Assembly (NCBI GenBank): GCA_905250025.1
Contig: CAJNOJ010000123.1
Span: 62,001-126,000, forward strand
DNA: 64,000 nt
Source of the DNA: Adineta ricciae
Lineage: Eukaryota; Rotifera; Eurotatoria; Adinetida; Adinetidae
Direction: 5' to 3'
Part shown: piece by piece, positions 1 through 64,000 of the stretch
Layout of the letters: every line of letters begins with the position of its first letter
Position numbering within the stretch: position 1 is the stretch's first letter
The notes under the pieces: generated by a model
Databases searched by the model: none
Told to the model about the DNA's origin: nothing
The model's input: only the letters and a program-made list of their open reading frames with translations
Program-made: the position numbers and the translations under genes

Positions 1-1
1 C

Positions 2-3000
2 GGTCGACTAGATATTCTCTTCAATTTTCTTCATTATATATCGAAGAAATGCTCAATCAGACCATTCTATTTAAACATGTTCAGAACACTCTTGAGAGAT
101 AATTCAATTATCTTAGTTTTACCCATCTTTCCTCCATTTGGTTCTTACAGAAAAATCGAACAAATCCAAGTCCATCGAGATTCAATAACACTGTATTCGG
201 TCACTGATGAAGAAAAACGTGCGAAAATCTTCGCTGAAGTGGAGGAGTCTTTTCGACAGAATCTTCCTTACACTGATCAATTGAAATTGTTAGACAACGA
301 GTATTCTAAGAACAGAATCAATGAATTATTCGCATTATGGCGATTGAATAAACAACTGCAAGACTTTATCAAACATATTGAGCAAATCATGGATTCGATC
401 AAGTACACGTCGATCGTTCGAATCCGAATTGGTCAACTACAAATTACACGTGAAATAGATGATAAACATCATCAAATTCAAGTTCGATCAGCGAATTTAC
501 CGGTCGATCCATTATTATTGCTGGGTGCTCATCGAAAGTATTGTTGTCATTCTTCCGATAATCCACTTTGTTTAAAACAATCAACTAGAATTTTTGAAGA
601 CAAAAAGCCGTTTCCCGAACAGATTTTTTCATCGACTAGTTCAGATGAGAATCATCTTAGTGACATAACCAAGTTCTTCAAGCAACAACTGCGGACAAGT
701 TGGCAAAAATTTCAGTCTGAGGAAAGATTTCAATGTGAGCATCTATCCATAAGCGAAATGGAGAGATTTCTGTGTTCGACTCGTCAAGAATCTGCTCAAC
801 TGTGGAAGGAATTGATTCGATTGATCAGAACAAACAATGAACTATTGTTCGATACTGGTTTAGCGTTGCGTATGACTCCATCCGTTCTCGTGTCTCTCCT
901 CCATGAAATATGGTTAAATGAAGATGAACACAAACATGATAAACCATCCAATTCTGCAAAAAAGCAAAAGGTTCAACAATCTGAAAGAGAAGCATTTCTA
1001 ACACCGGAACGATGTATCTTATTAGGTGGAATATTGGTCAACTGGACTGTTGAACAGCGTCTTCAACGAATAATCCATTGTGCCAATCAAAAACAAAAGG
1101 AAGATTTCGAGAAAGAAGCATTGAATATTCCACATGTAAATTGGATTCCTTCAGAACATGTTCCATGGTTGATTTTAGAATTGGAAATGAACATCACTAT
1201 TCGCGATATTCAAGTTAAAGTGGCACGTCATATGATGGATCCAAATCGACTCGATGGTGAAGATAATCAAGTGAGAAATATCGTCATGCAAATGAATATG
1301 GGCGAAGGAAAAACCTCAGTTATTATTCCCATGTTAGCACTTAGTTTGTGCTCATCAACATCGAGTTTAGTTCGAATCATAGTTCTCAAATCTTTGTTGA
1401 CTATGAATTATCAATCGTTGAGATCCAAATTGGGCGGTCTCCTCAATAGACGAGTTTTTCCATTTACATGTCGTCGCGATATGAAATTCGGTCAAACACA
1501 AGTCGAACAACTTGATCGACGTCTTCGGCAAGGTATGAGCAGACGAGATATTGTCTTAACCGCACCAGAATATATCCTTTCATTCGACTTATTAACTATC
1601 GATAAATGCCGACGACAAGAATTTACAGTTGGGGAAGAAATGTTAAGAGTTCAGCAATGGACTAAACGATGTGTTCGTGATGTTTTGGACGAATCCGATG
1701 AAATTCTTCATGTTAAGTATCAACTCATTTATACGATTGGACAGCAGAAACCAGTTAGCGGCGGAGCTCAACGTTGGAAGACGATTCAATTGGCCTTAGA
1801 ATTGGTAAAGAAAAACGCAGAGCTTATTGCACAAGACTATCCAAAAGACGTTCTCTACGAAAAATCGTTACGGTCAAGTCATTTTTCGTCATTTCGATTG
1901 TTATCACGAGAACCGTTTCGAAACTTAGCAGAAAGAGTAGTCAATGATTGGCTTAACGAGCAATCCTATCGTCAGGAAGAACGTCAACTTCTATCCTCGG
2001 TCATTTTAGAAAGCACTACGTCGACTGAATGCCTTCAGGGCCGATTTTCACAGGAGATTCTTCAACGAATACTTATTTTACGCGGCCTCCTTTCGTCTGA
2101 AGTATTGTTTCAAGCATTGACCAAACGTTACCGAGTGAATTTCGGTGTCAATCACGATCGGAAATTCAATCGTCTCATGGCTGTACCATTCCGTGCCAAA
2201 GATGTGGCAGCCGAGAATACAGAATTTGGTCATCCCGATATTGCCATTGTCTTAACTCAACTCTATTACTATTACGACGGATTAACTAATGATCAGCTGT
2301 CAAAGTGTTTCAAACGTTTGAGCGACGTAGAGAAGCACCCCGAAGAAATCTATCATGAATGGATTTTGTATGAAAATGGCGATTGTCTCGATCCGAGTAT
2401 CAAAACATGGGAAGGAATCAATTTAAAAGATGATCAACAAAGGACTCTTCATCTTTTCCCAACTTTTCGGAAAAATATGTTGGTGATCAATTATTTTCTC
2501 AATCATTTTGTTTTCCCTCAAGAGGCGAAACAGTATCCCGAAAAACTAGTCTCTTCTTCTTGGGATCTATCCACGGACCGTCGTGCAAAGATTCTGACTG
2601 GTTTCAGTGGCACTAATGATACACAACTGTTGTTACCCATCCATATTCGTCAACACGACCTACCCGAACTGATGAAAACTGATGCCGTTGTTCTCAACAA
2701 TCTACTTCGACAGGAAAATGAATTTTATCAGTCTCTACCAATTAGTATCAAAGTTAAAGATATCTTAGAGAAAATCTGCAGTGATCAACAGCGCATTCAA
2801 GTCGTTCTTGATGTTGGTGCGCTCTTCATCAATGGTAGTAACCGCCAAATAGCAATTCAATGGTTAGGAAAGTCAAATCGAGCTGAAATAGATTATGCTG
2901 TTTATTTCCAATCTGACTCACTTTATGTTTGTGATCGACAAAATCAGCATCACCCTTTCGCCAACTCTCCAGCGAGTGAAAGACTTGAACGTTGTGTTTT

Positions 3001-4471
3001 TTACCTGGATGAAGTTCACACACGAGGAACGGATTTCAAATTTCCAAAAGGATTTCGGGCAGTTGTTACACTTGGCAATGGTTCAACCAAAGATCGATTC
3101 GTTCAAGCTTGTATGAGAATGAGGAAACTAGGTCATGGCCACTCGCTCAGTTTTTATAGTTCACACGAAGTTGATCAACGAATTCGTCTGTTGAAAAAGA
3201 CCACCGATGAGAACGAATCTATCACGTTGATTGACGTTCTCCGTTGGGTCTATGAGAATATTCAACAAGCCGTTTGGAATGGTCTTCATCATTGGGCTGC
3301 ACAGAGTCTCAGTTATCAACGAAAACTCGCTGCATTTCGAAATATTCAATGGGTCGACGAACAGAAATACTTTTCTCCATTGATTATGCATCAATTTCCT
3401 TTAGATTGCATAGAACAAGAAGTTCTCGAGCTACACCAAATGTACGGAATGTCAAAATCAATGCAGAAGATAGCTGATATCCATCGTTCTCGTTCTCATC
3501 AAGTTAGTTTTCAACTGTCACCTGAGATCAATACACTTGTCCTAAGTCGGTTGAATTTATACGGTGGATCGAGAACATTTCTTGCTCATACATGCGATGA
3601 GGAACAAGAACGAGAGTTCGAACGAGAAATCGAACAAGAAGTTGAAGAAGAACGACAACAGGAACGACCAACACCACCAGTACCGCATCGACCAATCTTA
3701 CATGAAGAAATCAAGAAATTAGCTGATCAACAAAATCCTATGATGAACTTAGCTCAACTTTCATCAGTATTCTGTTCACTTCCACAAGCTTTTCTTGCTA
3801 CTACCTTTGCGTCACATAGCCAGCCATCGGCTTGGAAACAACACTTATGGATATCTAAGGAATTTCAAAGCGTGATTAAAACACGAGGAGAATCGTTGGA
3901 TGCATTTCTGCGACATCCACGGTGGATAGTTGTCTATCGTCAGAAACATATCATCTTTCTCAGTCCATACGAAGCTAATTGCTTGATCGATTTACTTCAG
4001 CACTCATATCAACAATGTGGAATTGCTTCTCAACCTACAACAACTCTACGTCTGTTTTTACCACGATTGAAAAGAAATCAGTCAATCTTAATCAATACAT
4101 CAACTTTGTCTGTCCCTTCATCATCTTTTTCTGTTCCGAAAGACTGGTTGGCACCATTGTTTGTTTTTAATGGTACTCTTTACTTCAGCGATGTCGAAGA
4201 ACAAAGAGACTACTGTCATTTCTTAGGCATTTGTCCAAATCCTCGATTGGAGAAGGACGAGCAGAACGCTTTTGAGAAAGGTTGGATCGATAATGATGGA
4301 TTTATCCAAAACTCGGAACATCGTCGTCATCTGCAAATGAACCAATGCCATTTTACTTATAATCCACTAAATTTAGTTAGAAAAATTCTCGAGAATCGAT
4401 TAAAATGCCATATTCCCGTTAGATCACATGTTGGATCACTTATTCTCAATGCAAAGAAAGTTTTGGTTTAA
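2..4471 (+). CDS. C-terminal part of a giant DUF3638/DUF3645-type P-loop protein (5' truncated by window edge)
   Basis: The reading frame is open from base 2 to the stop at 4471 with no intron, so the Met at 77 is probably internal and the gene starts outside the window. About 1,490 residues are present; family members are usually over 2,500. Counting from that Met, residues near 407 read QMNMGEGKTSVIIPM, a Walker-A-like site typical of the DUF3638 family. Near residue 540 comes an acidic DVLDESDEIL stretch. Around residues 980-1035 (LDEVHTRGTDFKFP, then QACMRMRKLGHG) the pattern recalls a C-terminal helicase-type domain. A charged EQEREFEREIEQEVEEE segment near residue 1180 is also characteristic. 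The family occurs in fungi, protists and some animals and is annotated as large NTPases of unknown role. ATPase activity is inferred from the P-loop only. The closest alternative is another SecA/helicase-like protein. Confidence 0.8.
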   Translation, partial: GRLDILFNFLHYISKKCSIRPFYLNMFRTLLRDNSIILVLPIFPPFGSYRKIEQIQVHRDSITLYSVTDEEKRAKIFAEVEESFRQNLPYTDQLKLLDNEYSKNRINELFALWRLNKQLQDFIKHIEQIMDSIKYTSIVRIRIGQLQITREIDDKHHQIQVRSANLPVDPLLLLGAHRKYCCHSSDNPLCLKQSTRIFEDKKPFPEQIFSSTSSDENHLSDITKFFKQQLRTSWQKFQSEERFQCEHLSISEMERFLCSTRQESAQLWKELIRLIRTNNELLFDTGLALRMTPSVLVSLLHEIWLNEDEHKHDKPSNSAKKQKVQQSEREAFLTPERCILLGGILVNWTVEQRLQRIIHCANQKQKEDFEKEALNIPHVNWIPSEHVPWLILELEMNITIRDIQVKVARHMMDPNRLDGEDNQVRNIVMQMNMGEGKTSVIIPMLALSLCSSTSSLVRIIVLKSLLTMNYQSLRSKLGGLLNRRVFPFTCRRDMKFGQTQVEQLDRRLRQGMSRRDIVLTAPEYILSFDLLTIDKCRRQEFTVGEEMLRVQQWTKRCVRDVLDESDEILHVKYQLIYTIGQQKPVSGGAQRWKTIQLALELVKKNAELIAQDYPKDVLYEKSLRSSHFSSFRLLSREPFRNLAERVVNDWLNEQSYRQEERQLLSSVILESTTSTECLQGRFSQEILQRILILRGLLSSEVLFQALTKRYRVNFGVNHDRKFNRLMAVPFRAKDVAAENTEFGHPDIAIVLTQLYYYYDGLTNDQLSKCFKRLSDVEKHPEEIYHEWILYENGDCLDPSIKTWEGINLKDDQQRTLHLFPTFRKNMLVINYFLNHFVFPQEAKQYPEKLVSSSWDLSTDRRAKILTGFSGTNDTQLLLPIHIRQHDLPELMKTDAVVLNNLLRQENEFYQSLPISIKVKDILEKICSDQQRIQVVLDVGALFINGSNRQIAIQWLGKSNRAEIDYAVYFQSDSLYVCDRQNQHHPFANSPASERLERCVFYLDEVHTRGTDFKFPKGFRAVVTLGNGSTKDRFVQACMRMRKLGHGHSLSFYSSHEVDQRIRLLKKTTDENESITLIDVLRWVYENIQQAVWNGLHHWAAQSLSYQRKLAAFRNIQWVDEQKYFSPLIMHQFPLDCIEQEVLELHQMYGMSKSMQKIADIHRSRSHQVSFQLSPEINTLVLSRLNLYGGSRTFLAHTCDEEQEREFEREIEQEVEEERQQERPTPPVPHRPILHEEIKKLADQQNPMMNLAQLSSVFCSLPQAFLATTFASHSQPSAWKQHLWISKEFQSVIKTRGESLDAFLRHPRWIVVYRQKHIIFLSPYEANCLIDLLQHSYQQCGIASQPTTTLRLFLPRLKRNQSILINTSTLSVPSSSFSVPKDWLAPLFVFNGTLYFSDVEEQRDYCHFLGICPNPRLEKDEQNAFEKGWIDNDGFIQNSEHRRHLQMNQCHFTYNPLNLVRKILENRLKCHIPVRSHVGSLILNAKKVLV

Positions 4472-4865
4472 TTTTGAACAGTAACTTTGTGATGTCGAGT
4501 TTTTTCGATTTCATCTTTTTTATTTGAATAATAATCACGAAAACACATAGCCATTGATTGAACTTATTACTTTGTCTGTACGGCGTAGCGCTTGTTGTCA
4601 GGCATGTATTTAAACGTGATGACTATGTCGAACGTAACTAGAATAATCATCTCTAATTTCAAGCTTTCACAATGGAATATTTTTCTCATCAATCCTGAGT
4701 AGAAAGAACTTTTGTTACCGCACGGTACGCTACATTATTATCGACTCTAAATAAATTTTATTTCGAATGAAGTTATTGGCAACTTTCAGTTGAACTTAGA
4801 AATACATTTCAACGAACGAAAACAAACTTCTATGTTATTAGTTGACAGTTCTCACTTGTCAATAG
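4472..4865. other. Convergent intergenic region
   Basis: This AT-rich stretch lies between the stop of the DUF3638-type gene (+) and the stop of the MACPF gene (-). It must hold both 3' untranslated regions. I see no gene or repeat in it. Confidence 0.5.
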
Positions 4866-6695
4866 CTATGTTTTTGAACAATAGTAAAGGCCACCGTTTG
4901 TCGTCCTGGCCGGAGTATAGTCACGTGGACACAGCTGAGTGTTGTTATTACCACAAGAAATAAATGGACTTGCATAACCACACGCTGTGCCAGAAGCGTC
5001 ATCTATATCAGCGTCGTCTTTGTAGCATAAAACTGCATTTTTCTCAAAACGATAACCGTGTGGGCAACCTTCGTTTAAAATATGCTTTCCTCCACAATAT
5101 TTATGAATTTTTATCTGTCCGTAGTTTGTAACAGGTACAGACTTGTCCTGCTTTGAACACTAAAGAAAGATAAATCAAGACTATCATAACAGTTCGATTT
5201 GAGATGACGAAAACTTACGATAGTCGTCAAAACATAATGAAGAATATCCATCAGGACAACTACGAAGTGGGTGATGACCGTCACAAGCAATTTGACCGTT
5301 TTTATTGAACACAAAACCACATGACACACCTCTTGGCACATCCAATGGAATATTGCTTGAACAATCTACGCTTACAATTTAATCGAAGACATAATAATAA
5401 TCATACCATAATTAAGTCGATTGAACTAACATACACACATAGGAAATCTCATAAACTATACTTAATATACTCTATGTATTGAGAACACTATATTTTTCTC
5501 TTTTTACTTCATCAACTCACCAGTATACATGGATTTGCATACACAATATGGTATATTGAGATCACCCCATTTACAAGTACCTCTAGCTGATCCGGAACAA
5601 TTGCGAGGACAACCCTTCAATTTTAAACCTTTCGTGTAATCATTTAAAGCTAGAGTCATTCGGAAATCTACGCGATGTTATCAAATCCGATATATATTTA
5701 ACCTTAAACTTCATCATGCTCGGATTATTCGGTACTGTTTCGATCCAGTTAGCTAAGGGTCCAGAGACCAAAGCTGGGTCACCACCCAGTTGTGACATCT
5801 TCGTCGACGTCAGGTTTTTACGAAACTCCTCTTGTGTAGTTGTGGTAGAATTTGATATAGTAGTAATACTACCAAGCAATTTAAAAACATAACCAGGTGA
5901 TACACAATGCTGAGTTTGTAAGCCTCGAGTTTTGAGTTCGGTGAGTCGTTCAGAATCTATGGTAATAATCTCTTGAGCAGTACCACCCAGTAACATTTCA
6001 CTCACAAATGAAAAACCGAAATAATCGAAAATATACGATATGATATAGTCCTTTATATCATTATCATAACTGCAACAAGGCATGTGTTCAATCACGAAAC
6101 GAAAACTGTCGGATAACTGCATCATTGGTTCCAACATAGTAAGCTTAGCGAATGTGATATTTGCTGTTGTATGAAATATCGACTGTCTCTTTTCAATAAG
6201 TGTTTCAGCCAAATATGTTGTTTGTCTGGAATATCCATAAGAAGCAAAGAATCCTTCTAGTTTCCCCCAACCGTATATTGTAGCACTTGTACTTATCGCA
6301 TTGAAAGTCGATTGTCGTAATTGAGATATTGAGCTTAATTCTTCAGTATGTGCATTAATTGCCACACTCGGTAAACACAAAAGTTGTGTATAAGCAGGTA
6401 CTGTGAGATTTGTACATGCACCTGGCTTCCATGAAGTATACTCAAGATTAAATACTGAATGTTTGAAACCATCCATGTGACAATCTCCAGTATAACAGAC
6501 AGGTGATCCTTGTATTGGATCATAGCCTATTCCAATTAAATTCGAATTTGGCATCCAATGAAGATTGCGATAAGCTTTTGTACTGTTGTGTAGGTAACTT
6601 TCAACAAATGCTCTCAGCCTAGCATATTCAGGATAAGCAAACAACAAAAATGGACATAAACTAAGGTAATACAAAAACAACATCACCGTATGCAT
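4866..6695 (-). CDS. Secreted MACPF (perforin-like) protein with cysteine-rich C-terminal tail
   Basis: The Met at 6695 is preferred over the one at 6836 because a signal peptide follows at once (hydrophobic MLFLYYLSLCPFLLFA). Exon 1 (5703-6695) encodes about 331 residues with a MACPF core. The signature YIFDYFG...LLGG sits near residues 221-238, with Phe-Ser where many members have Thr-His. A GWGKLEG segment and the usual long amphipathic helix regions precede it. Likely further exons (5521-5614, 5219-5365, 4866-about 5160) encode Cys-rich modules with CPxGY motifs. The first three exons join in phase with GT-AG introns. The last exon does not join in phase with any obvious acceptor, so the 3' model is approximate or the gene carries an indel. 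MACPF proteins oligomerise into membrane pores in immunity or predation. Whether this one is active cannot be read from the sequence. Confidence 0.8.
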
Positions 6696-7193
6696 TCTTT
6701 TTCGGTCATGTAAACACAATATTCTGTTTTTATACTTTATGAATACTAAAACCATATGTGTGATTTCACAGACACTTTTGCACGATTCTACTCGATGATA
6801 GCTTTTTTCGTCACTTGCAAAAATTAGATAGTCCAAGTGCTCTTTTTCTCATAATACGTGAGTCACTATAAAAAATTTTTCACACGGTTCTCCCAAAAAT
6901 TTTCGGCGAAGACTAACTTTACCACTATGAAACACAGATATATTTAGGATTAGCGCTTTGTTTTATAATCTAAAACTGTTTGTGTGCCCTGTTTTCGATC
7001 CTTCAATGAGTTGTTTTCGAAAAATAAATTCCGTCACACGACGCAGCGCGTGAAGCTCTGCAAGTTGAATACGAGTAAGGTGGACGGACTATTCGTCGCA
7101 CGATTACTCGTGTAATTCATTTGTTGTAAAAAGATGCACGATGTTTAATGAAACAGATTCAAGAAAAACACAACTAAATATGTCATACTTCTG
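6696..7193. other. Intergenic region upstream of MACPF gene
   Basis: It should contain the promoter of the MACPF gene. I see no coding segment, and the sequence is single-copy up to the start of the tandem duplication at about 7194. Confidence 0.4.
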
Positions 7194-7897
7194 ATTAAAA
7201 TAGTATCAGATACTAGTGCCTTTTTATGAAAAACGGATCCTATCAGAAATGTACAAGGTTTCATAGTATATTCTGTACACTAAAACGCTGAAATACTAAC
7301 TGAAAGCGTATTCTAATGAAAATCTTCATTGGGAAGTAAAACTCATTTTATATAACAATCCGTATTTTCAGCTAATTTGTATTTGACGAAATTCTTCTAG
7401 ATTTTCACTAACAAGAAGAGATTCTTTTGAAAAATCAGTTAAATATTTGCTAAATGAACTATGATAAAAGTCACTCACTACTTTATAGAACCTTTTCAGT
7501 CAGAGTTTCTCCGACTTTCTAGTTGGTTCACGAGATTCGAAAATTTCACCAACAGTTAGGTTGCACTCAATGTCACACTAACGAGATTGTTGGTGATAGT
7601 GTGATTTTCCTATTCATCGAATTATGCAAATAACACTGCCAATTAATAATATTATTTTGGCGCCGTATTGTCCTAGTGCCTAAAATAATGACAAAGACAA
7701 CCTTCACTTCATATGTGCCCGATGTTTTTTTCCTTTGTCATATTCTATGAAATCAACAATCTTCCTCAATAGTACTTTTACTCATAAAACGACGTTTTTT
7801 CCCTTGTTTGAATATATTTTTATTATTATACTAAGATCTAATTTATCTACGAACAATTATCAACTAGTATATCTCTAATCATATACATCTCAATTTG

Positions 7898-8401
7898 TCA
7901 GTTCAGACGCTTAATATAACTACTGGGTAGTTCAGACGATGCACAGGCAATGATTGATTCGTCGTTTGCTCGGCAATCCTCCACAAACATAATTTGAGCA
8001 AATTCATCAATAACTTCTATTGGATATGTTGGTCCACAATCACGATATCGACGCATTTCATCGAGATGATCATTTTGAAAACATACCGTCTTCTGCGGTT
8101 CATTCATAACCCATCGAGGAAAGAAAATTGTACCATGAAGATGACGTTCATTCAAATTAATTGACAAACTAACCGATGTGCCAGTAGGTTCAGTCCATGA
8201 AAGTTTGAAAATTTCTTCCGTTGATGATAATTTTACTAAATGAACTTGTTGGTCTTTCACCCATCGACCACCGACGATGCCTGAATGTATTCGATAATCA
8301 ATCGTGTGATCATTTTTAACGTATATTTCATATTGCCATCCATTATCATACTTGTATATAAGATGTTTTCCAACAATATTACTCACTGATTCGCTCATCA
8401 T
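7898..8401 (-). CDS. Phenolic acid decarboxylase (copy A), bacterial/fungal type
   Basis: The single-exon 167-residue protein has the length and layout of phenolic acid decarboxylases, small lipocalin-like beta barrels that decarboxylate ferulic, p-coumaric and caffeic acid to vinylphenols without cofactor. Diagnostic segments are HLIYKYDNGWQYE (residues 13-25), KNDHTIDYRIHSG (29-41), GRWVKDQ (45-51), SWTEPTGT (68-75) and LHGTIFFPRWV near residue 90-100. Tyr16, Tyr18, Arg46 and Glu71 match the catalytic Tyr/Tyr/Arg/Glu of the Bacillus enzyme. The first of two consecutive ATGs is taken as start. It is divergent from the P450 gene with about 350 bases between starts. Such genes are not native to animals, so transfer from bacteria or fungi is inferred. 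The intronless ORF fits this, but flanking P450 introns and the duplicate copy argue against contamination. Confidence 0.95.
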   Translation of the reverse strand: MMSESVSNIVGKHLIYKYDNGWQYEIYVKNDHTIDYRIHSGIVGGRWVKDQQVHLVKLSSTEEIFKLSWTEPTGTSVSLSINLNERHLHGTIFFPRWVMNEPQKTVCFQNDHLDEMRRYRDCGPTYPIEVIDEFAQIMFVEDCRANDESIIACASSELPSSYIKRLN

Positions 8402-8748
8402 GAAGGAAAATGATCAAACTAAAATAGAATCAAACAGAGATAGAATAAGATACACTTTAACTTGTCCTCTCTGTTATGCTTTTCGTTTCAATTGAAAGAT
8501 AGAATGAATACAATGCTCTTCTCTCTCTCTGGATATCGTGTGGACTCGTCGGAAAAGTGAAGAGAACGTAAGAAGAACGCATGATACTGAGGATAAGGCG
8601 AACTTTCATGAATATATCGATCAAAGTATGATAACAAAGTGTGACTCATTTATCAAATATATCTTTTACGTTCTTTCTAAACTATTTGCATGTTTTGTCG
8701 ATAAGAAAACGACTGTTTGTTGGTTGCTTCATACATTTCGTAAAAAAT
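8402..8748. promoter_or_regulatory. Shared divergent promoter region, copy A
   Basis: About 350 bases separate the decarboxylase ATG (-) and the P450 ATG (+). The region is conserved in copy B and contains a CT-rich tract near 8517-8531. It presumably drives both genes and may co-regulate them. No specific site can be assigned. Confidence 0.4.
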
Positions 8749-10353
8749 ATGTTGACTTCTCTCGCTGTTATCGGATGCATTTCATTTGTTCTATATCGTT
8801 TAATAAAATTCTGGATACTTGATCCGTGGTCTATTCATCGATATTTTTGGAAACAAGGCATCCCGGGACAATATACACCAATCGTTGGCAGTCTTCTCGA
8901 TCGTCGTCGAGCATTTCTTGCTGATGATCCATTGTCACATGGTAGAAAATTAGCAGAAAAATACGGTGATTATTATCATAATTCATTTGGTCCAAAAGCT
9001 CATCTTGTCATAAGTGATCCATTGTTAATCGAAGGAGTTGCGAAGGCAAATGTCTATTCGTATCATAAATCGGCAGTAGGACAGACGATCCTTGCATCAT
9101 TACTTGGCTATGGAAATATTCTATTGGCCGAAGGTGATGATCACAAGCGACATCGACGATTGGTTGCACCTGTCTTTCAACATCAGAATATCAATTCAAT
9201 GCTTTCTCTCATGGCACAGATAACGAATCGTTTCCTAGAAAAATGGACAACATTAAGTGAAAATCGAGCTACAGATGACCCGTTGACACTTGATATTCAT
9301 GAAGAACTGTCAGGACTTACATTAGATATTGTAATTGGATGTATTTTCGGTGCAGAGACTATGGAAGATAAGAATGTTCATGGAATTATCTTTCGAAACA
9401 TGAATATAGCTTTGAAGGAGATGGAGAAACGAATATTTAATATGATTGGTTTACTTCCAATAGTTAAGGATTTGCCATTAGCTGGAAAACGACGTATTGA
9501 TCAAGCGAGACAAGAGATTCAACAGGTTGTTCAAAATATAATCAATCAACGATTGAAAGGATTGACAAAATCGACATGTAAAGGTTCAGACTTACTCGAT
9601 CTTCTTCTGGCATCGAAAGGTGATGAAAAAACACAAAAGCTTTCTCAAGAAGAAATTTCCAATGAGGCAATTACATTTGGTAATATTCTCTTCATTCGAA
9701 ATCTTTCTCTCTAATCTCTTACATAGTTCTTGCTGGACATGAAACAACATCAACACTAATGGCATGGACACTTTATAATTTAGCAAATCATCCTAACAGT
9801 TATCAACAATGTCAAGCTGAAGTTGATTCGATTCTTCTTAATGACGAACTAAATATCTCCACTATTTCTCTATTGACTTATACAGAAATGGTCTTGAAAG
9901 AATCATTACGGACTCATCAACCTGTGGCAGTTATGCTTCGTACAGCCGTTGAAGATAATACAATCGTAGCAAGCGATGGAAAACCAATTCACATAAGAAA
10001 AGGAACTGATATTGAAATTAATTTGAATGTTTTACATCGATCGGAAAAATATTGGCACGAACCGAATAAGTTTAATCCATCGAGATTCGAGGAACGTGGT
10101 GCAGATAAGTTATTAGCTTTTAATATAGGACCTCGATCTTGTATTGGTCAGAATTTTGCGATGTTAGAAGCCAAAATTATGTTAGCATTGATTATCAAAC
10201 ATTTTCATTTTGAGCTTGTACCTGGACAAAAATTTACACCTGATGTGGCCGTTACAATTAGGTTAGTTATATCAAATAGTTCTTTTTTCTTCATCTTTCT
10301 ATATATTTAGACCGAAATATGGTATGTGGATGCGCATTTGGCCGCGTAAGTAA
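8749..10353 (+). CDS. Cytochrome P450 (copy A), membrane-anchored
   Basis: Three exons (8749-9679, 9727-10261, 10311-10353) separated by 47- and 49-base GT-AG introns encode 502 residues, a normal microsomal P450 length. The chosen ATG is the first in frame that gives an N-terminal anchor (SLAVIGCISFVLYRLI). Visible landmarks are the I-helix VLAGHETTS, created by joining exons 1 and 2, the K-helix ESLR, and the haem loop FNIGPRSCIGQNFA with the thiolate Cys. The protein ends KYGMWMRIWPRK in exon 3. It is a monooxygenase of the endoplasmic reticulum using a reductase partner. Clan assignment (CYP3/CYP4-like) is tentative. Its tight divergent pairing with a phenolic acid decarboxylase suggests a shared role with plant phenolics, which is inference. 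Confidence 0.94.
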
Positions 10354-10707
10354 TCATCGAACTAACGTTTCGTGTCATTTTTCTATTGAGACATAAATAA
10401 ATATTTTCTCGTTTGAGAACTCAGTTCAGAAGTACCAATTACGTACAGATAGTCTCAAGATTTAAAAAANGACATCGGACTCAACTTTCCTTGTAGTACA
10501 TTTACTAGACAAATACATCGTTAAATCACTAAAAATTATTATGCAAAACAAGCAAATTTAATGGTTGATTAGCACTAAATCTTTTACTGATTATAAATCA
10601 ATTCATACTGATCAAAAGCGATTTTTTACTGACTAAAAATAACGAACTGACCATTTACAAAAATACTGACCATTTACAATAAAATACTGACCATTTAATT
10701 TGTACCC
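10354..10707. other. Junction between duplication copies
   Basis: Copy A runs to an ambiguous base at 10470. The following about 240 bases are single-copy and contain short direct repeats of 'aaaatactgaccattta' near 10660-10700. No gene is seen. Confidence 0.5.
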
Positions 10708-11338
10708 ATTAAAATAGTATCAGATACTAGTGCTTTTTTTATGAAAAACGGATCCTATCAGAAATGTACAAGGTTTCATAGTATATTCTGTACACTAAAA
10801 CGCTGAAATACTAACTGAAAGCGTGTTCTAATCAAAATCTTCATTGGGAAGTACAACTCATTTTGTATAACAACCTGTATTTTCAGCTAATTTGTATTTG
10901 ACGAAATCCTTCTAGACTTTCACTAACAAGACGAGATTTTTTCGAAAAATCAGTTAAATATTTGCTAAATGAACTATGATAAAAGTCACTCACTACTTTA
11001 TAGAACCTTTTCAGTCAGAGTTTCTCCGACTTTCTAGCTGATTCACGAGATTCAAAAATTTCACCAACAGTTAGGTTGCACTCAGTGTCACACTAACGAG
11101 ATTGTGGGTGATAGTGTGATTTTCCTATTCATCGAATTATGCATATAACACTGCCAATTAATAATATTATTTTAGCGACGTATTGTCCTAAAATCAACAA
11201 TCTTCCTCAATAGTACTTTTACTCATAAAACGACGTTTTTCCCCTATGTTTAAATACATTTTTTTATTACACTTCGATCTAAGTTATGTATGAACAATCA
11301 TCAAATAGTATAACTCTAATCATATGAATCTCAATTTG

Positions 11339-11842
11339 TCAGTTCAGACGTTTAATATAACTACTGGGTAATTCAGACGATGCACAGGCAATGATTGTTT
11401 CGTCGTTTGCTCGGCAATCTTCCACAAACATAATTTGAGCAAATTCATCAATAACTTCTATTGGATATGTTGGTCCACAGTCACGATATCGACACATTTC
11501 ATCGAGATGATCATTTTGAAAACATATCGTTTTCTGCGGTTCATTCATAACCCATCGAGGAAAGAAAATTGTTCCATGAAGACGACGTTCATTCAAATTG
11601 ATCGACAAACTAACCGATGTACCAGTAGGTTCAGTCCATGAAAGTTTGAAAATATCTTCCGCTGATGATAATTTTACTAAATGAACTTCTTGGTCTTTCA
11701 CCCATCGACCACCAACGATACCTGAATGTATTCGATAGTCAATCGTGTGATCGTTTTTAACGTATATTTCATATTGCCATCCGTTATCGTACTTGTATAT
11801 AAGGTGTTTTCCAACAATATTGCTCACTGATTCGCTCATCAT
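11339..11842 (-). CDS. Phenolic acid decarboxylase (copy B)
   Basis: This 167-residue paralogue differs from copy A at about seven positions, for example Q52E, T61A and E63D. All four putative catalytic residues (Tyr16, Tyr18, Arg46, Glu71) and the core SWTEPTGT and GTIFFPRWV segments are intact, and there is no stop or frameshift. Both copies therefore look functional and under constraint. It is divergent from P450 copy B, as in copy A. Reaction and origin are as inferred for copy A: non-oxidative decarboxylation of hydroxycinnamic acids, with the gene gained by horizontal transfer before the duplication. Confidence 0.95.
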   Translation of the reverse strand: MMSESVSNIVGKHLIYKYDNGWQYEIYVKNDHTIDYRIHSGIVGGRWVKDQEVHLVKLSSAEDIFKLSWTEPTGTSVSLSINLNERRLHGTIFFPRWVMNEPQKTICFQNDHLDEMCRYRDCGPTYPIEVIDEFAQIMFVEDCRANDETIIACASSELPSSYIKRLN

Positions 11843-12185
11843 GAAGGAAAATGTTTAAGCTAAAATAGAATCACATAGAGATAGAATAAGATGTACTTTA
11901 ACTTGACCTCTCTGCTATGCTTCTCGTTTCAATTGAAAGATAGAATGAATACAATGATCTTCTCTCTCTATATATATCTTGTGGGTTCGTCGGAAAAGTA
12001 AAGAGAACGTACGAAGAACGCATGATACCCAGGATAAGGCGAACTTTCATGAATATATTGATCAAAGGGCGATAACAAAGTGTGACTCATTTATCGAATG
12101 TATCTTTTACGTTCTTCTTAGCCCATTCGCATGTTTTGTCGATAAGAAAACGACAGTTGGTTGCTTCATACATTTCGTAAAAAAC
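11843..12185. promoter_or_regulatory. Shared divergent promoter region, copy B
   Basis: This 343-base interval between the divergent starts of decarboxylase B and P450 B matches the copy A interval, with substitutions and small indels, and includes the CT-rich tract near 11961-11970. A bidirectional promoter is inferred. Confidence 0.4.
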
Positions 12186-13790
12186 ATGTTGACTTATCTC
12201 GTTGTTATCGGGTGCATTTCATTTGTTCTATATCGTTTAATAAAGTTCTGGGTACTTGATCCGTGGTCTATTCATCGATATTTTTGGAAACAAGGCATCC
12301 CGGGACAATATACACCAATCGTCGGCAGTCTTCTCGAACGTCGTCGAGCATTTCTTGCTGATGATCCATTGTCACATGGTAGAAGATTAGCGGAAAAATA
12401 CGGTGATTATTATCATAGTTCATTTGGACCAAAAGCTCATCTTGTCATAAGTGATCCATCATTAATCGAAGGAGTTGCGAAGGCAAATGCCTATTCGTAT
12501 CATAAATCGGCAGTAGGACAGACAATTCTTGCATCATTACTTGGCTATGGAAATATTCTATTGGCCGAAGGTGATGATCACAAGCGACATCGACGACTGG
12601 TTGCGCCTGTCTTTCAGCATCAGAATATCAATTCGATGTTTTCCCTGATGGCACAGATAACGAATCGTTTCTTGGAAAAATGGACAATATTAAGTGAAAA
12701 TCGAGCTACAGACGACCCATTGACACTTGATATTCATGAAGAATTGTCAGGACTTACGTTAGATATTGTAATTGGATGTATTTTCGGTGCAGAGACTATG
12801 GAAGATAAGAATGTTCATGGGATTATCTTTCAAAATATGAATATAGCTTTGAAGGAGATGGAGAAACGAATATTTAATATGATTGGTTTACTTCCAATAG
12901 TTAAGGATTTGCCATTAGCTGGAAAACAACGTATCGATCAAGCGAGACAAGAGATTCAACAGGTTGTTCAAAACATAATCAATCAACGATTGAAAGGGTT
13001 GACAAAATCGACTTGTAAAGGTTCAGACTTACTCGATCTTCTTCTGGCATCGAAAGGTGATGAAAAAACGCAAAAATTTTCTCAACAAGAAATTTCCAAT
13101 GAGGCGATCACATTCGGTAATATTCTCTTCATTCGAAATCTTTCTCTCTTATCTCTTACATAGTTCTTGCTGGACATGAAACAACATCAACGCTGATGGC
13201 ATGGACACTTTATAATTTAGCAAATCATCCTGACAGTTATCAGCAATGTCAAACAGAAGTTGATTCGATTCTTCTCAATGACGAACTAAATATCTCCACT
13301 ATTTCCCTATTGACTTATACAGAAATGGTCTTGAAAGAATCATTACGGACTCATCAACCTGTGCCAGTTATGCTTCGCACAGCAGTTGAAGATAATACAA
13401 TCGTAGCAAGTGATGGAAAACAAATTCACATAAGAAAAGGAACTGATATTGAAATTAATTTGAATGTTTTACATCGATCGGAAAAATATTGGCACGAACC
13501 GAATAAGTTTAATCCATCGAGATTCGAGGAACGTAGTGCAGATAAGTTATTAGCTTTTAATATAGGACCTCGATCGTGTATTGGTCAGAATTTTGCGATG
13601 TTAGAAGCCAAAATTATGTTAGCATTGATTATCAAACATTTTCATTTTGAGCTTGTGCCTGGACAGAAATTTACACCTGATGTGGCCGTTACCATTAGGT
13701 TAGTTATATCAAATAGTTCTTTTTTCTTCATCTTTCTATATATTTAGACCGAAATATGGTATGTGGATGCGCATTTGGCCTCGTAAATAA
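12186..13790 (+). CDS. Cytochrome P450 (copy B), membrane-anchored
   Basis: Exons 12186-13116, 13164-13698 and 13748-13790 give 502 residues, with exon lengths identical to copy A. The same membrane anchor, AGHETTS I-helix, ESLR K-helix and FNIGPRSCIGQNF haem loop are present, so the enzyme should be functional. Substitutions such as Thr/Ile and Lys/Arg are scattered and there is no disabling change. Upstream the frame is open without an ATG, so the ATG before the anchor is chosen, as in copy A. It pairs with decarboxylase copy B. Confidence 0.94.
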
Positions 13791-13950
13791 TCATCGAACT
13801 ATCGTTTCGTGTCATTTTTCTATTGAGACGTAAATAAATATTCACTCGTTTGAGAAGTCAGTTCAGAAGTACTAATTACGTACTGATAGTCTCAGGATTT
13901 TCAAAAAAATATACACTGGAAAAACGTTGCTGACAGAATCCATTTTTCTT

Positions 13951-14226
13951 ATGTCTTTTTGCTACGTTCGTCCAGATGAGAAACTCGATCATGGTATGAT
14001 TTGTATTTTGGAAGTGTTCTCCGATGTATTTGACCTTTGTCGGCCGGCCTTTTCAGAATCGGTGCTGGCGGACGAACAGGTTTTCTTGAAAAGTACATTA
14101 GAAGAATTTTACGAACATAGGGAAGATAATTTTACTTCGGAGAATAGGATTTTCTTGTTATTTGCTCTTCATCTGAATGTACCGGTGAATAGATTCGTAT
14201 CGAATTCCTATGGAAAATTCGAATAA
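13951..14226 (+). CDS. Hypothetical ORF, possible fragment
   Basis: This open frame of about 91 residues from the first ATG begins MSFCYVRPDEK and lies just past the end of duplication copy B. Composition is protein-like (acidic, with aromatic residues spread evenly) but I recognise no family. It has no counterpart after copy A. It could be a fragment of a gene broken by the duplication, or a chance ORF. Confidence 0.25.
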   Translation: MSFCYVRPDEKLDHGMICILEVFSDVFDLCRPAFSESVLADEQVFLKSTLEEFYEHREDNFTSENRIFLLFALHLNVPVNRFVSNSYGKFE

Positions 14227-14283
14227 TTTCAAACGAGAAAGATGAAATATTGATCTACCTGTTTGAAAATGGAACTGTCGCTG

Positions 14284-14715
14284 TTATTTGTCTTCGAATA
14301 AATCATCAGGATATCTAGTTTCATCAATAACATGAACAAGATTGTCGCCATTTAGTTTTTCAGTCAAAATTCGAATATTTGGCTGATCAATTTCGTGTTC
14401 TGCTTGTTCAATTCTTTCTAATTCTTCTGTAATATTATCTATTAGTCGATATTCTATTTGATCTTCTTTCAACAAAGCGCGAAGTCGTAGACGCAACTGT
14501 TTGATTGATTCCAAATTATTCGCTGCTCTTTCAATAATCTGATTTCGATGTTTTTCCACCATAATATTGATTTCTTTTTGCACCTGTTCATAAACATCAT
14601 CAATCTGTTGATAACAACTGACCTTCCATTGATCTAATTGTTCGCGAATATCATTCAGATAATCCAATGTGACCATTGTTTGATTTTTGTCAATTTGATG
14701 AAAATGTTCGTACAT
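14284..14715 (-). CDS. Coiled-coil protein, related to the coil of B-box/NHL proteins
   Basis: The 143-residue single-exon protein is almost entirely helical and charged. A segment near residues 29-60 (EQLDQWKVSCYQQID) resembles the 'IDQWEKDSI' coil in the two B-box/NHL proteins at 22.3 and 26.4 kb. It lacks the zinc-binding B-box before it and NHL repeats after it. Either it is a stand-alone coiled-coil adaptor or a remnant of a TRIM-like gene. The ATG at 14715 is the first available. Confidence 0.5.
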   Translation of the reverse strand: MYEHFHQIDKNQTMVTLDYLNDIREQLDQWKVSCYQQIDDVYEQVQKEINIMVEKHRNQIIERAANNLESIKQLRLRLRALLKEDQIEYRLIDNITEELERIEQAEHEIDQPNIRILTEKLNGDNLVHVIDETRYPDDLFEDK

Positions 14716-15153
14716 TGTGTTCTTTTGAGGGTGTGGGTGAGGGTTTTATCGTATGTTTCATTTCTGTCGCGTTTGTACTATGCGTCTGAAACGTGTTTAC
14801 ATTCGCAAACTTTTCACATGTGATGGATTGTTATTCTTACATTCTAAACTGCACCACCCTCACTCTTTTTTCTTTAATTGTTTCGAATACTTATGCCCTT
14901 TACATTTTAGTAGTTCAACTTTTTTTTTCTTCGATATTTTTATACTTCGACATTGTTATGCTTCGATATTTTCCGTTGGATTTTTCTACATTCGACATTT
15001 TTACTTTCGGTCTTAGTTGAGTGAATCGTTTTTAAAAGATTTTATAGAAAACTAATCAGTTTGGTCGGTATGATCATAGAGAGCGAATGAAACTCCTTCA
15101 AATACAAATCAATGAAAAAGTAAAGTCTGAGTTTCAAAATAAACGTTTTTTTA
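14716..15153. other. Pyrimidine-rich intergenic region
   Basis: T-rich on the + strand (for example 14880-15010) with open frames that look like low-complexity chance ORFs. It lies between the start of the coiled-coil ORF and the stop of the modular secreted gene. No gene is called. Confidence 0.4.
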
Positions 15154-18100
15154 TCAGGGAGTTTTGGTGAATGTATTGGTTTTCGAATTGAATATTAATG
15201 TCAATGTCGGACTGATTGTGCTTTCTGAGCCCACAGGCACAGCATTTGCCGTGTTAGCGGCGTATTGCATGAAAGATCCAGTGGAAGACTCTAAAGATTA
15301 AGAGAAAAATATCGTCGACTAATTAGTAAGAAGTCACTCACCCTGAACCCCAATAGTGGCGTATGCTCCTCCATCATCAGCCTGAAAGTATCGAATGGTA
15401 ACAATACCCAGAGAATTTTCATCGAAGATAACTTGAACAGCAGTGTTCAGATTTCTCTGAAAAGAAATTTCGGAAATTACAGAAATTACCTATTAGTATT
15501 ATTCACTAGTTCCAGATAACATAACATAGCTAAACGCAAAAACACTTCCAATAACAAAAGTAAAGTAGAAATTTCGGTAATTTCAGAAATTTCAATGATA
15601 GTTCATGAAGAATATTCATTTATCCAGAGAGACGAAGGGTCAGATTCAGTAGAAGTTTCGGAAATTTCAGAAATTTCAATGAAAGTTCATGAGAAATATT
15701 CATTTATCTGGAGAGGACGAGGGTAAGATTCAATAGGAATTTTTGAAATTACCGAAATTTCCGAAATTTCTACTGAATCTGACCCTTCGTCTCTCTGGAT
15801 AAATGAATATTTCTCATGAACTATCATTGAAATTTCTGAAATTACAGAAATTTCTTCTGAATCTGACCCTTCGTCTCTCTAGATAAATGAATATTCTTCA
15901 TGAACTATCATTGAAATTTCTGAAATTACCGAAATTTCTACTTTACTTTTGTTATTGGAAGTGTTTTTGCGTTTAGCTATGTTATGTTATCTGGAACTAG
16001 TGAATAATACTAATAGGTAATTTCCGAAATTTCTTTTCAGAGAAATCTGAACATACCTCAACTTGAAAACGATAAAGCTGCGAACTGCGTGAAGCGTAGT
16101 ATTCAATAGTGAACTGTCGATTTGGAACTCCTCCAGTTGTCGAATAATAGATGCCTTGTGATGTTGTGCCATGTGCAAGATATAGATCATCCCAGAACGC
16201 AAAAATCGTTGCGTTGGAAAAGGAGCTACTTGGCAAGTTTGTGTTAAGATAGTCCATTGAGCATCCACCAAAACACACAACCTACGAGAAAAATTTTATG
16301 TAGCAAGAGAGTTTCCTCTATAAATTAGAATCACAATGTAGAAACATATGAAATCGAAGTATATGAGAGTGAAACATCAATCATACAGTCGGAAAACGAG
16401 TCGAAAAAAGTACGAAAATGCCTCATGTACTGATGCAGCTTTGTAAAGAAAGTATCTTACTTTTTTTAGATAGTTACATAAGCATCTGAGACATATTTGC
16501 ACAGTTCTTTACGCATTCCTCAATTAAACAGCCCAGAAATTTTCAGAATGTAGAATAATAGTCGAAATATTAACGCCCTAAATATGTATTGTGTATCTGA
16601 CTCTTTCGATGGCTCAATATCAGAAACCAATGAAGTCGTTTATCTTTGGTAGGATTATATGATATTGTAGGACTATGTTCTACAATCCTCGAATTTTTGA
16701 CTACGCGACTGTTTTCCAAGCATATGGAAAATGAAAACTACTACCGGTTTTGCTTGTGGAAGCATAAAATGTAATAGAATTTGGCACAAACGAAGCTCAA
16801 GAGAAAAACTACAAATTTTGAGGTTGCAAGGATACGAGCTTTCCTCCTTGAGAGTATCTAAAATGCGTTTTGAGTCTTGATGAACTGTTAGAATGTGGAT
16901 ATATTAATCTGGAAATGAAATTAATACTTACTCCATTGCTTGACAACGTAAGAGTAAATGTTCGATAGTTGTAAAATTCCACGTAGAAGGGCAAAGTAAT
17001 GCTCGTTGTTTGGTCATCTACAGTGCCGGTATCGCCCCAACTTGAAATTATCATTGGATCCTGTAATACTACAGGTGGTATAGTGGTGCTACAAATGCCA
17101 TTTGAACAGCTGATGTCGCTTCCTGAGCACACAACGCCGATCCCACCGCAATTATTGAAATTCACTCTAGTGTTAACACATGTACCCGACGCAGATGGTT
17201 GAGAATCTGTAGGACAACTTATTTGTACTAAAAAAGCAAAAGATTGATTAGCCGCTGTAATAACAGCAATATATTCGTTCATATTTACTCACTAGCACAT
17301 GTTGGTCCTGCCAATCCCAAGAGACATTGACAAACTCCAGCTGCAATGCATGTACCACCATTTAGACAGGGCGAGTGGCAAGTGGCTAAATACAAAATAC
17401 GACGAAGTTTTAAGTTGTGGAACAGGTCATCTCATGGATCATTTGAGGATGTCATTCATAGAAAGAAGATTTTTCTCCTTCTCGTTCCACTCTTTCACAT
17501 TGTATGGTTCCTCATCTGCACACTTTCAATTATGTGTGCCTTGTATCTCTAGCTGCCGCTGTTACATGAACAGAAATACTTCGCTGGAGCATCTTTTGTC
17601 AGAAATTCCGTCATTAGCAAAGCTATTAGCCAAAAGGAACTGGCTGACGAAATGAAACTTAGACGAATATGAGCTACTCACAACTGATATCAGATTACCT
17701 GGCATTAATACACTTCTATTCAACTAATTTGCGATTGCAAAACTTCAATATACACGGTACTCTGAATAACAATCGAACTCCGAAAGAGTATTGCAAAGCG
17801 CATATATCTCTATCACCATTCAATCATTCTGCGTGGTTCTATGACCTGCAGTTAAGCGGTACCTCTCATCGCATTTCCAAAATAACATTACATACCACAA
17901 AAAGCCATTATAACAATTGCCAAACAAACAATCTGAGCCCGTATTACATCCAATTCCATCGGGACATTTCTGTCCCGGAGCACAATTTCCACCACAATCA
18001 ATGCCAGTCTCTCCAGAGTCGAGTATGTCATTATTGCATTCAGTAGCTATAAATAACTCGATCATTCACTTAGGATTCTGTATCATTTGCTATTATACTT

Positions 18101-18870
18101 ACGTATGCAAGTATCAGATGAACACAAGCCACTACTACAGTCAATATTTTCTTTACAACCAGTGTACGTCATGCATTTTTTCGCAGGTACACATACTCCT
18201 CCACAGTCAGTACCTGTTTCATTAGAATCAATCACACCATTGTTACACGTGGATGCTAAAAGAGCGCACCGAAGTTATCGATTTTTACCAAATAGAATAA
18301 CTTACGGATGCATACATTCGATGCACAATAACTGCTGGCACAGTCAGAATCTTTTGCACACCCAGCATAATTTCTACATTTTCTTCCAGCGGCACATACT
18401 CCACCACAGTCAATACCAGTCTCTCCCGAATCCATGACCAAGTTTTTACATTGAGCAGCTAAACGAAGAAATCAAAAACGTGTTCATTAACGACTATTAC
18501 AATGACTCACGGAGGCAAACGTTTGATTCGCATACATCGCTGACACAGCCACCACACATGTTACATTTCGCTTCGTCGTTACATTTCTTTCCGTTGGCAC
18601 ATGGTCCACCACAATCGATGCCGGTTTCCGAAAAGTCCATGATTTTATTATTACAGTGAGCAGCTAGAACACGAAGCGAAAGGTACATGAATTTTAGAAT
18701 GAATAACAAGCATTTACGTAGGCAAATATTTGATGCACAAACTCCAGTATCACAATCTGTGGTCTTATTGCAAGTCGACTTCTCATTACATTTTCTACCT
18801 ATTGAACATTCTCCACCACAATCCGAACCAGTTTCGGCGGTGTCTCTTACACCATTGTTGCAATGAGCCG
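15154..18870 (-). CDS. Secreted modular protein: ETGIDCGG Cys repeats, EGF, nidogen-like sandwich (5' end unresolved)
   Basis: Five consecutive exons (18718-18870, 18511-18663, 18306-18458, 18103-18255, 17896-18046) each encode one about 50-residue module of the form CNN..D..ETGIDCGG.C..G.KC...C....DC..G.C.SN.C. Then come an EGF-like exon (17293-17385, CLNGGTCIAAGVCQC), a larger exon (16932-17227, Cys-rich then beta-rich), an exon 16057-16281 (NATIFAFWDDLYL, GVPNRQFTIEY), 15342-15456 and a last exon 15154-15290 ending in TGA. The last four exons join in phase. The FWDDL/FTIEY pattern recalls nidogen-like extracellular beta sandwiches; the DCGG modules resemble repeats in bacterial and protist secreted proteins. 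No first exon with a signal peptide is visible upstream of 18870. The fifth module exon is 151 not 153 bases and does not join in phase with the EGF exon, so an unseen exon or an indel is possible. Confidence 0.7.
15444..16053. repeat. 610-base inverted repeat filling an intron (hairpin intron)
   Basis: The left arm starting TGTTCAGATTTCTCTG at 15444 is matched by its reverse complement ending at 16053; arms of about 280 bases run to a short centre near 15740-15760. Each arm itself holds two copies of a unit built on 'gaaatttc.gaaatttcaatga' followed by 'attcatttatc'. The repeat almost coincides with the intron 15457-16056 of the modular secreted gene, so both splice sites lie at the base of the predicted stem. 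The outer 13 bases of the left arm are exon sequence. Confidence 0.9.
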
Positions 18871-19218
18871 CTAGAAAGTACAGTATTGGAGCGAATATGA
18901 TGGATTTTGATGAATACCCGTCGTACCGATACTATGACATCACTCAATATCACAATAGCAACGTTGACGTCACCAAATTGCTTTTAATTATGATGCTGAT
19001 CACTTGGTATCAAACGCATATCGATATTAATGTGAAGACATGGGTATATACATCAAAAGTTATAAGCCCAAAACAAGTTCTCTGACTTTTGCGTATGTTG
19101 ATATATTAATGATAATAAGTTTTGTATTTATTGTTTTATAAATTTAAAATTTCAAAAGAAAAAAAAAGAGTTTGTATTATACGTCTATACGTTGTACGTT
19201 ATGATTTATTGTTATTAA
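18871..19218. other. Region where the modular gene's first exon should lie
   Basis: A good acceptor (ctttctag) ends at 18871, so an exon is expected upstream on the - strand, but I find no signal-peptide ORF before the phospholipase gene. A purine-rich run lies near 19150-19170. Confidence 0.35.
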
Positions 19219-19602
19219 TTAATCGTCAAACAGCTTTTTGGCACATTTGCTATTAAGTTGATCTCGTCGGAAAGATGGAATACCACCGCCACGCACAGCC
19301 GTATACATGCTAGTTGCAATTGTAGAACATTCACGAGAAACTGGAGTTTGTCGAGAGCATGCAGTTTTCAAGCAAGTATAAAACCTATCATCGCAGACTG
19401 ATCGCTTGTTGCCACATGTTTGATAGCATGCATCGTGCTGTACGCAGCAAGGAATAAGTGTATTGCGATTAAGCTTCTGCAGAAGTTTATCAATATTAAG
19501 TCCCATAGGGCCACAGCCCGCAGTACTTCGAAGGACTCGAACTAGAGGACTCATTGAAACCATATTAACCAGTAGAAAGAGACACAGAAGATGGGTATAC
19601 AT
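19219..19602 (-). CDS. Secreted phospholipase A2, group XII-like
   Basis: The 127-residue single-exon protein starts with a signal peptide (MYTHLLCLFLLVNMVSM). The core CCVQHDACYQTCG near residues 52-64 holds the His-Asp catalytic dyad, and the following RSVCDDRFYTCLKTAC pattern of paired cysteines fits secreted PLA2 of the group XII/conodipine-like branch. A CGPMG segment at about residue 30 would contribute to calcium binding but departs from the canonical CGxGG loop. The enzyme would hydrolyse the sn-2 ester of phospholipids outside the cell. The frame is intact. An intron-free gene with this motif spacing could also derive from fungal or bacterial PLA2; I cannot decide. Confidence 0.8.
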   Translation of the reverse strand: MYTHLLCLFLLVNMVSMSPLVRVLRSTAGCGPMGLNIDKLLQKLNRNTLIPCCVQHDACYQTCGNKRSVCDDRFYTCLKTACSRQTPVSRECSTIATSMYTAVRGGGIPSFRRDQLNSKCAKKLFDD

Positions 19603-20221
19603 AACAGGCGTAAACGAACGTTGTCAAGCGATAAAAATTTTGGAACGTTGATTCGAGTTATATAGTATTGACAAAAGGTAAGATGGGGATTGTCCTTGAG
19701 AGTCAAAACATCGGCAAATGAATGGATAATTACTGTTATTACAGCCAAGGGTTGCTTTCCTATACTTTGATCATGACTTGTTCGGACGGGTATATGCTAA
19801 TCAAGCGTAAAGATAGATAAGAGTTGGCGAAAAGGCCGGTCGATTGAATTTTTGTTTTAATTAGAAAATAACGGAAGTGATAAGAAACCATAACTTGTGA
19901 CGCATTTCGTATGTGGCTTAGTCGCTCCTCAACGTCGAATTTGATTAATATGACTCGTTATAAAACCATGAAATCGAGAGAGCAATCTAAATCATCGAAT
20001 ATCTGTCAAAAAATGACGAGTAAAGACACAATGAAAACGTTTGAATTGAATTATCCCGTCTAAATCGAGTAGGTCGGCTTCGTTCACCTTCTGTCATATT
20101 ATATATAAATCAGTTGTATTTTGTTTGCCATGAATAGTGCATAGTTTGGTGCAGATCGTTTATTCACAAAATCAAATGAAATATAGGACTTATTGAAAAA
20201 AGATTTTGACAAATTTGTAGA
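19603..20221. other. Intergenic region
   Basis: AT-rich, no coding segment or repeat recognised. It carries the promoter of the phospholipase gene on the - strand. Confidence 0.4.
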
Positions 20222-21150
20222 AAATCTTTTAAATTATTAATACCTTCAATAGCAGTTGCGGAATCTGTTCTTTTGTCATTGTTGAAATCACTACTATAAC
20301 TACAGATATCGGCAGTGCTATATAACCAACTGACAACATTTCGAGATCATCAAATGAACCATTGCCGAAGCCAAGAAAAATACCAACGTTACTAGAACAA
20401 TGATTGGCCATGGTAACATCCAGAAATGTATCGTTATTGTAATCAATAATATTAACTGCCCATGGCTCGCTTTGATAGCGAACGTTGAAAGTTCGATTTT
20501 GGCTTGAAAAAGATCGATTAGAATGCTTATATAATAAACGCACAATTTTGTCATCAAGATTAGTCGCGACAAAATCTAGTTGGTGATCTCGATTAAAGTC
20601 GCTAACAATGAAAGAGTTCAGTCGAGATCCACTACCAGTCGCCAGCGTTTGTTGTCGTACGAAAGCTTTATTCGTATATCCAAGAAACACACTTGCAATT
20701 GTATCATAAAGACTAACAACGACAACAACATTTGGTCGACTGTCGTTCTTAAAATTAGCAAATGTGATAGTGCCAAGTCAACTACCAGTTGAATATGTTT
20801 CTTGGTTTTCAAAAGTACCATCGGCATGTCCTAGTAAAAGGCTTATAGTATTATCACCAAAATTGGTCACAGCAATGTCCAATCAACTGTCGTTATTTAA
20901 CTCCTTGATAGCTATTGAAGATGGATAAAGGCCAGATGAATATAATATGGGATTGTCGAAAGAATAATTAGTATTTCCGAGAAATATGTTTAGAGTATTG
21001 CGACCATCACTGCTGGCAACCATATCTAGCCAAGTGGTATTATTGAAATTATTGAAGGTAATTGAATACGGATGAAAGTTGTAGTCGGTTAAGAGAATTC
21101 TTCGATATGAGATGTAACTGCTTCCATTTCCTGCCTGGTCAGACAAGGCT
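20222..21150 (-). pseudogene. FG-GAP/VCBS-repeat protein, decayed
   Basis: On the - strand a nearly continuous series of FG-GAP/VCBS units can be read, each with a DFNxDxxxD calcium-loop-like core (VSDFNRDHQLDFVATN, IKELNNDS.LDIAV, FANFKNDSRPNVVV) and LGFGNGSF/LGHADGTF caps. Two in-frame TGA codons at 20883-20885 and 20778-20780 stand where the repeat consensus expects Arg; both are explained by CGA-to-TGA transitions. Near 20280 the frame shifts, since the next unit (SDFNNDKRTDSATAIEG) reads only in another frame. Intact relatives are large secreted or surface beta-propeller proteins. The start is not visible. Confidence 0.85.
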
Positions 21151-22122
21151 GATTTTTACAGCACTGTTACACATTCAATTAGACGTTTTAACACTAAAAA
21201 GAACTTCTCTCTTGAAAACAAACGGTATATATTAACGCATTATCACGCGAAAAAATCTGTGTGTGTGTGTGTGTGTGTGAACGGATCAAAACATGGCATT
21301 TTTAACTTTTTTGTCTGTCGAGGCTGTGTTCCGTGGCGGTACATTGTTTCGTCTAATGTCTGTTGTCTTCAATCTACGATTCAATTATGAATAGCTGATG
21401 CTGCTTACAATGTAGGATATTATCTTAGTAAGTAAAGTATATAACAATACGAAGCTTCTGAATCCTAACATCTCTACATGATTGACTCATGTAATACTAA
21501 TTTGTGCGTATGAAACTTTGAATCATTGGAAAATGTTTTTGTATTGTGAAAATAGTCAAGTTTCGATGGAATAAAACTGAGCATTTGATTAGATATAGTT
21601 TTTGAAACATAGCGCATTGAAATAACTTAATTTGAGACATTTTCTTTTTCAGAAAGCTGAACCATTCCACATCAACTTCTTTTCGTGATCCAACTTCATT
21701 GTCAAATCAAAACAATATACGAACATTCATTATCGAACTAAATGCATTTGTAAAATATTCTTTTCTCATACTGATGTCTGTATAAAATACATGTTCTTTC
21801 TTCTCTTATTTATTGTACAGCCTTATTTCGCGCTTTTTTTTGTATCATCAAATATTTTTTAAAAATTCGAACATTTTCATACCGATCCCTTAATAAACGG
21901 ATTTACATGCTATATGAATAAGGATTGAAAAATTCAATCGTTCATCAAAAACCGTACCTAGTTCTGACGCCCTCTGCAGGACACCTGTATATTGAACCGA
22001 TATGGTTGAGCGTGTTCAATCGATATACATCTGCTTACTGTTCTCTACCTTTTTTTTCTATGTTTGACACGTGTATTTCGACATTGGTTCGTTTTTTTAT
22101 TCATATTGTACGATAAAATATC
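21151..22122. other. Intergenic region with a (GT)n microsatellite
   Basis: A GT dinucleotide run of about 20 bases lies at 21259-21278. The remainder is AT-rich without recognisable genes and precedes the B-box/NHL gene. Confidence 0.5.
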
Positions 22123-22343
22123 ATGACATCAGTAGCAATACCATCTACTAAAACTCGTTGTGTAACATGTGCAAAAGAAAAACGAGCAGTGCGATGTGAA
22201 GGTTGTTTACAATTATTCTGTTATGATCATTTTCTAACTCATCGAGAAGATTTAAATAAACGATTAGATGATATAGAAATAANNNNNNNNNNNNNNNNNN
22301 NNNNNNNNNNNNNNNNNNNNNNNNNNNNNTACGATAAAATATC
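22123..22343. other. Assembly gap with a duplicated exon start
   Basis: Bases 22283-22329 are N. The sequence before the gap (from about 22109 to 22282) repeats that after it (22330-22503), including the first 53 codons of the B-box gene. The two copies look identical, so this is most simply a scaffolding echo and not a second gene. Confidence 0.8.
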
Positions 22344-23980
22344 ATGACATCAGTAGCAATACCATCTACTAAAACTCGTTGTGTAACATGTGCAAAAGAA
22401 AAACGAGCAGTGCGATGTGAAGGTTGTTTACAATTATTCTGTTATGATCATTTTCTAACTCATCGAGAAGATTTAAATAAACGATTAGATGATATAGAAA
22501 TAAGTCGTGATCTTTTTCGTCAAGCGCTCAACGAACAAACAAATCATCCTCAAATTCATTTGTTAATTAAACAGATCGATCAATGGGAAAAAGATTCAAT
22601 TAAAACTATTCAACAAACAGCATCGGACTGTCGACAATTATTGATTCAACATACTACGAAACATGTTCATCAAATTGAAAGTAATTTAACGAAATTAACA
22701 AATCAATTACGCGATCTTCGTCAAGAGAACGACTTCAACGAATACGATTTAGATCAATTTCAGCAAAAAACGAAACAATTAGCTGAACAACTCGATCAAC
22801 TGTCAAATATAACTGTCCGAGAAGAATCAACACAACTAATTAATAAAATTTCTGTTGTTATGGCATTTGCCGGTAAGTAGAACCTATGTATAGTCAAGCT
22901 GTGATCAGATAATAGCACATATAATATAAATTTTGACCTTTAACATAACAAATTGTGAGGGTAAAATGCAAAGAAAGTCCATTTTCTAAAAAAAAACGCT
23001 ACGAGTCTTGTAGATCCGAATTTCATTTTCTGGTGGATATTGTAGGAGGACAAGTCATACCTCAAGTGATTCATGAAACTAAACGAAAATGGAAACAATT
23101 TGGTGTCACAGTAGCTGGTGGTGCTGGTGAAGGGGGTCAATTAAATCAATTATTTTATCCAGATGATATTTATATTGATGATGAAGAACAACGATTTTAT
23201 ATCGCTGATTCATCAAATCATCGAATTATTAAATGGAAACTTCATTCAACAAATGGTCATGTTGTTGCAGGTGGTAATGGACAAGGCAATCGAATAAATC
23301 AATTAAATCAACCTACTCATGTTGCTCTTGATAAAACCGATGATTCATTTATTATTTGTGATCGAGGCAATGGAAGAGTTTTGCGATGGTCTCGCTCTAA
23401 TGACGCAAATAATCAAGTAATTATATCAAATATTGATTGTTCTTGTGTTGCATTGGATAGTTATGGTAATATTTATATATCGGATTGGGAAGAAAATGAA
23501 ATTACACGTTGGAAATATGGAGATACACGCGGAACGGTGGTTGCCGGTGGAAATGGAAAAGGAAATCATTTAAATCAATTTTATCATCCAAGTTATGTTT
23601 CAGTTGATGAAGATCAATCACTTTATATATCAGATTGTGAAAATCATCGTATAATGAAATGGAGTAAAGGTGCAAAAGAAGGTATTCTTGTTGCAGGTGG
23701 ACACGGACAAGGTAGTAGTTTAACACAATTATCATCACCAACTGGATTAGCGATAGATCGATTAGGGAATATTTATGTTGTGGATTGTTATAATCATCGA
23801 ATTGTACGTTGGTCAAAAGGAGCACGTGAAGGTACAGTTGTCGTAGGTGGAAATGGTCGTGGTAAACAACCAAATCAATTTAGTTGTCCAACTGGTGTTG
23901 CACTTGATCGACAAGACAATCTTTATGTTGTAGACTGGGGAAATAATCGAGTGCAAAAATTTGATCTCGAAAATGAATAA
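22344..23980 (+). CDS. B-box / coiled-coil / NHL-repeat protein 1 (TRIM-like, no RING)
   Basis: Two exons (22344-22872 and 23046-23980, with a 173-base GT-AG intron) encode 487 residues. Residues about 12-45 form a B-box-type zinc finger (CVTCAKEKRAVRCEGCLQLFC..H...H). A coiled coil with IDQWEKDSI follows to about residue 170. The rest is six NHL repeats with cores such as VAGGNGQGN and YIADSSNHRIIKW, which fold as a beta propeller. TRIM-NHL relatives bind RNA or protein partners; this one lacks an N-terminal RING, so ubiquitin ligase activity is not expected. Short B-box/NHL genes of this kind appear twice in this window, an expanded family by inference. Confidence 0.88.
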
Positions 23981-24262
23981 TAATATAGAAAAATACATAG
24001 ATAATGTTATTTTTTGTGAAAGTCTCATTAGTTTCATTGTGTTNCACGTGAAGGTACAGTTGTCGTAGGTGGAAATGGTCGTGGTAAACAACCAAATCAA
24101 TTTAGTTGTCCAACTGGTGTTGCACTTGATCGACAAGACAATCTTTATGTTGTAGACTGGGGAAATAATCGAGTGCAAAAATTTGATCTCGAAAATGAAT
24201 AATAATATAGAAAAATACATAGAAAATGTTATTTTTTGTGAAAGTCTCATTAGTTTCATTGT
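23981..24262. repeat. Duplicated 3' end of NHL gene at an assembly join
   Basis: After a single N at 24044, bases 24045-24261 repeat 23818-24031 (last NHL unit, stop and downstream bases) almost exactly. This matches the pattern at the upstream gap and is best explained as an assembly artefact. Confidence 0.75.
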
Positions 24263-25009
24263 GTTTCCAATAAGAAAAAAGAAATAGTCAAGATTTTAAC
24301 GAAACTGCTAAAGCACTTGTACAAGTGAGAAATATGATTCTCAAAATAGTTCGACATTACTTAGTATTTTAGAATAGTAACCGCTAAGATTAGTTTCGAG
24401 ATATTATTGTCGTTACTATAGATAGAAGAAACACGTTTTGTGATGTACATTCAAATATCAACGACAAAGAAAGTGTATCCATGTGAAGAGATACGAGCTG
24501 GATCGTGCAGGAAGACACTGGAACTTGATGAAAAATGGAATCAACGGGTTTTCTTCAGGATTGACAGAAACCAAGCGATATCAGTCGTGGGATCCATTCA
24601 AAACAAAGTATTTCTGCTTTCGTTTTCATTGTTCTTCGATTAACTATCCTTAATGATCTTGGGAAAGAAAAAACTTTCTTTTCACGAGAGAAATTTCATC
24701 ACTTATTTTTAAATGGGAAGACTTGGAACGTTTGGAATAAAGTAAGAAATGTGTTTGACATTTCTATCTGACAATTACAATTACCTGATGAAGTTTTATT
24801 GTTCATTTTTAAGAAACTCTATACTGTTGATGTATTTTACTTACTTGTTCATGTTAATCAACGACTTGATTCGACGATATAACGGATATTATGACCATGA
24901 ATGCATTATACGATTAAACTTCTTCAATGGGTGCAGAAATTCTTTCATAAATCTGTTCTAAAATCTGATTTCACGTTCATCGTCAAGTACAGAAGTTAAC
25001 TGTTAAACA
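24263..25009. other. Intergenic region
   Basis: No convincing coding segment. Short + strand open frames (24440-24643, 24749-24961) lack recognisable features. Confidence 0.35.
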
Positions 25010-25860
25010 ATGTTCAACGAAAATCAATTCTTCGTATTACCAGATTATCCTCAACTTTATTCTTTATTACTCATCAATTTTGATCAAATGATACTTTATG
25101 AATATCTATCAGGTAATAGAATTACTATTCAAATTTTTCTTTAACTAGCGAAACAAAGAGAAATCGATAGAGACCTTTGTTTTCTGTCATTCAACAAAGC
25201 GAATAAATAGTATCGCCATGGCCTTTAGAAGAATACAAATGTTACACCTTTAGTTGATTATATTTATCTCCTTTATGATTGTTCTACTACTTTTTCGAAT
25301 GATCAATCTTGAAGAATTGAAATTATATCCATTAAGTAAAAAGATTTAACTCAACCTGTGTTGATGGTATTCACTTATCTGATCAATTTCTTATTTATGT
25401 GACACAACAAAAGATCTTTCAATTTCCTATCAACACAAAAGTTTTCAATTCGATCAACAAAATCGAATTTCCATCAAGTGGCGATATCGAGCATAATTTT
25501 ACTAGAATAGGATAGTAGCAAGACAGATCGTATGTTTATACTAATCCAACAGAAAATAGAAGAGTCGTTATTTGATCGGTTCGGTTCTGTATGATTTCAG
25601 TGAATTCATTGAACTTGATAATTCTTTTCAAAGCTGTGTGTTCAATAAAGCTAAACAGTTGACAATAACTGATGCAGAACTCTTTTCGAGCACAAATTAT
25701 TCGTCTTGAAGACAAATACTCATCTATCCAGTTTGTTACACCTTCGAATCAGACACACAATACTCGTAGTGTTGACGGAAACTTTCAAATCAAACCCAAC
25801 ATATTTCAATTGTGGTACATTAAAACATCTGAATATCTATAAGCCATTTATTCGATCCAA
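25010..25860 (+). pseudogene. Decayed gene of unknown family
   Basis: Protein-like stretches appear in several + frames with stops and shifts between them. Examples are MFNENQFFVLPDYPQLYSLL near 25010, a piece reading VTQQKIFQFPINTKVF near 25400-25460, one reading LYDFSEFIELDNSFQSC near 25590-25640, and IIRLEDKYSSIQFVTPSNQT from about 25695 ending in TAA at about 25840. Codon-like composition supports an old gene. I do not recognise the family. An alternative is a multi-exon gene with unusual splice sites, but several stops lie inside the stretches. Confidence 0.35.
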
Positions 25861-26357
25861 AACTTTTCATCAATATTCTCCATTAGTATAGTTCAAACTA
25901 TAAAATATTTTACAGGACAAAAAAAAATAACAGTAAATTCTCTACCTTGTAGTCAAATCTCATATGACTGAGACATCCTTGTTTATTAGAAAATCATATC
26001 GGAAGATAATTGTTTGTCCTTCATGTATATCAATTTCTTGTTGCTCAAAACGGAAAATAGTCGACTATGTATATTCACGTGCGTTGTTACAAAACGTTAT
26101 CCATGTGATCAAAATAGATTCATTTTCGTGTTCATTGAAGAAACGAAGAAAAAAAAAGAGTATACTATCTAATCTCTTGTCTCACACATCACATCCTTCG
26201 TTAAAAGGACAGAGGAAAAAAGAGAACGAATACATAGGAAGAGAGTCATCACATTTTATTCATCTTATTGCATATCGTCATACAAAATCAGATAAGTCAT
26301 TTTGAAACCAACGGTTTCTATTTTAGTTCAATTTTCAGGAAAATCTCAGCAATTCTA
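25861..26357. other. Upstream region of second NHL gene
   Basis: AT-rich, with purine runs near 26145-26160 and 26205-26235. No gene is recognised; it should contain the promoter of the NHL gene at 26358. Confidence 0.35.
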
Positions 26358-27945
26358 ATGGCAACACGACTGAATAAAACACGTTGTATCCGATGTGATA
26401 AAGAAACAACGGCAGTTACATGTGAAGGATGTCTTCAATTGTTTTGTTACGATCATTTAACTGAACATCGACAAGAATTAAACAAAAAATTGCATCATAT
26501 TGCATTGGATTGTGATCATTTTCGTCAAACGTTTAGTGAACCAACAACAAACTCACAGAAAGAATTGTTTCTAAAACAAATCGATCAATGGGAGAAAGAT
26601 TCAATTAAAATAATTCAACAAACATCGAATGAATGTCGACAATTGTTAATTCAACATACAATCAAAAATATTCATCAAATTGAAATGAATTTAACGAAAT
26701 TAATGGATGAAATACGAGAAATTCGACAAGAAGATGATTTCAATGAAATTAATTTAGAACAATTCACCGCGAAATTGAAACAATTACAAGAACAACTTGA
26801 TCAGCCAACAGACATTTCCATTCAACAAGATTCAACCACATTCATTAGTCGAATTCGTGTCGTCATTTCATCAGGTAAAAAAAAACACTTCTATCAGATT
26901 TGTTGATAAAATCTTAGAGACATCATTGAGGTTGAAGGTTCAGAAACATTGATGACCTCATCAGCACGAATGATATGTACGAAATCGAACTATGACGAGT
27001 TTTTTCTTTCTCGTAGGAAAATATACTTCATCGAAGAATATTCATATCAATACAACATGGAGACAAGATGGATCAACAGTTGTTGGAGGAAATGGTGAAG
27101 GAAATCAATTGAATCAGTTGTATTATCCAGATGGACTTTGTATTAATGATGATGGAAAAATAATTTATATTGCAGATTCGTCAAATCATCGAATTGTTGA
27201 ATGGAAAGTTGATACCAATGTTGGCAAAGTGGTTGCTGGAGGAAATGGATGGGGCAGTGGTTTAGATCAATTAAATTGTCCAACTGATGTCATTCTTGAT
27301 AAAACGCGTAACTATTTGATTATTTGTGATTATGGAAATCGACGAATTTTGAAATTATCATGTCAAAATTGGCGAAATCAACGAACACTTATCTCAGATA
27401 TTGATTGTTCACAATTAACAATGGATAATAATGGAGATCTCTATGTTTCAGATTATGAAAAACATGAAGTTCGACGATGGAAGGATGGAGAAGCAAACGG
27501 AACGATTGTTGCAGGTGGCAATGGTAAAGGTGAATATCTTCATCAACTGAATCATCCCACATTTATCTTCGTCGATCAAGATTACTCAGTTTACGTTGCC
27601 GATTCAGGTAATGATCGTGTTATGAAATGGGAAAAAGATACGAAAGAAGGAATTGTTGTTGCTGGAGGACAAGGTCAAGGTAATACTCTTTCGCGGTTAT
27701 CAAATCCCCAAGGTGTGGTTGTTGATCATATGGGAAATGTCTATGTATGTGATTCGTGGAATCATCGAATCATGCGTTGGTGTAAAGGTGCTCGAGAAGG
27801 TTCGGTTGTTGTCGGAGGAAATGGTTATGGTCAACAACCAAATCAATTTGCATATCCACATGGTTTAACATTTGATCAACAAGGAAATTTGTATGTGATT
27901 GATTGTGATAATCATCGATTACAAAAATTTGATGTAAATCTCTGA
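26358..27945 (+). CDS. B-box / coiled-coil / NHL-repeat protein 2
   Basis: Exons 26358-26874 and 27017-27945, joined in phase across a GT-AG intron, encode 481 residues. The layout copies protein 1: B-box (CIRCDKETTAVTCEGCLQLFC), coil with IDQWEKDSI, then six NHL repeats (VVGGNGEGNQLNQLYYPDG, YIADSSNHRIVEW and so on). Intron position and phase match the first gene, so the two arose by tandem duplication, but sequence divergence is substantial. A RING is absent here too. The ATG at 26358 is chosen because it precedes the zinc finger directly, as in gene 1. Confidence 0.88.
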
Positions 27946-28148
27946 TGAGATATTTTTGTTCTTCTTTGACTTTTAAATAAATTTCTATTTTTGGTATGTT
28001 TTAACAAAAGGTACAAATGAAAGTGTGTCCTCAGACACTCACTTTGGTCGGAATGATCATGTTTCAGTTGGTTATATTTATTAAATAGATAAACAAAAAT
28101 AAAATCACTTCGAAAAAAGCGAAAACAAGGAATTTTTTTCTCTCTCAA

Positions 28149-31100
28149 TCAGAATAGATAAACTGGCACCGGATGGAATTTATCATTGATTAATTCAGGT
28201 CGTTGGAATCGCATGAAACTATCCTCATTATTCATCTTCTTCTTCTTGAAGAACTTCGACTTGATGTCGACATCTTCGTAACTAGAAACAAAACGAACGT
28301 TCCTAAATGACAATGCTCACTTTTGAATTTACCTTTTCAAAATGACAATCCGAAAACAAATCATGCAGAAAACGTTGAGCTGCTATTCGCACATTGCTTA
28401 ATGATAATATGTGACAAACTTCTGAGTACAAACAGATGTTATCGAACATATATGGATCACTTTCTTTCAAACTAAACATTCAGTCGAAATTGAATGTTTT
28501 GTCGGGAAACACTTTATCGAATATTTTACCTTAATAATTGCTTTTCAACTTCTTCCGAATGAATACTAACGATAAGACGACTGGATAAAGATTTTATATT
28601 GATGAAATCTTTTTGCATTGCTGTTTTTGGATCTTCATGCGACGAACTATTGCACATCATGCAAATAGGTGTTGTGACCGTGGTCGGTGTTGTTATCGAT
28701 GGAATTGTGGGTGAAAGCGATTGTGCTATGGGAATGGATTGATCATGTGAAGGATTTGTTGGCAATGGAGAGGTGGCTGGTGCGAATTCTTTTTTTTCAG
28801 AATGAAAAGTTGTGGTTTAGAATAGGAAAGTGAGTAAAATACCTCCGGAACCATTCGATGCATTTGTCGCACTGCGTGTCCGAGTTTGGTCAGCGTTTGT
28901 ATTTGCACGTGAACGCGAACGAACAAGATCAGACCACGTTTCGTAATTTAAATTATAACCATCCGATATCTGAACGGATTTCCAATTGTAGACGATCAAA
29001 CGTGGAGAAGGAAATACTTACCTCAACAACTTGTCGAATATCGACGGGGACAGCAAGACCTCGATAGATGGTATTTCCGTCTTCATCTGCATCATCTAAA
29101 TCTCGCTGTTCCAACGAATATTTCCTTCGAAGACAAAATCAATTTAATAAATAATTCGAAAATCTTTTTTTTTACCCATCACTGGTTGTAAATTGATCGA
29201 TATTTTGATTTCGAACACTATGCGTTTCATACATTTTCTTAAAAAATTTCGATCGATATGTATAAAACGGTGATAAAAGTTCGTTTTTCTTTCCAATAAT
29301 CGAGATGTAATTCATATTCGAATCTTGTTCGCGATCGTTATTTGTATTTGTTAAATATGTGTAGACTGCATGACTTCTTTCTTGAACACGTCTAGCATAT
29401 TCATAACCAGCCGCATCGAGTTTTAAAAGAAAATTACATCGTAATAAACGTGATCGATAGAGTTCCTCAGTTGCGGATGACTCTGCTCTTCCTTCATTCG
29501 TCGCAGTCGGTGCGCGTAGTGCTTGAATAACTTCAGGAATCTTTTGCAACTGCTTGGAACGGCGTAGTGCGTTCGATTGATGCGCGGATTTGGAACGAGG
29601 ACGAAGACGTTCTAATGGTAAACTATCTGTCGTTGATTGCACAGTTGTAGATGAAGGCTGATTTGAATATGAATTTGGTCCGAAGGACGGTGAACGAGTT
29701 GAATCGATTTCCGAAAAAGAACTTGTTCGACCAGGATTCAAACTTGAGTCGCTTTGGATGGAGAGGTTGATTAAATCTTTGGATACACTTGAACGACGAA
29801 CAGGAACGGTAACTAATAGCGGACCATCACCAGGTGTGAAGCCATCAGGAAATGATACAGTTGCTGTCATCTTCGTTGAAGGAGGCGATCCACTTTCTTC
29901 CGAAATCGGAGCTAAAAGCAAAAGATATGTCTTCGATCGAAATCAAATGTTCATTTACTACAACGAATGTCCGACTTTTCAGTTGAATTCAGTAGGATAG
30001 TTGAAGGCATTGTTAATGAACGTTTTGATTTAACATCGGGCACCATCGAATCTTGGGTTTGAAGATATCGAAATCTGCCGGAAATATCAGCTGTGCTTGG
30101 CTCATTTATATTATGCTTTGTTAAATTATCAGTTGATGTTAACGTCGGTTGCTGGACGAACGTTTTAGACGTCGATGATATTGTTCCTGTTTTCGTTAAA
30201 CGTCGTTCGGCACATTGGTAACTATCAGTATTGGCAACAGACGATGGAATTGAATGAGCACGGACACGATAAGTTTCCCAACCGAAATCTTTCAATGACA
30301 TTGCACCATCGGGGGTTTGAGCGATTAAACTTAATCCATAAAATGCCGTTCTAATTTGTAAAAGATGTTTAATTTTATTCAATATAGGAGACAAAAGTGA
30401 GATTTTACCCTCGAACAGATAAATTCTGACATTCTTCTGCAAAGCGTAGGAAATCTGCTAATAAATCTTTCTCCATGAACCATGTATAACCATTTTCAGT
30501 ACTTGCTGTATGTGCTAATGCCCATAATGCTTCTTTAATTGCACGTGTTTCTTCTAAATTAATACAATTTGTTGGATGCTGCTTCAATTCCGTCGCATAA
30601 TCTTCTAAACGCGATTGTGTACACAATAAACGAAATCCCTCGTTGTGAAGACATAGTTGCCGGTAAATATGTGATGAAACATGGATGTTAATTCGTTTCC
30701 GTTTCACTTTTCCTCCGGTCGTCGGAGTTTTCCGTCGTTCGAAATAATCATCGGTCAGCAAAGCGCCACCGGAGTACGCACCGAATAATCTTGTTTCCAT
30801 AAAAACCACATAATCACTGTTAAAGACTTGGTCCCAGTAGTAAAGTTCTTCACGAACCCTTGCTAAGTGTTTGTCATTCGATTGAATCTGATGGAACGGA
30901 ATTGAAGAGAAACGCGCCGAAAGTAAATGATAAATCTTATTTAAATAGGCACTTTTATTACTCAACGATTCCAATGCATCCCATTGTTTATGATACAAAT
31001 AGACCAATCTCTATTGAATAGTTTTTTGTTTTTTGTTTCATGAAGAACATCAATTACTTTATCTTCGAGAGCTTCGTCAAGAACCGATACTGTTTCCAGA

Positions 31101-34100
31101 ACGACACTCTGATCTGTGTCGTTTAATTGTGAAGTTAGAAGGTTCAAACCCCATTGACCAAATGCCACTGGATTGCAACGTAGAATCACACGAAGAAGGC
31201 TCGTGCTATACAAACGAAGTGCCTGAAATGAATTTTGATTACGATGGAGTTCTCATTCGATTTTGTAACTTACTGTACACGATGATTGAAGTGCTTGAGA
31301 AAGATAATGACGACAGGGTCCTTCGTAGTAATAATTGAACGATGACAAAGCGACGATCGCCGATGTGGCAAAGTCATCATCCATTTTTAACATATCCAGT
31401 AGACTTGAAAGAAAAAGTAATGAAGGGATGCGGGAAATGAATTTCAATTTACCGAAGGAATACCTCTGCTTCAGCTAGAACTTCAGTTCCGAACGATGTC
31501 TTACTTAACCGTCCGAGGAATAAGTAGTAATAAACTGCATTCCTCGATAACAAATCATGGTCCATAATCAGCGCTTGGCCAACTCCTTCTCTCATTGCAA
31601 GAATTGACTGTGAACAAAGAGAAAGATGTTTCAGATACCGATCCAACGACATGTTTTACTTGTGTCAGTGCATTACTGATGCTCATCAGCAATGCTCGAG
31701 CAATGTTACTTGCGATGTACTTAATATGATTGGAGGATATTCGTGATGGGTAGAGTAAAAGATCAGAAAAAGCGATTAAACACCGACAAGTCACATCTGA
31801 TAAGGGATCAATTAACTGAATATTTCGAAAACCACCTTTTTGTTCCGGTTTAAAAAAATCGTATAACTTATCCAAGAATCTATCGGAAAAAAGAACGATA
31901 TTTTTGAATCGAAATAAAATAATAGTCTACCTTTCATAGAGATCACCTTGGATTTGGTTGGAAATTTTCGGAAAATCCTACGAAAAATCGTTAAAATCAC
32001 TCATACGTATATGATTCAATATTTTACCTTCAACAAAGCTAGAATAAGATCCCAATTCCATTTCTTATAATCATCTTTCTGCAAAGTATTCGTTTCACCA
32101 ATTAGATTATCAATTCGTTCCGCAGCTAACTAAAACACCAAAAGGATTTATTTGTTTAGTAAATCTCAGTCAACTTACAGGATCATCTGAAACTCCACCC
32201 GACTTTTTTCGTGTCGATTCGATAATTACATTCTGTGGTAGAGTAAAATAATCCTTGAAATGTTGAGAATGATAAATCAACTGTGCTAATTGGAATGAAT
32301 GTGTACAACATGTTCGTTTATTAAATTCAAAGAATGTATTGATATGAAGCATGGATTCCTTAGCAAAACTAAATCGAGAAGAAAACATAGAATTTCCTTT
32401 GCATATAAATAAACATCATACCTTCGTTTAAGACTGTTATCATCCGCTATCGCAATGTCCATAAGCAGAGGTAAAAGAAGAAAACTCTGCTCTTCAGGAA
32501 GATGCTCGTTACACTAAACGATTCGTGTTGATGCTTTACGAAACAATCAATTCGATCTTACCAGCCAAATGAAATTTGCGAGAAGAAGTGTAGCACGAAT
32601 GGATAAGATTGTATTATCGCATGATGCAACCTCTGTAATAGCCTAGAAAAAAATCAAATGACAGCTGAAGAAACGAGAACTAGAAGTATACTTCAAGAAA
32701 ACCAGCATCAATGAATGTCAGAAGCATCAAAGCCATATGACTATCGAGTAAGTTTGGTCTAGAAAATCAAGTAGATGAAATATTCATATTATTGATGAAA
32801 AGTGCCAATCGACCTTGTTGATGATATTCGAGGTATTTTTGCCGCTCCTTCGCTCGCAACATAAGTATAACCTTCTTCGACTGTCGTTAAATTCCATACT
32901 GGATCTAATACAAAAGCAAAACATCTTATTCGCTCTTTTATTCAATTAAAAACCTACATATAGATTGGAGTGCAGCTACGTAACTATCACATGGTGCTGG
33001 AGTATCAAGATTGAGTAGATCATACAGGAGATCGAGCAGTGCCATCTAAATCCTCAATATTAAAAATGATTTTTCACAAAAACTTTCGGAGCATACCTTC
33101 ATTGGTTCGGATTGAGCAATGAGCGAATTGACCAGTAAACGAACTGACGAATTTTTTGATTGACAGAATGCTGTAAAACCAATCCAACTGTGCAGAATTG
33201 TCACCAATGCGGTTGTACATGATTTCAAAGTTTTCAATTTTCCTGCATCTTTCACTGTTAAATTCTGATATCTATAAATAGTTAATGGAAAACAAACACG
33301 AATATTCATCAATTATCCTACGCTGCTGGTGTCATTCCACGACGATCCGTACTTTTCACGTTTCCCTTTTCACATAATGGAAATACCGCAACCAATTGCT
33401 GAAATCGAATCAAAATATAACAAAGATAACTCAAACTACTTTTGTCCTTACCGAGAACATATTTCTAACAAATTCATGTCGTTGTCTCATTCCTTCATCT
33501 ACGAAAATCAACGATGGTCCGTTGGGATCAGTTGCATCGACAATTGTTGGTTCGCTGTTGTCATTAATTGTAAAACGTTCTATGGAATGTAACAAAGCGT
33601 AAATGACACTTTCGATTAATTCGTCTTGTTCGAAATCAACGATGAATTTCAACATGGTATTGATTACGTGACATTCTTGTAAAATATGAGGATTGTGAAG
33701 AGCTGAAACGAAAGGAAATTGACGATGAAGAGAAAGCGAAATGCACTGTACCGATTTCGCATAACAATTCTAAGGAAGTCTTGATCATTTGATCCGATTG
33801 TTTGGTTGTTGCTGTTGTTGTTGTGGTACTGGATAGAACAATTGAATCGAGAATATAAATAAATGAATGTGGGATTTGTTTCGGATACAAATGAAGAAAA
33901 CGACGAATAAATTTATAAGATTCGAACCGTTCACGAGCATTTCCATGATCGATTGCCAATGAACTGATCATAAAAGCAAATCAAAGCTCAACGACTTATC
34001 GTGTTCGTGTCATCTTACCGACAAATCAAATAATCTAAACGATACTGCAGAAATTTCTCAAGAATCATTTCTCGATGAATCGAATAGCGAAGCGCACGAA

Positions 34101-34592
34101 TCGACGCAGCTCGAACACGTTCCACATCACTCAAAAGAAGAAGTTGTAATCTAAATGACGAAAGTTTCAAGTTTTATCTCAATAGAAACTTCTGTCCTTA
34201 CCCAAAAATGATCGCTTCATCTTCACTGCTTGATTTTGCTTGTATGGCAACATAATGTGTCATTTCATTAAGTAAGGCACTAAGAGGTTTCTTTGGTACA
34301 TCGTAAGGTGACGAGAAAATCGATGCAGCAGCAATCTGATTGCATAAATGAGAAAATGTTAATGACATTTTCAGTTCATTCGAAGAAACGCTATTTAATC
34401 ATAACGAGATTTTCTTATCAAATCTAAAAATAAAGTAAAAAACATACGGAGAACTATTTTGATGAATGTATTCGAAATTAGATCATAAAATGTTATCAAC
34501 GATAGACAAAGAAATACTATTGAATGATATATGAAATAGATTCTAACCAATGAAATTTGCGGAGTGAAATAGTGAAGAATAATATTCAACAT
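28149..34592 (-). CDS. RICTOR: RICTOR, core subunit of mTORC2 (many short introns)
   Basis: Exon-sized segments separated by introns of mostly 45-75 bases read RICTOR from high to low coordinates. The N-terminal armadillo region near 34010-34150 (VRAASIRALRYSIHREMI, then RLDYLICR) matches the animal protein, followed by helical repeats through 31-33.9 kb. Near 30990 the conserved YHKQWDALESLSN is seen. The RICTOR_V-type part (ALWALAHTASTENGYTWF near 30500; YGLSLIAQTPDGAMSLKDFG near 30300) follows. After a low-complexity Ser/Thr-rich linker (29.2-30.2 kb), the C-terminal FDNICLYSEVCHIL lies near 28420 and the stop at 28149. RICTOR scaffolds mTOR complex 2, which phosphorylates AKT-class kinases. 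The start is uncertain: 34592 is an in-frame ATG, but the frame is open upstream to an acceptor-like site near 34626, so a further 5' exon is likely. Confidence 0.9.
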
Positions 34593-34871
34593 GTCGACGG
34601 TAAATATTAACTCATGAAGAGAACGCTGATTATCAGCAAGAAAGAAAACTTTTTCTAATGATTAGATTTGTCTACACATCATATGTTTCACATGAAATTG
34701 ATCTAATCACGCACTTCTGTTACATGTCAATGTCAGAAGTAAGAGATGAAAAGACTTGACTTCGTTGAAGAGAAACCATTTCACTAAGTATGACGCTGCT
34801 TTGTTTTTGTTTTTGTTTATGTAGAAAATCAAATAATAACAAAACAGAAAGATGATTGTTTAATAAATCTA
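34593..34871. other. Gap between RICTOR 5' end and ATP synthase delta 3' end
   Basis: Short region between two genes on the same strand. A - strand stretch beginning MVSLQRSQVFSSLTSD near 34780 could be the missing RICTOR first exon, but its donor phase does not fit the next acceptor. Confidence 0.3.
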
Positions 34872-35518
34872 TTAGGAAACACTCGAAGCTGCTTGAAGAG
34901 CTGCTTCAGCACAATCAACTTCGATTTGAAATTCAGCTTTTTCTTTATCATCCTGAGCGGATTCTAATCGTCGTCGAGCGTCAACTAGTGCATCTTCACA
35001 TGCCTAAAAATAAATCAATCGAATAATTCTCATCTTCGAAGTTGAATAGTCTTCAAATACTTTCATATCGAGATTGTCAATCGTTGTCGCTTCTTCTGCT
35101 AATAATTGAACTCCCGAATCAGGATGAACGGCTATTGATCCACTGCTTACTAAAAATATTCACCTATCATTATGACACTTTCATTGATTTGATCAATATA
35201 CCAAAAAATCGTTTCGTATTTCCATCAGATTCAGATATCGTTACGACACCAGGTTTCAATACACCAAGAAGAGGAGAAGATTGAGCTGAAATTGAAATTC
35301 AATTAGATACTTCCTTTTCTGCTATGGTTTACAATTTACCAGGAATGACGATATTTCCACTTAGTGTTGGAACGTCAATTTGTCGAACGTTCTTCGACTG
35401 ATTATAGAAAACCTTATTGAATTAAAATCAAGTAAATGTTAAATTTTTCTTTGGAAATTACTTCTGCCGGTGAAGCGAATGTAAAACTCATATCAGCAGC
35501 TCGTGTTTCAATAGACAT
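34872..35518 (-). CDS. ATP5F1D: Mitochondrial ATP synthase delta subunit (F1, epsilon-type fold)
   Basis: Five exons (35462-35518, 35340-35412, 35202-35285, 35061-35149, 34872-35003) join in phase across GT-AG introns to give 144 residues. The order MSFTFASPAEVFYNQ, VRQIDVPTLSG, PLLGVLKPGVV, FFVSSGSIAV, VQLLAEEATTIDNLDM and the final EDALVDARRRLESAQDDKE helix is the animal F1 delta pattern: an N-terminal beta sandwich and a C-terminal helical hairpin. The subunit belongs to the central stalk coupling the c-ring to F1. Only MSIETRAAD precedes the conserved core, and an acceptor-like tttcag lies just upstream, so a mitochondrial targeting exon probably exists further upstream and was not found. 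Confidence 0.92.
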
Positions 35519-36053
35519 GATTCTGAAAAGATAATCACAAATTTCCAATAAACTTCGGTTCGATCTATCGGGATCGGGAAGTAAATCTTCACATTTCACA
35601 TCTTATTCAAAAGTTAAAATATATTCACAATGGCTTTGATCGAATGAAAATCGAAGATCGTGAGGGCGCCAGATGTCAACTACGTAATAGTATAAATAGA
35701 TGCTTATAGTGTGAGGCTTACACGATATTTCATTGGAGGTTGTGAGTGTGTGGTATAGACATGTCTGTCTAAAATCTGTGAGAATTCAGTCACAAAATCG
35801 ACGAAGCTCAGTTTATTGGTGTGGATCTCATTTCTATCCTGACTTCTTTTTATACGATAAGATGTATGATGGAGTATTTCGTATTATCGATGATTATCTC
35901 GGCGGCCTTTTCTAGGTGAAATCGACTGACATTAGATTACAGAATGTTCTTTTTCGTATATAAATAAGAAGTATGATTTGGAATGGAATATTTCTTCACA
36001 AATGGATTTTTATTGAATTGAAAGGAGAAACAAAATCTTGTGTCTTAGTTATT
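35519..36053. other. Region upstream of ATP synthase delta and 3' flank of the ARH-GTPase gene
   Basis: From about 35735 the sequence is repeated at about 58965-59279, so it belongs to the segmental duplication carrying the ARH-GTPase gene. A short + strand ORF (35733-35915) is partly conserved in the second copy but I cannot assign it. Confidence 0.5.
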
Positions 36054-39000
36054 CTAATGAAATTGCTCGGATAGAATTGGATCGTTTCGAATCTTATCAA
36101 TTCGATTTTGAATGTCATCGAGGTCCTTCCATTCATATGTATTGGCTTTCCCATAATGTTGAATATATTGTTCTCGAAGTCTAATCAAAAGATCGTATAA
36201 TTTGGCATTGAATTTATTATAGGGTTTTTTTTCAAGAACATTATGTTCATCTTTGATCATTCGCTCTAAATATAAACAAAACAAATCTTCAGGATTTTGC
36301 TGTTGACTTGTTCTCATGAGCCAATTGGATAAATATGCACTTTCACGAAGAAGGTTTTCGATAGAAGATTGAATATCAGATGGGATATATTTGAATGGTT
36401 TATCTGATGGATAATATTCTAAATAAGATGAAATCGGTACATGTTGATTGGGAGGACATGAACATATATCACATTTATTGGAAAATTGATGTGTTGAATC
36501 AAAGACAATCCAAAAAGGTCCAATTTGTTTCGATTGTCGATGACATGAATAACATGTTGCATAATTAAAATCAAGTGGTTTAAATCGAATTTCAATTGAA
36601 TAACTCAAAGAGAATTGAAATAAAATTTGATTTCGAAGAAGATGTCGAATTATTTCAAAGATTAGACGAATTAATCGTCTAATTTCTGAGCGAAGAATTT
36701 GTTGATTTTGTAAACCTTGATGATGAATTAAATAACGTTGATTAGTGTTGTTTCGAATTTGACTTAAAAATCTTTTCCATTGTTCAAATGTCATTGACTG
36801 ACTTTGTTCATATGATTGATTTTGAAGATCAACTTTTGCCAAATATTGTTGTGCTGCTGTTTGAATTAAATATGAACTATCAAATTGAAAAAGATTTTCT
36901 CGATTAATCGATTGAAGTTTTGGTGAAATAGATTTGATAATCGATTGTTGACGACGCTCATCAAGATTATTTGAAAGACATTTGGTGAAACAAATAAAGA
37001 AATTTTGTAAAATATTTTCTTGAAAATAATTAAACAATTGAGCGAAAGGTCTTTGATAAGAATTGAAATCTTTTTCATTTGAATCAATTATCAAACAAAT
37101 GGCATTGATATGTGTTAATCGATTAACAACTGATAAAATATGTTGCATTATTCTCTCATCATGTTCTTGTCCACGTCGATCTGCAAATCCAGGTGTATCA
37201 ATAAGACAAATTTGTTGGTTATTTTCTAAATGAAATGAATAAGATCGACATTGTTGTGTAAATGATTGGCCTTTTTTATCATAATTTTCATTGGAATCTT
37301 TTGGACCAATTTGGATTTGTCGTTCTTCAAATTGATTTTCGATAAGATGAACAAATGGAATTACAAGGTTATTGATTGAAAAATCTTTTTGAATCTCTCG
37401 ACGTTTTTTCGATTTGAGAAAATCCACGAATGTATTGATTAACGTTGATTTTCCTGAGTGGATTTTTCCAAGAAATAAAATATGAAGAATTTCTTCGCGA
37501 CGATTTGATTGAGAAATTGCTCGTGGTTGAGAAAGAATTGGTTTGAAAGAATTCAATGGAAATCTTTTTATTTCATTTAAATGAAATTTTGAATAAGTAA
37601 AATCGAAATAGAAAAGTTTTATTCGATTATCTTTCTTTTTCATTTCATTGAATTCGTTTAATAAATCATTTAATTTTGCCCAATTGGTTTCATTTAAAGA
37701 ATCATTTGAACAAAGAATTCTCTGAAATTCCTCTTTAACAAGTTGTTTTTCCAATGATTGATCAGTTTCTCTTTGTTGAAACTGAAAATATTTCTCAACG
37801 TTCACATATTGAAAACCTCGTTGAATCAATTGATTAATAAAATCACTTTTTTCTTTTAATGTTGTTATATGAAATGACAAATCTTCATTTTGTCTTTTTA
37901 AATTTGTTTGATATTTTTCGGAAAGAATTTCATAATGATTTATTTGTTCATAGTCATTTGTTCGACGAACTTCCAAAATTAATTTTCCAATTTCCATTCT
38001 TTTCTCATCAAATTCTTTTTTTAATAAAGAAACTTTTTCTTTTTGTAGATTAAATTGTTCTGGAAGATCACGTTCAAGAATCTCCGCTGTATTAGAATTA
38101 ATAAGTGTTTTAAACATCTTTTTTCCAAATAATAAACGTTGAAAATATTCTTCAATTTTCAACGAAGTTTCTAGTCGAATTGGATAATAAAGATTTGATT
38201 TTGATGTTTTTATCGGATGAAGAATATAAGTTAATGGCCAATGACGATCGACGTTCGATTCAATTTCTTGAAGTGAATCGTAAATTTGTTGAATTGTTCG
38301 TTTTTCAGTTAAAAGAGGAATATTTGAATAAACAGAAAATAAAGATATTTGTTCATTCGAATATTTATTTGACAACTTTGTGTTTTTATTCAGACTTTGA
38401 CAGAAATCGTCGAGTAATGGATCGATAAACTTCTTTGAATCTCTATTGAATCTTAAAAGAATAAGAAATTCAATTCCATATAAAATTTCTTTGATAAAAT
38501 GTGTTGATTCATTTGTTGATTTCATTGATTTGAAATGATTTTCATTGAGATAAGTTCGTTGTGTTATTAATGAATAATAGACAAGACGAGTATTTTCATC
38601 AACTAAATAAGGATAATTAACAATTGATGAAATACCTAAAGATGAAATGAGATGAGACAATAAACTCAATCGAAGTTCATTATCAAATCCGAGTAATTCT
38701 AAAAGATTTTGTAATTCGATTTCATTTCCTCGTTTTACAAAACATTTCTTTGAAGGGAATTTTTCCTCTTGAATGTAACCAGCACAATTTTCTTTGAAAT
38801 CTGTAAGTGAATCATTGAAAGCATTGTAAAAATGTCCAATTGAACCTTTAGAATCAATAACTTTTCTTTCAATGGTCTTTGACGGATTTCGTTCAATGGA
38901 TTGACGAGAAGTTAAACTCCGAAGAGAATTTCTAGTTGAATCTAAAAATGAATGTTTGAAATTTAATTTAAATTTGGTTAAATTATCCTTTTGTTGATTT

Positions 39001-40490
39001 TTGTACCATAAATCTCCAGAAAAAGCCAAAGAATTTGAAACATATAAAAGAAATTCTTTTGCATAAAGTGCCTCACGCCATTTCTGTGGTTTTAATTTGT
39101 CGTATCCATAGAAAGCACCCGCTAATTGTCCATAAATAGCTGCTGTTGTATCCGTATCATCTCCAAGATTAATCGCTTGAAGAACACCTTTTTCAAATGA
39201 ATCCTCATCACTCCAAAAAGCCCATAAAGCAGCTTCAAGTGCATCGATAACATAACCTTTTCCTTGAATTCCTTGATCATATCCACCTTCCTTTTTAAAT
39301 GATCCCGAAATGACTTCTAAAACATCTGGATGAAGTTCTTCTTTTCCAAACCATTTTCGATTAATTTTATAAAAATCTCCATGAAGTAATTCATCTTTTG
39401 TAAAAGTACCTTGAAGAGAAGCAACAATTAAAGCTGCATAATAACGACAACAATCAATGGCCTTCTTATCACCATGTGTTATTTTTGCACTTATTCCTGA
39501 ATATTCAATGGCTTTCGAAGGATTTTGATAGAAGAAAAGTGGAACAGGTGAAAGACGCATCAGAGCTCCATTTCCTGCAGCTTCATCGTCACTACAATTA
39601 GCATTAAATTTGTCAAGTAATTCTTTATTTTCACTTAATTGATCGATTTCATCAAGATCAATTTGATTTTCTTGTGCAAATTTCTTTTGTCGCGATTCAA
39701 ATTCTTGAATTGATTGTCTCGTTGCTATTCCAATGTCAAAACATTGTCCTGTTGATGACATATATCCATGTCGATACCACCATTTATAACGAACTAATTG
39801 ATCATATGGGATAAAATCTTGACAAACAATTAATGAAATCGCTAAACAGATTGCCATTGATGTATCATCAGTGAACTAAAAAAAGTAAAGAATTGTTTTT
39901 CTTTTAGAAATTCTATTTAGAAAATCTAACTTGTCCTTTTTCTAAACCCCATGTTCCACCACCTTGAAGGTCTTTAACAGGATTTTCTTTTAAATAAGTT
40001 TGTGGCTTAAATTCAACATGAGCTCCAAGTGCATCACCAATGGCCAATCCAAATAAAGAACCTTTGATACCATTGAGAATTCGTTGATCGATTGAAAGTT
40101 TTGACATAAGAACTTTATTTTCATTCGTCAAATCGATTTCATCTGGTTTTATTATTTGTTGACGATTAGTTTCATCATGAAATCGTAAATCAAAGCACTT
40201 TGTATCCATTTTATGAATTCTTCATCGAAAACCTTTCTCTTTCTTTTATTGTGAGATGAAAAAACTACGAAAGGTTTTTGTATTTATTTTAGTATGTTGG
40301 TTGTTTCCAACAAAAAAAACACCAATGACAAGTCTTTCTTCGAGATCATGTTATTGGGTTATGAAAAACAGAAGATATACATGCGAATTTATTTTTTACA
40401 TAATTTTTTTGAACTAAGGCTGATTTGAAAATGCTTTCGTATCTATTTGTCCTGTCAGACTTTATTGTACGTATTGAAAACTCGTATCCA
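35735..40490. repeat. Dispersed segmental duplication, copy 1
   Basis: About 4.75 kb, including the whole ARH-GTPase gene and both flanks, recurs in the same orientation at about 58965-63737, some 23 kb away. Similarity is high (over 90 percent by eye) with substitutions throughout. The right end in copy 1 coincides with the start of an inserted element at about 40484. Confidence 0.85.
36054..40209 (-). CDS. ADP-ribosylglycohydrolase fused to a P-loop GTPase with C-terminal zinc-ribbon-like domain (copy 1)
   Basis: Two exons (39931-40209; 36054-39875) with a 55-base intron give about 1,366 residues. Residues 50-400 form an ADP-ribosylglycohydrolase (ARH/DraG) domain: GLAIGDALGAHVEF, the metal-binding FTDDTSMA created by the splice (residues 94-101), GNGALMRLSP (194-203) and GDDTDTTAA (331-339). 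A long charged coiled region follows. A GTPase domain then shows G1 GKIHSGKST near 890 and G3 DTPGFADRRG near 985; a candidate G4 is FTKC. Near residue 1200 lies a Cys cluster (CYSCHRQ...CDICSCPPNQH). ARH enzymes remove ADP-ribose from proteins or nucleic acids; the GTPase resembles AIG1/septin-like immune GTPases. All key residues are present. The stop lies three codons earlier than in copy 2. Confidence 0.87.
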
Positions 40491-41616
40491 GGGTTACCAA
40501 CTGTACCCCATTTGGGAGTACAGCACCCCATTTCGCTACTTTGTATCCCAAGACAATCTGTACCTTTGGGGTACGCATTCTGTACCCCATTTCGATATTC
40601 TTCAATAGACTCTTATAAACAATACGTAGTGTAGCATCTTTTTATTAAAAACTAGAGCAGACTTTTTGCTACAACTTCTCCCCTGAATTTCGCACAGATG
40701 AGAAATGTAAAACCACGTCGTCCAAATTGCTTAAAAGTTCACGATCTTGTCGTGGGCTTTGCTCCAATTGTTAAAGAGATGATTTTGTAAGTTATTTCCA
40801 GAATCGAGAATTTTCTGAAACTCTTTCAACAAGGTGGTGACAATTAACCGATTACATCACTTTAGTTAAACAAACTGATCGTATTAAAGTATTGTCTCAT
40901 CAGCAGTTAAAAAAGAGTCGATGGCTCTACTGCAAGTGAGTAATTAGACTAATGATAAAACTGTGAATATATATGTTGCTAAAGCTGATGACTGTCATTG
41001 ATTTTCACTACAAGATCGTGGACGGTGTACGATTTTGACAGTGAAAATACTGATTGCTGGTAATTATAGCAAAAAATTTTAAAAAGAAGCCGTGATTCTC
41101 TGGCAGTATAGTCGTAGCTGTGACAATACGGGAATTTCATTATCTGATGAGTGGACTATATATAAATAAAGCATTATCGTTTGTCAATGACTAGTCTTCT
41201 TAGTTTACATTTCTCACGACGTCCTGGGAGTCACAGTCGATCTTGAATCGATTAAATTCCTTGCATTTGAGAAGTTTACATGCTGCTGTTCTAACTGGTT
41301 TGAAGAAAATCGAAAAATCATTGTGCATTCCAGTTTTTTCATTAAGAGACATATAGAAACGAGTTTTATTTATATGACTTTTTTGTCTGAAAACAAACAT
41401 CTCACAATATATCTTACAGAGAGAGAAGATAAAATGATTTTCCGGTAATAATAAGTCTTTTGTGGACTTCTTCTTCGAATAGATCTGATATATTTCCGAA
41501 GAAATTTTGTACCTCACGTCTGTACCCTATTTGAAGGAAAGGTGTACCTCTCGTGCACCCCATTTCTCATCTCCGATACCTCATTTGAGACCTGAACAGT
41601 TAGTAACCCTGGTTTA
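40484..41616. mobile_element. Putative non-autonomous DNA transposon with short terminal inverted repeats
   Basis: The left end CCAGGGTTACCAACTGT near 40484 and the right end ACAGTTAGTAACCCTGG ending near 41616 are inverted copies with one mismatch. CAGGGTT ends recall hAT elements. Inside, 'accccattt' variants recur near both ends (for example at 40502, 40524 and 41558). The flanks show no clear 8-base target duplication. A - strand ORF (41200-41517, 105 residues) has no recognised domain. Confidence 0.5.
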
Positions 41617-41905
41617 TCTGTACCAACAATTATTTGAATGAATATAATCAAGAAGTATTCAAAAAGAAACTTGTGTTTATAGATATGAGAAATTGTTTAG
41701 AAATGAAGTAATTAATTGGATTCGATAAATCGTCAGAGCCCAATGCGATTCCGCTCCTTGGTCCCCGATAAAATCCGACTCAAGGATTTATAGACCTGTG
41801 TGGTCGAAGTAGGTGTTAAGAGTAAGACGTGCCGTAAAAGTAAAGATAGACATACGAGAATTTTGTTTTGGATAAAATTAAAATTAGAAATAGAAGTAGG
41901 CAGTC
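41617..41905. other. Intergenic region
   Basis: No gene recognised between the transposon-like element and the Rossmann fragment. Confidence 0.3.
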
Positions 41906-42040
41906 ATAGAAGCAACAAGTCATTCTGATGTTGTTATTCATACAGCAGACTCAGCTGATGATCTTCTTTCAACAAAATCAATCATTTCAGGTTTAAATAA
42001 ACCAACTGCAACAACAGGAAAATCTGTTAATTTAAAATAT
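41906..42040 (+). pseudogene. Fragment of an atypical SDR / NAD(P)-binding Rossmann gene
   Basis: One + frame reads VIEATSHSDVVIHTADSADD then LSTKSIISGLNKPTATTGK, which resembles the cofactor-binding start of NmrA/atypical SDR proteins (a SDVVIHTADSADD strand-turn motif followed by a helix). Neither an N-terminal GxxGxxG nor the rest of the fold is found next to it. It looks like an orphan exon left by rearrangement. Confidence 0.45.
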
Positions 42041-43048
42041 TTATTCTTATTTTTATATACAAAACACTTCAGTATCTTTGTCTTAACAACAATCAAATCA
42101 TCCACCTGGAGGATGCAGATACAGCTGTTCTTATGATTATATCTACACCCACATACACACCCTCAAAATGGTTACTATTTCAAGTATTTTCTTGTTGTAG
42201 TCGATCTTTTTCCTATTTCTTTTGTTCTATATTTCATAAGATGTCGCAAAAAATGTTGTTAGGAAGTTGAGTCTATCACCTAGCAATGCATGTGTCTGTT
42301 TGGTTTTCTTTCTTTTTTTTTTGTTGAGAAAAATATGACGCCTGTTTTTGTTACAGGAACGAAATTTTAAAAAAGTGAAGAAAGAAAGAAAGAAAGAAGT
42401 AACACTTTGTGGATTCATTAGTTACTAGTTTCCTTTTATTTTTATTCTTTCTCTCTCATTTTTTTTCTACTTCATCATGTGTTCAAAACTAACTCATTTA
42501 CAACTTATGAAGCAGATATAGCTTATTTCATTGTATTTACGTTACTGTGTCACATTTAGTTTTCGTAAAACTTTCACTTGGAAAAACTGACAAAATTATT
42601 AATTTCATTAACTCAAACAAATAACCCAATCATACAAAATGTTTCAATTACGTTTTTATAACACGAAGTAGACGATTGTTTTTTCGAGCAGATCAATAAT
42701 TTTCGATTTCATCTACTTGTTGAAATTTTGAATTTGAAAATTTCACCCACTCGCCATCTCTGCTACACATGCTTTATCTGCCTTCGTTGTTTTTTTTCTA
42801 CTCTAGTTTTTTCATCTTCTTGACATTTTTTTTAAAACAGGCATTTTTCTCGTTCTTATTTGACTTAGCGTTGCACTGCCAACCTCAATATAAATACAAA
42901 ATACAAATAAATATTTTAAAGAAGAATGATGTGTTTTGTGAGATCGAATCGGTAGTCATCTACTTTTACTTCAGATTAGGTCGTTCTTCTCGATTGGTGC
43001 TATTGTTGCAGTAAGAAAATTTGCACAACATCTTCGCAAACATTCACC
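42041..43048. other. Upstream region of the TIR gene
   Basis: AT-rich, with an AAAG microsatellite-like run near 42379-42398 and poly-T tracts. No gene seen; it should contain the promoter of the TIR gene. Confidence 0.4.
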
Positions 43049-45857
43049 ATGGATTCGTATCTTAGTTTCGGAGACAGACTACGCAACAAGATCAAACAAA
43101 AACATCCAATTAGTACACTTATCTCTGTACAAGATACAACTTCAGCAGTGAAGTCACAGTTACACGAAAATTTACGTCGTAATAGTGAATCGATACGTGC
43201 CGAAAACAACCTGCAACGGGCTGTCGTCTCTAATCCGACGATTGCTATACAGCCAAATCAAATAACACCACATGACTCAGACGCTCCCACGAAAGGTATA
43301 TATGAACCTTTTATTTTGAGTTGAGTGCGAGAATTTGCATGAGGTCCATCATCGACATTCTCACTCTCATCTTTTGAAAAAATGTTTGAAAAATTCCATT
43401 ATTCTTTTTTAGTTTTGGAGAGAATGCCAAAAATAGTAACACTGTCACAAGAGACGAAGAAGCATATATTCTTTGCCTATGCAGAAAAAGATGAATCTGA
43501 TCATAAAGAGGCTGAAAAACTGAAGAGTTATTTCGCGCAACAACGATTAAGAGTGTATCATCCCAGAGAACATGATGATATCAATACTAAAATTGCAAAT
43601 GGTATTAAAAATGCTGCTGTGGTTCTGGTTTTTTCATCGCATTCATTACAAATATCAAAAACTGCATCAAAACTATTGAATTACGCTGATCAAACTAAAA
43701 CTCCGATTTTGAATATTAAGGTTTATGAAAATTTTCAACCTAAAGATTGGCTAGGTGCTATTTTAGCTCCCACAAAAAGTTGTTCAACTGATTTTGATGA
43801 ACTTATGAAGTCCTTGATGTCTATGGGCATAAAAACTAACAGTCTTATTCTTGAAAGAGACGAAAACAATGAATCCCAACCAATAGCAAAGTATCTGTTT
43901 CATGGTGGAACGAAATCAGGAAATTTAACTGCTACTTATCAATATAATGGTCAAGAGTTTCCGATGGAATTTGAGGTATAAAGTAGAAGGATATAATAAT
44001 ATCTAGTTTGTATATTTCCCCTAGTTTTTGGGTTTGGAACAAGGCAAAGTATTTGGTCAAGGCGATGATGACGTTGGAGCTTTTACTATTACTGGTGAAT
44101 ATAACCTTGAAGGTAGCCATGGTAATATTGAAATGTACAAGCAATATGTTGGACGACACTCTGTTATATATAGAGGACAGATTTCTTGCAAGGGAATAAC
44201 ATGTGTAATAGAAGGAAATTGGGAGATAGACTATCAATCCGATGAATTTTCCATCTATTTGACTCTTCCAGAAGAATATGGAACAGAAATGGAAATGATA
44301 CCATCACATCCAACTTTACGAAGACGAGGAAATAAAGTTATGATTTCCTATTGCTCATGTCAATATGATTTAGCTCAAAAGATAACTGAAGGACTAATAG
44401 CAAAAGATATTTCAGCGATTTGTCCGCCGTTACGAATGCAAGAGATGATGAAAGTAGCAACCGAAGAAGCAAATGTTGTTATACCATTAATGAGCGAAGC
44501 ATACGAAGCATCTAATATTTCAAAATATGTTCTTTCTTATGTCGATCAAGCTGGTATTCCTATAGTTCCTGTGAAAGCACAATATCCTTATTCTCCAAAT
44601 GGTTGGCTCGGTGTCATTTGTGCTGGTGCATTATATACGAAAATAATAAGTGAAAATGATATCGAGAAAAATCTTGAGAAACTTATAGCACAATTGCATC
44701 CATATATCAACGGCTCTTTCGATGAAGAACAACTTGTTGACAGTCTTGTTGATGGAAGTCTTGCTCAAGGTTATTATACGCAATGGGGACAGCAGTTTGA
44801 TATGCAATTTGATATGTTTGCTATGACAAACGGACGCATTTCTGGTCAAGGAGATGATACCGTCGGTGGCTTTGTAATCAATGGAGAATATACCAGTTTA
44901 CCAGGTGAGGAAAGGTATGAATTTCAGTTTAATAAGCATTATATCGGACAACATGATGTTCAATACTGTGGAACTATAACTCAGAACGAATCACAATTCT
45001 TCTTTGATGGATACTGGTCTATAGGTAACTTAACTGATGGTTTTCATCTAGAAGTTCCTCGTAGCAAATCATTAGGATCTAAATGTTTGCATATTATGTT
45101 AAGCTATCAATGGGATAATCAAGAACTTGTTAAACGAGTAGCAGATGCGCTTAAACAAAGCAATATACCTACTTGGTTTGATATTGCTGGAGATATGAAA
45201 GGAAATATCAATACTGCTATGGCCAACGGTGTTGAAGGTGCTGCAGCAGTTATTAGTTTTGATACCACTGCTTATAGCAAAAGTATTAATTGTCAAAAAG
45301 AACTTACATATGCTTCACAATTAAAGAAAAATATTATTCCTGTTCTTCTTGAAAATGATATAAAATTCCAAAATACATGGTTAGAAATGATAATAGCTTC
45401 CTTTAACAAAATCAACATGGACGATGATAATCAATTCCAGTGCATTATTGATACTCTTGTACAACGGGTAAATGAAGTTCTTGATGAGAAAAAAGATGAA
45501 GAATTTCAACAGCCGCAAGTTATTACCAGATTTGAAGGTGGTGCCGTAGAAGGAAAATATTATCAATGGAGTCAAGGCTTTGATATGTTCTTTGATTTCT
45601 TTTCTTTAAGAGAAGGAAGAGTTTCAGGTCAAGGAAACGATGGAATCGGACCTTTTACAATGGCTGGCAGTTATGATAATGAAGGAAATGTGTCATTTAC
45701 TAAGCAATACGTTGGACAACATGCTGTTGAATACAACGGAAATCTCGATTGTGATAATTTGGGAGGATTTAAAATTACAGGAAACTGGAGTATTGGAGAA
45801 CTAACAGATGAGTTCTATCTGGAAAGCGCGAATACTTCCAGTTCTGACAAATCCTAA
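43049..45857 (+). CDS. Three-TIR protein with three interleaved beta-rich repeats
   Basis: Exons 43049-43295, 43413-43975 and 44025-45857 join in phase (total 881 codons, 880 residues). After a basic N-terminal segment come TIR1 (about 98-225, HIFFAYAEKDE), beta repeat 1 (244-350), TIR2 (373-500, KVMISYCSCQYD), beta repeat 2 (514-614), TIR3 (623-755, HIMLSYQWDNQEL) and beta repeat 3 (780-872). The repeats share the pattern G.Y.QW...FDM.F, then GQG.D..G.F...G.Y, then K.Y.GQH.V.Y.G and G.WSIG...D.F.LE, suggesting a small avidin/lipocalin-like barrel; the family name is not known to me. TIR3 keeps the Glu of NAD-cleaving TIRs (Glu696 in SINCQKELTYA), while TIR1 has Leu170 and TIR2 Val439 there. 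No transmembrane segment is visible, so it is cytosolic. Either an NADase signalling protein or an adaptor is possible. Confidence 0.87.
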
Positions 45858-45919
45858 AACATCTTTGAAATGTAATCGACTTCTTTAAAGACATTAGTCT
45901 GTAGTTTTTATTTCATAAA

Positions 45920-46145
45920 ATAATATATAACAGCGAACAAAAGCATTGATTTCTCTTCGACAGTTTGGACATATTCGGAGTGAAATGACTACATGAAACG
46001 CAAGTCGCTAAGTGTCCGCATGGAATACACGCCAGTCTTTTCTCTTCTATCCAACAGAGAACACATAAATCGACTGATGATGAACTATTTTCAGAATTTT
46101 CGTTTTCTTCTACTTTCTTAGTCTCGTTACTTGATATTTGATGCT
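45920..46145 (-). pseudogene. RING-finger (IAP/MIB-type C3HC4) remnant with a frameshift
   Basis: On the - strand the first half of a RING reads DLCVLCWIEEKRLACIPCGH then LATCVSC. The second half, ICPNCRREINAFVRCYI, is in a different frame starting near 45990. Removing one base near 45993 would join them, and no intron-sized gap exists. An acidic linker precedes the finger. The element stands directly downstream of the TIR gene on the opposite strand. It is probably the C-terminal end of a dead E3 ligase gene. Confidence 0.65.
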
Positions 46146-46639
46146 CTCAGCGTTTTCGGAATTTTAGTATTTTTAGTATTAAGCTGATTTTCTGTAAGCG
46201 ATCCTTCGGCAGAAACCATAGATAACGATAAGTTCGATTGTTCATTAGAAAATTAACAAAATTAATTTCATTTTAGTACTTGGAATAATAACATTCTCTT
46301 TTTTTTTCATTAATATAAGTATATTGATTTAATCATGTTAATAATTCTGAGAATACATCCTATTCCGAAATCACCTTTGATTGCGATAGATGGAATTCCA
46401 GAATCGGTAAGAATCGATTTCGGATACGGAATAGCATGACTGCTCATAATTCTTACATTTCAATCCTAGGTAATCTTCCAAACAATGTTTAATAGCAGAT
46501 AATTTAAAATTTTAATTTAACAAACGCTGGGAAACGGACAAATCTAAGCGTGCAGTAAACAATCGCGCTAGAGTTTTTTCATCGGGTATCAACACTCGAG
46601 AATGATTTGTTGAGTAATCATTACATTTGTTTTGATTTT
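46146..46639. other. Intergenic region
   Basis: AT-rich sequence with no recognised gene between the RING remnant and the piggyBac remnant. Confidence 0.3.
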
Positions 46640-47140
46640 TGAATTTTTTTTATAAAGTTCATCACTGCACAACCGTTTGGCATAGAGACATTTTGGAAAC
46701 CATCGAACATGTTCAACTGTTGGATTATCTTTTGAATCTCAGTTCTGTAGTGATCCATTGCAAAAGAAACAGATTACAATCGTTTTTGTTCCAAGATAAA
46801 AAAAACCCAGCTCGTGCCATATCATCAACGGTAGGTATTACGTAGATTATTGCTGTTAGTGTATTCAAATTCCTCTTTTGTGAGCTTGTCAAGTTTGACT
46901 GAACCAATACGGTTTCGGCGTACACTACCACATGCACCGCGGTCTTCAGTTCATATAATTTTTCGAATAAACGAGGACTGGTATATCAGTTATCGATAAA
47001 AAGTGAATGTCTTTTATTCAAATAGAGTTTCATCAAAGTCACCGCCATGGAACCAGATTTTCCCAAAGTTTGATCTATAGATCAATATCCGTAGACGAAC
47101 CAGCGTATACGATGAAATCCAACACTATTCATATTTCGAA
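46640..47140 (-). pseudogene. Degenerate piggyBac-type transposase
   Basis: The - strand reads TLMKLYLNKRHSLFIDN, then a TGA (46986-46988) exactly where piggyBac transposases have the Trp of DNWYTSP, then YTSPRLFEKLYELKTA and, further on, ARAGFFLSWNKNDC matching the 'W.DKR.V' region. Upstream pieces (DFIVYAGSSTD) lie in another frame and contain stops. This is an inactivated central part of a transposase; termini were not located. Confidence 0.7.
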
Positions 47141-47175
47141 TGTTGATTCGAATTTTCGCTGAAATTAATTTCATT

Positions 47176-48146
47176 TTAACGGGTGTCACAAAATGAATGA
47201 GCCTCTCCGTATTTTTCATGTAATTCATTCATTTTTCAGTGTTTTGTAAAAAATTTTCTTACCGAAAGATTCGTCGTGAAATTCTCTACAAAATCGTAAT
47301 AGAAGATATTTCTCTAGAAATCGAAAAGAGAAGAATAAGCAAAGACTGTTTGATATATGTGAAAACTTCAACTTTCAAACCAAACGACTGTTCTCTCAAT
47401 AGAATTCTTACAGTTTATATCGTTTATTTTAAAATCAAGATATATTGGAAGATACATTGTGAAAAACTCTACAAGTTACATTAAAAATCTTAAGTACTAT
47501 ATGTGTTGTTTTTTAAAATCAAACAATATATCGTTCCATAAGTTTTGAACGCTTTTGCAGATATTCTGACGGAATGCGAATGTTTCTCCTATTTCCCTTA
47601 TTTATCATCTAACACAGTTGAATAAAAGAGTGAGAAATATATCATAAGATACAGGCTGAAAAGCTCCACAATTGGCGCTGAATAGTCCGTGTGTCGTGCG
47701 TTCTTAAAATAAGCAGAACCCAATGCAAACGAAAAATGTTTTGATTCGTAGAATTAGAAACATGTAATATGTGATTCTGTTCATTTTCAACAAGAAAATG
47801 TGAATTTATAAAATCATATTTTTAGTGTAGTTTGTAGAGCTTTTCCTGCTGCACCTTACCATCTAATCGGATTTTAAAATAAACACTATTGGCAATACTA
47901 AAAAATATACAAACATAATCTATTGATAAGGCAAATATGAGTTTTGAAAGTTGAAGTTTTCACATATGTCAAACAGTCTTTGCTTATTCTTCTCTTTTCG
48001 ATTTCTAGAGAAATATCTTCTATTACGATTTTGTAGAGAATTTCACGAGGAATCTTTCGGTAAGAAAATTTTTTACAAAACACTGAAAAATGAATGAATT
48101 ACATGAAAAATACTGAGAGGTCCATTCATTTTGTGACACCCGTTAA
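47176..48146. mobile_element. TTAA-flanked inverted-repeat element (piggyBac-type MITE candidate)
   Basis: TTAA at 47176-47179 is followed by CGGGTGTCACAAAATGAATG; at the right, CATTCATTTTGTGACACCCG is followed by TTAA at 48143-48146. The arms (about 47180-47381 and 47937-48142) are imperfect inverted copies of about 200 bases around a spacer of about 555 bases. TTAA target duplication is the piggyBac hallmark. No transposase ORF lies inside, so it would depend on one in trans. Confidence 0.75.
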
Positions 48147-48984
48147 GAAACTAGAACTACCTACCATTAGACAAATTATATGAAGTTCAAAAGAAAACAA
48201 AACACTTCTGCTCTTTTATCTGATCACAACGTAAAAGAGATCCAATATTTACTTGTAATCAGCGTTTTCCATGTCACATTTTTAGTATAGCTTATTTTAA
48301 GCTGGAAAGGACACTTTGGTATTTCACTACTGAGTACTCGAAGATTCACTCGATAATTTATTGCTACACAATTCTAAACACCCTGAATTGTTAACGGATC
48401 GTTCTCTTGCCGTTTTCACGTAAGAGAAGTCAGTTCTCAGAGTCCCGAAACGAATGTTGCACCTGATTTCCGCAACAAAATCTTCATTTCACATTCCTTC
48501 GAATTGGAATCCGTATTTACATCTTCTTCTTCAAAATAGGGAGTAGAATGTGTCATTTCAAGGAATATAATGCTGGTTGTCGCTCTAAAAAACTGAAAAT
48601 TCGAAATGATCACAGTAAAAGAGAAGCTCCAGACACATCGTAGCGTACCTTATTTTGAAAGATAAAATATATTTCGAGATCTTAATACTCTCAAAAATAC
48701 ATATAGTCGAACACACCACCGAACTTTGCAACCCTAAAAAACGACGCTTCAAAAGGTAGAAATTTTGAGATACTTGTTCTGAATACAGAATGAATATTGT
48801 TTTAATAACTTTGTGAACTAACGGATGAAAGCAACATCGTTTATTAGGATAGAAATACAGAAGTAAAAAATTACCCAATCAAATGATTTTTGCTAGGATA
48901 ATATTTAATAAAGCTTAGTAGTACTTTTGCAAAGTTCTCAAATTAGCCATCAAGAAACTCAATCATAGATACCAGTGTAACACG
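48147..48984. other. Intergenic region upstream of the SLC18-like gene
   Basis: No coding segment with recognisable features. The first exon of the transporter (start of membrane helix 1) might lie here but was not found. Confidence 0.3.
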
Positions 48985-50965
48985 ATGATGCGTAGAACGT
49001 CTTTCAATGTTTTAGTTCCGATCATTCCCGATTATCTTTATCGAATTGAACATCCTACTCACAATTGTTCATTAAAATTCAATAAAATGACATCAAGCGA
49101 CCGAGAATGCCGCCTCATCTCTGAGGAAAATGCTACAATTTCAGGTTTTCATCGACACCAAACGGTTAAAGGAGAAGCGTTGGTAGAACAAGATCTTATA
49201 CAGGTAGATATTTAACTTTTCCAAACTTTTTAATTGTTATTTCACAGGAAAATGGCCGAATCGGTTTACTATTTGCTTCTAAATCTTTCGTTCAAGTGAG
49301 TTTTATTTTGAAATAACCAATAGATTTTTTGTATATGAACAAATCTAAATAGCTATTTACAAACCCTTTGGTAGGCATTTTAACCGCTCAGTAAGTTCAG
49401 CAGTTATGTCAGAACAAGGAATATAAGTCGTCCTTTTCCTTGAGTTTTGGATACACTCCACCATTACTCTTTGGCTTTGTTGTAATGTTCGGTTCTACTT
49501 GTGGTAAATGAAGATGGACTAACTTTATTAAACCAGTCAGTAATTTTGTTGCAGGTTTTGCCTTTGCTCACACGTATGCCACATTATTTTTCTGTCGAGC
49601 ACTGCAAGGACTCGGCTCCGCCTTCACTGCAGTGGCAGGTGTCTGAAATAGTCTAAATTGCGTACTGACAATTTATCTTTGCTTTATTCGTTATAGGTTT
49701 CGCTTTTTTGGCGAGCCAGTATCATAATGACGAAGAACGAGGTAGTGTAATCAGTCATGTAACGAGTGGTGTTGCGGTTGGAGCTGCATGTAACTCTTTA
49801 ACTTTTCTACAAAGACATACTCAATATTGAATTCTAGTGGGTCCATTTTTGGGTGGTGTACTATACTATCATTATGGAAAGACTACCATGTTTCTTCTTT
49901 TGGCCTTTATCGCTTTGATTGACGGATGTAAGTTATTAGATAAACTTTTCAAGTGTTTAATAGAGATCTGTTTTCTCCTCTGTATAGTACTTCGTCTGAG
50001 CATGATGTGCGGCTCTAGCTCAATGTCAGAAGGCAAAAGTGTTGAATATGGAGGTGATAAAACAAACGTGTCTATTCCTACATTGCTTTGTGACCCATAT
50101 ATCTGGTTAATGTTGGGTAAATTAATTTGTTCTATTTTTTATAAATTTACGGTATTTTTGTTCTCTTAAGGATGTGTTCTATTAAGTTTGAGTAGTGGAG
50201 CAATTCTCGAAACAATTCTTCCTATTCATATGATGATTGAATGGAGGTCACCATCTTGGTTGCAAGGTAGACCATGCGAACTTTTTCGATATTTTATTTT
50301 TTATTTTCATAGGTACGATTTTCCTTCCCTTCGCTATCGCTATGTTTCTCAGTCAAAACATTTTCGGACGGTTAAGCTTTCGGATGGGTCGATGGTTTTG
50401 TAGTTTATTAGGTATGCAAGTCATAGCAGTTGGCCTCATTAGTGTAAGATATGATAGATATATTCTCTTATGATTTATCTTACATTGATTCTGAACAGAT
50501 TACGCAAGCACGAGTAGTCAGTATTCTGATCGTATCAGTATCTCTAGTTGGAATTGGTATTGGTATGGTCAGTTCATCTATGGTCGCAGGACTCATTCAA
50601 ATAGTTGACGTTCGATATGCATCTGGATTTGGCAATATTTTCTCTCTGTTTGATATGACACTCTGTTTTTGCTTCATTTTCGGTAACAGGAACAAAATAC
50701 CATAGTTTACATAGATACACACATATTTCATTTTAACTATTTTATCAAATAGGTCCGATTATCTCAGGATACGCGCTTCGTCTAATTGGTTTTGACTGGT
50801 TACTCTACCTTGTGGCTACTGTAAATATCATGTATGCACCTTTACTTTTACTCATACGCAAAGTTCCAACTAAAATCGAACACATATCAAATGAACAGCA
50901 AGTATGTAGATACCTAGTCGTTCTTTTCAAATCGACGAAAATTACATTGTCTTGATCAGAAGTAG
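48985..50965 (+). CDS. SLC18-like vesicular amine/acetylcholine transporter (MFS), N-terminus uncertain
   Basis: About a dozen short exons with GT-AG introns can be followed: to 49203, 49248-49295, 49353-49390, 49445-49503, 49555-49638, 49697-49789, about 49838-49927, 49988-50116, 50171-50266, 50313-50443, 50499-50682 and from 50753. They spell a VMAT/VAChT order: VPIIPDYLYRIEH, a long luminal loop, ENGRIGLLFASKSFVQ, LFTNPLVGILTA, FAFAHTYATLFFCRALQGLG, HNDEERGSV, GPFLGGVLYYHYGKT, CDPYIWLMLG, FLSQNIFGRLSFRMGRWFCS, GPIISGYALRLIGF. These proton antiporters load amines or acetylcholine into synaptic vesicles. Helix 1 is incomplete: either an upstream exon was missed (an acceptor-like ttttag lies just before VPIIP) or the copy is truncated. 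The end is at 50954 or, if the last intron is spliced, 50965. Confidence 0.82.
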
Positions 50966-51029
50966 TCGGAATCAGCATTTTCACTATGTTTCTTCATAAA
51001 AAAGTCCGCGTTTAAAAAAGCTTACTTAC

Positions 51030-51740
51030 AGAGATGGACGTCCTGTAGAAAGCGCTACAAATTCTTATGTGCATCTTTCTTTTATATTGCTTAATTTTGA
51101 ATAGAAGTTAAATGCAACAAAAGCATCCTTCTAATAAAACATACTGAATGTACTTTTTATTCAAACAGCAACGCATTTGTCACGTTATGCTTCTCCAGTC
51201 AATAGAAGCTACCTTGTAGTCATATATACGTATATAGCATATTACCTATGTATACATATTTAATGTTTTCTGAGAATGTATCTCACGCTTCCAGAATGAA
51301 ACATCTCAAAGTGTTTCGAGAATATCCAGTGTAGAGTGAATTTCTGCACGAAGAACAAGCGTGTAATCTCCCGATAGTATCTTCTAGAAAATTTACTTCT
51401 AGAAACATGAGATACATTCTCAGGAAATATTACATATGTATAGGTAGGTAATATACTATATGCGTATATATGATTACAAGGTAGCTTAACATGACTAGAG
51501 AAGTACGGCATGATCGATGCTTTGTTGCTTCGACATCATAAACCTAGTTTCGTAAAAACCATTTCATGGATGAAAAACGAGATGAAGAACGTGATTAAAA
51601 AAACCGACAAAAAGTATGTTCGGCATATTTTATTAAGAGGATGCTTTTACTATATTTGACTTCTATTTGAAAGTAATCAATGCAAAAGAAAGATGCATAC
51701 AACGGTTTGTAGCGGTTTCTAACGAATGTCCATATATGTA
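51030..51740. repeat. Large imperfect foldback repeat
   Basis: Sequence from about 51030 to 51290 (for example GAAGCTACCTTGTAGTCATA near 51208) reappears in reverse complement from about 51400 to 51735 (TATGATTACAAGGTAGCTT near 51470; GCATCTTTCTTTTGCAT-type segment near 51690). Arms of roughly 300 bases carry mismatches and indels around a loop of about 110 bases. No ORF is inside. It resembles a decayed foldback or MITE element. Confidence 0.65.
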
Positions 51741-52332
51741 CATACACGTTTTGAAATGCTGACTTTTTCAGGAAAAATATGGCGAAAATGCTGACTCGGA
51801 CTGTTTCTAGTTTGACAGATATTTATGAGTTGTAAACTAATGTTTGCTTTTGTTCTTTTAGTCTTTGCTTCCAGTAAACGAACGTGTGCAGTAATAACGT
51901 TATCTTCAACTACAGCATTATTTACACAATAGTACCCTACCTACTATTAACTGACGAACAATACTATTGAACATATATTTTTTAGACCTCTATATAGTTA
52001 GGGCCAATTAGATATGTTTCCAAGGAGGAAGCATTTCGCCCTATGTTTCCACAGATGCTATGCCAGTCAGAAAATATATGACTTGGTCTGCAGAAGCATC
52101 TATACATGTTCTAAATTGTTCTTATTTCGTAAAAGTGTCTATTTTTGTTTATAGACATTTACATCCTACAGGATTTAAGTCCGATAAGTAGTGCAAAGGT
52201 CTCAATCTAGACAGGCTAAATAAAGATTAATGGGAGTGATTCATCATCGACTATGTTTGATCCTCGATAATTCGGAAAGACTTTGCATTGTTTCTATATG
52301 AATCGAAGAAACTTCATGTGGTTCGAGGGAGT
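51741..52332. other. Intergenic region
   Basis: No gene or clear repeat recognised. Confidence 0.3.
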
Positions 52333-52620
52333 TCAATCTTTTCCGGGCGGATGATGTTTTATGGTAACATTGAGCAACAGTTTTAGTGGTAACTCATTCA
52401 GACGGTCATTAATTAATTGTAGTATAAGATGATAATTAGAGACACGTATAGCAAATTGTTCATCTTTTCGTACCGCATCAATATGTACTGCTTTTAGACA
52501 AATCTTATTGAATTCCTCCTTAAGATAAGAGATGATGCGATACATCCTTGTTCTCAAAACTCTATCTTCTAAAATATCTTTTAGTTGTGGCCAGCTCTCG
52601 TTTGAATTAACAGTGGAGTC
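52333..52620 (-). CDS. Orphan exon or fragment of unknown gene
   Basis: The - strand frame is open from an acceptor-like site (tatag near 52620) to a stop at 52333. It reads about 95 residues, beginning STVNSNESWPQLKDILEDRV and including LKEEFNKICLKAVHIDAV. Composition is protein-like and helical. No family is recognised and no partner exons were found, so it may be the last exon of a gene or a remnant. Confidence 0.35.
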   Translation of the reverse strand, partial: DSTVNSNESWPQLKDILEDRVLRTRMYRIISYLKEEFNKICLKAVHIDAVRKDEQFAIRVSNYHLILQLINDRLNELPLKLLLNVTIKHHPPGKD

Positions 52621-55600
52621 TATATTCTTTCACTTTTAATGAATTAGCATCTGTTTGTGCAAAACTATTCAGTTTTTTCATTGAAATTCATAACCGTCTG
52701 AGTGGACTTCTATCCTATAGAGAGTTTTACTTTCTAATTTACATGAAATATTGATGTAAATAAAGTAATCAATTTTTCGAAGGTTCATCAGAAATCAGTA
52801 TGTTGATCATTCATTTCCAAAATCTTTCTACCTTATTCTCGTCATACAGTAGAACTAATAACAAGATTTCGTCAAAACATGCGACAGAAGAAAGTGGAAT
52901 GTTATCATCTAGTAACATCCATGACTCTAGGGAAACAGATCAATTACCACAAAGAATAACTTTCTCTGCTATATGGCCGGCTGTAGCCAAAAAGGCCGGC
53001 CTGTTCATATTCGATTCGAAGTCAGATCTTTATACTTCACGATAGGATTTTGTAACTTTGACATCTAAAAAAACCAAAATACTTAGAGGAATTTTTTTTT
53101 CTTATTGCTATCTGGTTGCCAGTCGTAAAGAGTTAAGGTGGGCTTAACCCTCTGTGGCAGAGAGCTCTTTTAAAGAACTTAAAGCCCGTTTCTTTATATA
53201 TTTGTTCGTAAATTAATTTGTAGTTCTAGCTTAGTCAGAATCTTTATAAACAAGTAACGCTCGCTGACGCAGACTCGCTTAACCCTCGACTGAATGAATA
53301 TATTAAGTTGCGTTTTTTCTCTTGATGTCATCATTGATGTTAACTTGAACAGTGAATTTATATACTTGTTGAGGCTGTTTTTCCTAGTTATTATTCTATA
53401 AGTCACTTCGTGACAAATTTTAAAATGACACTGATTTAAGATGCAAGTGAGAATACTCATGCTTAAAGTTTTCATAATCAGCTACGTAATATAAAGTTGG
53501 TTTGTATGTGACACCAAAGTAGATGAAAAACACTTTTTAATTGCGTTATAGTCAGAAGTTAGAACAAGCATAGGAGAGAAGTGATTACTTTCTTTTTTAT
53601 CTCTGCTTTATATTGATTCATTGTCACACGGATTCGCTAAACACTTTCTCGTAAAACCATACAACTAAATGTTACTGACCTTGTTATACGTACAGTTTAT
53701 AAAAGCTAACACTAAACTGGGAATCCTGAAACTCTATGATCCTTCGGCCAACCCTTACAAATCTCAGTAGTTTTGCTGGTAACACTTAGTTGAAGATTTC
53801 AAAAGAAAATTCTGAGAGAAAATTTTAAAACTAATACCATATTCATATTCTTTTGCTCCCGATTACCCTTTAGTGAAGTTTTATATTGTTTATCGAGAAA
53901 ATCCAGTTTTATGATCTTCCACTTTGACACAAGCATAAATACAGGTACGCAAACTATTTTTCTTCACGTCACTCTCCTGCCAATAGAGGGAACAAAAGAC
54001 ACGTGTATACGCAAGGTTATAGTACGATCACTAAAGGACAAACACATATACCAAAGAATATACAATTTTCCCAAAGCACTAAAAACCGAGGATGCACGTG
54101 ACAATAGAAGACCATCTCACAACAACACTTTCTATCGACTTATGAGTGGCCACGCTCTCCGCAGCGCGCCCATCATTGAGCACTCGCCCCTCATCTCGGT
54201 CATCATTGGCCACATTTGACCTTTGACCTGGGCAGAAGCCAACAAACTTTTTTTTCATATGGCCCTCCCTACAGCTGAGGGAATATACGATTTCTGCCAT
54301 CTTGAGAGTGCTGATGTGGATACATGAGGGTAAAAATGAGGAGATCTTCTCCTTAACTACAAACAACTACATCCTCAGATCCCTCGTCAGTCTGAAAATG
54401 AAGTGGGCTATTGCATATTTCTGGTCCCTTGGCTACGCGACTATCTGTTTACACTCACATTTTCTACATAAAAAAAAACAATGTGGTTTTTCGACGAAAA
54501 AGGCATGACAAAGAAAGTATTACTGGCACAAAAACAAAAATGAATTTCTTATTCTCCTATTTTTGATTACCAGTTATGCATATAAATATGGTGCTTTTTC
54601 TTTTTTTGTGTTAATACAGGAAAATATTATTGGTGAATGATGAATAATTTAGTCTGCATTTAATGATAAAAAACTGCTCAAAACTATTTATTTTATTGCC
54701 CAAAAATTCTTGCTACTTTCATTTTTTTATATTAATAGCTCAAATAAATACTAATAAAATATTTTTATACAAAATTAAAGCGCATCCAAGATGGGCTTTA
54801 CTGTGAATCGACCTTGGTTGTTATTTTTGACCTTACAATGTTATTACCCTGGAATAATGGGTCCGCGCACTCTGTATAATATAGCCCACTACTAGATAAT
54901 ATTGTCGGGAAAGAGTTCAAACTGATTTTGAATAATAGATAGTGAACAATACGAACGGTTTTTTATTTAGAAAAATATTAACATCCCGATAAAACTGCGT
55001 ATTTCGTTTGCGACCTGAGATATTCATAACCCTTGCTAGAAGCACTTGTCCATGAACCTATTTAGGATATATAATACACAGGTATGTCCTATCTACCCGT
55101 CAGACTTCGAACCATAAACCATCTTGTTAATGGCGTAGTTCCCTGGTAAGACACTATTGGATACTTTGATTTTGGCATCATCTAGAATATCGATAATGCT
55201 GAGAAAATCGTGGTTGCTGATTAGTTTTTGGAACGAACAAGCTGATTGGAATGAAGAGAAGGTATTTGAAGGCATAGAAACGATGCGTCGTTTACCTTTG
55301 TTAGCAACAACCAGACATCTAAAGCTAAATTCTTTAGAAGTCAGTTTCAATCGAAGCTAATCGATTCGTATCTTGTCAGAAGTCTTTCGAAACAAAAACC
55401 TATTCGTGACTAATTTCAGCTTACTTGAAGAAAATCTTTGTTTTTGTATTTAGGTCAGTTGTATCAAAAAGCATTTCATGACAATTAATGGCAATTGATG
55501 GGATAAAATGGCAAAGCTATACTCAAATAAAATACGAAATAGCAAAAAAAGTGTCCAGATTTATTTTTGCTAATCACTCTGCAATATGAATAATCCCGAC

Positions 55601-55932
55601 AGTGTTCCGATAAACAAAGTTCTACTATATTATATATATATTAGTGTTAATACCATAGCGAGTGCGCTCATTTTCTCGAAAATTAACTCAAGTTCAATTG
55701 AGATATAAATCGGATCAAATTTTACTCAACATTCCATTCATACCCCTATGAATGGTGACTGCACTCTTTGAAACATTCTCTGTGCACAAGAAAGCGCTCT
55801 AGAACGTTTCATGATGATGATCGTCACAAAAGTACCTGAGTGGAACTTCAACCAAGCAATCACTCATCAGTACCATCTCCCATCAGCCTTTGTAGCCTTC
55901 TTTCAATTTTTCATTGAGTCTAGCAAACCATC
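52621..55932. other. Long region without recognisable genes
   Basis: About 3.3 kb, mostly AT-rich. ORFs at 52800-53045, 53911-54219, 54302-54508 and 55093-55360 (either strand) show no domain and overlap antisense frames, so I do not call them. A locally GC-richer island lies at about 54090-54260. A GGCCGGC motif occurs twice near 52975-53001. Confidence 0.35.
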
Positions 55933-56265
55933 ATGAGAAATCTAACGACGTTTGCATCGCTGATCTATCTGGATGTAATCTCATTCACATCTCTCACTCT
56001 ACCCCTATCGTTACGTCAGTTCCTTCTCGAACTTCTTCTGGACTTAGATGACTACTGCAGAAAGTTTGGTGCTCGTACGGTTACAGAGGCTGAATGTATA
56101 ATAGACAGGCAGAAAATACGTGTATTTTTACTAGAACTCAAAAATGACACAAATAAGTGTGTTCATCTTCGAACTCGCCGACATATTGACGAGACAGCGC
56201 CGTTACAAAATTTCATCACAGTCCGATTAGTTTCTCTGAAGTTATTGTACCAATGGACACAGTGA
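55933..56265 (+). CDS. Hypothetical protein
   Basis: An ATG-initiated 110-residue frame starts MRNLTTFASLIYLDVISF. It has a leucine-rich N-terminal half (LPLSLRQFLLELLLDLDDY) and a basic, charged C-terminal half. No conserved domain is recognised. It lies upstream of, and on the same strand as, the SDR gene, with about 195 bases between. Confidence 0.35.
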   Translation: MRNLTTFASLIYLDVISFTSLTLPLSLRQFLLELLLDLDDYCRKFGARTVTEAECIIDRQKIRVFLLELKNDTNKCVHLRTRRHIDETAPLQNFITVRLVSLKLLYQWTQ

Positions 56266-56460
56266 CTTGTTTTAGAGAATAGTCGCTGTAAGAGTCCATA
56301 AATTTACAAAAATTTGAATGCCATAGTATATAAGAACGGCGATGACTCAACTGTAACGCTTACACCTTCAATACTATATCTCTTTTACGGTAGAAAAAAC
56401 ACCATTATCATTCGTTTCGAACCCATCTCTCGAACACAACGAGCTAATTAAGGTTGTATA

Positions 56461-57306
56461 ATGGGTGGCCTATTGAGTGCAGCAACTCATCCTCTCAGTA
56501 AGTATAGACATGGTAACAAGCCCTACGCAATTGTCACTGGAGCGACATATGGTATCGGTCGAGGACTGGTATTTGAGCTGGCACGGAATAATTTTAATGT
56601 TGTTATTCACGGACGAAATCCAGAAAAACTTCATAATGTGCAACGAGAAATTATCGATCTTTATCCGACAATAAGTGTACAAATAGCGATCCTCGATGCT
56701 GCTGAGAATACATTGTCAGACGCAATAACAAATGTTGTCAAGGAGTTACATGTGACAATTTTAATAAATTTCCTTGGCATCTTAGGGGATGGTGGATTTA
56801 AACCATTTGAAGATTATACAGACGACTCTATTTAGGCTATGATGAATGCTAATACACTTTTTCCAACATCACTCACCCGTCAGTTACTGCCACAGCTTCA
56901 ACGAGCGGTGCCTTCAGTAATATTGAATTTATCATCAGGAGCAGCTATTACATATCCGCCATTTCTCAGCACCTATGCTGGCTCGAAAGCCTACAATCTT
57001 GCTTTCAGTCATGCTCTGTACAACGAAATGACACATCTCAAGACAAATGTACATGTTCTTGCTGCTCTTGTTGGTACCGTGAATTCGGCAGCCAATAAGG
57101 CGCCTGTGTCGTTCTTTTGCCCATCAAGTATGCAATACGCGAAAACACTTTTAGAACGAGTGGATCAACATGGGCCTGTTATCACTGGCAACTGGCAACA
57201 TGGGTTACAGATGGCATTCTTTAATTTTATACCACATTGGATTGTCGACTATCTGATGATACACGTGACACACAATGACAGCATAGAAAAAAATAAAGAT
57301 AAATAA
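56461..57306 (+). pseudogene. Short-chain dehydrogenase/reductase (HSD17B12-like) with an in-frame stop
   Basis: One frame, interrupted only by TAG at 56833-56835, encodes about 281 residues. TGATYGIGRG (about residue 27) is the Rossmann cofactor motif TGxxxGxG, LSSGAA holds the catalytic Ser and YAGSKAY the catalytic Tyr-Lys. The usual NNAG motif reads NFLG. The closest type by eye is the 17-beta-hydroxysteroid dehydrogenase 12/3-ketoacyl-CoA reductase group. The stop lies in the segment DDSI-stop-AMMNANTLFPTSLT, just before the N-containing helix, so the product would lack its active site. There are no other disablements, so the loss is recent, or the base is a sequencing error, or the stop is read through. 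Confidence 0.8.
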
Positions 57307-57718
57307 CTATTGAAATTAAAGTAGTACCAGCGAACCGCTCGAGGTGTTTAAGGCTTTTACCTTTCACCTCTTGGTGGTAGATAGTTCTCAATAAGGTATG
57401 CAAAACCTCAAGAAGATACGTCCTCATGGGCCTTTTATTTAGATTTATAGATCTTTTACTGAAATTTTCGCACAGAGCTAACTATCTGTTTCCAGATTGA
57501 ATATCAACATTTAGACCTGCGATTTTGGTTCTAGGCAGATACGTAGATAGGTACAGCGCTCTGAAAATTTTAGCTCTAAAGTAGATTTCCTTCCCAAAAT
57601 ATCGAAGCTTAAAACAAGGAAAAACTCTACTATCTTTTCTAAGATATGGGTATTTTGTTGAAACTTCAGCATTTCGAGAGGGAAGTCTACTTTAGAGCTA
57701 AAATTGTCAGCGCNTAGA
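57307..57718. other. Intergenic region with an inverted repeat
   Basis: TTTAGCTCTAAAGTAGA near 57570 and its reverse complement TCTACTTTAGAGCTAAA near 57687 form arms around about 100 bases. An N stands at 57714. No gene seen. Confidence 0.5.
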
Positions 57719-57814
57719 AAGCTACATCAAATTTCATCGACAGATTTCAAATTTCATTCAAAAATGCATTTTTGAATGAAATTTGAAATCTGTCGATGAA
57801 ATTTGATGTAGCTT
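57719..57814. repeat. Perfect 96-base palindrome
   Basis: AAGCTACATCAAATTTCATC at 57719 runs to the centre ATGCAT at 57764-57769 and is mirrored exactly to GATGAAATTTGATGTAGCTT at 57814, with no loop bases. The repeat begins five bases after an N. Confidence 0.92.
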
Positions 57815-58329
57815 GCTACAGCATTTTCAAAAATGAGACACTGTTAACAGTACTGAAGATTTTCTGGGGGGGGGCACAGGAAAATGCTAATTTTTTTGGC
57901 AAACTTCGATTGCAAAAATTACTCGATAGAAACTCATCATTTGTCACCAATATTATCCTCCATTAGTTTTAAGTGGAACCCATGCTCTGGAGCGGAGATC
58001 CAGTACCCTATAAAATCCTGGCTCCGCCACTACTGGTGATTTACCGTTTGTTGGTGATAATATGGTTCCTGTTATTGTTGATTTTTCCATGGCTTCAATA
58101 TCCACTACAGCGCGAATACGTGCAAAGAAAACAGATAATCGTGATAATGGAAATGACGATAATAATTCGGACGATACAACTGATCAAGAATAATTCGTAT
58201 GATCTTCATGAACATTCATTTTTTGTCTTTTTCTCTTGTTTTTATGATGTATTGTAACTCATTTTTTGTCATATGTGTATTTATGGTACAAACATCATTT
58301 GTCTCTTGAGATTCAATAGAAAAGATATG
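57815..58329. other. Intergenic region with transposon-end-like sequence
   Basis: Near 58010-58035, CCTGGCTCCGCCACTACTGG resembles the TIR of a common class of invertebrate DNA elements (CAGTGGCGGA...). A G run lies near 57866-57875. The + ORF at 57973-58257 has no recognised domain. Confidence 0.3.
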
Positions 58330-58964
58330 ATTTGATCAATAGATAACTCTTTTTCTTGAAGAGACTCGTTTTCAATCTCTGGACGTTTTTCCAATTTGAG
58401 AAAATCTGCAAATATATTTATAAAAGGTGATTTTCCCGATTGAGTTTTTCCAAGAAATAAAATAGGAAGAACTTCTACGCGATTGTTTGATTAAGAAGAA
58501 ACGTTCACATTTTGATTTGAATGTTAAAGGATTAAAAGAAAAATTTTCACTTCATTTAAATGAAATGTTGAATAAGTAAAATCGAATTAGAAAGCTTTCA
58601 TTCCATTGAATTCCTTTAATAAATCATTTAATTTTGTCCAATTGGTTGCATTTTAATATGTTTTGAACAAAAAATTCTTCCTTTGGAGCACATTCAGCAT
58701 AATTTTCTTTGAAATCTGTAAGTGAATCATTGAAAGCATTGTAAAAATGTCCAATTGAACCTTTGGAATCAATAACTTTTCTTCCAATCATATTTGGTGG
58801 ATTTCGTTCGACTGATTGACGAGAAGCTAAACTTCGAAGAGAACTTTTATCGGAATTTGGAAACGAATATTTTGTCGGGGGTAAGCTATCCTTTCGCTGA
58901 TTTTTATACCATAAATCTCCAGAAAAGGCTAAAGAATTTGAAACATATAAAAGAAGCTCTTTTG
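58330..58964 (-). pseudogene. Truncated third copy of the ARH-GTPase gene
   Basis: Bases about 58378-58650 match 37390-37690 of copy 1 (around the GTPase G1 motif), and about 58680-58960 match 38760-39040 (end of the ARH domain and linker). The about 1.07 kb between these in the gene is deleted, and stops and indels are present. It abuts directly the 3' flank of copy 2 at about 58965, so the locus holds a broken tandem pair. Confidence 0.8.
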
Positions 58965-61900
58965 CATCTTGAGGGTGTGGGTGTGATATAGATATGTCTG
59001 TCTAAAATCTATAAGAGTTCAGTCACAAAATCGACGGAGCTCAGTTTATTGGTGTGGATCTCATTTATATCCTGACTTCTTTTTATACTATGATAAGCTG
59101 TGTGATGGAGTATTTCGTATTATTGAAGATTATCTCGACAGCCTTTTTCTAGGTGAAGTCGACTGACATTAGATCATAGAATGTTCTTTTTCGTATATAA
59201 ATACGAAGTATGATTTGGAACGGAATATTTCTTCACAGATGGATTTTTATTGAATTGAAAGGAGAAAAAATCTTGTCTCTTAGTTATTCAACTGAAATTG
59301 TTCGGATAAAATTCGATCGTTTCGAATCTTATCAATTCGATTTTGAATTTCATCGAGGTCCTTCCATTTATGTACATTGGCTTTCTGATAAAAGTGAAAA
59401 TATTGTACTCGAAGTATAATCAAAAGATCGTATAATTTGGCATTGAATTTATTATAGGGTTTCTTTTCCAGAACATAATATTCATCTTTGATCATTCGCT
59501 CTAAATATAAACAAAACAAATCTTCAGGGCTTTGTTGTCGACTTGTTCTCATGAGCCAATTGGATAAAAATGCACTTTCACGAATAAGATTTTCGATAGA
59601 AGATTGAATATCAGATGGAATATATTTGAATGGTTTATCTGAAAGATAATATTCTAAATAAGATGAAATTGGTATATGTTGATTGGAAGGACATGAACAT
59701 GTATCACATTTGTTGGAAAATTGATGTATTAAATCAAAGACAATCCAAAAAGGTCCAATTTGTTTCGATTGTCGATGACATGAATAACATGTTGCATTAT
59801 TAAAATCAAGTGGTTTAAATCGAATTTCAATCGATTGAATTGAAGAAGAGAATTGAAATAAAATTTGATTTTGAAGAAGATTTCGAATTGTTTCAAATAT
59901 TGGACGAATTAATCGTCTAATTTCTGAACGAAGAATTTGTTGATTTTGTAAACCTTGATGATGAATTAAATAACGTTGATTAATGTTGTTTTGAATTTGA
60001 CTTAAGAATCTTTTCCATTGATCAAATGTTATTGACTGACTTTGTTGAGACGAAGGATTTGGAAAATCAAATTTGCCCAGATATTGATGTATTGTTGATT
60101 GAATTAAATATGAACTATCAAATTGAAAAAGATTTTCTCGATTAATCGATTGTAATTTGGTTGAAATAGATTTGATAATCGATTGTTGACAACGCTCATC
60201 AAGATTATTTGAAAGACATTTGGTGAAACAAATAAAGAAATTTTGTAAAATATTTTCTTGAAAATAATTTAACAATTGATCGAAAGATCTTTGATAAGAA
60301 TTGAAATCTTTTTCATTTGAATCAATTATCAAACAAATAGCATTGATATGTGTTAATCGATTAACAACTGATAAAATATGTTGCATTACTTTCTCATCAT
60401 GTTCTTGTCCACGTCGATCTGCAAATCCAGGTGTATCAATAAGACAAATTTGTTGATTATTTTCTAAATTAAATGAATAAGATCGACATTGTTGTGTAAA
60501 TGATTGTCCTTTTTTATCATAATTTTCATTGGAATCTTTTGGACCAATTTGAATTTGTCGTTCTTCAAATTCATTTTCAATAAGATGTAAAAATGGAATT
60601 ACAATGTTGTTGATTGAGAAATCTTTTTGAATATCTCGACGTTTTTTCGATTTGAGAAAATCTGCGAATGTATTGATTAACATTGATTTTCCTGATTGGA
60701 TTTTTCCAAGAAATAAAATATGAAGAATTTCTTCGCGACGATTTGATTGAGAAATTGCTCGTGATTGAGAAATAATTGGTTTGAAAGACTTCAATGGAAA
60801 TCTTTTCATTTCATTTAAATGAAATGTTGAATAAGTAAAATCGAAATAGAAAAGTTTTGTTCGATTATCTTTCTTTTTCATTTCATTAAAATCTTTTAAT
60901 AAATCATTTAATTTTGTCCAATTGGTTTCATTTAAAAAATCATTTGAACAAAGAATTCTATGAAATTCCTCTTTAACAAGTTGTTTTTCCAATGATTGAT
61001 CAGTTTCTCCGTGTTGAAAATCAAAAGATTTTTCAATCTTCACATATTGAAAACCTTGTTGAATTAATTGATCAATTAAATCACTTTTTTCTTTTAATGT
61101 TCTTATATGAGATGATAAATCTACATTTTGTCTTTTTAAATTTGTTTGATATTTTTCGGAAAGAATTTCATAATTATTTATTTGTTCATATTCATTTGTT
61201 CGACGAACTTCCAAAATTAATTTTCCAATTTCAATTCTTTTCTCTTTAAATTCTTTTTCCAATAAAGAAACTTTTTCTTTTTGTACATTAAATTGTTCTT
61301 GAAGATAACGTTCAAGAATTGCCGCTGTGTTAGAAGTAATAAGTGTTTTTAACATCTTTTTTCCAAATAATAAACCTTGAAAATATTCTTCAATTTTCAA
61401 CGAAATTTCTAATCGAATTGGATAATAAAGATTTGATTTGGATGTTTTTATCGGATGAAGAATATAAGTTAATGGCCAATGATGATCGAGGTTCGATTCA
61501 ATTTCTTGAACTGAATCGTAAATTTCTTGAATTGTTCGTTTTTCAGTTAAAGAAGGAATATTTGAATAAATAGAAAATAAAGATATTTGTTCATTCGAAT
61601 ATTTATTCGACAAATTTGTGTTTTTATTCAGACTTTGACAGAAATCGTCGAGTAATGAATCGATAAACTTCTTTGAATCTCTATTGACTCTTAAAAGAAT
61701 AAGAAATTCAATTCCCTGAAAAATTTCTTTGATAAAATGTGTTGATTCATTTTGTTGATTTCATTGATTTGAAATCATTTTCCTTGATATAAGTTCGTTG
61801 TGTTATTAATGAATAATAGACAAGACGAGTATTTTCATCAATCAAATATGGATAATTAACAATTGATGAAATACCTGAAGATGAAATGAGATGAGACAAT

Positions 61901-63737
61901 AAACTCAATCGAAGTTCATTATCAAATCCGACTAATTCTAAAAGATTTTGTAATTCGATTTCATTTCCTCGTTTTACAAAACATTTCTTTGAAAAGAAGT
62001 TTTCCTTTTGAATGTAACCAACATCATTTTCTTTGAAATCTGTAAGTGAATCATTGAAAGCATTGTAAAAATGTCCAATCGAACCTTTAAGATCAATAAC
62101 TTTTCTTTCAATGGTCTTTGATGGATTTCGTTCAATTGATTGACGAGAAGTTAAACTTCGAAGAGAATTTCTAGTTGAATCTAAAAATGAATGTTTTGAA
62201 TTTAATTTAAATTTGGTAAAATTATCCTTTTGTTGATTTTTGTACCATAAATCTCCAGAAAAAGCCAAAGAATTTGAAACATATAAAAGAAATTCTTTTG
62301 CATAAAGTGTCTCACGCCATTTCTGTGGTATTAATTTGTCATATCCATAGAAAGCACCCGCTAATTGTCCATAAATAGCTGCTGTTGTATCCGTATCATC
62401 TCCAAGATTAATCGCTTGAAGAACACCTTTTTCAAATGAATTCTTATCATTCCAAAAAGCCCATAAAGCAGCTTCAAGGGTGCCAGTCGCATAACCTTTT
62501 CCTCGAATTCCTTGATCATATCCACCTTTCTTTTTAAATGATCCCGAAATGACTGCTAAAACATCTGGATGAAGTTCTTCACTTCCGAACCATTTTCGAT
62601 TATTTTTATAAAAATCTTCATGAAGTAATTCATCTTTTGTAAAAGTACCTTGAAGAGAAGCAACAATTAAAGCTGCGTAATAACGACAAGAATCAATGGC
62701 CTTCTTGTCACCATGTGTTATTTTTGCACTTATTCCCGAATATTCAATGGCTTTCGAAGGATTTTGATAGAAGAAAAGTGGAACAGGTGAAAGACGCATC
62801 AAGGCTCCATTTCCTGCAGCTCCATCGTTACTACAATTAACATTAAATTTGTCAAGTAATTCTTTATTTTCACTTAATTGATCGATTTCATCAAGATCAA
62901 TTTGATTTTCTTGTGCAAATTTCTTTTGTCGCGATTCAAATTCTTGAATTGATTGTTCCGTTGCTATTCCAATATCAAAACATTGTCCTGTTGATGACAT
63001 ATATCCATGTCGATACCACCATTTATAACGAACTAATTGATCATATGGGATAAAATCTTGACAAATTATTAATGAAATCGCTAAACAGATTGCCATTGAT
63101 GTATCATCAGTGAACTAAAAAAATAAAGAATTGTTTTTCTTTTAGAAATTCTATTTCAAAAATCAAACTTGTCCTTTTTCTAAACCCCATGTTCCACCAC
63201 CTTGAAGATCTTTAACAGGATTTTCTTTTAAATAAGCTTGTGGTCGAAATTCTACATGAGCTCCAAGTGCATCACCAATGGCCAATCCGAATAGAGAACC
63301 TTTGATACTATTGAGAATTCGTTGATCGATTGAAAGTTTTGATATAAGAACTTTGTTTTCATTTGTCACATCAATTTCATCTGGTTTTATTATTTGTTGA
63401 CGATTAGTTTCATCATGAAATTGCAAGTCAAAGCACTTTGTATCCATTTTATGAATTCTTCAGCGAAAACTTTCCTCTTTCTCTTTCTTATATTGTAAGA
63501 TGAAAAAACGACGCAAAGTTTTGTATTTACTTTAGTATGTTGGTTGTTTCCAACCAAAAAAAACACCAATGGCAAGTCTTTCTTCGAGATCATGTTATTG
63601 GGTTATGAAAAACAGAAGATTCACACGCGAATTAATTTTTTACATAATTTTTTTAAAACTAAGGCTGATTTGCCAGTCCTTTCGTATCTATTTGTCCTGT
63701 CAGACTTTATTGTACGTATTGACAACTCGTATCCAAT
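58965..63737. repeat. Dispersed segmental duplication, copy 2
   Basis: Direct counterpart of 35735-40490. The 3' flank (58965-59279), the complete ARH-GTPase gene and the 5' flank (63448-63737) are all retained. Similarity ends at AACTCGTATCCA near 63735, exactly where copy 1 meets the inserted element. Confidence 0.85.
59280..63447 (-). pseudogene. ADP-ribosylglycohydrolase-GTPase fusion gene, copy 2, with a one-base frameshift
   Basis: Exon 1 (63169-63447) and the following exon from 63114 mirror copy 1, including FTDDTSMA across the splice, GNGALMRLSP, GDDTDTTAA, G1 GKIQSGKSM, G3 DTPGFADRRG and the C-terminal Cys cluster. Near 61750 one extra T in a T run (CATTTTG against CATTTG in copy 1) shifts the frame after FKSMKST. 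The ARH half (stop at 61747) and the GTPase half therefore read separately. The G1 Lys-Ser is followed by Met instead of Thr. Either the fusion has been broken recently or the base is a homopolymer error. Both halves otherwise remain open and conserved. The C-terminus extends to LSEQFQLNN. Confidence 0.82.
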
Positions 63738-64000
63738 TGCCAGTCTTTCATAAAAGCAAAAGTTATTCCATATACAACAATCTAGGACTGAGTGACTTGT
63801 GTTCTAATCAAGTCATTTATTCACTTAAATCAAATAGGAAATAGAAGAACATATGAGAGCAGAAAATCATGAAATTTACATAAAAACAATGATATTTTAT
63901 GTCAAATCACAAACACTATTCGGTATCTGACGAAAAAAGAAATCGCACACGTGGCCGTTTTCGAATACGACGATTACTCAATCGAACCACACGAAGTAAT
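63738..64000. other. Right edge of window
   Basis: Sequence beyond the duplication, with no gene recognised. Any gene here would continue past the window. Confidence 0.3.

Follow-up and report, generated by a model that had tools for sequence, protein, structure and literature searches.

Transfer of a bacterial phenolic acid decarboxylase (PAD) to a multicellular eukaryote has been reported for the fern Ceratopteris, for which the text of PMC9477723 gives 26 PAD genes, 21 of them arising through tandem duplications. A yeast enzyme, CgPAD of Candida guilliermondii, is described in the text of PMC3402150 as a 168 aa protein with corresponding catalytic residues (in LpPAD, two tyrosines, an arginine and a glutamate) and only 25–39 % identity to bacterial PADs. 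Foreign enzyme genes of bdelloid rotifers are expressed and have been suggested to potentiate toxin degradation (PMC3499245, text portion); term searches in the text of that paper and of PMC4632278 did not turn up PAD, and our literature search returned no paper linking PAD to rotifers.

The window analysed here is a 64,000-nucleotide stretch of the bdelloid Adineta ricciae (contig CAJNOJ010000123.1, positions 62,001 to 126,000). It contains a PAD that resembles the horizontally acquired metabolic enzymes of bdelloids in being a foreign enzyme gene. Whereas Ceratopteris is a plant host with a chromosome-level assembly and many copies, only two copies are present here; they are probably alleles and each lies beside a cytochrome P450 gene. 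The features of the locus, in window coordinates, are as follows:

7064..7678, interspersed repeat with 75–81 % matches on other contigs
7898..8401, minus strand, PAD copy 1, intronless, 167 aa, without internal stops
8402..8748, divergent intergenic region of copy 1, 347 bp between the PAD and P450 start codons
8749..10353, plus strand, P450 copy 1, exons 8749–9679, 9727–10261 and 10311–10353, 502 aa
10470..10470, single N at the join of the two PAD–P450 units; copy 1 homology (to 10469) stops exactly there
10471..10707, plus strand, truncated inverted-repeat (MITE-like) element, the right 237 bp of 524 bp
10708..11338, region to the left of copy 2 that aligns with 7194–7897 (94.6 % of ungapped columns identical)
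11339..11842, minus strand, PAD copy 2, 167 aa, without internal stops
11843..12185, divergent intergenic region of copy 2, 343 bp between the PAD and P450 start codons
12186..13790, plus strand, P450 copy 2, exons 12186–13116, 13164–13698 and 13748–13790, 502 aa
14332..17059, right flank, matched by contig C608, which was assembled separately (identity 95–96 % by piece, 89 % in one)

We favour, with a probability of about 0.7, the reading that this is one locus comprising a bacterial-type PAD and a divergent P450, and that its two tandem units are alleles that were mis-scaffolded. The preliminary description had proposed two intact PAD copies standing head-to-head with intron-bearing P450s, and the ORFs, the Pfam matches (PF05870 and PF00067) and the introns bear this out. 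In both units, the genes diverge from start codons 347 or 343 bp apart, and no N interrupts either unit internally. The P450 introns, four in total, are all GT...AG, and each copy has one of 47 nt and one of 49 nt; this identity of intron lengths was correctly noted, but it is expected for any two copies that are 95 % identical.

Both PADs match PF05870 over their full length (271.2 and 270.0 bits, E values 3e-81 and 7e-81, profile positions 2–156 of 158, against a curated cut-off of 24.6 bits), and a profile search returned only these two places in the assembly contigs searched. The best solved chains, matched near full-length, are the bacterial enzymes 8adx ('Phenolic acid decarboxylase N55', E value 3e-80) and 4uu3 (E value 2e-77); 4uu3 and 3nx1 ('ferulic acid decarboxylase') we take to be the enzyme of Enterobacter sp. 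Px6-4. The four putative catalytic residues that had been pointed out, Y16, Y18, R46 and E71, are indeed present in each copy, as they are in these bacterial relatives, and their equivalents are kept in 89, 90, 89 and 90 of 90 bacterial PADs, respectively. We take them to be the LpPAD catalytic positions, matched by motif context rather than by alignment to LpPAD. The rotifer proteins differ from the bacterial ones in having K17 between the two catalytic tyrosines (T in 90/90 sampled bacterial PADs), a two-residue insert at 60–61 (missing from all 90), and M138 and R144 (T and G at those positions in 89/90).

The PAD is of bacterial type: the 15 best of the 90 bacterial PADs share 62–68 % identity with the rotifer proteins. 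It had been described as bacterial or fungal in type, and the bacterial half of that label is the one favoured. With up to 67.7 % identity to a bacterial PAD, it is unlike the CgPAD type, and a fungal donor is unlikely, both judged on the published fungal and bacterial identities, as far as the text of PMC3402150 gives them, rather than on a tree or a direct alignment with fungal sequences. A protein tree, as proposed in the preliminary description, was built from 88 bacterial rows and the two PADs from the window, with no eukaryotic rows (L159 and L162 were dropped as identical to others). The rotifer PADs nest inside the bacteria as a lone branch; when the tree is drawn from its midpoint, Bacillota and a second Pantoea clade fall outside the clade containing them, and the donor fork is weakly supported (81/32). 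We infer that transfer ran from bacteria to animal. The PAD genes have a GC content of 0.37 (GC3 0.27–0.29), close to that of the neighbouring P450s (0.37, GC3 0.25) and lower than in any of 31 bacterial PADs (0.49–0.71). Between the copies, dN/dS is 0.095 for PAD (p 6e-8) and 0.106 for P450 (p 9e-18), so both genes are under purifying selection. Host-like GC and purifying selection support domestication of the PAD in its host.

The P450 copies match PF00067 with 297 and 302 bits, and copy 1 carries AGHETT (313), ESLR (369) and FNIGPRSCIG (442), presumably the I-helix, ExxR and heme-cysteine motifs, respectively. In a tree from which L029, L031 and L032 (further pieces) and L142 and L143 (too short) were dropped, they group in a single clade (support 100/99) with 17 of the 23 further P450 rows from this genome; for 16 of these 17 the match lies within one open frame, and the 17th is a relative on contig C320 (51–67 %). 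The best own-genome relative scores 312 bits and the best solved chain, LUTEIN DEFICIENT 5 (which we take to be CYP97A3), 163–168 bits. The P450 is thus supported as a resident animal gene from a family expanded in its own genome, and it probably encodes a membrane-anchored monooxygenase. A bacterial origin was not supported: 126 of 398 Pseudomonadota genomes returned a match, the best of which (175 bits, 32 % identity) lies below the own-genome relative. Nor do we regard a bacterial PAD–P450 cluster as the source; within the flanks examined (about 0.1–3 kb), P450 matches occurred near only 2 of 90 bacterial PAD loci (L068 and L069), at 25–28 % identity, and are taken as chance. The proposal of a foreign PAD adjoining a resident P450 therefore stands, with a bacterial-type PAD, an intron-bearing P450 of an expanded family and no N between them. 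That contamination or a chimaeric assembly placed a bacterial PAD beside animal sequence is scarcely credible: the PAD lacks introns and its sequence is bacterial, but two diverged copies share the same N-free junction with the intron-bearing P450, and the base composition given above is that of the host.

The two units are 94.3–95.7 % identical (dS 0.154 and 0.187), a degree of identity (94–96 %) like that between homologous contigs in the assembly. A. ricciae homologues have a median divergence of 4.55 % and a mean Ks of 0.135 (PMC5916493, text portion); speaking against allelism, that work found only two homologous blocks on one scaffold. Two contigs, C608 and C321, carry sequence similar to the right flank and to parts of the window, mostly at 91–96 % identity, with some pieces at 80–89 %. 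We infer that the units are most likely homologous (allelic) copies that scaffolding placed head-to-tail across the single N, inside a palindromic element. The truncated element is 98–99 % identical to copies on C658, C227 and C559, and its left 287 bp are absent, at the N. Directly after it stands ATTAAAATA, a possible 9 bp target duplication, of which 7194–7202 in copy 1 is the uninterrupted counterpart; copy-to-copy homology starts at 7194, within the interspersed repeat, where the element interrupts copy 2. Since the N and the truncated element mark the two ends of the homology, no duplication junction or unit boundary is visible. Repeats of at least 90 % identity flanked 6 of 12 surveyed N sites (versus 5 of 300 controls), the remaining six being without them. 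In three other P450 pairs (C89, C183 and C280), the near-copies are separated by one or more single Ns; by contrast, a pair on C132 has no N within the 1.5 kb flanks examined.

A true tandem duplication would require one haplotype with two PAD–P450 units, the second later hit by the inverted-repeat element, and another haplotype that lost the locus or is absent from the contigs searched. We consider this unlikely. In its favour, a real tandem duplication of equal age would give the same dS. Both units are intact, under purifying selection and in the same orientation on one contig. Moreover, leftward of its homology to the right flank, C608 carries retroelement-like ORFs in place of PAD–P450 within the part examined (up to C608:36000 of 39106). 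The left flank (1–7193) has no counterpart at about 95 % in the contigs searched, which may not cover the whole genome, a point against allelic continuity on that side; its relatives reach only 64–72 % over 1–4399 and are short repeat matches (78–82 %) over 4400–7198. Against duplication, the single N stands for at least 287 missing bp of the element, there is no visible breakpoint, and the units diverge as homologues do. Furthermore, at a dS of 0.15–0.19, each duplicated unit would be predicted to have its own homologue, making four units, whereas the contigs searched, a possibly incomplete set, contain only two PADs. The idea that the module had been amplified is thus poorly supported: the tandem order depends on a single-N join, such joins often abut near-identical sequence, and homologous contigs show about the same degree of difference as the copies.

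Judging from its family and residues, the PAD most likely has an activity like that of its relatives. It would then decarboxylate p-coumaric, ferulic and caffeic acid to 4-vinylphenols without a cofactor, and may detoxify plant phenolics ingested with food. PADs and P450s are both plausible in xenobiotic metabolism, and the head-to-head arrangement at only 343–347 bp in both copies, together with similar constraint on the two genes, would suit a putative co-regulated two-step module in which the P450 oxidizes the 4-vinylphenols and both genes share one bidirectional promoter. We hold such a module to be improbable. The preliminary description had the divergent promoters conserved, but of the nine blocks compared, the stretch between the two genes shows the lowest conservation (308/343 identical, 89.8 %, versus 798/841, 94.9 %, for the remaining non-coding blocks; p = 0.003, Fisher test). 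The C320 relative shows no PAD remnant in the 4.6 kb examined (C320:76898–81497), and in bdelloids, whose genomes are compact, genes standing close together are nothing unusual (in Adineta, 1.2–1.4 kb lie between genes on average; PMC5916493, text portion). Quite doubtful, too, is a broader proposal in which a domesticated bacterial PAD on both homologous chromosomes would form a divergent, co-regulated pair with the lineage-expanded P450 and serve to detoxify phenolics, with the replacement of T by K at 17 and the two-residue insert giving an altered substrate range.

For highly heterozygous draft assemblies, the locus indicates that single-N joins should be checked before tandem copies of foreign genes are called adaptive duplication. 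If the enzyme is active, an animal would join the ferns as a multicellular eukaryote with a PAD of bacterial type, and the gene would allow an inexpensive assay of whether the foreign genes of bdelloids detoxify plant compounds.

The window carries two units in each of which a phenolic acid decarboxylase (PAD) gene lies beside a P450 gene on the opposite strand; in the following, C-numbers denote other contigs of the same assembly and L-numbers loci cut out of them. The features concerned are:

80–4468, forward strand, DUF3638/DUF3645 protein
5643–6689, reverse strand, MACPF (perforin-like) domain protein
7898–8401, reverse strand, PAD copy 1 ORF, 167 aa, PF05870 271 bits
10471–10707, inverted-repeat element (right 237 bp of 524), near-identical on C658, C227 and C559
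11339–11842, reverse strand, PAD copy 2 ORF, 167 aa, PF05870 270 bits
19222–19602, reverse strand, group XII secretory phospholipase A2-like ORF

The preliminary description had claimed two intact decarboxylase copies that keep four putative catalytic residues, and both points were confirmed. Each 167-aa ORF covers positions 2–156 of the 158 in the PF05870 profile at those scores, the best match of copy 1 to a solved bacterial PAD has an E value of 3e-80, and a profile search of the 130-Mb assembly returned no third PF05870 place. The alignment took in 90 bacterial PADs, of which 74 came from a single contig scan, 5 from plasmid records and 11 from Pseudomonadota, the last being those over the cut-off among 12 matches in 398 genomes searched. 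In it, both window proteins show Y16, Y18, R46 and E71, which, by motif context, we take to be the counterparts of the catalytic residues of Lactobacillus PAD (two Tyr, one Arg, one Glu). Roles for those Lactobacillus residues are described in the available text of PMC3402150. The window proteins differ from the bacterial ones by K17 (T in 90/90), a two-residue insert at 60–61 (missing from 90/90), and M138 and R144 (T and G, respectively, in 89/90).

A tree was built solely from bacterial PADs (88) and the 2 window sequences. There the window pair forms one lone branch (length 0.39) that forks with enterobacterial and Actinomycetospora PADs, next to four rows including alphaproteobacterial ones; the fork is weak (support 81/32). 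The highest identity to a bacterial PAD is 67.7 % (90 aligned), whereas the characterised yeast PAD is only 25–39 % identical to bacterial PADs (PMC3402150, available text), so that, judged by sequence, the source looks bacterial; of the 'bacterial/fungal-type' label given earlier, the bacterial half is favoured and the fungal half seems unlikely. GC and GC3 of the PAD are similar to those of the adjoining P450, its GC lies beyond the range of the 31 bacterial PADs examined and neither unit contains an N, suggesting that the gene has been ameliorated. Both PAD copies are under purifying selection (dN/dS between copies 0.095 for PAD and 0.106 for P450, from our own Nei–Gojobori script).

The P450 upstream of each PAD has three exons and encodes 502 aa (PF00067, 297 and 302 bits), and its AGHETT, ESLR and FNIGPRSCIG strings are intact in copy 1 and likewise found in copy 2. 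Its two GT...AG introns measure 47 and 49 nt, with the same lengths in either copy, as previously noted. Among 89 P450-matching places in the assembly, 30 were cut out as loci, and 23 rows from these were put into a tree together with the 2 window copies, 2 solved P450s and 14 of the 16 bacterial loci. The window P450s group with a relative on C320 (51–67 % identity) and 16 more of the genome's own P450s in a clade (support 100/99) that is separate from the bacterial sequences sampled; the other own rows fall outside it. By this grouping, the window P450 belongs to a family expanded in this genome. The idea of a foreign gene beside a host P450 is borne out to that extent, and by the N-free units. 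No PAD was found in the 4.6 kb examined around the C320 P450. The window P450s bear introns, as apparently does the C320 gene; the 16 sister genes (on C2, C23, C70, C89, C94, C98, C130, C132, C139, C145, C280, C399, C582 and C597) each match in a single open frame of 508–616 aa and hence look intronless, and are possibly retrocopies or of foreign origin.

The units could be a tandem duplication or two alleles of one locus. The homologous ranges are 7194–10469 and 10708–13908: copy 1 homology stops exactly at a single N (10470), and copy 2 homology starts directly after 10471–10707, the remnant of an inverted-repeat element that lacks its left 287 bp, cut off at the N. On C658, where the element is complete, a 9-bp repeat, GATGTTTAA, stands on both sides of it. 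The window element has ATTAAAATA after it, a site that copy 1 keeps uninterrupted at 7194–7202, within an interspersed repeat (7064–7678) reaching further left. Copy 2 therefore looks like a homologous locus that received an insertion of the element, the true left side of this locus being lost behind the N. The left half of the C658 element (L039 1214–1737), the part missing here, contains CCCACA repeats, of the telomere-like TGTGGG type.

We put the probability that the copies are alleles misjoined in the scaffold at about 0.75. They are 94.3–95.7 % identical (dS 0.154 and 0.187), within the range of separately assembled homologous contigs: C608 matches 14332–17059 at 95–96 % (one piece 89 %), C321 matches 18877–21574 mostly at 91–92 % (short pieces down to 80 %) and 30000–36108 at 93 %, with 21575–29999 outside the search, and C89 matches 50000–58000, the third segment searched, at 86 %; C195 (66–69 %) is a probable ohnologue. 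Published A. ricciae homologues have a median divergence of 4.55 % and mean Ks of 0.135, against 1.267 for ohnologues, and the GC of that genome is 35.6 %, close to the 34 % of the window; the available text also cautions that scaffolding errors may lie behind some of the breaks in collinearity at scaffold Ns, and reports only two homologous blocks on one scaffold, which argues against such linkage being common (PMC5916493). A true tandem duplication, which we consider unlikely, draws support from the left flank (1–7193), for which no ~95 % partner was found in the assembly, and from C608, where, leftwards of the 14332 homologue, the stretch read holds retroelement-like ORFs (by eye) and no PAD–P450; but neither end of the supposed unit is visible, both boundaries being hidden by the N or the partial element. 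Misjoined alleles would account for both observations if the homologous piece is not in the assembly or bears an insertion. The claimed amplification is thus not upheld, given the single-N join, the hidden ends and the homologue-like divergence. One C608 ORF of 661 aa, adjoining the homologue of 14332–14728 (L137 977–2962; C608:30976–32961), resembles by eye a Penelope-type reverse transcriptase with a GIY-YIG end. The sequence at 15438–16059, containing an inverted repeat (15473–16033; 278-nt arms, 93 % complementary, 5-nt spacer), is 97 % identical on C658 and absent from homologous C608, and is therefore probably a mobile element insertion.

N joins in this assembly are unreliable. The scaffolder SSPACE marks a negative gap by one n. 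The survey covered 12 N sites, drawn from the window and from loci of the same genome that had been extracted for other purposes (6/12 with <1 kb on one side). Of these, 6, the site under test included, were flanked by direct repeats ≥120 bp long and ≥90 % identical, compared with 5/300 controls (0/150 in the window, 5/150 in own loci free of Ns; p = 3e-7); end overlaps of 99.5–100 % identity make up four of these six. On C89, C183 and C280, the members of a near-identical P450 pair are likewise separated by one or more single Ns; the C132 pair has none (1.5-kb flanks examined). At 22109–22503 and 23823–24265, N runs of 47 and 1 lie between ends of 174 and 221 bp (100 and 99.5 % identical), which look like unmerged overlapping contig ends rather than tandem repeats. 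A 4.8-kb segment occurs at 35728–40490 and 58961–63735 (93.9 % identity), with a partial third copy on C662; the second copy starts 1.2 kb past a single N (57714) with a 104-bp palindrome after it, and this repetition may reflect a further allele placed in the scaffold. Two neighbouring ORFs at 43382–45857 appear by eye to encode repeated TIR-type domains.

The start codons of PAD and P450 are 347 bp (copy 1) and 343 bp (copy 2) apart. This intergenic stretch is the lowest block between copies at 89.8 % identity (p = 0.003 vs other non-coding sequence), compared with 95.2 % for PAD, 95–97 % for P450 exons, 98–100 % for introns, and 94.6 and 93.1 % for the left and right flanks, and the conserved divergent promoters previously described were not confirmed; the genes may share a promoter, for which conservation gives no argument.

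PADs convert 4-hydroxycinnamic acids to 4-vinylphenols, a decarboxylation that proceeds by acid-base catalysis and needs no cofactor; judged by its family and the residues present, the window enzyme would most likely do the same. The P450 would be a membrane-anchored monooxygenase (hydrophobic N-terminus judged by eye); a putative P450 step following PAD, as in the two-step route proposed earlier, is possible, if unsupported. A full-text literature search did not find 'phenolic acid decarboxylase' together with bdelloid or rotifer; among the matches listed by broader searches, one paper, on sponge-associated archaea, contains the term. 'Phenolic' is absent from the main text of a bdelloid foreign-transcript paper (PMC3499245) and a bdelloid horizontal transfer paper (PMC4632278), as are both 'phenolic' and 'decarboxylase' from that of a metazoan horizontal transfer compendium (PMC13342648). 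Ferns are reported to have acquired bacterial PADs by transfer and to have amplified them (PMC9477723, available text), and the window PAD is probably a foreign metabolic enzyme in a bdelloid, a known kind of find.
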